Below are positions 1 to 35,000 of a DNA stretch of 35,000 bases, one piece after another. The notes under the pieces were generated by a model. It saw nothing but the letters and a program-made list of their open reading frames with translations. It searched no databases and was not told the DNA's origin. Both the position numbers and the translations under genes were made by a program. How positions within the stretch are numbered: the stretch's first letter is position 1; each line of letters starts with the position of its first letter. Origin of the DNA: Bryobacterales bacterium (GTDB lineage Bacteria; Acidobacteriota; Terriglobia; Bryobacterales; UBA6623); NCBI GenBank assembly GCA_026713545.1, contig JAPOOG010000019.1, positions 1-35,000 of the forward strand, read 5' to 3'.

Positions 1-142
1 CAGGCGAAGGGATGCCGCCACGGGAACGCCTTCGTCGAACTTGACCAGATCGACCAACGTCTTGCCCCGCCGCATCTCCACTTCGACGGCTTGATAGATC
101 GCCTCCAGGAACCGGATCTGCCCGGCTAGCAGACCGGCATCT
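1..142 (-). pseudogene. C-terminal fragment of a second MBL-fold hydrolase gene (runs off the left edge)
   Basis: Bases 1 to about 127 match 3594-3720, inside the intact MBL-fold hydrolase gene, with roughly six differences counted by eye (about 95% identity). The minus-strand frame stays open over the match and would encode the same stretch, including IYQAVEVEM and VKFDEGVPVAASLRL. Past about position 135 the similarity ends abruptly, so the metal-binding N-terminal two thirds is missing here. This is a partial duplicate rather than a working gene; whether the C-terminal end survives lies outside the window. The two copies flank the region with the IS remnants and the oxygenase gene, which suggests rearrangement. 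Confidence 0.75.
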
Positions 143-223
143 TCCACGGTTTTCTCCCAATTCCTTCGTTTCGTTGCGCTCACACGGTTTTGGGACGTCT
201 TCTTTCGCTCGCAGCACCTGCGA

Positions 224-1074
224 TTAGCCCGCTTGAGGGGCGAGTTTTCTGACGGTTCCCTGACGGTGGTGGCTGCCATAGCCATGCCCTGCTAGCGGTC
301 CTTTTTCTCTGTTTTCATTCCGCAGCCAGTCCAGCAATCCGTTTTCATAACAAGCCGAGTCACCGCGGCAGTAGAATTCCTCGACCGTCTCGGACAAGGC
401 TGCGAACGCCCGCTGCGCCACGCTGAACGGATCTTGGACCGCCGGCACCTTGCCGTCGCGGAACGGCTCGGCAACCGCCACGTCGAGTTCCGCCCACAGC
501 GCCCGCATCGGCTGATAGCCGCGGCCGCCTTGCCAGGTCGGCTGCGCTTGACGCTTGCGGCTTGCGATCATCGTGGCCTCAAAATCAATGCTGGCGATCT
601 TCACCCACTGCGCCGCCCCAACTCTCGTCCCAACTCCTGGTTCACCTCCGTCAGGCCGCGCCAGGCTTCGCTCTCAGCCGGTATCGCGCTGACGCGTCCC
701 AGCGGCAACTGCCGTTGCGCTTCGACAACCTTCTGCTCGTCGTGAAACTGGTAGAGAAACTTGCCGGCCACCTCTGGACTGGGCAGTTCATGCCCCAATA
801 TCTCGCCCATCCCGGCGTCCTCCCGCAACACCTCGCAATCGTCGGGACCATCACCGCCCTCCGCTTGCAGCACGATCAAGCTTTCCACATGGCTGGCTTC
901 ATCAAAACCCCGCCGCCACTTCTTGATGGCGATGTGACGCCGCACCTTGCCGGGCACGTCCAAGCTGCGCAGGGTACGCACCAGCAGCGGTACGCCGCCT
1001 AACGCCGCAAGGCATTCCTCCAGCGGCTGTTCGTCGATCTCGAAGGGAAATTCGCCTGCGGCGGGACGGCGGCG
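224..1074 (-). pseudogene. IS1380-family transposase, frameshifted and truncated
   Basis: Two minus-strand frames together read like one IS1380-type DDE transposase. The upstream part (about 1074-601) includes FEIDEQPLEE, VRTLRSLDVPGKV, KKWRRGFDEASHVES and LREDAGMGEILG, which match the family's N-terminal region. The downstream part (604-224) includes SIDFEATMIASRKRQAQ, GGRGYQPMRALWAELDVA and EEFYCRGDSACYE, the first catalytic-aspartate region and its follow-on. The frame changes at about 601-610, just before the first catalytic Asp, so no full protein is made. Family similarity stops after about position 305 and the C-terminal third is missing. There is no in-frame ATG before the stop at 1075-1077. 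Family assignment is from recognised motifs. This is a dead insertion sequence; no terminal inverted repeats were identified. Confidence 0.75.
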
Positions 1075-1077
1075 TTA

Positions 1078-1850
1078 GCGGAGACTCATGCCCAATGCTG
1101 TGGTAATTCCCTCACCATTTCATCCCACCCTCTGGGTCCCCTCCGCCACCCAAAATCGGCTCTTCGCCCCTCCCTGCACGCTTCCCACCAACCTCACCCT
1201 TCCTCCTACTGAACGATCTGGGACAAGACTTTTTCGGAACTTTTATATATAATCCCCTGTCTAAACCGTTTCAGGCTCACTTAACTCAATAAACTGCAAG
1301 AAAGCGGGGGCGGATCTGACGTGGACACGTTCGAAGTTCCGGACTGAATCGCGGCGGTCAGTGTCTTTCGACACATCGACGAAACCCGATACGCCGGTTT
1401 CATGGGGCGCTTCTGAAATGAGCAGGGGACGACATTGAGGACGATCGGACTAAAAACCCCGGGCGCCGTGATCGGAAAACAGGCTGTCTCTCCGCCCAAC
1501 GGAATCTCAAGAGGAGACACTGCCTGGAACCTGCTGATCCGGCAGCCTATGCGCGTGTTGCCCGCGATCACAGCGATGGTTGTGTTGGTGGCCGGGGTGG
1601 TAGGCCGCCTTCTGCTCAAGGAACATCCGATGGTCCGGGCAATCAGGCGGCTCAGGAAGAACGTAATGGCTCACAAGGGAGAGGTAGATGATTGCTGGGA
1701 CATGGACACACCGGCCGAGACCCAGGAACGCTCAGATTCTGCCACACACAATCTATGAGTCTCTCGGGGCCCGTGAAGGTTCACTTCAATCCGAAGTCAT
1801 CGTTGGCCGGCCGACAACAATCTGCCTCCTGAGCAGTCGACAATTTTAGG
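1078..1850. other. Stretch with no recognisable gene
   Basis: Nothing here can be tied to a known protein. An AT-rich patch at 1241-1253 contains a perfect TATAAT at 1248-1253, but no convincing -35 box at normal spacing. TGTC-TTTC-GACA at about 1362-1373 is a minimal hairpin. A 107-codon open frame starting with TTG at 1435 and ending at 1758 has one hydrophobic patch but no family resemblance and no clear ribosome-binding site. It could be a degraded gene or chance. Confidence 0.4.
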
Positions 1851-3026
1851 ATGACAATGGAGCATTACCCGTCAGCATACACCGAAGGTTGTGCCAAGTA
1901 CCGCCTCCATGACCAAGCGGCAGCGGACAACTACATCCGGCATACTATCATCGGCGATCCACAGCTCGACCCGGTGCTTGAGGAACTTTCCTCCTTGCCT
2001 CCCAAGGAACTGAACCGTTTCGTCGGGGCCGGAATAGAACAGAAGCAAGATGTTTTTCGTACTGCGCCACAATGCCTGCGCAATTTCTTCGATGATCTCA
2101 AAGAACCTGCCTGGCTCGACCACAGTGCCTTTAAGCCGGGTGTACGTGCTTTCCACGCCAACGTCGTCAATATATTTGCTGCATTTGTCGCTGGCGTGTT
2201 GATTGACGGCTTTTCGACGCTGATCAGCAAGTCGTTCGTTCAAACGGGCCGCATATTCGACGATGGTGTCAGGCGGCTCAGACAGAACAACCGCCACCAG
2301 TTGGAAATATTCTGGCCTGGCGGGCTGCTAAGGGATGGCGAAGGTTGGAAGCTATCCATCCGGATCCGGTTCGTTCATGCGCGAGTGAGGCACCTGCTGA
2401 GCCACTCTGAAGAATGGGATTTCGATACCTACGGCACACCGATAAGCGCGGCACATTTAGGCTACGCCCTTGCCTGCTTCTCCGCACGAACCCTGAAACA
2501 CTCAGTGACGTTGGGTTCTGGCTATACCAGGGAAGAGTGCGAGAGCTTCTGTGCCGTATGGCGATATGCCGGCTATGTCATGGGCATCCCCGAAACCATC
2601 ATCTACACCGATGAACAAGACGCGTTGAAGTTGTATAAGGTCGGCTCCGCCTGTGAGCCGCCGCCTAGCGAAGACGCGATAGTTATGACGAATGCATTGA
2701 TCAGATCCGCCCCTCTAGTCGCAGGCATCACAGACCGGGACGAACGGGCCAAGCTGGTAAAGAACACCATATATCCCGTCTCCCGTTTCCTGGTCGGGAA
2801 CACTCTCGCCGACAAGCTGCAATTTCCGAAAAACAGTAAGTTCACAATGACACACGCATTGCTCAAATTTCGACTCAAGAATACTCTAACGCAGCTTATG
2901 GAGAAGATCACCCGGCAAGGCGGAAGCAATCTGGTTACGGCTTTTGGTGCATCCTTGTACGAAAGTGCTGGCCTCAGCTATGATCTGCCCGATCATGCGC
3001 ACTCCGATGAGTCCTCGAAGTGGTAA
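1851..3026 (+). CDS. Oxygenase MpaB-family (DUF2236) protein
   Basis: The 391-residue product resembles the MpaB/latex-clearing-protein (DUF2236) superfamily, haem-b proteins that include rubber oxygenases and the fungal MpaB enzyme. The family core is visible at residues 128-185: SFVQTGRIFDDGV, then GWKLSIRIRFVHARVRHLL, where His176 in the HARVR motif lies at the usual haem-ligand position. Further on come GTPISAAHLGYALACF and WRYAGYVMGIP, also family hallmarks. No signal peptide is seen. A second ATG at 1857 has AGGA at a better distance, so the true start may be two codons in. The gene stands alone between an IS1380 remnant and an IS3 remnant, and its base composition looks less GC-rich than the 4.8-18 kb block, suggesting acquired cargo. 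The family call is good; substrate and reaction are unknown. Confidence 0.75.
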   Translation: MTMEHYPSAYTEGCAKYRLHDQAAADNYIRHTIIGDPQLDPVLEELSSLPPKELNRFVGAGIEQKQDVFRTAPQCLRNFFDDLKEPAWLDHSAFKPGVRAFHANVVNIFAAFVAGVLIDGFSTLISKSFVQTGRIFDDGVRRLRQNNRHQLEIFWPGGLLRDGEGWKLSIRIRFVHARVRHLLSHSEEWDFDTYGTPISAAHLGYALACFSARTLKHSVTLGSGYTREECESFCAVWRYAGYVMGIPETIIYTDEQDALKLYKVGSACEPPPSEDAIVMTNALIRSAPLVAGITDRDERAKLVKNTIYPVSRFLVGNTLADKLQFPKNSKFTMTHALLKFRLKNTLTQLMEKITRQGGSNLVTAFGASLYESAGLSYDLPDHAHSDESSKW

Positions 3027-3121
3027 GTAATTTCCGCTGACCAGACTGAGTTTTTTGACCTGACCGGCCTTTTTTGCACCAGCTAAAGTGAGAGAGAATC
3101 TCACGACGGAGGAAGCTGGAG

Positions 3122-3430
3122 ATGTCGATCCGGAAGTGCAATCCAGAACGGATTGTAGAGATGCTGCGGCAGATCGAAGTGCAGATGGCCAACGGAAAGA
3201 CGGCGCCGCAGGCGTGCAAAGAAGCTGGCATCCACACCCCGACCTATGACCGCTTGCGGAAGGAGTGCGGCGGTCTCAAGCTGGAGCAGGCGAAATGGCT
3301 GAAAGAGGCCGAAAGAGTTGGAAGAGCAAGTCTTGCAGGATGTGGCCCAGGGAAACTTCTGAGCCCTGAGCGGCGACGTTGTGCGGCGGAGCGGTCGCCA
3401 GGGTTGGTAAAGGGCAGGCTGCACAACTGA
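3122..3430 (+). pseudogene. IS3-family orfA remnant
   Basis: The N-terminal part reads as the helix-turn-helix OrfA of an IS3-group element: ERIVEMLRQIEVQMANGK, then QACKEAGIHTPTYDRLRKE and GGLKLEQAKWLKE. The leucine-zipper stretch that normally follows is missing. The frame then shifts: a neighbouring frame gives EEQVLQDVAQGNF and a stop, the usual end of OrfA, while the open frame runs into SPERRRCAAER, which resembles the start of OrfB. OrfB itself is absent. An internal deletion plus frameshift makes this inactive. GGAGG lies upstream of the ATG at 3122. No element ends could be defined. Confidence 0.7.
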
Positions 3431-3482
3431 AGAAAACAAGGCGTAGGAAACCGTTGCCTCCGGCGGCCCGGCGACCCGGCTT

Positions 3483-4493
3483 TCAGTCGCCGGCCACAAG
3501 GTCGCCGTGAGGCCTCCCTTGGCTGATTTCCTCATAGATCATGTGGACTTGTCCAGGGAAGAGATGCCCGACCCACTCGTTCAGGTCCGCCGGCAGGCGA
3601 AGGGACGCCGCCACGGGAACGCCTTCGTCGAACTTGACCAGATCGGCCAACGTCTTGCCCCGCAGCATCTCCACTTCGACCGCTTGATAGATCACTTCCA
3701 GGAACCGGATCTGCCCGTCAAGCAGCGCGGCGCCGGCCGGAGGGCCGTGGCCGGGAAGGATGATTTCCACGTCGAGATTCCTCGCCGCCTGGAGGGCATT
3801 CGGCCAGTTCCCGATGTTCGCATCGAGCATGTAATTGAAGGGGCCGTTGACGACGGCATCCCCCGTGCACAGGATCTTCTCCCGCGGCAGGTAGACAAAG
3901 CCGTCTCCGCGGGTGTGCCCCCATCCGAAGTGGTGGAACTCCACGCGGCGGGTCCCGTCGCTGAGCACGTGGGGGCTTTTGCTGAACGTTTCGAGGGGCG
4001 GCTCGGCTGACCCGAGATTCAATTCCCGGACATCTTCGCGGGCCGCGGCTGTTTCAAGCCAGCGGCGCGGCTCGACACGCCGCATCGCGTCGACGACGCC
4101 CTGGTGCGCCAATGTGGTCGCTCCGATCCTCGTCCAGATGGGATTGCCGTAGGCGTGGTCGGCGTGGTGGTGCGTGTCGAAGACATAGCGCACTGGCTTG
4201 GCGGAGATCTTCCGGGCGTCGGCCAGAGCCAGCTTCGCGCCGCTCGGGAAGTTCGCATCCACCACGATGAGGTAGTCTTCCATCTCGATAAAGACGTTGT
4301 TGCAATGCCCGGAGTCCTTCATCTCGTTGGACTTGGCCTGCGCAGGCTGCTCGCCTTCCCGGAACCAGACTCCCGGAGAGATGCGTTGCACCGTTCCCGG
4401 CTGCGCCTCGACGCGCGGAGCCGGCCCAAGGCTCAGCAGAACCAGCGACACGAAAGCCGCCAGCAGCCATAGTCGAAGGAGCTTCACGGACAT
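3483..4493 (-). CDS. Exported MBL-fold metallo-hydrolase
   Basis: The 336-residue product has an N-terminal hydrophobic signal sequence (about residues 1-30, ending RVEA) and a complete metallo-beta-lactamase fold. The metal-binding motif THHHADH supplies His108, His110, Asp112 and His113. Further ligands are His193 (GWGHTRGD), Asp212 (LCTGDAVV) and His249 (LPGHGPP), so a dinuclear metal site looks intact and the protein should act outside the cytoplasm. The family is broad (beta-lactamases, quinoprotein-relay hydrolases, lactonases), so the substrate is not predictable. It is transcribed away from the TonB receptor gene; the 284-bp gap between them should carry both promoters. A 95%-identical fragment of its 3' half lies at 1-127. 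Confidence 0.85.
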   Translation of the reverse strand: MSVKLLRLWLLAAFVSLVLLSLGPAPRVEAQPGTVQRISPGVWFREGEQPAQAKSNEMKDSGHCNNVFIEMEDYLIVVDANFPSGAKLALADARKISAKPVRYVFDTHHHADHAYGNPIWTRIGATTLAHQGVVDAMRRVEPRRWLETAAAREDVRELNLGSAEPPLETFSKSPHVLSDGTRRVEFHHFGWGHTRGDGFVYLPREKILCTGDAVVNGPFNYMLDANIGNWPNALQAARNLDVEIILPGHGPPAGAALLDGQIRFLEVIYQAVEVEMLRGKTLADLVKFDEGVPVAASLRLPADLNEWVGHLFPGQVHMIYEEISQGRPHGDLVAGD

Positions 4494-4623
4494 CTGTCTA
4501 AGGACCCGCCCGAAGCAATTGTTCGTTGTCCACAGTCCTCTTGAAAGGTGGAAGGCGGAAACGACCCGGCGACCATTCTTTTTTCAGTATGCTGAACAGA
4601 GTTGCCTGATTCAAGAAAGACGC

Positions 4624-4653
4624 TTGACACACGCGATCTCGCCATGGTACAGG
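4624..4653 (+). promoter_or_regulatory. Possible sigma-70 promoter ahead of the TonB receptor gene
   Basis: A perfect TTGACA occurs at 4624-4629 with a weak -10-like TACAGG at 4648-4653, 18 bases later. It points towards the receptor gene at 4778, leaving a leader of about 115 bases. The -10 box is poor, so this is a tentative call. Confidence 0.3.
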
Positions 4654-4777
4654 TTGCGCGACGTCCTTCGCAGGGGTAACCATCGTGTCTGCCGCCGGAA
4701 GGAGTACGACAGCATCGACGACAGACCAATAACGGCACATCTGCGATAGACGGAAACCATACCCGACGGGGGGAAAA

Positions 4778-7700
4778 ATGAGGTTTCGTTTCGCCGCATG
4801 TGTATTGCTTACGCTGTTCGTTCTGTCCCCGCTCTACGGACAGACGTCGACCGCAACGATCGTCGGCACGGTAACCGACCAGACCGGCGCGGTCATCCCT
4901 GGCGCGGAGATCACCGCGACCCACGTGGACACCGGCAGGGTCCGCACGACCGCAACCAATGAGCGCGGGGACTACACCCTCACAAACGTTGCCTTAGGCC
5001 GTTACAACGTCGCCGCTCTACTGGAGGGCTTCAGCAGGCAGGAAGTGAGCGACATCGTCCTTCAGCTTGACCAAACGGCGCGCGTCAATCTTGAACTGAG
5101 GCCGGGCGAGGTCACCGAAATCGTGACGGTCGAGGGTACGGCTCCTGTGCTCGCCTCCGACACGTCAGACGTCGGGGGCGTGATCGAAAACACGCAGATT
5201 GTCGAGCTCCCGCTCAACAAGCGCGAGTTTCTGCAATTGGCCTTGCTGCAGCCCGGCGTCGTTCCACCCATGCCGGGGACCTTTCTTGAACGAAATCAGG
5301 GGCAGTTCACGTCGGTGGCGGCCATGGGAACCCGCCAGGAGTACCAGCAGGTTTCCCTGCACGGCATCACCAACATGGACCCGCAGAACAACAACCTCGC
5401 CGTACGGCCGAACGTAGAAGCCGTTCAGGAGTTCAAGATCCAGACCAGCAACTACTCGGCCGAGCTCCCGACCAAGGGCGGCGTCGTGGTGAACCTGGTG
5501 ATCAAGTCGGGCACGAACAAGCTTCACAGCACCATCTATGAGTTTTTCCGGAACTCGGCGCTCGACGGCCGGAACTTCTTCTCGATCTTGCCGCACAGCC
5601 CGCCGTACCGGCAGAACCAGTTCGGAGGAACCGTGGGCGGGCCGATCGTCAAGAACAAGACCTTCGGCTTCTTTGCATTTGAAGGGCTGCGAACGCGGGA
5701 GGCTCGAACGGCCGTCAACATCGTGCCGACCGACGAGCAGCGCAATGGGGTTTTCGACCCCGGCAGGTTCGGTATCATCCACGACCCGCGCACCTTCAAT
5801 CCGGAGACCCGCGAGCGGCTGCCTTTCCCCAACAACACGATCCCGAGGGACCGCATCCATCCGGTTTCCGCAGACATCATGACGTTTGTGGATCCCGTCA
5901 ACAACCCCGGCGACCCCGCGCGCAATCTGGTCACCAATGCGAGCGCCCTGGATGACATCAATCAATACAACGGGCGATTCGATCATCTGTTCAGTGAGAA
6001 CGACACCCTGATGTTCAGCTACAACATCACCGACCGCAAAAGCGCTTTCCCGTCGGTCGGCGGCGTATCCGGCGTAGGGACGGGCACGGGAGGTTTTCAA
6101 GACGTCGGGGGAGCGCGGTTCGATGACCGCTCCCAGCACATGAGCTTCGCCTATACGCACATCTTTTCTCCCAATGTGCTGAACGAGATTCGGGGCGGGT
6201 TCGTCCGCTACCAGCACAACGAGATCGGGCGCAACCAGGGGACACTGTTCGAAGCGGAGAGGTGGGGCATTCCGGGCTCGGAAAACCGGGAGAGGTTCGC
6301 CGCCTGGCCGACCCTGGGAGTTACCGGATACAACTTCCCTTCCGAAGGCCGAACCAGCATCTACTGGAATTCGGTCTACCAGTTGGCCAACTCGTTCACC
6401 TGGAACAAGGGCAACCACAGCATGAAAATGGGGTGGAGCGGTCAGTTGATCAACGGCTTTCTCCAGTTCTGCTTCTGCCCGGGGAATTACCGCGCCAGCG
6501 GTCAATACACCGGATTGAGCCAGGCGGCCGGCCCGGGAGACGCTTTCGCGCAATTCCTGTTAGGCGACCTGAACGGAGTGAGCAAATGGGAAGTCTTTGA
6601 TGCGAACTACCTCTATGGACAGCAGCACGGCATCTACTTCCAGGATGACTGGAAGATCACTCCGAAACTCACGTTGAACCTCGGTCTGCGGTACGACTAT
6701 GCGCAACCCCTGAAGGACAAGCAGGACCGTGTCGCCAGTTGGGACCCGGCCACCGGGGAGGTCATTTATCCCGACAACGCTCCCCTGGTGATCAAGGATC
6801 CGAATACGGGGGCGACTTCGCCTTTCCACCCTCCTTTTCCTTTTCGCACCACGCCCAATCGCGGGCTCTACCAGGCGGACAAGATGAATCTCGCGCCGCG
6901 ATTCGGTTACGCCTATCAGGTCAGCAACAAGACCGTCAGTCGAGGCGCGTTCGGTATCTTCAACGGGATGAATCCGACGCGTCATGAAAGCCTTTCGAGC
7001 TTCAGTTCGCCGTTCCTGTTCTTCCCCAGCCAGGGTCCCAACATCGATCCGGAAATCCCGACCATCAATTGGGACGTCGGTTTCACCGGCGCCGCCCGGA
7101 CCATTTCGACCACGCTGTGGAAGGCAAGGCCGCTGGTCGGGCTGAAGAACCCCTACATCATGATGTGGAACCAGGGCTTTCAGCACACCCTGAAAGATGA
7201 CCTGCTGCTGGACGTGGCTTACGTCGGTTCGGCAGGCCGTCAGCAGACGGTGTTTTACGGGGAAAACATCTGTCCGCCCGGCCCGGGCAATTGTCAGCAG
7301 CGCCGGCCTTACAGCAGGGTAGGCCTGGTGCGCTCGTTCTACACGGGCGGCAACTCCTCCTATCACTCCTTGCAGGCTAGATTGGAGAAGCGGTTCTCCC
7401 AGGGTGTGGGTTTTGCGTTGTCCTACACGGTCAGCAAGTCGATTGACCACGCTTCCACCGACGTCGGGTCGCAAGGCGACGGATCAGGCGCGGAGAACCC
7501 GTTTGACGTCCACGGATCGCAACGGGGGGTTTCGGCTTTCGATATTCCTCAGCGGCTCGTCTTCAACTATGTTTGGGAGCTTCCCTGGGGTCCGGGACAC
7601 GGCATGTTCGAGACCGGGCCTGCGAGCTACATCCTGGGCGGTTGGCAGCTCACGGGCATCATTGCGCTCCAGAGCGGCTACCCGTTCACGGTGAGCCATG

Positions 7701-8065
7701 GGAGTCGTACGAACGGCGCCGGAGGGGGCCGCCCCGATCGGCTTTGCGACGGGAGGCTCTCGAACCCGAGCTTGAATCGATGGTTCGACACCGACTGCTT
7801 TACACTGCCGGGGCTGTTCGAGTGGGGGGACGCCGGGAGGAACATCGTCCGCGCCGACGGAAACGTGAGCATCGACGTCGGCCTCTACAAGAACTTCATG
7901 CTGACCGAGGAGCTGAGGCTGCAATTCCGGGCCGAAGCCTTCAATCTGCCCAACCATGCGAATTTCAGCATCCCGAACCGCAACATGCGCTCGGGCGGGC
8001 GCGGCGTGGTCACTCAGGCTTTCGAACCGCGCCGCATTCAATTCTCGCTCAAGTTGAGTTTCTGA
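4778..8065 (+). CDS. TonB-dependent receptor, Oar-like, with carboxypeptidase-regulatory-like N-terminus
   Basis: This 1095-residue outer-membrane protein has a signal peptide (about residues 1-21, ending LYGQ). A carboxypeptidase-D regulatory-like beta-sandwich follows at about 25-110 (TATIVGTVTDQTGAVIPGA, NERGDYTLTNV). Next is a plug domain (VGGVIENTQIVELPLNKREF, AVQEFKIQTSNYSAELP, GGVVNLV-type motif near residue 240), then a long beta-barrel rich in aromatic residues. It ends in a terminal Phe (QFSLKLSF), as outer-membrane barrels usually do. Length and order match the Oar-type receptors that are multiplied in Acidobacteriota. The start at 4778 is supported by a GGGGGG-AAAA purine run just upstream. 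It is the first gene of the plus-strand block and is the probable outer-membrane entry point for whatever the downstream enzymes and Opp-type transporter handle. The ligand is unknown. Confidence 0.9.
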   Translation: MRFRFAACVLLTLFVLSPLYGQTSTATIVGTVTDQTGAVIPGAEITATHVDTGRVRTTATNERGDYTLTNVALGRYNVAALLEGFSRQEVSDIVLQLDQTARVNLELRPGEVTEIVTVEGTAPVLASDTSDVGGVIENTQIVELPLNKREFLQLALLQPGVVPPMPGTFLERNQGQFTSVAAMGTRQEYQQVSLHGITNMDPQNNNLAVRPNVEAVQEFKIQTSNYSAELPTKGGVVVNLVIKSGTNKLHSTIYEFFRNSALDGRNFFSILPHSPPYRQNQFGGTVGGPIVKNKTFGFFAFEGLRTREARTAVNIVPTDEQRNGVFDPGRFGIIHDPRTFNPETRERLPFPNNTIPRDRIHPVSADIMTFVDPVNNPGDPARNLVTNASALDDINQYNGRFDHLFSENDTLMFSYNITDRKSAFPSVGGVSGVGTGTGGFQDVGGARFDDRSQHMSFAYTHIFSPNVLNEIRGGFVRYQHNEIGRNQGTLFEAERWGIPGSENRERFAAWPTLGVTGYNFPSEGRTSIYWNSVYQLANSFTWNKGNHSMKMGWSGQLINGFLQFCFCPGNYRASGQYTGLSQAAGPGDAFAQFLLGDLNGVSKWEVFDANYLYGQQHGIYFQDDWKITPKLTLNLGLRYDYAQPLKDKQDRVASWDPATGEVIYPDNAPLVIKDPNTGATSPFHPPFPFRTTPNRGLYQADKMNLAPRFGYAYQVSNKTVSRGAFGIFNGMNPTRHESLSSFSSPFLFFPSQGPNIDPEIPTINWDVGFTGAARTISTTLWKARPLVGLKNPYIMMWNQGFQHTLKDDLLLDVAYVGSAGRQQTVFYGENICPPGPGNCQQRRPYSRVGLVRSFYTGGNSSYHSLQARLEKRFSQGVGFALSYTVSKSIDHASTDVGSQGDGSGAENPFDVHGSQRGVSAFDIPQRLVFNYVWELPWGPGHGMFETGPASYILGGWQLTGIIALQSGYPFTVSHGSRTNGAGGGRPDRLCDGRLSNPSLNRWFDTDCFTLPGLFEWGDAGRNIVRADGNVSIDVGLYKNFMLTEELRLQFRAEAFNLPNHANFSIPNRNMRSGGRGVVTQAFEPRRIQFSLKLSF

Positions 8066-8116
8066 GCGGACAGGGAAACGCTGGCGACGATTGCAGTACA
8101 GACGGGTCCGGGGTCG

Positions 8117-8147
8117 GCAAGCGGCAGCGCGAGCGGCTGCTGCTTGC
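8117..8147 (+). terminator. Stem-loop in the 3' region of the receptor gene
   Basis: GCAAGCGGCAGC (8117-8128) pairs with GCTGCTGCTTGC (8136-8147) over 12 base pairs with one G-U, around a 7-base loop. It is followed by a T/C-rich but interrupted tract, so it is not a textbook intrinsic terminator. It could end, attenuate or stabilise the receptor transcript before the next gene at 8241. Confidence 0.4.
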
Positions 8148-8240
8148 GGCCCGGTCCTGTTGTTGCTTTCTCGTCGTTTCTTCGTTCTTTTCTTCGCAGG
8201 ATCGTACAAACCCGGGTGAGATGAGTCCGCCGAAACAAGC

Positions 8241-9698
8241 ATGACATCCCGCAGGGCATTTCTATGGACCGCTGCGGCCATGGCATCGGCCGCGGTTTCG
8301 GCTCCAAGACCGCTCCACGCCTCGCCGCCAGCCGCCGCGGGCGCGAAACGCGGGCGCCGCGTCCTGTTCCATCCGACTCCGGACCGGTTACGGCAAGGCG
8401 TCTTCGAGGACACCGAAGTCAACGCCGCTCACGACGGCATCACGCTGGCGAAGGGATCCGGCGGTTCCCACCGGCCGGCCGGCTCGTTCCTTTCGCAACC
8501 CATCGAAGTCAAGGGCATGCCTTCGCTGCGCCTGAGCTGGCGGGAGCGCTGGACGGCTCCCCTCGCTTGGGAGAAGCACCCTCGGAATCCGATTCTCGGG
8601 CCGCCGCCGCCCGGCAACTGGGATGCCGGCAGCCTCACCTCGCCCAGCCTCCTGCGGGCCGGTGACGAGTTCCGCCTCTACTACGGCTCGCGTCCGAAAG
8701 GATCGAAAACCGCCGTCGGGATGGCCGCCGCGCCTGTGTCAGATCCGCACCGCTGGAAGAAACATCCCAAGCCCGTCTTGACGGCCGGCGCGCCGGGAGC
8801 GTTTGACGAAGACGGCGTCATCGGACCGGAAGTGGTCCCCGTCACCGACACGCACTGGCACATGTACTATGTGGGCTATCATCCGACCGCAAAGCAGGGC
8901 CGCATGCCGGTTCATCAGATCGGCCTCGCCGAAAGTGATGACGGGGGTCTGACGTGGCGGCGCTCCTCGAACGAAGCGCTGATCCCTCACGGCCCCGCGG
9001 GGAGCTATGACGCTTTCTCGGCCAGTTCGTGCAGTGTTCTGCGTGCCGGCAAGCAATGGATGATGTGGTACGGAGGCATCGCGCAGGTTCCTTACCTGGC
9101 AAGCGTCTGTCTGGCGACGTCGGAAGACGGTCATTCCTGGAAGAAGTTCGAGCGCAATCCGGTGTTGTCGTTCAATCCCTATATCGAGGCCGAAGCTTTC
9201 CTGGCGGCCGCGCCCCACGTCCTTCATGAAGACGGCCTCTTCAAGATGTGGTACAGCGCGAAGGGGTACGGGGAAGGCCGGAAGGCGGGCGACTACCGGA
9301 TCTGCTACGCCGAATCGCGAGACGGCATCTTGTGGGACCGCTTCTCGAAAAACCCGGTGGTCGGCCCTTCGGAGTCCGGGTGGGACAGCAAGATGGCGGA
9401 GTATCCGGAAGTGTTGCACGTAGACGGCGAGCATCACATGTGGTACTGCGGAGACGGCTACGGGTCGCTCGGTTATGCCAAGGGACGGCCCTTGGCGCGG
9501 GTTCGCATCCAGACCAGAGCCGGCAACACGAAAACCCCCGATGCCTCCTGGAGCGGCTGGTCCGATCCCCACCCGCACCCTACGGGTTCGGAGGTGAAAC
9601 ACGAAACCGCCGCTTTTCTCCAGATTCGAGCGAGACTGGAAACCGAAGATCGTGATTTCTCGCCCGCGGTGCAGGACTTGGCTCTTACGACGGCTTGA
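8241..9698 (+). CDS. Tat-exported five-bladed beta-propeller protein (GH43/GH32/GH130-like fold)
   Basis: The 485-residue product opens with a twin-arginine signal (TSRRAFLWTAAAMASAAVS). It then shows repeated propeller-blade motifs: HRWKKHPKPVLTAG, DGGLTWRRSSNEALIP, DGHSWKKFERNPVLSF and DGILWDRFSKNPVVGP, interleaved with strands such as FRLYYGS, WHMYYVGY, WMMWYGG, FKMWYSAKG and HHMWYCGDG. This is the pattern of five-bladed-propeller glycosidases and phosphorylases. No catalytic acidic residues could be assigned with certainty, so it may be an enzyme or a carbohydrate-binding protein. The last ~70 residues look like a separate beta-rich tail. Its stop overlaps the ribosome-binding site of the next gene, also a propeller, and the two look like diverged paralogues. 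No strong ribosome-binding site precedes this ATG. Confidence 0.7.
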   Translation: MTSRRAFLWTAAAMASAAVSAPRPLHASPPAAAGAKRGRRVLFHPTPDRLRQGVFEDTEVNAAHDGITLAKGSGGSHRPAGSFLSQPIEVKGMPSLRLSWRERWTAPLAWEKHPRNPILGPPPPGNWDAGSLTSPSLLRAGDEFRLYYGSRPKGSKTAVGMAAAPVSDPHRWKKHPKPVLTAGAPGAFDEDGVIGPEVVPVTDTHWHMYYVGYHPTAKQGRMPVHQIGLAESDDGGLTWRRSSNEALIPHGPAGSYDAFSASSCSVLRAGKQWMMWYGGIAQVPYLASVCLATSEDGHSWKKFERNPVLSFNPYIEAEAFLAAAPHVLHEDGLFKMWYSAKGYGEGRKAGDYRICYAESRDGILWDRFSKNPVVGPSESGWDSKMAEYPEVLHVDGEHHMWYCGDGYGSLGYAKGRPLARVRIQTRAGNTKTPDASWSGWSDPHPHPTGSEVKHETAAFLQIRARLETEDRDFSPAVQDLALTTA

Positions 9699-9704
9699 GG
9701 AGGA
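9697..9704 (+). promoter_or_regulatory. Ribosome-binding site that fixes the start of the second propeller gene
   Basis: GAGGAGGA lies five bases before TTG at 9710 and overlaps the TGA stop (9696-9698) of the preceding gene. It favours 9710 over the earlier in-frame TTG at 9695 and implies translational coupling. Confidence 0.6.
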
Positions 9705-9709
9705 CTACA

Positions 9710-10777
9710 TTGATACGGCTCAACATCCGTTCCCTTGCTTGCCTGCTGGTCCTCACGCTCGGTGGGGCCTGCACTCCGGCCGAAGAGGCATCGCAGGGAG
9801 CGAAGGAAGAAAAGAAACGGCTGCAACCCTGGGTGAAACAAGGACGGATTCTCGCACCGGGGTTCGCCGGTCCTCTCTCGAGCAACCGGCTTTCCGCCCC
9901 GTCGGTCGTGAAGTTGAAGGACGGCCGGCTGCGGCTGTATTTCTGGACTGGCGACAAGGAGGGTTACCACTATCTCTTTGCGGCCGAGGCGTCCCCGGAA
10001 AATCCTCACGATTGGGAACTGTTGAGTGAAGAGCCTCTTCTCCGCCCTTCCCCGACCGGCAACCTCAGTGACAGAGGTCCCAGCTTCCCCTGGGTGCTTC
10101 CGCGGGAAGAGGGCGGCTGGCTGATGTATTACGCGGTATGGGGCTCGTGGGCGCCTCCCGGCGAGTTGTCGAACCGCACCTCTCTGGCGATCAGCCGCGA
10201 CGAGGGAGTGACGTGGGAAACCATCAGGGAGCCGCTGCTGCCCTTGGGAGAACCCGGTTCTTACGACGCCGGTCTGACCGGCTCGGTGTGCGTGCTGCAA
10301 ACGGGCCTGGAGAAGTATGAGATGTGGTACACCGCGGGGGAGCGCTACGAGATCTTCAACGAACGCAACCGCGGCATCGTCCACATCGGCCATGCCGTGT
10401 CGCAAGACGGCATCGAATGGGTGAAGGACCCCGAGCCTGCCTTGCGCGCCCGCCAGGAGCAGGTGGAAGGCTATGAGGCGGTCGTCTCCAAACCCTCCGT
10501 GCTCATCATCGACGGCGTCTACCACATGTGGTTCAGCGTCTTCATGATGGACGGGCACGGTTACCGGCTGCGATACGCCCGGTCGCAGGACGGCGTGCAT
10601 TGGAAACCCTACTTCGACGAAGAGCTGTTTCCGCACAGCCCGGGCGAGTTCGATTCGGAGAATCAATCCTATTCCAACGTGATCGAGATAGGGGACGAGC
10701 TTTGGATGTTCTACGTCGGCAACCGCTTCGGCGCTACCGGCATCGGGCTCGCTACCATGAAAACCGCCGCACTGTAG
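9710..10777 (+). CDS. Lipoprotein with five-bladed beta-propeller fold
   Basis: About 355 residues starting at a TTG with a near-perfect ribosome-binding site. The N-terminus (IRLNIRSLACLLVLTLGGAC) is a lipoprotein signal with lipobox LGGAC, so the mature protein should be membrane-anchored outside the cytoplasm. Blade motifs echo the preceding gene: NPHDWELLSEEPLLRP, DEGVTWETIREPLLPLG, QDGIEWVKDPEPALRA and QDGVHWKPYFDEELFPHS, alternating with MYYAVWG, YEMWYTAG, YHMWFSVF and LWMFYVGN. It is therefore a second GH43/GH32-like propeller. Catalytic residues were not assigned. It is 12 bases after the first propeller gene and 16 before the TPR gene, so co-transcription is very likely. The pair may act together on one exported substrate. 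Confidence 0.7.
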   Translation: MIRLNIRSLACLLVLTLGGACTPAEEASQGAKEEKKRLQPWVKQGRILAPGFAGPLSSNRLSAPSVVKLKDGRLRLYFWTGDKEGYHYLFAAEASPENPHDWELLSEEPLLRPSPTGNLSDRGPSFPWVLPREEGGWLMYYAVWGSWAPPGELSNRTSLAISRDEGVTWETIREPLLPLGEPGSYDAGLTGSVCVLQTGLEKYEMWYTAGERYEIFNERNRGIVHIGHAVSQDGIEWVKDPEPALRARQEQVEGYEAVVSKPSVLIIDGVYHMWFSVFMMDGHGYRLRYARSQDGVHWKPYFDEELFPHSPGEFDSENQSYSNVIEIGDELWMFYVGNRFGATGIGLATMKTAAL

Positions 10778-10793
10778 CCGCGGCCGGCACGGT

Positions 10794-12344
10794 ATGAACA
10801 AACTGATCGGGCTCGCTCTGATGCTCCCGCTGGCGTGCGCTGCCGGCGGCCAGTCGTTGCCCTCGCAACCCCTTCCCGGACAGGCGCAACCACTTGCTGA
10901 CGGCAACGAAGCCGCCGCGTTGGAAGCGTTGCGGGCAGCGCCCGATCAAGTCGAGCCCTACATCCGTCTGGCTGCCGTCAATGACCGGCGAGGCAAGCTG
11001 CATATCTCTCGAAACTACCTGTTGCGGGCGATCGAGCTGGCGCCCGGGCACAGCGGCGTGCATCATCTGCTCAGCGTCAACTATGCGCGTATCGAAGACT
11101 GGGAAAAAGCGTTCGTTCATATGGAAACCGCGCTGAAGAACGAACCGCGCAATGCCGCGATGCGCTACAACGCAGGGAATCTGTTCCATAACACCGGCAA
11201 GTTCCCTGAAGCGTCCCGGCAATATCGGCTGGCGCACCTCCTCGACCCGGCCAACTTCCAGTACCACTATTCGCTGGCGCTGGCGAAGGAGTTGGCCGAC
11301 CAACGGGAAGAAGCGCTTTCCGAGTGGACCAAGGTCATCGAAGCCCATCCCGCCCAGGCCGGACCCTACTCCCGCCGCGCGACTCTGATGATGTCGCTCG
11401 GCCGCCAGGAAGAAGCCCATCGCGATGCGGCGAAAGCCATCTCCTTGGACCCGAAGTCGGCCGACGCCCACTACGTGCTGGGACGAATCCACGAGCAGGA
11501 TCGTGAACTGCCGCAGGCTCTGAAAGCTTACGCCCAGGTCGTTACCATCGATCCCGAGCACGTTCAGACCCGCTACCGCTTGAGCCTGGTCCACCGGCGC
11601 CTGGGTGATGCCGAAGAGGCCAGGAATCAAAGCAATATCTATCGGTCTCTCAAGGCAAGAAACGATGCGCTCGACACCATCGCCCGTGCGGCGAACTCGA
11701 TCGCAACCGGCAACTACCGCTTCGCCGAAACGCAACTGATAGAGGCTGTACGAATTGACCCGGAAAACGTCCAGGCTCTTTACCACCTCGGCATGGTTCA
11801 ACAGGAGCAGCACAAGTTCGCGGACGCGGTGACAACGTTCCGGACGGCTCTTTCACTCGATCCCGAGCTGGCCATGGCGCGCGCAACCCTCGGTCTGGCG
11901 CTGGCGGAACTGGGCCGCCGCGAGGAGGCTCGCCATGAGCTGGGAAAAGCTCTGGAGTCGGGCGGTGACAGCTACGAAGTGGCTCTCTTCGCCGGACGAG
12001 GGTTTCTCCGTCTCGAAGACTTCGCCCAGGCAGAAGCCGCTCTCGTGCGGGCGCTCGATCTGTGGCCTTCTCATCCCAGGGCGCTCGCCGGCGCGTTCGA
12101 GCTCTACGTCATGTGGGACAAAACGCAGCGGGCGCGGGCCTACGCGGACCTGGCCGCGGAGGCGAACCCCAACGATGGGAAGCTGCTCTTCCTGGTGGGC
12201 CTGTTCTGGGCGGGTGAAGGCGAGCTCGAACGGGCGCGCAGCCGACTGCAACGAGCAAGAACGGCCCTGCCCGGGGATAACGACATTTCTGATTTGCTGG
12301 CAAAGGTCGATGAGTTGATCGCTCGACAGGCTCGGGGCCGCTAG
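10794..12344 (+). CDS. Exported tetratricopeptide-repeat protein
   Basis: The 516-residue product has a short hydrophobic export signal (residues 1-20, KLIGLALMLPLACAAGG; the cysteine context is not a canonical lipobox). The rest is almost entirely 34-residue TPR units, for example APGHSGVHHLLSVNYARIED, YNAGNLFHNTGKFPEASRQY, YSRRATLMMSLGRQEEAHRD, ALYHLGMVQQEQHKFADAV and ARATLGLALAELGRREEARH, from about residue 35 to the end. TPR arrays are protein-interaction scaffolds; the partner is unknown, but the propeller genes immediately upstream suggest an exported complex. Its TAG stop (12342-12344) lies inside the CTAG that begins the inverted-repeat element at 12341, so the element abuts the reading frame without truncating it visibly. 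Confidence 0.85.
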   Translation: MNKLIGLALMLPLACAAGGQSLPSQPLPGQAQPLADGNEAAALEALRAAPDQVEPYIRLAAVNDRRGKLHISRNYLLRAIELAPGHSGVHHLLSVNYARIEDWEKAFVHMETALKNEPRNAAMRYNAGNLFHNTGKFPEASRQYRLAHLLDPANFQYHYSLALAKELADQREEALSEWTKVIEAHPAQAGPYSRRATLMMSLGRQEEAHRDAAKAISLDPKSADAHYVLGRIHEQDRELPQALKAYAQVVTIDPEHVQTRYRLSLVHRRLGDAEEARNQSNIYRSLKARNDALDTIARAANSIATGNYRFAETQLIEAVRIDPENVQALYHLGMVQQEQHKFADAVTTFRTALSLDPELAMARATLGLALAELGRREEARHELGKALESGGDSYEVALFAGRGFLRLEDFAQAEAALVRALDLWPSHPRALAGAFELYVMWDKTQRARAYADLAAEANPNDGKLLFLVGLFWAGEGELERARSRLQRARTALPGDNDISDLLAKVDELIARQARGR

Positions 12345-12524
12345 CCTGCATTTCTCACCACGAGGTGAGGTGAAGGCCGTGAGAGGGCCGTCAGGACGAG
12401 GCGCGAGCCGCTTGGCGCGCACAGGTGTACTTGAAAGTACATCGAGCACGGCAAGCAAGCGCAACGAAGTCATGGCGGTCTTATCGCGTGCTTCGGCCGT
12501 CATGTGGTGAGAAATGCAGGCTAG
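12341..12524. repeat. Family-1 inverted-repeat element, copy A (complete, 184 bp)
   Basis: The element is bounded by a perfect 21-bp inverted repeat: 12341-12361 and 12504-12524, outer end CTAG followed by CCTGCATTTCTCACCAC. Inside are two more hairpins, about 12395-12412 (GCGCGAGCC-GCTT-GGCGCGC) and about 12425-12440 (TGTACTT/AAGTACA). No protein is encoded. It fills the gap between the TPR gene and oppB, and its first CTAG supplies the TPR stop codon. The size and structure resemble a MITE or REP/REPIN-type element; CTAG at both ends could be a 4-bp target-site duplication. Confidence 0.85.
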
Positions 12525-12571
12525 CTTCCAGCTCCCGGCTGTCTCCTGAGGCGGATCGGAACGTCGCAACC

Positions 12572-13495
12572 ATGCAGCGGTATTTCTTCAAACGCTTCAT
12601 CCGGGCGGTCATCGTCGTGTGGCTGGTCGCCACGACGTTCTTCTTCGCTTTGCGGATGATCAGCGATCCGGTCGAGCTGCTGTTTTCGCAATCCGGGATG
12701 GCCACCCCTCAGGAAAAGCAAGCCATGCGGGAGTTTCTGAAACTCGACAGTCCCATCCACATCCAGTACGCGGACTTCCTGTTTTCGGCGCTGCAAGGCG
12801 ACATGGGGCACTCGTTCCGGTTCCGCCAACCGGCCTTGCCGATGTTGCTGGGGCGCTTACCCGCGACGCTCGAGCTCACCTTCGCCGCTCTGGCGATTGC
12901 CGCCGTCATCGGCTCCATTCTGGGAATCGTTGCGGCATTGAAACCTCATACGCTGGTCGATCACTTCACGATCTTCCTGTCGCTCCTGGGACAGTCGGTG
13001 CCCGTCTTTTGGCTGGGAATCGTTCTCATGCTGATTTTCGCCGTGCAACTCGGCTGGTTGCCGGCCACCGGACGCGGAGACCTGAGCCATCTCATCCTGC
13101 CCGCTTTCTGCTTGTCCACCTACCCCACGGCGAGCGTCGCTCGTTTGCTGCGGTCGAGCATGATGGACGTCATGTCGCAAGATTACATCCGGACGGCCCG
13201 CGCCAAGGGACTGCCGGAAACCGTCGTCGTCATCCGCCATGGGCTGAGAAACGCGGCGATTCCCGCGATCACGATGCTCGGTCTGCTGCTCTCTCGTTTG
13301 CTGGGAGGAGCCGTCGTCGTCGAGACGATTTTCGATTGGCCGGGGATCGGCTCGTTGGCTTACAAGGCAATCTCGCTGCGAGACTTCACGATGGTCCAGG
13401 CCGCGTCCGTTGTTTTCGGCGTGGCCGTGGTCGTGACCAACTTCGTCGTTGACATGATCTATGCCTGGATCGACCCTCGTATCAGATATGCGTGA
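12572..13495 (+). CDS. OppB/DppB-type ABC transporter permease
   Basis: 307 residues from ATG 12572. It has the typical architecture: an N-terminal helix (FIRAVIVVWLVATTFFFALRM), a periplasmic loop containing the DSPIHIQYADFL motif, and five further membrane segments. The cytoplasmic EAA loop near the C-terminus reads QDYIRTARAKGLPETVVVIRHGLRNA, which docks onto the ATPase subunits. The family imports oligopeptides, dipeptides, nickel or related small molecules. An upstream in-frame start at 12425 lies inside the repeat element and would add 49 residues absent from the family, so it was not used. oppC follows about 60 bases later. The partner ATPases (oppD, oppF) are 13 kb downstream, beyond the island. 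Confidence 0.9.
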   Translation: MQRYFFKRFIRAVIVVWLVATTFFFALRMISDPVELLFSQSGMATPQEKQAMREFLKLDSPIHIQYADFLFSALQGDMGHSFRFRQPALPMLLGRLPATLELTFAALAIAAVIGSILGIVAALKPHTLVDHFTIFLSLLGQSVPVFWLGIVLMLIFAVQLGWLPATGRGDLSHLILPAFCLSTYPTASVARLLRSSMMDVMSQDYIRTARAKGLPETVVVIRHGLRNAAIPAITMLGLLLSRLLGGAVVVETIFDWPGIGSLAYKAISLRDFTMVQAASVVFGVAVVVTNFVVDMIYAWIDPRIRYA

Positions 13496-13557
13496 CCCCA
13501 ATAAAGAGGAGGCAGCTTGAGCCGCAAGGCCATCGGCAAATCGACAGGGAGGCACGA

Positions 13558-14466
13558 GTGAGCCACGGCGGCGAGCCCTCCCCGGCCATGCGGCGGGAGC
13601 CTTCCGGGCTGAGCAACCGTCTGCCGAGGCTGCTCAGAAGCCCCGGGGCGCTGTTCGGAGTCCCCGTCGTCCTGTTGGTGCTGACGGCGGCGCTGTTTGC
13701 CCAGTACGTCTCTCCCCATGACCCATTCCAGCAGGACCTGAACCTGCGCCTCCAGCCCCCTTTCTGGGAGGAAGGAGGAGAGTTGTCCCGCCCCCTGGGA
13801 ACCGATCAGTTCGGCAGGTGCCTGTTCAGCAGGATCATCCTCGGCGGCCGTGCTTCGATCATCGTCGGCGTGTCGGCGGTATTGCTCTCGGCCTTGATCG
13901 GCATACCGGTCGGATTGATCGCAGGCTATTCGCGAGGCCGCGTGGACGAGGTCATCATGGCCATCGCCGACGTGCAGTATTCGTTCCCGTTCCTGTTCCT
14001 GGCGCTGGTGCTGAGCTATCTGCTGGGTCCGAGCCTCCAAAACACCGTGCTCGCGCTCGGCTTTGCGGGCTGGGTCACGTATGCCCGGGTCACGCGAGGA
14101 GAAGTACTGTCGATCCGGGAACGCGATTACATTCTGGCCGCCCGGGCCATCGGATGCAGCGCGACGCGCACCGTGGTGCGGCACGTGCTTCCGCAGGTCG
14201 TCACGCCTCTCATCGTCGTCGGAACCTTGCAGACAGCCTGGATGATCGTCGTCGAAGCCTCTCTCAGCTACCTGGGAATGGGGGTGCAGCCGCCAACTCC
14301 GAGTTGGGGCAACATTCTTGCCGAAGGCCGCTTGCACATGCTGAACTCCTGGTGGTACGCCACATTCCCCGGAATCGCGATCACGATCACGGTGCTGGGC
14401 CTGAACATGATGGGGGACTGGTTGCGGGATGTGCTGGATCCCCGATCACGGCTACGGAGCCTATAG
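13558..14466 (+). CDS. OppC/DppC-type ABC transporter permease
   Basis: About 302 residues from GTG 13558, which has AGGGAGG at a good distance. Family features: an N-terminal membrane helix (GALFGVPVVLLVLTAALFA), the segment PLGTDQFGRCLFSRIILGGR, and the cytoplasmic EAA loop RDYILAARAIGCSATRTVVRHVLPQ. The end region includes ASLSYLGMGVQPPTPSWG and terminates WLRDVLDPR, all typical of OppC/DppC. It pairs with OppB to form the membrane channel. A 14-codon frame (TTG 13517 to TGA 13561), preceded by its own AGGAGG, ends in a GTGA overlap with this start and could couple translation. The next gap (14467-14804) is mostly a family-1 repeat. Confidence 0.9.
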   Translation: MSHGGEPSPAMRREPSGLSNRLPRLLRSPGALFGVPVVLLVLTAALFAQYVSPHDPFQQDLNLRLQPPFWEEGGELSRPLGTDQFGRCLFSRIILGGRASIIVGVSAVLLSALIGIPVGLIAGYSRGRVDEVIMAIADVQYSFPFLFLALVLSYLLGPSLQNTVLALGFAGWVTYARVTRGEVLSIRERDYILAARAIGCSATRTVVRHVLPQVVTPLIVVGTLQTAWMIVVEASLSYLGMGVQPPTPSWGNILAEGRLHMLNSWWYATFPGIAITITVLGLNMMGDWLRDVLDPRSRLRSL

Positions 14467-14498
14467 AAGTCAGTCAGAATCATTTTCCCATGCGATAC

Positions 14499-14779
14499 AC
14501 CTGTATTTCTCACCACGTGGCGAGGCGAAGTACATGAGAGGGCCGTCAGGACGAGGCGCGCGCCGCTTGCCGCGCGCAGGCGTATGCGGCCATACCGCCT
14601 CCTTCACCCCTCGGTTCACGAAACACGAATCACGGCCATTACGGTTCGCCGGCCGTCAGACATTTCTTTCTGGAGCGAACCAGGCCCCGCCAATGGTTTT
14701 CACGAATCACGAGACACGAAACACGAATCACGGCCTTGTTATCGTATGCCGAGGCTGTCAGGTGGTGAGAAACGCAGGT
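14499..14779. repeat. Family-1 inverted-repeat element, copy B (about 281 bp, with heptamer insert)
   Basis: The ends are ACCTGTATTTCTCACCAC (14499-14516) and the inverse of ACCTGCGTTTCTCACCAC (14762-14779), two mismatches in 18. The left ~65 bp matches the same module in copies A, C, D and F, including the GCGCGCGCC-GCTT hairpin. The middle differs: it carries a roughly 70-bp module with CGTCAGACATTTCTTTCTGG, shared with 34352-34421 and 34617-34687, and two heptamer arrays. It fills the oppC to hydrolase gap. No target-site duplication is visible here. Confidence 0.8.
14701..14733. repeat. Heptamer array inside copy B
   Basis: Four units with a 7-base period, CACGAAT, CACGAGA, CACGAAA and CACGAAT, then CACGG. 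A shorter array of the same kind (CACGAAA, CACGAAT, CACGG) lies at 14617-14635. No coding function. Confidence 0.8.
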
Positions 14780-14804
14780 GAACTGTAACCAAGGGAGTTT
14801 CTTG

Positions 14805-16748
14805 ATGCCAAACGAAGCGACACAAAACACGCCGGCGGATTCATTCGAGAGCTGCCGGGACAAGCTTTCGGAACCTCGATATGGAGTCCTGATCGCGAAA
14901 GACGTCATGGTGCCGATGCGAGACGGCGTTCGCCTGGCGGCGGACATCTATTTCCCGGCCATCGACGGGAAAGCCGTGGCAGGACGATGGCCGAGCGTCA
15001 TGCAGCGCACCCCTTACAACAAGTCGGACATCCACTACGGCGGCCACGCGGAATACTTCTGCAAACGCGGATACGTCGGAATCATCATGGATTGCCGGGG
15101 CCGATTCAACTCCGAGGGCGACTACTACCACTTCATCAACGAGGCCGAAGACGGCTATGACACCTGCGAATGGGTCGGGCGGCAAACCTGGTCGGATGGC
15201 AAGATCGGCACGTTCGGCGTCTCGTACGGCTCCCAGGTGCAAAGCGCCATGGCCACCCAGAACCCCAAGAATCTGGCGGCGATGATCCCTACCGAGGGAC
15301 CATCCAACATCTACGAGTACGGCCTGCGCCACGATGGAGCTTTCCAACTCAAGTTCCTCACCGCGGGGTTCTGGTTCGGCCTGATGAGCCAGGAAGCACG
15401 GGACAACCCCGCCATCAGGAAGGCGCTCGAAGGAGCGCGGATGGGGGATTGGCTCTGGCGTCTGCCCCTCAAGCGGGGCCAATCGCCGCTGGCTCTCATC
15501 CCGAACTATGAGAGCTTCGTCATCGATTTCATGACGCGCGGCGACCACGAACCCTTTTGGGATCAGCCGGGTTTCAACATCGAAGCGCATTATGACGAGC
15601 ATTCGGATGTGCCCGTTTACCTGGTGTGCGGCTGGTACGACTCTTGGCCGCGCGCCATGTTCATCCACTTCATGGAGCTCTCCCGGCGAAAGAAGGGTCC
15701 CATCAAGATCCTCATGGGACCGTGGATTCACGGCGACGACACGGTCGAGCTGACGTATTCCGGCGATGTGGATTTCGGCCCCGAGGCGAGCCTGAAAGGC
15801 AACCTGGCCGAACATCGCAACGCCTGGCGGCTGCGCTGGTTCGACCGTTGGCTCAAGGGTATCGACAACGGCGTGGACGAGGAGCCGCCGGTGAAGATGT
15901 TCGTGATGGGAGGCGGCAGCGGACGCAGGAACGCGGAAGGGCGGCTCGACCATGGGGGCCGCTGGCGTGATGAATACGAATGGCCCCTGGCCCGCACGCG
16001 ATACACGAACTACTATTTGCACGGAGACGGAACGTTGAGCCCGCAAAGGCCCGGCAGCGGCGGTTCGCCAAGCGGGTATCTCTATGATCCGAACCAGCCG
16101 GTTCCGACGATCAGCGGCAGCCTCTCGGGTCTGGCCGAGATCGTGCCGATGGAGCCCGGCGTTCATGGCGATCCGCCGCCCATGACGCGATTGCGGAACC
16201 TCGCCGTGCAGGGCGCGATGCATCAGGCTGAGCATCCCGGCGGCTTCGCGTGCAAACCCCCTTATCTGCCCCTGTCGGCGCGTCAGGACGTGTTGTCTTT
16301 CCAGACGGCGACCCTCGAGCAGGACGTCGAAGTCACCGGCCCGATCACCGTCAAGCTATGGGCTTCTTCCTCGGCGATGGACACCGACTTTACCGCCAAG
16401 CTCCTCGATATCTACCCGACCGGCAACGACTATCCCGACGGCTATCACATGAACATCACGGAAGGCATCGTCCGCGCCCGTTACCGCGACCGTTCCGGCA
16501 AAGCGAAACTGCTCGACCCGGGAGCGGTCTACCCCTTCGAGATCATCCTAGAACCCACGAGCAACCTCTTCCAGGCCGGCCATCGTATCCGTGTGGATAT
16601 CTCCAGCTCGAATTTTCCGCGCTTTGACATCAACCCGAATACGGGAGAGCCGGTCGGGCAACACACGCATACCCTCGTGGCTCACAACAAGATCTTCCAC
16701 GACCCCTGGCACGAGTCGCATATCGTCTTGCCCGTGATTCCGGAATGA
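14805..16748 (+). CDS. CocE/NonD-family hydrolase (X-Pro dipeptidyl-peptidase S15-like)
   Basis: 647 residues from ATG 14805, which has AAGGGAG seven bases upstream; an earlier in-frame GTG at 14778 sits in the repeat and was rejected. The N-terminal alpha/beta-hydrolase domain begins with the family signature DVMVPMRDGVRLAADIYFP. It carries nucleophile Ser140 (GVSYGS), Asp279 (GWYDSW) and His309 (GPWIHGDD), a complete catalytic triad. The C-terminal ~250 residues form the jelly-roll domain of X-prolyl peptidases and cocaine esterase (for example LEQDVEVTGPITVKLWAS, RIRVDISSSNFPRFDINPNTG). No signal peptide is seen, so it is probably cytoplasmic. Family members cleave amides or esters of acyl or proline-like groups. 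It lies between the importer permeases and the MmgE/PrpD gene, consistent with hydrolysing an imported compound. Confidence 0.88.
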   Translation: MPNEATQNTPADSFESCRDKLSEPRYGVLIAKDVMVPMRDGVRLAADIYFPAIDGKAVAGRWPSVMQRTPYNKSDIHYGGHAEYFCKRGYVGIIMDCRGRFNSEGDYYHFINEAEDGYDTCEWVGRQTWSDGKIGTFGVSYGSQVQSAMATQNPKNLAAMIPTEGPSNIYEYGLRHDGAFQLKFLTAGFWFGLMSQEARDNPAIRKALEGARMGDWLWRLPLKRGQSPLALIPNYESFVIDFMTRGDHEPFWDQPGFNIEAHYDEHSDVPVYLVCGWYDSWPRAMFIHFMELSRRKKGPIKILMGPWIHGDDTVELTYSGDVDFGPEASLKGNLAEHRNAWRLRWFDRWLKGIDNGVDEEPPVKMFVMGGGSGRRNAEGRLDHGGRWRDEYEWPLARTRYTNYYLHGDGTLSPQRPGSGGSPSGYLYDPNQPVPTISGSLSGLAEIVPMEPGVHGDPPPMTRLRNLAVQGAMHQAEHPGGFACKPPYLPLSARQDVLSFQTATLEQDVEVTGPITVKLWASSSAMDTDFTAKLLDIYPTGNDYPDGYHMNITEGIVRARYRDRSGKAKLLDPGAVYPFEIILEPTSNLFQAGHRIRVDISSSNFPRFDINPNTGEPVGQHTHTLVAHNKIFHDPWHESHIVLPVIPE

Positions 16749-16785
16749 CCGTGAACAACCTCATGAGGCCCAGGAGTGCCTGTAT

Positions 16786-18183
16786 ATGAACCACACTGCC
16801 AAAATGGCCGACTATCTTTCACAACTGACCCGCGATCAGTTGCCGCATGATGTCGCCAACACGATCAAGCATTGTCTGCTGGATGCGCTGGGCGTCATTC
16901 TCGGGGGCGCGGCCTACCTCCGGGAAAACGACGACTTGCTCTTTGCGGACTACGTCCGGAGACTCGGCGACCGCGAGGAATCCACCGTTCTGGGATTCGG
17001 CTTGAAGTCCTCGTCTCGTTCGGCGGCCTTCGCGAACGGATCGCTGGCCGAAGTTCTCGACCAGTCCGACTGCATGTACGCCACCGCCAAGACGCACCCC
17101 GGCTCCAGCATCGTGCCGGGCGCCGTGTCGTTCGCCGAAGCGCAGGGATCAAGCGGCAGAGACCTGCTGACGGCGATCGCCGTGGGCTACGAAGCGACCG
17201 GACGGGCGGGGATGGCCGTGCAGCCCACGCATTGGCACATGGGTTTTCAAGCTACGGGAACGGTGAACACGATCGGCGTCGCCGCCGCCGTGGGGCATCT
17301 GTTGGGATTCGGCAACGACAAGATGGCGAACGCCCTGGGCATCGCCGGCCATATTCTGCCGATCTCGAACGGCGACGGCATCTTCAAGGGCTATACCGTG
17401 AAGCCGGTCCATGGCGGGCAGTCGGCAATGAGCGGCATCCAGGCGGCGCTGATGGCTGATTTGGGCATGACCGCCGGACCTCTTGAAGGCGAGCCGCCGC
17501 GGCATCACGCGTTCATTCGGATCACGAGCTTCGAGCCGAACCCCGAAGCCTTGACGGACGGATTGGGGGAAACCTGGTACGCCCGGGACATGGCTTTCAA
17601 ACCCTATCCGACCGGCCTGCTGGACCAGGGCCCCGCCGAAGTGGCCATCAATCTGGCCACTCGGCATGACATCAGAGCCGAAGACGTCGAGGACGTGCTT
17701 GTCTCCACCTACTCGAACGCCGTCAAGTTCACCGGCGGGCACTACACGGATGTCAACAGCACGATCTACGATTGCCAGCTTTCACTTCCCTACTCCGTCG
17801 CCGCCGGCATTCTCGATCGGCAACTGACCTGGGAGCAGTACTCGGCCAGGCGCCTGCGGGACCCCGCCTTGCACGACTTGGTCTCCCGCGTGAAGGTCGT
17901 CGCGGGAGAAGGCATGGACAAGAACTATCCGCGCGACTGGCCGGTCGAGGTGGAAATCCGACTGCGGTCCGGCAAGACCGTCAAGCGCCGCATCGAAAAG
18001 GCATGGGGGTCACCGGCGCGGCCGATGACCCAAGCGGAACTCGTGACGAAGTTCGAGCAACTCGCCGGCCGCCTCGTCGATGGCGGCAAGGTCCGCGAGG
18101 CCGCACAAAGGCTTCTCGCGATCGAGCAGCAGCGGCATTGCGCCGAGGTATTGGCCCTGCTCGATTGCGAAAGCCCGTATTAG
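16786..18183 (+). CDS. MmgE/PrpD-family protein
   Basis: 465 residues, the usual length for the family, which includes 2-methylcitrate dehydratase, cis-aconitate decarboxylase and iminodisuccinate epimerase. Characteristic segments are visible: HCLLDALGVILGGA near residue 28, FANGSLAEVLDQSD, KTHPGSSIVPGAVSFAEAQG, GYEATGRAGMAVQPTHWHMG, QATGTVNTIGVAAAVGHLLG, FKGYTVKPVHGGQSAMSGI and FKPYPTGLLDQGPAEVA. It should be cytoplasmic. AGGAG at about 16771 precedes the ATG. It follows the S15-like hydrolase by 37 bases and is the last gene of the block before the accessory island. The family catalyses dehydration or epimerisation of small carboxylic acids; which reaction occurs here is not determinable from sequence. 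Confidence 0.88.
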   Translation: MNHTAKMADYLSQLTRDQLPHDVANTIKHCLLDALGVILGGAAYLRENDDLLFADYVRRLGDREESTVLGFGLKSSSRSAAFANGSLAEVLDQSDCMYATAKTHPGSSIVPGAVSFAEAQGSSGRDLLTAIAVGYEATGRAGMAVQPTHWHMGFQATGTVNTIGVAAAVGHLLGFGNDKMANALGIAGHILPISNGDGIFKGYTVKPVHGGQSAMSGIQAALMADLGMTAGPLEGEPPRHHAFIRITSFEPNPEALTDGLGETWYARDMAFKPYPTGLLDQGPAEVAINLATRHDIRAEDVEDVLVSTYSNAVKFTGGHYTDVNSTIYDCQLSLPYSVAAGILDRQLTWEQYSARRLRDPALHDLVSRVKVVAGEGMDKNYPRDWPVEVEIRLRSGKTVKRRIEKAWGSPARPMTQAELVTKFEQLAGRLVDGGKVREAAQRLLAIEQQRHCAEVLALLDCESPY

Positions 18184-18288
18184 ATGTGAACTTTCAACAG
18201 GTTGTCGTCTCGGCCTTGACCGAGGAAACTGAGGGAAGTTCTCTATTTAACTTGACAAGCCGCTCACCGGCTTGCGGCCGATGCCTCT

Positions 18289-18534
18289 TTAGACGATGAA
18301 CCCCACGATGAGCAACACTACCCCGACAGCGAAGGCAGCGAAATTAACTTTAGCCAACCAATCGGGCACCGCAGCGGCTTCTTCAGGAGTCAAGTCATAG
18401 AATTCGCCGGTATAGTCGGACCGCCTTTTCGCTTCTTCGACTGCGTAGTTGTGCATGACTCCCCATGACCAGAACCCGACCACACCAGCACATATCGCGC
18501 TGATCAACCAAAACCCTCCCTGGTCCCACAACAA
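18289..18534 (-). CDS. Small two-helix membrane protein, hypothetical
   Basis: At least 81 residues with two hydrophobic segments (about FWLISAICAGVVGFWSWGVM and FAAFAVGVVLLIVGFIV) joined by a charged loop (YAVEEAKRRSDYTGEFYDLTPEEAAAV). The TTG at 18534 is a weak start. The same frame stays open upstream with a further hydrophobic stretch (WLGPVINVIAVFLLW) but no ATG, so the N-terminus is uncertain and the protein may be longer or truncated. No family recognised. It lies at the left border of the accessory island, opposite to its neighbours. Confidence 0.45.
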   Translation of the reverse strand: MLWDQGGFWLISAICAGVVGFWSWGVMHNYAVEEAKRRSDYTGEFYDLTPEEAAAVPDWLAKVNFAAFAVGVVLLIVGFIV

Positions 18535-18824
18535 GAAGACGGCAATAACATTGATTACTGGACCTAACCACCCATTCAGGTGTACCTCTGAAACCTTGCT
18601 CCCGCTCCCAGCGTATCACTGCCAAGTCTGCGGTATTCTGAACCTGCAAGCATCAGTCGGTGATACCCGTATGCCGGGCTGCCTGCGGTATACGACAGTC
18701 GAACGACGCAGGCCTCGCGTAGCTCCCGTGAGTCGCGCTGAAGAGTCGGGTCCCCGCCTTGTTTCACCGACATGGTGCTTACAAACAGCCCGTCACCCGG
18801 ACCTGCCGATACGAGGAGCGGATC

Positions 18825-19070
18825 ATGAAAAGAGCAGTCATGGGCGCCGTTGCGTCCATCCTAGCGTTAGCAGTTTCGTTCGCCGAGAACCAGCGCCGTG
18901 AACTCCTCGAACTCATAGGGGAGGTCGGTTCGGTCGAGATATCAGGCCAGGCAGGGACAGGAACGCAGACCGGAGTGCTCGTTCTCGGACTGAGAGCAAA
19001 CCCGACCGGGCCGTTTACGACGCTCTTCCCGATGATTCCGTTGACTGGTTATCTGGACGACATCGAATAA
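18825..19070 (+). CDS. Small secreted protein, hypothetical
   Basis: 81 residues from ATG 18825, preceded by GAGGAG at good spacing. The first ~22 residues (KRAVMGAVASILALAVSFA) look like a signal peptide. The mature part contains ELIGEVGSVEISGQAGTGTQ and a hydrophobic segment (VLVLGLRANPTGPFTTLFPM). No family recognised. It is isolated in the island's left part, with decayed sequence on its right. Confidence 0.45.
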   Translation: MKRAVMGAVASILALAVSFAENQRRELLELIGEVGSVEISGQAGTGTQTGVLVLGLRANPTGPFTTLFPMIPLTGYLDDIE

Positions 19071-19781
19071 GAAGCAGATTACTCTTCGCATCGGAGGCGG
19101 GCGACGGTATGGCGGGAGAGGCTCGTTGTGCGGGCGACCTCCAGAACCGCGCGTTTCTCGGCGACCCGCGCTGTGGAAGCTTGCATGGCTTTCTTGCGGG
19201 CTTGGTAGCGGCCGATGATTTCACTAGGGAGGCCCGCGGGCATTCCGATCATGTCCCGATCGAAAGAAGATGCGGGGCTTTGTGATAAGGGGCGCAGCGC
19301 CCCCTATTGGGCATCAGCGTGGAGGATGGCGCCGGTGCGGCTGGAGAGGCCGGTGGCATACGTGAGGCCGCGGTCTGGGAAGCCGTGGCTGACGCCTTGA
19401 GCTAGGAAAAAGCGATGGCGGTAGAATCAAGAGATAGTCGTGTGACACCGCCGACGAGTACCTCAATGATCACAATACAATCCCTGTGGCAACACGCCTG
19501 TCGTATGGTAGTTCCGACCACGACATTACAAATAATGGGCTGCCTGGGTTGACCGCGAAGGGATACGCCCTGTCGCCGGAATAACGGACAAATCCACCTC
19601 ACCTGGAGGCAGTGAGGAGAATACAGGATCGGCAGCGATATTCAGAACTGATTTTGACTAGGTGCTTACGATATTCAGCGACTGCCCCGCAGTTGGTTCG
19701 ATTTGGGTTCCCGTCCAGGACCGGACGATTGACCTGGACGAAGCGAAGGCTCTTTGTACCTAACGCAACAGCACGCTCTGA
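19071..19781. other. Decayed stretch without an intact gene
   Basis: No complete gene is supported. On the minus strand about 19240-19077 reads as a helix-turn-helix-like tail (PSEIIGRYQARKKAMQ, then SLSRHTVARLR and a stop), possibly the end of a lost regulator or recombinase. GGGGCG-CAG-CGCCCC at 19289-19303 is a perfect hairpin without a T-run. The rest shows only short frames in all directions. Confidence 0.35.
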
Positions 19782-20102
19782 GCACTCGGATTCCTCATGA
19801 GGCAGGGGACAATGCGGGCGAATCCGTCATTCTCTCAGGCCGAGTTGGCCACATTGCCAGTTCTGGACTTCAAGACGACAAGCCCCACCATCCTCGCGGA
19901 AGCTTACGAGCAAACTAGGTACATTCCAGTCAAACCGTGGAAGAATGCGGCCGACGAAGACATGCGGGAGCGCCTCGACCGAGCCGCCGCTCATTCATCG
20001 GGGATTGCTCTTGAGACGATCAGGGACTTAAGAGTGCAGATCAGCACGGGACCGAGCCTTACCAATGAGCTCGCTGCCGAGAAAGGCAGAGGGGCCAGGT
20101 AA
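19782..20102 (+). pseudogene. C-terminal remnant resembling an N6-adenine DNA methyltransferase
   Basis: The frame is open from 19782, just after a TGA, to 20102 and reads ALGFLMRQGTMRANPSFS, then ELATLPVLDFKTTSP, YEQTRYIPVKPWKNA and EDMRERLDRAAAHSSGI. The order RANPSFS, then LPVxDF, then a helix ending with a DRAA-like motif resembles the tail of Eco57I/N12-class N6-adenine methyltransferases, where a target-recognition domain ends before a short helical C-terminus. The catalytic NPPY region is absent from the window. If correct, it is what is left of a modification gene that once preceded the nuclease operon. It could instead be a short gene starting at ATG 19797 or 19812. Confidence 0.4.
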
Positions 20103-20147
20103 AATTAGCGTGAGTGTTGCAGCTTCGGACAAAGCGTCGGGTCGGGT

Positions 20148-21299
20148 ATGGGAAAAACGATGACGCTCAAGTTCATCCATACATCGGACTGGCAGATCGG
20201 GAAGGTCTTCCGCTTTGTCGATAATGCGACGATGGGGCTTCTCCAGGAGGCCCGCCTCCGTGCCATAACGCGGCTGGGAGAGCTTGCGGAAGCGCATGGG
20301 GCTACCCACATCCTCGTAGCGGGCGATGTCTACCACATGGAGGCGCTGTCGACCCGCTCGCTTAACCAGCCATTGGAACGGATGCGAGGATTCCCAGGCA
20401 CACAGTGGCATCTGTTACCAGGCAATCATGATCCGCATCGCCCCAACGGTCTCTGGGATCAGCTTCTCCGCAAAGGACTCCCCAACAACGTACGAGTACA
20501 TATCACGCCGGAGCCGGTGATGCTTCAGGACGAGGCTGCCGTCCTCTTGCCGGCACCCCTGTTTCATCGTCGAACGCTCGCAGATCTCACGGCATATATG
20601 GACGACGTGAACTTGCCCGAAAGTCTCATTCGCGTCGGGCTAGCTCACGGCAGCGTTAAGGGATTCGGTTCCGACGGCAAGGACGTTCCAAATTACATCA
20701 CCCCAGACCGGCCAACTCGCGCCCACCTCACTTATCTAGCGTTGGGCGACTGGCATGGCCAGAAGCAGATCAACGATCGGTGCTGGTATAGCGGTACACC
20801 TGAAATCGACGCTTTTGATGTGATCGACGGTGGTCAGGCGTTACTTGTAGACATCGAGGGGCCGCATGCGGTCCCTACCGTGAAACCCATCGCGACGGGA
20901 TATTACAGGTGGATAACGCTGTTAGAGCAGGTTAATAGCCGAGCGGACATCGACTACCTTGCCGAGAAGCTGCGGGATATCGCTGACGAACTGGATCGGG
21001 TGCTTATCCATCTGTCGGTGGAAGGTGCGCTGTCGTTGGAGAACCGGCAATATTTCGAGGAACAAATTGTAGACGGCGTATCGGCCGCGTTTTGTTTTAT
21101 GCGCGTCGATGATCGCCGCCTGTTCCCACAGCCCACAGCCGAAGATCTGGATCGAATCGACCGGGGAGGTTTCGTGCGCACGGCCGCCGATGAGTTGAAG
21201 CGACTCGCCGAAGAAAGCGAAAGTGATGGCGGTATCGCCGCCGCAGCGCTGCAACGTCTTTATATTGAGCATAGAAAACTGCAGGCAGAGCAGCGATGA
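20148..21299 (+). CDS. SbcD/Mre11-like metallophosphoesterase (DNA repair exonuclease family)
   Basis: 383 residues with the calcineurin-like phosphoesterase motifs in order: Asp14 in TSDWQIGK, Asp60 in AGDVYH, GNHDPH at 92-97, His167 in GLAHGS and GDWHGQ at 200-205. Motif I is D-W-Q rather than the D-x-H of SbcD and Mre11, and the last motif is G-D-W-H, both seen in a divergent SbcD-like subgroup. ATG 20160 is an alternative start four codons in. The C-terminal ~130 residues would be the capping and ATPase-contact region. The stop overlaps the next start (ATGA, 21296-21299), so translation is coupled to the SbcC-like ATPase, the expected partner. It probably acts as a DNA nuclease gated by that ATPase. 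A role in defence rather than housekeeping repair is inferred from the neighbouring OLD-family gene. Confidence 0.85.
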   Translation: MGKTMTLKFIHTSDWQIGKVFRFVDNATMGLLQEARLRAITRLGELAEAHGATHILVAGDVYHMEALSTRSLNQPLERMRGFPGTQWHLLPGNHDPHRPNGLWDQLLRKGLPNNVRVHITPEPVMLQDEAAVLLPAPLFHRRTLADLTAYMDDVNLPESLIRVGLAHGSVKGFGSDGKDVPNYITPDRPTRAHLTYLALGDWHGQKQINDRCWYSGTPEIDAFDVIDGGQALLVDIEGPHAVPTVKPIATGYYRWITLLEQVNSRADIDYLAEKLRDIADELDRVLIHLSVEGALSLENRQYFEEQIVDGVSAAFCFMRVDDRRLFPQPTAEDLDRIDRGGFVRTAADELKRLAEESESDGGIAAAALQRLYIEHRKLQAEQR

Positions 21300-24007
21300 A
21301 ACTCCGATCGCTCGCCGTCAACCAGTTCAAGAAATTTACGACCCCGATACGCCTCGAAGGTATTGAGCATGGCCTCAACGTCGTGGTCGGTCCCAACGAG
21401 ATGGGCAAATCGACTTTGCTCGACGCCCTTCGCGCAGTCCTCTTCGAGAAATACAGCTCTAAGGCCCAGCCCATCATGGCACTGCAGAACGACCGGAACC
21501 AGGCCGCGCCGGTGGTCCAACTGGCTTTTGAGCTTGATGACGGCCTCTACCGAATCACGAAGCGCTTCATCAAAAAACCGTATGCCCGACTGTCATGTCC
21601 GGACGGACGCAGTTTGGAAGGCGATGCCGCCGAAGATACCCTCCGCGATTTGCTCGTCTTCGACGAGCCCGGGAAGACCGGAGCGAAGCCGGAAACGCTT
21701 GGAATGTGGAATGTCCTCTGGGTACAGCAGGGGCAATCATTTACTGCGCTTGCTCTACCTGAGAGAGCGCGCTCGAGCCTTCACAGTGCTCTTGAAGCGG
21801 AAGTCGGCACCGTACTGGGAGGTCGTCGGGGGCGCGCACTGCCGCAGGCCATCGAGAAACAGCTCAGCGAGTTTATCACCGGCAACACCAACCGGCCGCG
21901 GGGTGCGTACAAAGAGCTGATGGAGAGTGTTCAGAGAGTGCGCGACGAACTTGATTGCTTACGCACCCGCCGTAAAGACCTGACACAGACATTGAACGAT
22001 CTTGAAGAAGTTCAGGAGACCCTGGAGCGCCTCACAACTGGCGACCGTGATAAGGCGGACGAGAAGGAGCTTGCTGAGGCGAGGCAACGGTATAGCTATC
22101 TTGCCGAACTGGAAGCCCGCATAGAGGCTGCGTCAACTGAACTGAAACTCCGGAAACGAACAGTCGAGCAGGCCGAGCAGGCGGCAGTCGCCCGCAAGCA
22201 ATTGAAGGCAAACATCAAAACCGAAGAAGCTGCCCTCGAAGAGGCCGGAAAGCGGCTGGATGGAATACGTCAGGAGGAAAAGGAGGAGCGATCCAGGGTC
22301 GATGCATTGCGTGCCGATGTGCGCCAGTCGGAAGCGACCGTCACTCAGGTTGACGAAACGGTGTCCCGTTATCGCCGCGTGCTCGGCACTGTAGAGCATC
22401 AGGCCCGACACCGTGATCTTGAGAGGCGGTTCGAAAAGGCCCAGGCTGCCGAAAAACGCCAACGCAAGGCCCAACAGGCTGCCGCCACCATACTGGTTAC
22501 AGATAAAGCCATCCAGAAAATACTAGAAGCCGCGCAAAGACTGGAGACCGTTCAAAGTCGCCTCAATGCGGCAGCAACGCTCGTAACTTTCGACATGACC
22601 GCGGACGGCTTGTCCGGCATCAAAGTTGATAGGGAGCCACTCACCGCCGATCGATCGTCCGTTCAGGCTGTCGAGCCTGTCACCATTACCATTCCGGATC
22701 GTGGCCGGATCACGGTCGAGCCGGCCATTAAGGATCGCGATAAGCTGCTTCTTCAGCAACGCGATGCCAAGACGGCACTTAAGGAAGTGCTGGAGGGCGC
22801 TGGTGCCAAATACGTGGCCGATGCTGAAGATCAATATGCCAAGCGTCAGAAGCTGTTGGGTGACGCGAACCTTGCCCGTCAGGAGGCCGAGTTGTACGCT
22901 CCCGCAACGAACGACTACGAAGCCGGGGCGCAGGCACTCTCCGACTACATCGGAGGTCTAAGGCAGGTTCTGAAGCGCGAGATTAACGAATTGGATTTGC
23001 AGGATCTGCCGGCGCGTCAAGAGGCCGAAACGGCATTGCAAAAAGCCCAAAATCATGCGGATGAGACCCGAAGTGCGCTGGCTGCTGCGCGTGCTTCCTT
23101 GAGCGGGCCGGAGAATCTCTTAGGAGCGCTCCAAACAGAAATCGGTACGCTTCAGGGCCGGCACGACGAAAGCAAGGAGCGGCTCGAAAAGCTTCAGGCC
23201 GAGGTTGCTCAGGCGGAAAAAGACCGTTCTGACAGTGAGCTTCAGTCCGCCATCGAAGCGGCACGTGCAGCCTTGTCAGAACAGAAAACTGCTATTGCAG
23301 GTCTTGAGGCGCAGCGCACTGATGAGACCCTGCCACAATTGAAGGCACGTATCGGCCGCCTCGAAAGGGCTCTTGAGGACAGACGTGAGAAACGCGCAAA
23401 TCTGAAGGAAAGAATGGCCGGTCTCAAATCACGCATCGAGGCCGCTGAAGGTGCCGGACTCGACGAAGCCATCGCACAAAAGGCCCGTGACCTTGAACTC
23501 ATGGAAGAAGAAAAGCGCCGGCAGGGCCGTGAAGTCCAGGTCCTGAGTCTCCTGCTATCGACTTTGCGCGGGGCAGAGCAAGAAGCCAAGGAACAGTATT
23601 TGTCGCCCGCGCTGAGCCGTGTTCGGCCGTATCTTCAACTTCTGTTTCCCGGTGCTGACATCCAACTTGATGAGAACCTTCAGATTACCGGCATGGTGAG
23701 AGAAGCAGGTTATGAGGAAGCCTTCAATCGCCTTAGCATGGGCACCCAGGAACAGATTGCCGTCCTCGTTCGTCTTGCGTTCGCGGAGATGCTGGTCGAA
23801 CAGGGCCACCCTGCGACCGTCGTTCTTGATGATGCCCTTGTGTTTTCGGACGACCGGCGGATGGGACGCATATTCGACATCCTCAACATGGCGTCCCGAA
23901 ACGTCCAAGTGATTGTCTTTACCTGCCGGGAGCAACTCTTCGAGGGTCTCGGCGGTCGGCAGTTGTCGCTTGAGCCAGAATGCAGCGAAGAGCTTGCCTC
24001 GGCGTAG
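21296..24007 (+). CDS. SbcC/Rad50-like SMC-type ATPase lacking a zinc hook
   Basis: 903 residues, head-coil-tip-coil-head. The N-terminal head starts FKKFTTPIRLEGIEHGLNVV and has Walker A GPNEMGKST (32-40). The C-terminal head has a degenerate ABC signature RLSMGTQEQIAVLVRLAFA (812-830), Walker B VVLDDALVFSDD (842-853) and FTCRE (875-879) at the switch position. Long charged coiled coils cover about 205-420 and 560-765. Where Rad50 and SbcC carry a CxxC zinc hook, this protein has a short beta-like segment, about 428-478 (SGIKVDREPL, VEPVTITIPDRGRITVEP). No CxxC occurs anywhere in it. It should pair with the phosphoesterase encoded by the overlapping upstream gene to process DNA ends. The OLD-family gene follows 15 bases later. 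Confidence 0.88.
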   Translation: MKLRSLAVNQFKKFTTPIRLEGIEHGLNVVVGPNEMGKSTLLDALRAVLFEKYSSKAQPIMALQNDRNQAAPVVQLAFELDDGLYRITKRFIKKPYARLSCPDGRSLEGDAAEDTLRDLLVFDEPGKTGAKPETLGMWNVLWVQQGQSFTALALPERARSSLHSALEAEVGTVLGGRRGRALPQAIEKQLSEFITGNTNRPRGAYKELMESVQRVRDELDCLRTRRKDLTQTLNDLEEVQETLERLTTGDRDKADEKELAEARQRYSYLAELEARIEAASTELKLRKRTVEQAEQAAVARKQLKANIKTEEAALEEAGKRLDGIRQEEKEERSRVDALRADVRQSEATVTQVDETVSRYRRVLGTVEHQARHRDLERRFEKAQAAEKRQRKAQQAAATILVTDKAIQKILEAAQRLETVQSRLNAAATLVTFDMTADGLSGIKVDREPLTADRSSVQAVEPVTITIPDRGRITVEPAIKDRDKLLLQQRDAKTALKEVLEGAGAKYVADAEDQYAKRQKLLGDANLARQEAELYAPATNDYEAGAQALSDYIGGLRQVLKREINELDLQDLPARQEAETALQKAQNHADETRSALAAARASLSGPENLLGALQTEIGTLQGRHDESKERLEKLQAEVAQAEKDRSDSELQSAIEAARAALSEQKTAIAGLEAQRTDETLPQLKARIGRLERALEDRREKRANLKERMAGLKSRIEAAEGAGLDEAIAQKARDLELMEEEKRRQGREVQVLSLLLSTLRGAEQEAKEQYLSPALSRVRPYLQLLFPGADIQLDENLQITGMVREAGYEEAFNRLSMGTQEQIAVLVRLAFAEMLVEQGHPATVVLDDALVFSDDRRMGRIFDILNMASRNVQVIVFTCREQLFEGLGGRQLSLEPECSEELASA

Positions 24008-24022
24008 GTTCGGGACGAGGAA

Positions 24023-25966
24023 ATGAGAATTGAATCTGTCCACATAGAAAACTTTCGCTCATTTGAAGATGCGATCGTTCCCTTCAACAATTACGCCTGT
24101 CTTGTCGGTCCGAACGGCGCCGGAAAGTCGACGGTCCTAACGGCCTTGAACGTCTTCTTCCGCGAATCTGAAAATCTGCCGACCGACCTCAGCCAACTGG
24201 AACAAGAAGATTTTCACTGCAAGAACACTGAGGCTCCGATCCGGATCACGGTAACTTTTTGCAACCTGAGCAAAGAAGCCCAGGACGATTTTTCCGATTA
24301 CGTTCGGCAGGGACGGCTGGTCGTTTCGGCCGTTGCCACCTTCGATGAGGCAAGCGGTAAGGCGCAGGTCAAACAATACGGGCAGCGCTTGGGCATGACG
24401 GCGCTGAGGCCGTTCTTCGAGGCGCTGGACGGGGGCAAAAAGGTTGGCGAACTGAAGGTAATCTATAACGATCTCCGCGGAACATACCCGGACTTGCTGG
24501 CGCCGGGTACCAAAGACGCCATGGTGACGGCCCTGCGTAATTTCGAGGCCGCTCTACCGGATGAATGCGAACTTATCCCCAGCGAGGATCAGTTTTACGG
24601 CTTCTCCAGAGGGAAGAACCGTCTCGAAAAGCACGTGCAGTGGGTTTATGTCCCGGCCGTCAAGGACGCGACTTCCGAACAAGTGGAGGCCCGAAACTCG
24701 GCTCTCGGAAAACTGCTTGCTCGCACTGTTCGTTCACAGACAAATTTCGACGAGACAATCAAGATGCTGCGCACGCAGATGCAACAGCAATATCAAGAAC
24801 TTCTCGACGGCAACCAAAGCGTTCTTGATGATATTTCGTCGGCGCTCCAGTTGCGCATCGCCGAGTGGGCACACCCTGATGCGCGCTTGCGCCTTCAATG
24901 GAAACAAGATCCTGAGAAATCGGTGCGTGTCGAAGAGCCTTGGGCCCACATTCTTGCCGGCGAAGGCGAATTCGAGGGCGAGCTTGCTCGTTTCGGTCAT
25001 GGGCTTCAGCGCTCATATCTGCTGGCACTGCTGCAGGAACTCGCTGGGGCCGATGATGCCGCTGGGCCCATGCTCATTCTCGCCTGCGAGGAGCCGGAAC
25101 TCTATCAGCATCCGCCACAGGCCCGTCACCTAGCTGCAGTCCTCAACACTCTCAGCCGAGGCAATGCGCAGGTCATTGTCTCGACTCATGATCCGCTTTT
25201 CGTCTCTGGCCAAGGATTCGAAGATGTTCGCATGATCCGCAAGGATCCCGGACAACGACATTCTGCGGTTTCCCATCTGTCATTCAATGAAATCGCGCAG
25301 GCTGTTGGGGCGGCCACGGGCGCACAGCCGGCAAAGCCAGAGGGAATGCTTGCGAAGATCCATCAAGCTTTGCAACCTTCTCTCAACGAAATGTTCTTTA
25401 CTCGTAGGCTTGTACTTGTCGAAGGGTTAGAGGATGTTGCCTATCTCTGGTCTTTTATGCATCTCCTCGATAAAGAAGATGAGTTCCGACATTTGGGCGG
25501 GCACATCGTAGCCGCAAACGGTAAAAGCGAGCTGCTTCAGCCACTTGTTATCGCAAGGCATATGAGAATCCCGACATATGTCATTTTCGATGCTGATGCA
25601 GACAAACAAGACAAGAACGGCAGCCGGGCCAAGCATGAAAAGGACAACAGCGCACTATTAGCACTCCTTGGCAAGGCGGGTGACGACCCCTTGCCGGCAG
25701 CGACATACTCGGGCCGCGGTTTCACGATGTGGCATTCCGACATTGGCGCGATCGTCGAAGCCGATATCGGAAAGCATGAGTGGGCGGAATACCGCGCAGA
25801 GGCCGACAAGCGTTACGGTCATGCTGGTGGGCTGCGCAAGAATTCACTGCACATCGGCGCTAGCCTAGCCTTCGCTTGGGAAGACGGAAAACGTCCGGCC
25901 AGTCTCGCACAGGTTTGTGCCGCCATTCTGGATACGGAAAACTACGTGTCAGAGTCGAAGGGGTAG
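24023..25966 (+). CDS. OLD-family ATP-dependent nuclease (ABC ATPase plus TOPRIM)
   Basis: 647 residues. The N-terminal ABC ATPase begins IESVHIENFRSFEDAIVPF and has Walker A GPNGAGKST (29-37), an insert of ~260 residues, the signature-like FGHGLQRSYLLALL (324-337), Walker B LILACEEPELYQHP (351-364) and the H-loop IVSTHDPLF (385-393). The C-terminal TOPRIM domain has Glu467 (LVLVEGLEDVAYL), ANGKSE (498-503) and IFDADAD with Asp523 and Asp525, so the metal-binding acidic residues are present. This is the domain order of OLD nucleases and Gabija GajA. No UvrD-like helicase (the GajB partner) or reverse transcriptase lies next to it; its operon partners are the SbcD- and SbcC-like genes. An integrase remnant in the opposite direction begins at the base after its stop. 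Confidence 0.88.
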   Translation: MRIESVHIENFRSFEDAIVPFNNYACLVGPNGAGKSTVLTALNVFFRESENLPTDLSQLEQEDFHCKNTEAPIRITVTFCNLSKEAQDDFSDYVRQGRLVVSAVATFDEASGKAQVKQYGQRLGMTALRPFFEALDGGKKVGELKVIYNDLRGTYPDLLAPGTKDAMVTALRNFEAALPDECELIPSEDQFYGFSRGKNRLEKHVQWVYVPAVKDATSEQVEARNSALGKLLARTVRSQTNFDETIKMLRTQMQQQYQELLDGNQSVLDDISSALQLRIAEWAHPDARLRLQWKQDPEKSVRVEEPWAHILAGEGEFEGELARFGHGLQRSYLLALLQELAGADDAAGPMLILACEEPELYQHPPQARHLAAVLNTLSRGNAQVIVSTHDPLFVSGQGFEDVRMIRKDPGQRHSAVSHLSFNEIAQAVGAATGAQPAKPEGMLAKIHQALQPSLNEMFFTRRLVLVEGLEDVAYLWSFMHLLDKEDEFRHLGGHIVAANGKSELLQPLVIARHMRIPTYVIFDADADKQDKNGSRAKHEKDNSALLALLGKAGDDPLPAATYSGRGFTMWHSDIGAIVEADIGKHEWAEYRAEADKRYGHAGGLRKNSLHIGASLAFAWEDGKRPASLAQVCAAILDTENYVSESKG

Positions 25967-26140
25967 CGGCCCAGACTTGCAACATGGGTTGCCGTTCTGG
26001 CAGGAACGCCGTCCGGTTGTAGGCCAGTCCGTTAGGATCCCGCACCGCTTGGGCCAACTTATGCTGGATGAAGTTGGGAGGAAGCCCAGCACTTCATCCA
26101 GAATGGTTCGTGCCATTGCTCCAAAGCCATACATCGTCAA
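25967..26140 (-). pseudogene. P4-type tyrosine integrase, C-terminal remnant
   Basis: On the minus strand, about 26134-26070 reads MYGFGAMARTILDEVLGF. After a frameshift near 26070, another frame continues NFIQHKLAQAVRDPNG and LAYNRTAFLPERQPMLQVW. This matches the C-terminal part of P4-type phage integrases, in which HGFRAMART precedes a motif ending NRTAHLPERRKMMQ. The usual His and catalytic Arg of HGFR are Tyr and Gly here, so the protein is dead in addition to being frameshifted. The match breaks off right at the end of the OLD-family gene. It is a remnant of the mobile element that probably delivered the neighbouring operon. Confidence 0.65.
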
Positions 26141-26976
26141 CCGATCCTGGCAGCGTCCTTGTAGTAGCTCAGGAACGCCTTGCTACCGATCGCTTCGATG
26201 TGATTGTGACCCGCAAGGACAAATGGATCGTGAGTCGGCTCCGCCGCGCCGCCGGATACGGCCCGCCATCGGCACCTCGCGAGTTCGTCAACGGAGAGAG
26301 CATGCTGGAAAAAGCTCGCTAACCTGCGTCCCGCACTATTGCTCCACTATGCAAGGAGGCGGAATCGGTCCGATGAAAGACGATGCCTGAAACTCCTCTT
26401 TGTTGACAGTGATTTTTGGGGTGCTTCTTTGTGGGCGAGTCAGCCGGAGAACTTGCTCCCTCCGATCCCTCCTGTGGGACTATCTCGCCTTTGGGGTTCA
26501 TCACCGATGCTAAACGTCGCTCTTCTCCCACTCTTGCTCGATCGCTCGCAACAGATCTTCTCCAACGATCCGCCAGTCGGATCAGAGGCCACGTTCATCG
26601 GCAACATCCGTTGTTGAGCTAGTGTTGAACTCTTCAAAAAGGCCACAGAGATCTATCGTCCTGCCGGCCCCTGAAGCCCAAGAGGGTCTAGCGCAGAGGA
26701 AGTCTGAGTTCATACGCCGTCAGTACATAGCAAGTCATCTCTTCGGTTCGCAAGCAGCCCTGCAATCGCGCAGACGTGGTTAGTAAAGCCGAACCCTTCA
26801 CTCAGACCGCAATACGCAGGGCACAAGCCGCGATGGCTGCCACTGCTACAATTGGCACCGGCCACACGCCAGTCTCAAGGCCTAAGCGCCCATCGGCCGA
26901 ACCGGCCTGACCGGCGACGACCCGTTGAGATTCCTCGGCCAGAGGCTTCGCGAACTCGCTCGTTGAGACAGCAAGC
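26141..26976. other. Decayed stretch between the nuclease operon and oppD
   Basis: No intact gene is supported. A short plus-strand frame ending at 26322 (LATDRFDVIVTRKDKWIVSRLRR region) has no recognised family. At the right end, 26840-26888 (read on the minus strand) shares about 85% identity over 39 bases with 28200-28240. No tRNA or clear attachment-site repeat was seen, although an integrase remnant lies at the left end. Confidence 0.4.
26840..26888 (-). repeat. Family-3 repeat, copy 1 (left of oppD)
   Basis: On the minus strand this contains CCTTGAGACTGGCGTG, GGCCGGTGCC and TTGTAGCAGT in that order. The same order occurs on the plus strand at about 28190-28240 with 6 differences over the best 39 bases. 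The two copies therefore lie in opposite orientation on either side of oppD. In one frame both would read LETGV-P-PIVAV, so they may also be relics of a shared coding segment. Confidence 0.45.
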
Positions 26977-27969
26977 ATGACGGTGATCCTGGAAGTCAAA
27001 GACGTCGTGACCCGCTTCCGGATGTCGGAGAAGACGGTCCATGCGGTCAACGGAGTCTCGTTCAACCTCGACGAACGAGAGATCCTGTGCGTCGTCGGCG
27101 AAAGTGGCTGCGGCAAGAGCGTCACCATGCTGTCGTTGTTGCGTCTGATCCCGGAGCCTCCCGGTGACATCGTCCGCGGCGAAGCGAATTTCCTGGGGCG
27201 GAATCTGTTCGAGCTGACGGCGGCGGAACTGCGCGAAGTCCGCGGCGCCCAGATCGGCATCGTCTTCCAGGATCCGATGACGTCTCTCAATCCGGTGCTC
27301 CCGATAGGCCGTCAGATCGCGGAAGTGCTGGTCGAACACCTGGGCTTGTCGCGCAGCCAGGTCAGAAGTCGAACCATCGAGTTGCTGGAACGGGTAGGCA
27401 TCCCGCATGCGGAATCCCGTATCGACAACTACCCTCACCAGTTCTCCGGCGGCATGCGCCAGAGGGTCATGATCGCGATGGCCCTGGCCTGCAATCCGAA
27501 GATCCTGATCGCCGATGAGCCCACCACCGCTCTGGATGTCACGATCCAGGCGCAGATCGTCGATCTGGTCAAACGGTTGCGCCGGGATCTCGGCATGGCC
27601 GTGATCTGGATCACGCACGACCTCGCGCTAGTGGCGAGCCTGGCCGAACGGGTGGTGGTGATGTACGCCGGCTTCATCGTCGAGCAGGCGCCCGTCAAGG
27701 AACTCTTCAACAATCCCAGGCACCCGTACACGATCGGCCTGATGCAATCCGTACCGGGCATGGACGATGCCACCGGGCAGCCCCTGGCCAGCATCGCCGG
27801 CGCTCCACCCGACATGCTGCGGGCTCCCCGGGGCTGCCCGTTCGCCCCGCGCTGTTCGTACGTCATGGACCGCTGCCGGGAGGAAAACCCCGAGCTGCTC
27901 CCGGTCGCTCGAGATCACGTCGCTGCTTGCTGGTGGGATGTGGAGGAAGAACGCCCCCGTAATGGCTAG
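26977..27969 (+). CDS. OppD/DppD-type ABC transporter ATPase
   Basis: 330 residues. Walker A is GESGCGKSV (41-49), with the Q-loop in GIVFQDPMTSLNPVLP, signature FSGGMRQRVMIAMAL, Walker B ILIADEPTTALD and the H-loop in WITHDLALV. The C-terminal oligopeptide-transporter extension follows, with the conserved cysteine cluster GCPFAPRCSYVMDRC and a final ACWW. In OppD/DppD proteins this cluster binds an iron-sulphur centre. The protein powers import through the OppB and OppC permeases. Its TAG stop (27967-27969) is formed by the terminal CTAG of the repeat element that follows, and the last codons before it (RNG) differ from typical tails, so the natural C-terminus may have been altered slightly. 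Confidence 0.9.
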   Translation: MTVILEVKDVVTRFRMSEKTVHAVNGVSFNLDEREILCVVGESGCGKSVTMLSLLRLIPEPPGDIVRGEANFLGRNLFELTAAELREVRGAQIGIVFQDPMTSLNPVLPIGRQIAEVLVEHLGLSRSQVRSRTIELLERVGIPHAESRIDNYPHQFSGGMRQRVMIAMALACNPKILIADEPTTALDVTIQAQIVDLVKRLRRDLGMAVIWITHDLALVASLAERVVVMYAGFIVEQAPVKELFNNPRHPYTIGLMQSVPGMDDATGQPLASIAGAPPDMLRAPRGCPFAPRCSYVMDRCREENPELLPVARDHVAACWWDVEEERPRNG

Positions 27970-28149
27970 CCTGCATTTCTCGCCACGTGGCGAGGCGAAG
28001 TGCGTGAGAGGGCCGTCAGGACGAGGCGCGCGCCGCTTGGCGCGCGCAGGTGTACTTGAAAGTACATCGAGCACGGCAAGCAAGCGCAACGAAGTCATGG
28101 CGGTCGTATCGTGTGCTTCGATCGTCAGGTGGTGAGAAATACAGGCTGA
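27966..28149. repeat. Family-1 inverted-repeat element, copy C
   Basis: The left end is CTAG plus CCTGCATTTCTCGCCAC (27966-27986). The right end is the inverse of CCTGTATTTCTCACCAC (about 28129-28145) followed by CTGA. The interior is very close to copy A, with the perfect hairpin GCGCGCGCC-GCTT-GGCGCGCGC (about 28026-28047) and TGTACTT/AAGTACA. It sits in the oppD-oppF gap and its CTAG forms the oppD stop codon. The right outer tetramer is not CTAG, unlike copy A. Confidence 0.8.
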
Positions 28150-28189
28150 GCCTCAACATGTTGTCCCCCCGCCAGACCGATTCGACGCA

Positions 28190-28240
28190 CAGGCGGCTTG
28201 ACCTTGAGACGGGCGTGAGGCCGATGCCCATCGTAGCGGT
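28190..28240 (+). repeat. Family-3 repeat, copy 2 (right of oppD)
   Basis: Plus-strand counterpart of 26840-26888, with CCTTGAGACGGGCGTG, GGCCGATGCCC and TCGTAGCGGT in the same order. See copy 1. Confidence 0.45.
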
Positions 28241-28400
28241 CCAGTCCCTGAGCTGCGGTCGAGCAACCTGTCGCGGCCCGATAGCAGGCGGTACGCTTGC
28301 GCACGGTGCGCGCTCTGGTCCTCGTCGAGGATCCGCCGGTCGTCGTCGGCTCGACTCTGTGGGGTCGCCTCGTCATTCTGATGGATGTTCACCCAAGAAA

Positions 28401-28457
28401 CACGAGACACGAATTACGGACTTTCACGAATCACGAGACACGAGACACGAATCACGG
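28401..28457. repeat. Heptamer array ahead of oppF
   Basis: CACGAGA, CACGAAT (28401-28414), a 10-base break, then CACGAAT, CACGAGA, CACGAGA, CACGAAT and CACGG (28425-28457), in strict 7-base phase within each block. It ends 23 bases before the oppF start, so it occupies the likely leader region. Confidence 0.8.
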
Positions 28458-28480
28458 CCTCTGAATGAGAATCACCTGTC

Positions 28481-29506
28481 ATGACTGCTGAGCCGGATAC
28501 GATCCTCAAAGTCGTCGACCTCAAAGTTCACTTCCCCATTTTGCGGGGCGTGTTGCAGCGCAAGGTGGGGTCCGTCAAAGCCGTCGACGGCGTGACCTTC
28601 GAGGTGCGGCGCGGAGAGACTCTCGGCGTGGTCGGTGAAAGCGGATCGGGGAAAACAACCCTGGGACGCGCCATCCTGAAGCTGGTTCAACCGACCGCGG
28701 GCCAGGTTCTCTTCGAGGGTCAGGACCTGTGCCGACTCGATGAAGGCAGTCTGCGTCAGCGCCGGCGGCGCCTCCAGATGATCTTTCAGGACCCGTACTC
28801 GTCGCTCAATCCGCGGATGCGGGCCGAAGACATCGTCTCGGAGCCGTTGGTCGTTCACGGCGGCGAACGCGGCCAGGCCCTCGACGAACGGACCGCTGAA
28901 CTCTTCGAGACGGTGGGGCTCGATCTGCAATTCCGCCGGCGCTACCCTCATGAGCTTTCCGGCGGTCAGCGCCAGCGCCTGGGGATCGCGCGAGCTTTGG
29001 CCCTCAACCCTTCGCTCATTGTGTGCGACGAGCCCGTTTCGGCTCTCGACGTATCCATCCAGGCCCAGATCGTGAACCTCCTGAAAGAGCTTCAACGGCT
29101 ACGGAAATTGTCGTACCTGTTTATCGCCCACGACCTGAGCATGGTTCGTCACATCTCCGACCGGGTGGCGGTGATGTACTTGGGCCGCATCATGGAACTG
29201 GCCGCGCGAGACGGTATTTACAACCGGCCTCTCCATCCCTACACGGTCGCTTTGCTTTCCGCGGCGCCTCTACCCGACCCCGGCCGCGAGGCAGCCCGGC
29301 GGCACATCGTCTTGACCGGCGGCATGCCGAATCCCGCCGATCCTCCCCCCGGATGTGTTTTCAGCACGCGCTGCCCCTTGGTCAAGGACATCTGCCATGA
29401 GCAAGTCCCCGCGTTGCGCGAGCTGCGTCCCGGCCATTTCGTGGCCTGCCACCGAAGCGACGAAGCCGGACCCGGAAGCGGCCTGCCCGCCATCAGCCCG
29501 TGGTAA
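28481..29506 (+). CDS. OppF/DppF-type ABC transporter ATPase
   Basis: 341 residues. Walker A is GESGSGKTT (52-60), with the Q-loop in MIFQDPYSSLNPRMR, signature LSGGQRQRLGIARAL, Walker B LIVCDEPVSALD and the H-loop in FIAHDLSMV. The C-terminal extension carries the cysteine cluster GCVFSTRCPLVKDIC and VACH. It is the second ATPase partner of OppD. The stop TAA (29504-29506) and the last codons (about ISPW) lie inside the inverted repeat of the family-2 element starting at 29492, so the end of the protein is encoded by repeat DNA. The start has no obvious ribosome-binding site; GAGAATCACC lies upstream of the ATG. Confidence 0.9.
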   Translation: MTAEPDTILKVVDLKVHFPILRGVLQRKVGSVKAVDGVTFEVRRGETLGVVGESGSGKTTLGRAILKLVQPTAGQVLFEGQDLCRLDEGSLRQRRRRLQMIFQDPYSSLNPRMRAEDIVSEPLVVHGGERGQALDERTAELFETVGLDLQFRRRYPHELSGGQRQRLGIARALALNPSLIVCDEPVSALDVSIQAQIVNLLKELQRLRKLSYLFIAHDLSMVRHISDRVAVMYLGRIMELAARDGIYNRPLHPYTVALLSAAPLPDPGREAARRHIVLTGGMPNPADPPPGCVFSTRCPLVKDICHEQVPALRELRPGHFVACHRSDEAGPGSGLPAISPW

Positions 29507-29756
29507 AAGTCCCGTGGAAGGCGCGGCGGGCTCCTGCGGTTGCTCGGCGCGGAGTGAGGAGGATGGCGATCCGGGTGATCTCCTCCGACGAACGACAAAG
29601 CCGACGAGCGCAAATGTCCGTCGCCCGGAGGGTTACGCGTCCCTTCCGCTCGGCTGCGCGGAAAGCAAGGCGCCGCGTTCCTCGTAGCGGCTAGGCGTCA
29701 CGCCATCGGTCCCGGGACGCGTAACGCCGCCCACGTGACTTTTACCACGGACTGAT
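29492..29756. repeat. Family-2 inverted-repeat element, copy 1 (265 bp)
   Basis: The terminal inverted repeat covers 29492-29517 and 29731-29756, 26 bases with two mismatches; the core is ATCAGYCCGTGGTAAAAGTC. A nested perfect 12-bp inverted repeat, GTTACGCGTCCC at 29632-29643 and GGGACGCGTAAC at 29714-29725, lies inside. It separates the convergent oppF and Tat-lipoprotein genes and supplies the oppF stop codon. The left arm, read as RNA, would fold with the right arm into one long stem, which could serve as a two-way terminator. Confidence 0.8.
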
Positions 29757-29799
29757 AGCCCTGCCGATCCTTCCTGATGATTGCCTTCGACAATGATGG

Positions 29800-30726
29800 T
29801 CAGCTCAGGCCAAGCTGTCGAACCCGGTCGAAGAACGTCTGTTCGTCCCCGCGAACGTGGATCACCGCTCCCGTAACCGTTCGGGCTTGACCGGGGCTGA
29901 GGTCCCCGATCGTTCCGACGGAATGAATGCACTGATGTTGGTCGCAGTTCTCCATGACGTTATCCGCCTGCTTCCAGGCGGCGCCGATGACCGCTTTGCG
30001 GTCTCTCGAGACCCGGCAGACCGCGCCGCTGCTCAGTACGGTCCGGCTGCCGTTCCCCCAGTAGCTGCCCGGCAGGTTCCACAGCACATGCCGATCGAGG
30101 ACGCGGTAGAACGTCCGGATCGGGTCGCCGCCGCCCCGGTCGGTCCGGGCCGTCGGGGTCATCTTGCCGTCAACCAACACGAACGTCGTGCTCCTGTCGT
30201 CGGTTCGGAAGCTGGGACAGGTGGGATAACCCAGGCACGGGTTGACCGAGACTCCATGGAGGCTGCTCGTCCGGCCGTTGCTTACGGTCAATTCCAGCGA
30301 AGCTCCGTAGTCGGTGGGGGTGATCACGACTTTCTGACGGACACCGGCAAGGTAGGTGAACCCGAAGCGATCTTTTGAGGTTGCCTCGGCCGCACCCTCC
30401 TCGGTGCTCTCCCACTCGCACCGGATTCTCCCGTCCGCCTCGACCGTCCATCGCACTGCCGGCCAGAAGCTGACCGCCAACATGCCTTCCCGTGACTGCG
30501 TCGCCTCCGGCACGCGAAAAGTCCACGAACACTCGAACAAGCGGGAGTGCAGCATGACGATCCTCTGGTCATTCTGCTTCGGTTCCAAGCGCAAGGTCAG
30601 TGCTCCCGTCTCGTTGTCCTGCGCCGAGCTCGCGACTCTCCCGGCATCCCCGCAAGCCGAGCCCAGCAGCAACCATGCGCCGGCGCCCATCAATCCCCGG
30701 CGTGACTGTCCTTCCGGCGGCTTCAT
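29800..30726 (-). CDS. Tat-type lipoprotein of unknown function
   Basis: 308 residues from ATG 30726, with GGAGGGAG well placed upstream. A longer frame starting at 30888 runs through a repeat element and was rejected. The N-terminus carries a twin arginine (QSRRGLMGAGAWLLLGSAC) and a lipobox GSAC, with Cys25 as the lipid anchor. The rest is beta-rich (LTLRLEPKQNDQRIVML, WTVEADGRIRCEWES, RQKVVITPTDYGASLELTVS) and ends in a region with LDRHVLWNLPGSYWGNG and CDQHQCIHSVGTIGDLSPGQ. It has the feel of a sugar-binding or aldose-epimerase-like beta-sandwich, but no family can be named. It is the last gene of the minus-strand cluster with oppA and the dehydrogenase. Confidence 0.65.
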   Translation of the reverse strand: MKPPEGQSRRGLMGAGAWLLLGSACGDAGRVASSAQDNETGALTLRLEPKQNDQRIVMLHSRLFECSWTFRVPEATQSREGMLAVSFWPAVRWTVEADGRIRCEWESTEEGAAEATSKDRFGFTYLAGVRQKVVITPTDYGASLELTVSNGRTSSLHGVSVNPCLGYPTCPSFRTDDRSTTFVLVDGKMTPTARTDRGGGDPIRTFYRVLDRHVLWNLPGSYWGNGSRTVLSSGAVCRVSRDRKAVIGAAWKQADNVMENCDQHQCIHSVGTIGDLSPGQARTVTGAVIHVRGDEQTFFDRVRQLGLS

Positions 30727-30749
30727 GAAACTCCCTCCGTGCTTGTCCC

Positions 30750-30967
30750 CTAACCTGCCTATCTCACCACGCGGCGAGGTGAAGTGCGTGAGAGAGCCGT
30801 CAGGGCGAGGCGCGAACCGCTTGGCGCGCGCAACAGGGCCTTTAAAGGTTTTTCGCGAATCACGAGACACGGCCCTTACGTTTTTCACTAAAAGCTAACA
30901 ACTATCAACTAATAACTAACCACTTTTCGCGTGCTTCGGCCGTCAGGTAGTGAGATAGGCAAGCTAG
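30750..30967. repeat. Family-1 inverted-repeat element, copy D (218 bp)
   Basis: The left end is CTAACCTGCCTATCTCACCAC (shown in two parts: CTAA, then CCTGCCTATCTCACCAC) at 30750-30770. The right end is the inverse of CTAGCTTGCCTATCTCAC and continues to 30967. Both arms carry GCCTATCTC where other copies have GCATTTCTC, so the arms changed together. The interior has the shared left module, a heptamer pair at 30854-30872 and a different heptamer array at 30895-30922. The right CTAG (30964-30967) supplies the stop of the minus-strand oppA gene. Confidence 0.8.
30895..30922. repeat. Second-type heptamer array
   Basis: Four perfect 7-base-phase units, CTAACAA, CTATCAA, CTAATAA and CTAACCA. It is AT-rich and unlike the CACNNNN arrays elsewhere, but has the same period, and lies inside copy D. 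Confidence 0.75.
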
Positions 30968-32514
30968 GGCGACCGCCACTCGGCTTTGTGCAAATACACC
31001 CGCTCGTCGCTGGAAGGTTCCCACTCCAGGTTCGCGTTGACTCCATAGATGAAATCCCCGACGAAGCCGGGAATGTATCCGACGTTCTCGTGAACGAACC
31101 TCTGGATTTCTTTCATGGCGGCTTTCTGCTGGTCGGGATCGACCGTGCCGGAGAAGTCGTCCAGCATTTTCGTCAGTTGCGGGTGGTTGAAGTAGAAACC
31201 TCGAAAGTTGGGATGGAAATGCGCGTTGTAGCAGAAGTCGGCGGCGAACATCTGGTTGCCGCAGGACATGAATCCGAGCGTCACGTCCTTGTTCAACCAC
31301 TTGTCGTTGTAGCTGGCCTCCTCCGCCATCCACAATCCCATCCGGATTCCGACAGCCTCCAGGTTGGCGACGATCACTTCAGAAGCGATGTTGTCGATCG
31401 GCAGCCAGCCGACGGGCGTCTTGAAGGGATCATCCACTGTGAAGCCGTTCGGGAAGCCGGCTTCGGCCAGTAACTGCCGCGCTTGTTCCGGGTCGTAGTC
31501 GTAGGGTTGGAGATCCGGATCGTAGTGCTCGATGATCTTGGGAGTGAGAGCCGCCTGCCGGTATCCCAGCCCTCCGTACAGCTTGTCGATGATCTCTTGC
31601 CAATTGATGGCATGTGCCATGGCCTGGCGGACACGAATGTCGTCAAAGGGTTTACGAAATGTATTGATGGTGACGAAGTTCGTTCGGTGCGAGGGCACGC
31701 TGCGCACGTCGATCTGCGGATGTTTCTCGAGATCGTCAATCATGTCCGGCGAAACTTCATCGATGATGTCCGCCTCGCCCGATTGCAGCATCAGCATCTT
31801 GGTCGCCCGGTCGGAAACGAACCGGAAGGTCACATGCTCGATCTTGGGCGCCTGTCCCCAGTAATCGGTATTGACCCGGAGAGTGATGAAATCGTCCAAT
31901 TCCCATTCGACGAAGTGGTAGGGGCCGGTGCCGATCGGGTTCAGGTTGTAGGCCTCGGCGCCGACCGCCTCGAAGGTTTCCTGGTCCACGGGCATGAAGA
32001 CGTTCATGGCCGGGAGAATGCCGTAGGCTTTCCCGATAACGTCAAACGTATAGTCGTCAATGACTTCCGCGCGGCTCACGGCATGATAGAAGCCGTTGAC
32101 GGGGCTTGCCAGCTCGGGGTCTTTGATGCGGCCCAACGTGAATGCAACGTCGTGCGCAGTCAAAGGGGAACCGTTGTGGAAATTGACCTCCCGACGGAGA
32201 TGAAAGCGCATCCGGTTTCTATCGATCCGTTCCCACGACAGCGCCAGCATCGGCTCCCATTGTTGTGTGCCCGGGTTGTAACGGACGATCGGGTCATAGA
32301 CATGCGTGTGAGGACTGAAGCGCAGTCCCTGCAAGGTCGGGTCCATGTACAGGACGTAGCTGGCTCCGCCCGAGGCGGCCACCGTGACAGAGTTTTTCCG
32401 TCCGCCGGCCTCCCGAGATCCTGCCCCCGAGTCGCTGCCCTTCCCGCAAGCGCTTAGCATCAACAGTGCTCCGAGACAGATCCCGCCAATCGCTCGGATC
32501 GCTTGTTGCGGCAT
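30964..32514 (-). CDS. OppA/DppA-type solute-binding lipoprotein (SBP family 5)
   Basis: 516 residues with a lipoprotein signal (IGGICLGALLMLSACGKG, lipobox LSAC). It has the family-5 binding-protein landmarks: YDPIVRYNPGTQQWEPMLALSWE, RFHLRREVNFHNGSPLTAHDVAFTL, NPIGTGPYHFVEW, FRFVSDRATKMLMLQSGEADI, DIRVRQAMAHAINWQEI and YDPEQARQLLAEAGFPNGF. It captures the substrate outside the membrane for the OppBCDF importer; the ligand class (peptide, nickel or sugar-like) is not visible. It is encoded on the opposite strand to oppBC and oppDF. The TAG stop (30966-30964) falls in the CTAG at the end of repeat copy D. A shorter minus-strand gene for a lipoprotein lies just upstream. Confidence 0.9.
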   Translation of the reverse strand: MPQQAIRAIGGICLGALLMLSACGKGSDSGAGSREAGGRKNSVTVAASGGASYVLYMDPTLQGLRFSPHTHVYDPIVRYNPGTQQWEPMLALSWERIDRNRMRFHLRREVNFHNGSPLTAHDVAFTLGRIKDPELASPVNGFYHAVSRAEVIDDYTFDVIGKAYGILPAMNVFMPVDQETFEAVGAEAYNLNPIGTGPYHFVEWELDDFITLRVNTDYWGQAPKIEHVTFRFVSDRATKMLMLQSGEADIIDEVSPDMIDDLEKHPQIDVRSVPSHRTNFVTINTFRKPFDDIRVRQAMAHAINWQEIIDKLYGGLGYRQAALTPKIIEHYDPDLQPYDYDPEQARQLLAEAGFPNGFTVDDPFKTPVGWLPIDNIASEVIVANLEAVGIRMGLWMAEEASYNDKWLNKDVTLGFMSCGNQMFAADFCYNAHFHPNFRGFYFNHPQLTKMLDDFSGTVDPDQQKAAMKEIQRFVHENVGYIPGFVGDFIYGVNANLEWEPSSDERVYLHKAEWRSP

Positions 32515-32565
32515 GACGACCTTTCGAAACTGCTAACAGGACATCGGCCCGGCGCGCTGCGCCTT

Positions 32566-32582
32566 CCACGTGACTTCCACGG
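32566..32582. repeat. Family-2 end fragment
   Basis: CCACGTGACTTCCACGG closely matches the right end of the element at 29731-29750 (CCACGTGACTTTTACCACGG) with three bases missing. No partner end is evident. It lies in the 91-bp gap between the small lipoprotein gene and oppA. Confidence 0.55.
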
Positions 32583-32605
32583 CGGGCCTCCGGTCCATCA
32601 CTCTC

Positions 32606-32911
32606 CTACTCCCGGCTGGCTTCGGTAACATTTCCGCCCTCATCCCAGGCATATTTGAACATGGTCGGCAGCGTCATTTGGAGTTCCCCCTTGAAAGGAA
32701 CATTGACGTCCACCGGACCGATCTGTCTGGGTTTGGTCCGGGCGGGAATCTCCGTCACTCCGGTTCGTTTCATGTAGGCGCGCATGGCCTCCTGGACGAG
32801 TCTTCTTTCCTCTTGCAACTGTATTGCGGAATCGGACGGCTCGTTCGCGGGCGACTGGTCCGAGGACGCACCGCATGCCATCAGCAGCATGCTCAACGCG
32901 AACAGCACCAA
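32606..32911 (-). CDS. Small lipoprotein, hypothetical, with N-terminus probably cut by a repeat
   Basis: 101 residues from TTG 32911 (GTG at 32908 is equally possible). A lipobox LLMAC follows only 13 residues, so the mature lipoprotein begins at Cys13. The signal lacks the usual positively charged start (VLFALSMLLMAC). Upstream, the frame runs straight into the family-2 element whose edge is at 32910 and contains no start codon. The simplest reading is that the element replaced the original start. The mature part has a helical segment (QLQEERRLVQEAMRAYMKRTG) and GPVDVNVPFKGELQMTLPTM. No family recognised. It lies just upstream of oppA in the same direction. Confidence 0.55.
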   Translation of the reverse strand: MVLFALSMLLMACGASSDQSPANEPSDSAIQLQEERRLVQEAMRAYMKRTGVTEIPARTKPRQIGPVDVNVPFKGELQMTLPTMFKYAWDEGGNVTEASRE

Positions 32912-33092
32912 CAGTCCGTGGTGAAACCCCGCGTAGCACCGAGAGCGGCCCGCGTAGCACCGAAAACGGCGCTGCGCCCGGCTGACAAGGCGCGACGAGG
33001 GAGCATATTGGGCATATTCGACCGAGGAGCAACGCAGTTCAGCCGGGATGCATCGCCGCTTGAATGCAGCGGGGCTTTTGCCACGGGCTGTT
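32910..33092. repeat. Family-2 inverted-repeat element, copy 2 (183 bp)
   Basis: The ends are AACAGTCCGTGG (32910-32921) and the inverse of AACAGCCCGTGG (33081-33092), one mismatch in 12. They share the CAGYCCGTGGYRAAA core with copy 1 at 29492. Inside is a two-unit tandem repeat, CCGCGTAGCACCGARARCGG (about 32929-32948 and 32951-32970). It lies between the dehydrogenase and the small lipoprotein genes. Confidence 0.7.
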
Positions 33093-33107
33093 AAAACTCG
33101 CGGCAGA

Positions 33108-33136
33108 GTCGTCAGGCGTTGAGAAATGCAGGTCAG
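33108..33136. repeat. Family-1 right end only (copy E)
   Basis: CGTCAGGCGTTGAGAAATGC and its continuation to 33136 match the right arm of the complete copies (TCAGGTGGTGAGAAATGCAGG). No left arm is present. Read on the minus strand the outer tetramer is CTGA, and its TGA (33135-33133) is the stop codon of the dehydrogenase gene. Confidence 0.7.
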
Positions 33137-34089
33137 AACCCGGCCCTCTTGTCACAGATATAAAGGAGAGGTTCCCCCGCAACGTAGCGGCGCAGGTTCT
33201 CCTTGAAGATTTGCTGGCGGCGCTCCCATATCTGTGATGAATCCGCGGACACATGGGGTGAGATCAGCACGTTGGGCATATCCCAGAGCGGGCTGTCGGA
33301 GGGCAGCGGCTCTTTGGACGTGACGTCCAGTGCGGCCCCGGCAACCTGCCCGGACCGAAGAGCGTCTACGAGAGCTTCCTCTTCAATGATTCCGCCTCTG
33401 GACAACGCGATCACATGGGCGCCCGGTTTCAGCCGCTCGATTTCCTGGCGGCCGATCATGCCCCGGGTCGCGTCGGTCAGCGGGGCCGTCACCACGAACC
33501 AGTCGGAGACCGCGAGCAGGTCGTCCAGACGCGCAACCCCCCATACTTCCCGGACGCCGAAGGGAGGGTCCATCTGGCGCACGTCGACGGCATAGACATC
33601 CATCCCGAACCCGGGCGCCCGCTGCGCGATGGCTTTGCCGATCTCACCCATCGCCACAATGCCCATGGTCGTTCCCGGCAGCTCCATCATGCGCCCGCGG
33701 TACTTCTGTATGTCCCAGCGGTGGGCCCGCTGGTCGTCAATCAGTTCCGGGACGCGGTGGGCGAATGCCAGCACCATGGCAAAGGCATGGTCGGCCATTG
33801 TGATCGCGTGTGTCCCTGGCGCATTGGTCATCACGACATCGCTTTCGACCAATTCAGGATTGTCCCTCAGGATGTAGTCAAAGCCGGCTCCGATGAATTG
33901 AAACCAGCGGAGCTTCCCGGCCTTCTGAAACACCTCCCCGGAGAGCTGCCCGAACTGGACCTCCGCATCGGGAATCTCGCGCAACTGTTCTTCAACCGTG
34001 TAGGCCGGCGCAAACGTGATCTGAGGGAAGCTTGCGCGCAAGTCCCGGACGAAGTCCTCGCCCATGTCGAATCCCAGAACGACTTTCAT
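33133..34089 (-). CDS. D-isomer-specific 2-hydroxyacid dehydrogenase family protein
   Basis: 318 residues from ATG 34089; a frame extends upstream to 34194 but adds residues unlike the family. The NAD-binding domain has LPGTTMGIVAMGEIGKAIA, where the GxGxxG motif reads A146-M-G148-E-I-G151, its first Gly changed to Ala. The catalytic Arg231 (ALSRGGIIEEEALVDAL), Glu260 (LDVTSKEPLP) and His279 (LISPHVSA) are all present. Such enzymes reduce 2-oxoacids or oxidise 2-hydroxyacids with NAD(P); it should be cytoplasmic. It is the first gene of the minus-strand group that continues with a small lipoprotein and OppA, so it may process an imported compound or its breakdown product. The stop TGA lies in a repeat end. 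Confidence 0.88.
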   Translation of the reverse strand: MKVVLGFDMGEDFVRDLRASFPQITFAPAYTVEEQLREIPDAEVQFGQLSGEVFQKAGKLRWFQFIGAGFDYILRDNPELVESDVVMTNAPGTHAITMADHAFAMVLAFAHRVPELIDDQRAHRWDIQKYRGRMMELPGTTMGIVAMGEIGKAIAQRAPGFGMDVYAVDVRQMDPPFGVREVWGVARLDDLLAVSDWFVVTAPLTDATRGMIGRQEIERLKPGAHVIALSRGGIIEEEALVDALRSGQVAGAALDVTSKEPLPSDSPLWDMPNVLISPHVSADSSQIWERRQQIFKENLRRYVAGEPLLYICDKRAGF

Positions 34090-34209
34090 GCGTAGCCCTG
34101 TCAGCGCGATTGTACCTGCCATGCTTGTCGGAGCACAATGACTCCAGGGCATCGAACAGGCCCGATAACCCCCAGGCATGTACGCAACCAACAACTTCAG
34201 CGACGACCG

Positions 34210-34350
34210 CTAGCCTGTATTTCTCACCACGTGGCGAGGCGAAGTGCGTGAGAGGGCCGTCAGGACGAGGCGCGAGCCGCTTGGCGCGCGCAGGTGTAGT
34301 GGCTATATCGCCTCTTTCACCCCTCGGTTCACGAGACACGAGACACGGCT
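34210..34350. repeat. Family-1 left end and module (copy F)
   Basis: CTAG plus CCTGTATTTCTCACCAC at 34210-34230, then the conserved ~65-bp left module with GCGCGAGCC-GCTT-GGCGCGCGC. It runs into heptamers (CACGAGA, CACGAGA, CACGG at 34330-34348). The right arm was not found before the window ends. It is upstream of the dehydrogenase gene, so it may lie in that gene's control region. Confidence 0.7.
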
Positions 34351-34518
34351 TTTACGGTTCAACGGCCGTCAGACATTTCTTCTGGAGCGAACAAGGCCTC
34401 GACCAACGGTTTTCACGAATCACGAGACACGAATCACGGATTTTTGATGCATCTTGGTACTGAAGCCCTTCAGTCTTTTTTCCCCTCTCCGGCCGGCGTA
34501 GCATGAGGACAGTGAGGC
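34351..34518 (+). repeat. Direct repeat, unit 1
   Basis: Matches 34617-34784, 266 bases further on, nearly base for base. It contains CGGCCGTCAGACATTTCTTC, a heptamer array (CACGAAT, CACGAGA, CACGAAT, CACGGAT at 34414-34441) and a terminator-like hairpin. Its first ~70 bp is also in copy B at 14638-14705. Confidence 0.8.
34459..34481 (+). terminator. Terminator-like hairpin in direct-repeat unit 1
   Basis: ACTGAA-GCCC-TTCAGT (34459-34474) followed by C and six T. It has the shape of an intrinsic terminator, though the 6-bp stem is weak. No plus-strand gene ends nearby. Confidence 0.5.
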
Positions 34519-34616
34519 TAACGATCGACCTGCCGGCGGCGCGGCGCTCGCCGTAGAGACTGCCCCCCGCGACGGCAACACGACCTTTGGGTTTTCACAA
34601 GACACGAGACACAGCC

Positions 34617-34784
34617 TTTACGGTTCAACGGCCGTCAGACATTTCTTCTGGAGCGAACGAGGCCTCGACCAACGGTTTTCACGAATCACGAGACACGAAT
34701 CACGGATTTTTGATGCATCTTGGTACTGAAGCCCTTCAGTCTTTTTTTTCCTCCCCGGCCGGCATAGCATGAGGGCAGTGATGC
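34617..34784 (+). repeat. Direct repeat, unit 2
   Basis: Second copy of 34351-34518; differences are few (for example GAACAAGG/GAACGAGG and the length of the T-run). It includes heptamers at 34680-34707. Confidence 0.8.
34725..34749 (+). terminator. Terminator-like hairpin in direct-repeat unit 2
   Basis: ACTGAA-GCCC-TTCAGT then C and eight T (34742-34749), the same hairpin as in unit 1 with a longer T-run. Confidence 0.5.
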
Positions 34785-34862
34785 GGAAATCCTGCCCTTC
34801 GCGAAGAAAAACGCGGAGAAAACATCGAGCAGGTGAGATCACGCCCATGAGTCTCCGACGAA

Positions 34863-34906
34863 GGCTGCATTTCTTCCCCAGGCGGCGAGGCGAAGTCCGT
34901 GCGCAT
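34863..34906. repeat. Degenerate family-1 left end (copy G)
   Basis: GGCTGCATTTCTTCCCCAGG and then CGGCGAGGCGAAGTCCGTG follow the order of the family-1 left end and module with several substitutions. The similarity then breaks off into heptamers. Confidence 0.55.
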
Positions 34907-35000
34907 CACGAATCAGGGCTTTCAAGGCTTTCACGAGCCACTAGCCACAAACCACTGCATGTAAGGTTTTCACGAAACACGAGCCACGAGACACGAATCA
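34907..35000. repeat. Heptamer tracts to the right edge
   Basis: CACGAGC, CACTAGC, CACAAAC and CACTGCA (34932-34959) and CACGAAA, CACGAGC, CACGAGA and CACGAAT (34971-34998) each keep a 7-base period with CAC at the front of every unit. No gene is present from 34210 to the window end. Confidence 0.75.

Follow-up and report, generated by a model that had tools for sequence, protein, structure and literature searches.

Sequence comparison indicates that the conserved unit of a three-gene operon found in the 35,000-nucleotide stretch analyzed here (the window) is its first two genes and not the three together. These two genes encode a metallophosphoesterase (MPE), here called D, and a Rad50/SMC-like ATPase, here called C; the third encodes an OLD-family nuclease. 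Every part comes from a known superfamily, and what appears to be new is a mobile, hookless DxQ/GDxH pair with exchangeable nuclease partners. The pair is mobile and accessory in character, as is evident from its patchy spread, an empty site and the occurrence of distant relatives on plasmids. Our preferred reading, put forward tentatively, is that D-C is an Mre11-Rad50-like complex that serves as a mobile, exchangeable, end-directed module of defense islands, with a partner slot that has been filled independently.

The three-gene unit, its proteins and its island

D and C overlap by the sequence ATGA, and OLD begins after a gap of 15 bases on the same strand (Table 1), so the genes form an operon, as had been stated in a first-pass annotation of this DNA. 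An alternative start for D is possible at 20160-20163. A promoter and terminator scan gave nothing beyond shuffled sequence.

Table 1. Features of the window and genes found behind D-C
Feature	Position or loci	Strand	Description
D	20148..21299	+	Mre11/SbcD-like metallophosphoesterase, 383 aa
C	21296..24007	+	Rad50/SMC-like coiled-coil ABC ATPase, 903 aa, without zinc hook
OLD	24023..25966	+	OLD-family ABC ATPase-TOPRIM nuclease, 647 aa
Accessory island	18182..26816		About 8.6 kb; from empty site in sister species and GC profile
Upstream ORF	19797..20102	+	101 aa, just before D, without detectable relative
Downstream ORF	26068..26322	+	Short; possible YgjP-like metallopeptidase remnant (weak)
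Genus repeat	12336-12524, 14499-14584, 27966-28147, 30735-30871, 34207-34298		80-190 bases, dispersed between genes
Partner: OLD	window, L029, L036, L052, L054; L034, L048, L051	same as D-C	Close or distant OLD
Partner: PDC-S06	L030, L032, L037, L042, L050; L040, L049, L060	same as D-C	AAA_13 protein
Partner: full Gabija	L033	same as D-C	
Partner: SIR2-HerA	L021, L061, L092	same as D-C	
Partner: AddAB-like genes	L053	same as D-C	
Convergent neighbor	L022, L045	convergent	OLD (L022), SIR2-HerA (L045)
No nuclease partner	L031, L039, L044, L047		

D matched the Pfam Metallophos family (E 1.7e-7), and its predicted structure resembled the Mre11/SbcD fold (Foldseek E about 1e-15), in keeping with its earlier label as SbcD/Mre11-like. 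Against the NCBIfam sbcd model, D reached an E value of 2.9e-9 and 37 bits, far under the cut-off of 77.65 bits. Alignment to E. coli SbcD revealed altered metal ligands, DxQ (D14-Q16) and GDxH (D201-H203). The histidine of the first motif (DxH) was replaced by Gln in every D-family protein aligned, and the first histidine of GHxH was replaced by Asp in all close D proteins and in nearly all family members, with the remaining phosphoesterase residues invariant among close D proteins. Because of these ligands and the sbcd score, D is classed as Mre11-like and not as SbcD. With both histidines replaced, D is possibly not a nuclease of the Mre11 type; its metal site looks remodelled yet conserved, whether active or not. 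No model for D was found in PADLOC-DB 2.0.0 (2023).

C matched SMC_N (E 3.2e-13) and Rad50 models (about 1e-16), and it carries Asp at the position of the catalytic Glu of many ABC ATPases (LDDAL). It contains four Cys and zero CxxC motifs, and CxxC was absent from all 12 C proteins inspected (the window and 11 relatives), which bears out the description of C as hookless. The structure model of C had a low pTM (0.33), and local features alone were taken from it; at the apex of the coiled coil, a small beta-rich domain was predicted at about residues 428-474, with helices on either side.

The OLD protein matched Pfam AAA_15 (1.2e-40) and OLD-like_TOPRIM (1.1e-10), and its Walker A, Walker B, and TOPRIM VEG and DxD motifs are intact; the previous identification as an OLD-family ATPase-TOPRIM protein thus stands. 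Its best PDB match was 6p74, the Class 1 (stand-alone) OLD of T. scotoductus. The PARIS AriA model aligned to the ATPase part (1.7e-44), the Old model scored best in PADLOC, and a separate AriB gene was absent at the window locus. Beside the OLD gene, the ORF list held neither a UvrD-like GajB ORF nor an ORF of reverse transcriptase size, as had been noted before; there was also no Rfam match, and retron_eff_Eco8 scored far under its cut-off. The window locus accordingly fits neither Gabija nor an Eco8-like type I-B retron. Relatives of this OLD (46-56% identity) with intact motifs were found outside D-C operons (L070 to L074). In L070 (8930-12571), an RmuC-family gene lies within 10 bases after the OLD relative.

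Identity between the window and the sister species G001 (L088) is about 95% through position 18181 and resumes at that level from 26817. The island is missing from the syntenic site, where its place is taken by about 1.47 kb of repeats together with an incomplete copy of oppD. The GC content of the island is 55-58%, versus 60-63% in the surrounding DNA. The empty site confirms that the operon lies in an accessory island, as had been claimed. The gene remnants that had been read as flanking it were not confirmed: the supposed decayed methyltransferase tail (the upstream ORF) had zero matches in Pfam, NCBIfam, PADLOC or plasmids, and the supposed decayed integrase (the downstream ORF) gave only a weak YgjP-like match (Pfam E 0.0028, under cut-off). 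The genus repeat dispersed through the window also occupies the empty site of G001. That genome carries a distant D-C pair elsewhere (L023, G001:C179), 41% (D) and 29% (C) identical to that of the window and with no nuclease partner.

Spread of the pair and exchange of its partners

A genome-contig scan with C recovered 24 further loci, each with D directly before C, overlapping or abutting, and with identities to the window of 64-79% (D) and 57-75% (C). These loci are mostly alphaproteobacterial, with some others and several metagenome bins. D was present in 12 of 399 genomes of the host's class and in 3 of 396 genomes of the phylum, which is not the even spread of a general repair locus. A canonical SbcCD repair locus was rejected on spread, ligands and model cut-offs. 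The host is without canonical SbcD, and SbcD scored over the cut-off in only 3 of 21 relatives; because most relatives likewise lack it, D-C is not an obvious SbcD replacement.

More distant D relatives were found on 112 plasmids, most of which come from rhizobia and sphingomonads; 65 of the 112 are predicted to be conjugative. The remote D-C pairs that sphingomonads and rhizobia carry on plasmids are mostly without a nuclease partner. D had no match in phage records, C had none in viral contigs, and D had one match of 39% identity (L089) and two weak ones in viral contigs. It is highly unlikely that D-C is a module for the maintenance or repair of mobile elements (end repair, plasmid competition) that lies near defense genes through shared mobile elements. 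The plasmid copies, some of them near replication, partition or toxin-antitoxin genes, and a relaxase gene upstream in L052 are consistent with such a role, but the neighbors of the close family are far more often defense genes than plasmid functions.

The gene behind D-C was surveyed in the 27 loci with a readable downstream side, the window included. A defense or DNA-end gene follows on the same strand in 21 loci and convergently in 2 (binomial p 7e-5), and 4 loci have none. Same-strand spacing between D-C and its partner is 15 to 122 bases in most loci. Four partner types are known or candidate defense genes according to PADLOC, applied to one or two representatives of each type with the rest assigned by BLAST or annotation: Old, PDC-S06 (4.8e-169), GajA with GajB (2.6e-288 and 6.6e-237) and SIR2 with HerA (1.8e-111 and 1.3e-227). 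In L030, L038 and L048, D is immediately preceded by Type III restriction-modification genes, the L038 pair being assigned by similarity and position. Thus, the surroundings of D-C elsewhere are strongly defense-like.

Partners are exchanged even between close pairs: D proteins up to 96% identical are followed by OLD in L054 and by SIR2-HerA in L021. Mapped on a tree built from D and C, partner type shows 16 changes, compared with a mean of 16.9 after shuffling (68 of 200 shuffles were as low or lower). The lack of partner signal on this tree is attributed to frequent swapping of partners; it also fits mere co-location in islands.

The order D-C-OLD recurs in L029, L036 (Hoeflea poritis), L052 and L054, with gaps of 15-24 bases, the window included; this recurrence and the conservation of D and C speak against a chance arrangement. 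Joint occurrence of the three genes elsewhere, named beforehand as a check, holds for these four loci; OLD as a fixed third component was not borne out. In the class sample, a close D and a window-type OLD are adjacent in 2 of the 4 genomes with a close D, the window genome excluded, and their co-occurrence is above expectation (Fisher p 0.003, on small numbers). The OLDs of the window, L029, L036 and L052 form one clade in which all are linked to D-C. Separate joinings of OLD to MPE-SMC genes were seen in L054, in L022, in L034/L048/L051 and in two plasmid cases, Roseibium L079 and Paracoccus L080. The OLDs of these two plasmids are 84.6% identical, whereas the neighboring MPE and SMC proteins are no more than about 25-30% alike and their genes come in opposite order. 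OLD has, on the sequences compared, joined MPE-SMC pairs several times independently.

These observations bear on two other accounts of the operon. According to one, the three genes are an obligate trio in which D-C is the sensor and OLD an effector kept inactive until foreign DNA is found, a Lamassu-like logic. The short D-C-OLD gaps, the D-C-linked OLD clade and a weak resemblance of C to LmuB-type ATPases agree with this account, but the stand-alone OLD relatives with intact motifs and the exchange of partners behind nearly identical D proteins make it clearly improbable. A fixed three-gene system as a general rule was rejected, since partners are exchanged and OLD relatives stand alone. 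According to the other account, which is the strongest rival of the preferred reading, D-C is a defense pair complete by itself, and its neighbors are separate systems that share the island and sometimes the transcript. Gabija and SIR2-HerA function without D-C. That fact, the absence of partner signal on the D-C tree, the four loci without a nuclease partner and the stand-alone OLD relatives all argue for an autonomous pair; the same-strand spacing in most loci is tighter than loose clustering suggests, and near-identical OLDs have become associated anew with unrelated MPE-SMC pairs. We consider the autonomous pair somewhat unlikely.

Known systems and a possible mode of action

The first-pass annotation could name no described defense system made up of exactly an MPE, a Rad50-like ATPase and OLD; PADLOC-DB 2.0.0 (2023) contains none, and no description of the D-C pair was found in open-licence papers. 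The closest parallel is partial in each case. Like SbcCD and Mre11-Rad50, the pair combines a metallophosphoesterase and a coiled-coil ABC ATPase in one operon, with D folding as Mre11/SbcD and C having Rad50-like heads; unlike SbcCD, it has DxQ/GDxH in place of DxH/GHxH and no zinc-hook CxxC, and pairs of this type are patchy, mobile and located beside defense genes. Lamassu (LmuA-LmuB-LmuC) likewise places a Rad50/SMC-like ATPase beside variable effectors, with a conserved sensor and an exchangeable effector, and C matched the PADLOC LmuB model weakly (E 2.9e-14; the alignment starts at residue 368 and takes in coiled coil). However, the window has an MPE in the place of LmuC, no LmuA-type gene and a longer ATPase, and the partners of D-C are separate known systems. 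Identity with Lamassu was rejected, as neither LmuA nor LmuC is present at the window locus.

Class 1 OLD proteins (P2 Old and T. scotoductus OLD) share the key ABC ATPase and TOPRIM motifs with the window OLD, whose close relatives also stand alone, but the OLD gene of the window shares its operon with an MPE-SMC pair. Gabija (GajA-GajB) has an OLD-type nuclease, and a full Gabija lies behind D-C in L033, whereas no GajB/UvrD gene is found within the window. Nuclease-protease add-on pairs (PMC12799240) are similar in being gene pairs attached repeatedly to unrelated immune systems; they consist of other enzymes, and cooperation of D-C with its partners is only putative.

Several precedents suggest how D-C and OLD might work. 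Mre11-Rad50 cleaves DNA ends that are free, closed into hairpins or blocked by protein, and phage N15 has to protect its own ends against this complex (PMC12624138). P2 Old and TsOLD are 5'-3' exonucleases (PMC10568477), and DNA ends unoccupied by RecBCD are the target of Gabija and, on genetic evidence, of OLD (PMC12407980). By analogy with Mre11-Rad50, OLD and Gabija/RecBCD, D-C may open or mark incoming DNA ends that OLD then attacks.

In the preferred reading of D-C as an end-directed module, C would be a dimer of ABC heads borne on a hookless coiled coil and would recognize incoming DNA, in an ATP-dependent manner, by its ends, by hairpins or by protein-blocked ends. D would clip or process those ends via its remodelled metal site. 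The third slot would be taken by independently acquired nucleases or toxins, and the Class-1-like OLD of the window would attack ends exposed by D-C or DNA unoccupied by the host end-processing machinery. Such a scheme presumes binding of D to C, end recognition, nuclease activity and cooperation with OLD, and it would presumably protect against phage or plasmid DNA.

It is rather doubtful that D-C acts more broadly, as a general DNA-end adapter that hands or exposes invader ends to OLD, Gabija, PDC-S06 and SIR2-HerA. If it did, the presence of D-C would give known systems a trigger or alter the one they have. Lamassu has been described as Rad50-like and as triggered by hairpin DNA (PMC10586767). 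The position of D-C beside OLD and Gabija would tie this line to that of nucleases responding to unoccupied ends, and it makes it possible to ask directly if immune nucleases rely on an end sensor of the repair type. The pair looks like a plug-in defense part that has so far been absent from catalogues (PADLOC-DB 2.0.0), and a DxQ...GDxH metallophosphoesterase with a hookless Rad50-like ATPase could serve as a marker for defense islands that current models miss.

Further gene arrangements

Other arrangements were seen around D-C and related pairs. PDC-S06, which has weak PrrC matches and a possible RNase end domain, lies directly behind D-C in eight loci (for example, L030 8742-11477 and L040 11826-14144). 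In L053 (1981-11957), D-C is followed on the same strand by AddB-like and AddA-like helicase-nuclease genes. The Roseibium plasmid locus L079 (2866-12343) contains an unrelated MPE and a 1160-aa SMC-like protein, OLD, and a 772-aa protein without assigned function, and is possibly a further variant. A distant MPE-SMC pair in L058 (1847-7392) is followed directly by a GmrSD-type restriction enzyme. Large DUF3320/DUF4011 helicase-nuclease genes adjoin D on the same strand on rhizobial plasmids (L068 2017-9128) and on the opposite strand in L034 (774-7825).

What the first reader, a model, noticed from the sequence alone, without database searches (positions are those of the whole stretch)
21296..24007. 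SbcC-like ATPase with a beta-segment instead of a zinc hook
No CxxC occurs in the 903 residues, yet both coiled coils and both ATPase halves are present. The tip at about residues 428-478 is a short beta-like insert (VEPVTITIPDRGRITVEP). Rad50 and SbcC dimerise through the hook; this protein must link or close by another route, as some YhaN-like SMC relatives may.
Basis: partly seen in the sequence, partly recalled or inferred. Interest (0 to 1): 0.55.

Follow-up and report, generated by a model that had tools for sequence, protein, structure and literature searches.

The report
Hookless Mre11–Rad50-like pair with beta-tip
This gene makes a long-armed DNA-handling motor that resembles the repair protein Rad50 but carries a small folded beta cap where Rad50 has its zinc clasp, and it travels with a nuclease partner, in close relatives often beside bacterial defence genes, so it may be a little-studied anti-virus or DNA-end-cutting machine.

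Summary
Window 21296-24007 encodes a 903-aa SMC/Rad50-type ATPase with both head halves, two coiled coils and no CxxC. The apex (residues 428-474) is a small beta domain (AlphaFold2, ten-residue block means of pLDDT 84-93), conserved to below 20% tip identity, with no widely conserved Cys/His column. A tip profile hits 13 of 396 genomes, each time in this ATPase and beside an Mre11-like phosphoesterase; no solved structure matches.

The family is neither SbcC/Rad50 nor YhaN: family scores are far below cut-offs or partial, Walker B reads DD, the H-loop holds Cys, and the partner reads GD[WR]H for GHxH in 50 of 51 rows.

The pair overlaps by 4 bp and is followed by an OLD-type TOPRIM nuclease, inside an 8.6-kb segment missing from a same-genus genome. 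In close relatives 16 of 22 informative loci carry a defence-type ATPase directly downstream, but partners change quickly. None of 8 deep-branch neighbours scanned is a known defence gene.

Best reading: a hookless Mre11-Rad50-like nuclease motor, probably dimerising through the beta tip, probably serving defence in this branch. Dimerisation and defence are inferred, not shown.

The parts
20148..21299 (+). Mre11/SbcD-like metallophosphoesterase (383 aa as listed; most homologues start at the position of the ATG at 20160); its stop overlaps the ATPase start by 4 bp
   Evidence: Metallophos 32.3 bits; sbcd subfamily 37.1 bits, below its 77.65 cut-off; motifs HTSDWQ, GDVYH, GNHD, AHG, GDWH
21296..24007 (+). 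903-aa coiled-coil ABC ATPase, the finding
21389..21415 (+). Walker A GPNEMGKST (residues 32-40)
21902..22573 (+). first coiled-coil arm, residues about 203-426, with breaks at about 246-251 and 398-402
   Evidence: AlphaFold2 secondary structure
22577..22717 (+). beta tip domain, residues 428-474, in place of a zinc hook
   Evidence: structure; conservation and distribution
22736..23455 (+). second coiled-coil arm, residues about 481-720, with several breaks (about 502-506, 535-544, 566-573)
23732..23755 (+). ABC signature LSMGTQEQ (residues 813-820)
23819..23833 (+). Walker B VVLDD (residues 842-846); Asp846 stands where E. coli SbcC has Glu (LDEGFG)
   Evidence: DD in 40 of 40 rows; SbcC LDEGFG
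24023..25966 (+). OLD-family ATPase with TOPRIM nuclease domain (647 aa), 15 bp downstream
   Evidence: AAA_15 140.8 bits and OLD-like_TOPRIM 42.3 bits, both over cut-offs; PADLOC Old 172.5 bits; VEG and DADAD motifs read from the sequence
18182..26816 (.). 8.6-kb segment absent from the matching site of a same-genus genome (G297), holding the three genes
   Evidence: flanks 94.9% and 94.6% identical in L099, with 1,469 bp of other sequence in place of this segment; GC 0.55-0.58 against 0.60-0.64 in the six kilobases before and four after, though other parts of the window are as low

Best explanation
The gene encodes the ATPase arm of an Mre11-Rad50-type complex from a family of its own. Two ATPase heads would close on a DNA end or hairpin in an ATP-dependent way and let the Mre11-like partner, encoded in the overlapping gene, cut it; this step is inferred from homology and gene order. 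At the far end of the arms a conserved 47-residue beta domain replaces the zinc hook (shown by sequence and prediction). It most likely joins two arms into a closed or rod-like dimer, as the hook and the SMC hinge do (inferred). In the alphaproteobacterial branch that holds the window, the pair has become mobile cargo of defence islands. It probably attacks incoming DNA, here possibly together with the OLD nuclease directly downstream (context shown, function inferred).
For: Pairing: 13 of 13 tip-bearing genomes of a 396-genome phylum sample, own genome included, have the phosphoesterase next to the ATPase.

Tip: block means of pLDDT 84-93 over the beta region. A tip profile built from 29 rows hits family members at E 1.5e-9 or better, the next hit being at E 0.14; E. 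coli SbcC and YhaN-type L052, both in the set, are not hit at E up to 10. Its best PDB sequence is at E 0.092.

No hook: no tip column with Cys/His in 10 or more of 40 rows.

Hook and hinge are interchangeable dimerisers in Rad50: PMC6969161, passages read.

Mobility: the G297 site lacks the segment. 11 of 297 phylum genomes and 4 of 41 relatives carry a match, own genome included in both.

Defence context: 16 of 22 informative close loci have an OLD, GajA or PDC-S06/AAA_13 gene directly downstream on the same strand. Some more distant members have SIR2-HerA, DUF4297-HerA, GmrSD or PD-(D/E)XK plus UvrD neighbours.

An OLD gene also lies directly upstream of such a pair in L059.
Against: No experiment or dimer model supports tip dimerisation. 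The full-length model is weak (pLDDT 73, pTM 0.33). The ten hydrophobic strand positions may simply be the core of a monomeric domain.

Partners swap quickly: L078 and L081 have ATPases 93% identical but SIR2-HerA against OLD. The quick tree needs at least 17 neighbour changes over 27 labelled rows with 12 states, for which 11 is the least possible; no shuffle control was printed. This fits chance neighbours in defence islands as well as a functional link.

None of 8 deep-branch neighbours scanned hits PADLOC at 1e-8, so an ordinary DNA-repair role is possible.

Window motif II ends in His (GDVYH) where 45 of the other 50 rows have Asp and 5 Glu, which might weaken the nuclease here.
Confidence: 0.6

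Rival explanations
1. It is an ordinary genome-maintenance SbcCD substitute: a DNA-end and hairpin nuclease for repair. The defence neighbours are only fellow passengers of islands.
For: The host shows no SbcC-model match other than this protein at E up to 0.001. None of 8 deep-branch neighbours scanned is a PADLOC hit. Neighbour genes differ between near-identical pairs.
Against: Presence is patchy (11 of 297; 4 of 41). The window copy is in a segment missing from a sister genome. Close relatives have same-strand defence-type ATPase genes directly downstream in 16 of 22 informative loci.
Confidence: 0.3
2. The three genes act as one system in which the pair senses DNA ends and the third ATPase (OLD, GajA, PDC-S06 and others) is an exchangeable effector, as LmuA is in Lamassu.
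For: Gaps of 15-122 bp on the same strand in 14 of the 16 cases, the exceptions being L023 and L024. OLD relatives sit beside such pairs in two gene orders (window, L059) and beside a different, YhaN-type pair in L052. OLD and ATPase identities correlate over six loci (Pearson 0.80, 15 non-independent pairs).
Against: In five plasmids looked at, L053-L057, a PDC-S06 relative has no annotated exonuclease/ATPase pair within 6 kb; in a sixth, L058, a pair lies 2 kb further on. Two OLD relatives, L060 and L061, have no annotated pair nearby, and OLD pieces in G073 have no pair match in that genome. OLD and ATPase histories disagree for L081 and L082 (49% against 68%).
Confidence: 0.3
3. The beta tip is a binding platform for DNA, a partner protein or the opposite head, and not a dimeriser; dimerisation occurs only through the Mre11-like subunit and the heads.
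For: The tip is predicted to fold as a monomer. Foldseek finds no match at all at E up to 0.001, hence no dimerisation module either.
Against: Apex modules of Rad50 and SMC proteins serve dimerisation (PMC6969161 passages). The other evidence is neutral.
Confidence: 0.25
4. A degenerate SbcC that lost its hook and activity.
For: Walker B Asp in place of Glu, Cys in the H-loop, altered phosphoesterase motifs.
Against: These changes are fixed: DD in 40 of 40 and Cys877 in 38 of 38 rows that reach it, GD[WR]H in 50 of 51 rows. The frame is intact.
Confidence: 0.05

Closest known systems
SbcCD / Mre11-Rad50
   Same: Overlapping gene pair, phosphoesterase plus coiled-coil ABC ATPase with split head; similarity to archaeal Rad50 heads and to the N-terminal part of E. 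coli SbcC
   Different: No zinc hook, beta tip instead; Walker B DD, H-loop Cys, GTQEQ signature; partner mostly DxQ and GD[WR]H; family scores far below cut-offs
YhaN / YhaO (COG4717-type; the COG name and the YhaO partner are recalled)
   Same: Hookless long ATPase next to a phosphoesterase, as in L052
   Different: AAA_27 matched only at 1-51, 33 bits, against 220 bits over 1-205 for L052; L052 is not hit by the tip profile. B. subtilis YhaN itself was not compared
Lamassu LmuB
   Same: Rad50-like ATPase in a defence context; many but not all LmuB have a hook (PMC10586767 passages)
   Different: LmuB is about 650 aa with LmuA/LmuC partners; here 903 aa with an Mre11-like partner; 51.2 bits to the best LmuB model
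OLD / Gabija GajA (third gene only)
   Same: AAA_15 plus OLD-like TOPRIM
   Different: Preceded by an Mre11-Rad50-like pair; no long ORF that could be a UvrD helicase follows it directly in the window

Membership tests
Rad50/SbcC | CxxC zinc hook at the coiled-coil apex | tested here: not met
   none in P0001; 1 of 40 rows has one, at residue 26; control SbcC has CPLC at 506
Rad50/SbcC | curated family score | tested here: not met
   NF003034 58.1 bits against 700; TIGR00618 23.1 against 478.5 (that cut-off is strict, only 1 of 14 control genomes passes it)
Rad50/SbcC | Walker B Asp-Glu and H-loop His | tested here: not met
   DD 40 of 40, Cys 38 of 38; SbcC has LDEGFG and SH
Rad50/SbcC | split ABC head with a long antiparallel coiled coil between | tested here: met
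Rad50/SbcC | Mre11-type phosphoesterase partner | tested here: met
   partner motifs deviate
Rad50/SbcC | ATP-dependent end or hairpin nuclease activity | not testable with these tools
   needs purified protein
YhaN (Pfam AAA_27) | full-length AAA_27 head | tested here: not met
   33 bits, above the gathering cut-off of 22, but only 1-51 of 206; L052 220 bits over 1-205
SMC | SMC hinge domain | tested here: not met
   no hinge family among the Pfam matches at E up to 1
SMC | fold of the tip like an SMC or MukB hinge | tested here: inconclusive
   MukB hinge 3ibp Z 5.0, rmsd 5.0 over 72 residues, tied with unrelated rows
Lamassu | LmuA/LmuC partner genes | tested here: not met
   neighbours are a phosphoesterase and an OLD protein
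OLD nuclease (third gene) | ABC ATPase plus OLD-like TOPRIM | tested here: met

The most novel reading that the evidence does not exclude
A third kind of apex joint, beside the zinc hook and the SMC hinge, found in an Mre11-Rad50-like complex that in Alphaproteobacteria serves as a DNA-end sensor and cutter of a modular defence system with swappable ATPase effectors (OLD, GajA, PDC-S06, SIR2-HerA).
Probability: 0.25. Interest if true: 0.75.

Novelty: new variant of a known kind. Interest (0 to 1): 0.5.

Why it matters
Whether Rad50-like machines need a metal hook, or an apex joint of a particular design, has been approached with engineered swaps (PMC6969161, passages). A natural, scattered family that uses a small beta cap would make the question directly testable. 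If the defence context is functional, Mre11-Rad50-like pairs join Wadjet and Lamassu as coiled-coil ATPase immunity. No PADLOC-DB 2.0.0 model hits the phosphoesterase at E up to 0.1.

Tried and rejected
Absence of CxxC as evidence by itself: rejected, as shuffles almost always lack it.

Cryptic metal hook: rejected. What speaks for caution: 17 of 40 rows have a Cys in the tip region, and eight close relatives share one.

YhaN membership: rejected.

Fold of the tip: Foldseek against PDB gave nothing at E up to 0.001; an FHA domain (7rj3_B, E 1.1, prob 0.51, 51 columns, rmsd 2.7) has the highest probability among the 50 rows shown. VIA second look best Z 6.3 (condensin), within the stated noise. 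BFVD gave none at E up to 0.001. A weak match does not show a new fold.

One obligate three-gene system: not the leading view, because near-identical pairs have different partners and OLD and ATPase histories disagree for L081 and L082.

Viral relatives: four scans of IMG/VR; only one search found relatives, L047 (residues 1-892) and L048 (1-89).

Limits of the genome searches: one search scored 11 candidates per genome, two or three, so a few members may be missed.

Rows dropped before counts: L001 (the window again), L011, L016, L023, L033, L036 (partial or broken) and L027 (no ATPase ORF picked) from the 40-row alignment. L008, L011, L014, L019 (contig ends) from the 26 close loci, leaving 22. 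L028, L029, L030, L031, L032, L034, L035 from the tree. L080 is an outlier: weak tip match, partner GHFH, longest branch. L114 and L115 partners read GDTH.

Literature: ten searches, of which I saw the listings and starts of abstracts; none listed treats this pair or its tip. Passages of three papers were read. Subscription journals are mostly absent, and the ABC-ATPase classification paper was not held.
Full report
What was checked. The ORF at 21296-24007 is intact, 903 aa, with no CxxC. Pfam sees SMC_N from residue 3 to 883 (50.1 bits). Archaeal Rad50 heads are the nearest solved chains (best E 9.1e-7). None of the 22 chains listed there is matched at the tip.

The tip. AlphaFold2 on residues 388-515 with 23 relatives gives mean pLDDT 87.2 and pTM 0.68, with a beta insert between two helices. 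The full-length run places it at the same residues. In 19 diverse rows the five strand regions each carry two positions, two residues apart, that are hydrophobic in at least 84% of letters, as in amphipathic strands. A profile from 29 rows (tip identity to the window down to 13%) hits family members and no other ORF of the loci held below E 0.14; many of those hits are training rows or near them, the weakest independent ones being L033 and L064/L080 at 1e-9 to 1e-10. In 396 genomes of the phylum it hits 13, once each, always inside an ORF of 896-1149 aa. All 13 have the phosphoesterase as neighbour. So in what was searched the beta tip marks this family, and it was not found in YhaN-type L052 or E. 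coli SbcC.

Head and partner. Walker B is DD in 40 of 40 rows and the H-loop position holds Cys in 38 of 38 rows that reach it. E. coli SbcC has LDEGFG and SH. The partner keeps GNHD and reads GD[WR]H where E. coli SbcD has GHIH, in 50 of 51 rows, the exception being YhaN-type L052. It reads DxQ in motif I in 44 of 50 rows with letters there. Later loci add GDTH (L114, L115) and GHFH (outlier L080). These are fixed changes, which argues against decay. The window alone has GDVYH, where 45 rows have Asp and 5 Glu.

Neighbourhood. The phosphoesterase stop and ATPase start overlap by 4 bp. The OLD gene starts 15 bp after the ATPase stop. Among 26 loci of the close clade (window, L002-L025, L037), 22 show what lies downstream. 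In 16 it is a defence-type ABC ATPase on the same strand. OLD with TOPRIM: window, L002, L007, L009, L021, L024, L025. GajA followed by GajB: L006. PDC-S06 or its cluster: L003, L005, L010, L013, L015, L022, L023, L037 (L005 by Pfam AAA_13 and clustering with L003, not by PADLOC). In L023 the ATPase gene is broken, and in L024 the OLD ORF begins 425 bp on. The six others are L004 (a 117-aa ORF, not scanned), L012 (TPP enzyme further on), L016 (ATPase ORF cut short at 751 aa; neighbours not scanned), L017 (epimerase, other strand), L018 (SIR2-HerA, other strand) and L020 (amidohydrolase).

More distant members. SIR2 and HerA follow in L038, L078 and L093; DUF4297 and HerA in L040; GmrSD in L086; PD-(D/E)XK and UvrD proteins in L083. 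OLD lies after the pair in L081, on the opposite strand in L082 and before the pair in L059. L085 has GajA divergently upstream and L084 a CHAT-TPR gene upstream. L041-L044, L046 and L079 show nothing of the kind next to the pair by annotation or the scans made. L039 and L045 have defence-like genes one or more genes away. As a contrast, eight neighbours of deep-branch pairs (L113, L116-L122; some on the other strand or second next) and two of plasmid pairs (L041, L043) gave no PADLOC hit at 1e-8; neighbours of L114, L115 and L123 were not scanned. This is a small contrast set, not a formal control.

Mobility. In G297, a genome of the same genus, the flanking genes are 97% identical proteins 1.6 kb apart, against 8.8 kb in the window. 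Alignment ends at 18181 and resumes at 26817. The other same-genus genome, G298, has neither flank gene, so it says nothing. G297 carries a 29% relative of the ATPase elsewhere. The site is rich in repeats, so how the segment came or went is open.

Partner exchange. A quick tree of 43 ATPases needs at least 17 changes of neighbour type over 27 labelled rows with 12 states; 11 would be the least possible, no shuffle control was printed, and long branches are flagged. L078 and L081 (ATPase 93%, phosphoesterase 96% over 316 aligned residues) have SIR2-HerA and OLD. ATPases of L081 and L082 agree at 68% but their OLD proteins only at 49%, so OLD was probably gained more than once. Repeated gain of OLD beside such pairs, plus OLD beside a different pair in L052, hints at a benefit of having both. 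Shared islands would explain it too.

Reading. What it works like: an Mre11-Rad50 complex. Whether it is a member of SbcC/Rad50: no, as three defining features were tested and not met. The likely role of the tip is to join two arms. In Rad50, hook and hinge are interchangeable joints (PMC6969161, passages), and E. coli Mre11-Rad50 can act against a phage (PMC12624138, passages). Lamassu shows that Rad50-like ATPases exist in defence with and without hooks (PMC10586767, passages). These support plausibility only.

Confidence: a separate hookless family with beta tip 0.9; tip as dimer joint 0.65; defence role in this branch 0.6; obligate three-gene system 0.3.

Noticed in passing
window 12340-12522, 14500-14584, 27965-28147, 30754-30838, 34209-34391 and others: Families of 44-191-nt interspersed repeats at about 60-95% identity, also present in the sister genome's locus; nature unknown.
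   Followed up: partly
L099 2998-3170: In the sister genome the segment that stands in place of the island holds a partial copy of the 5' region of the downstream gene (window 26945-27117, 94% identical) and repeat copies.
   Followed up: no
window 12425-14466 and 26977-29506: By reading the translations, oligopeptide ABC transporter permease and ATPase genes lie on the two sides of the island, with hydrolase-like and MmgE/PrpD-like genes between; no profile was run on them.
   Followed up: no
L052 866-10343: A Roseibium plasmid has an OLD relative (32% identical) beside a different, YhaN-type hookless pair and an nSTAND3 gene: a separate pairing of OLD with an Mre11/Rad50-like pair.
   Followed up: partly
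L058 8986-17414: On a Rhizorhabdus plasmid a PDC-S06 relative lies 2 kb before a tip-bearing pair, with other genes between.
   Followed up: no
L002: Record titled Candidatus Saccharibacteria MAG carries a copy 75% identical to the window protein; possibly a mis-binned contig.
   Followed up: no
own genome G000: No SbcC-model match other than this protein at E up to 0.001.
   Followed up: no
L003, L021 and L011 upstream of the pair: Type III restriction enzyme hits in L003 (77.5 bits) and L021 (1268.5 bits), with a shared upstream protein cluster that also includes L011.
   Followed up: no
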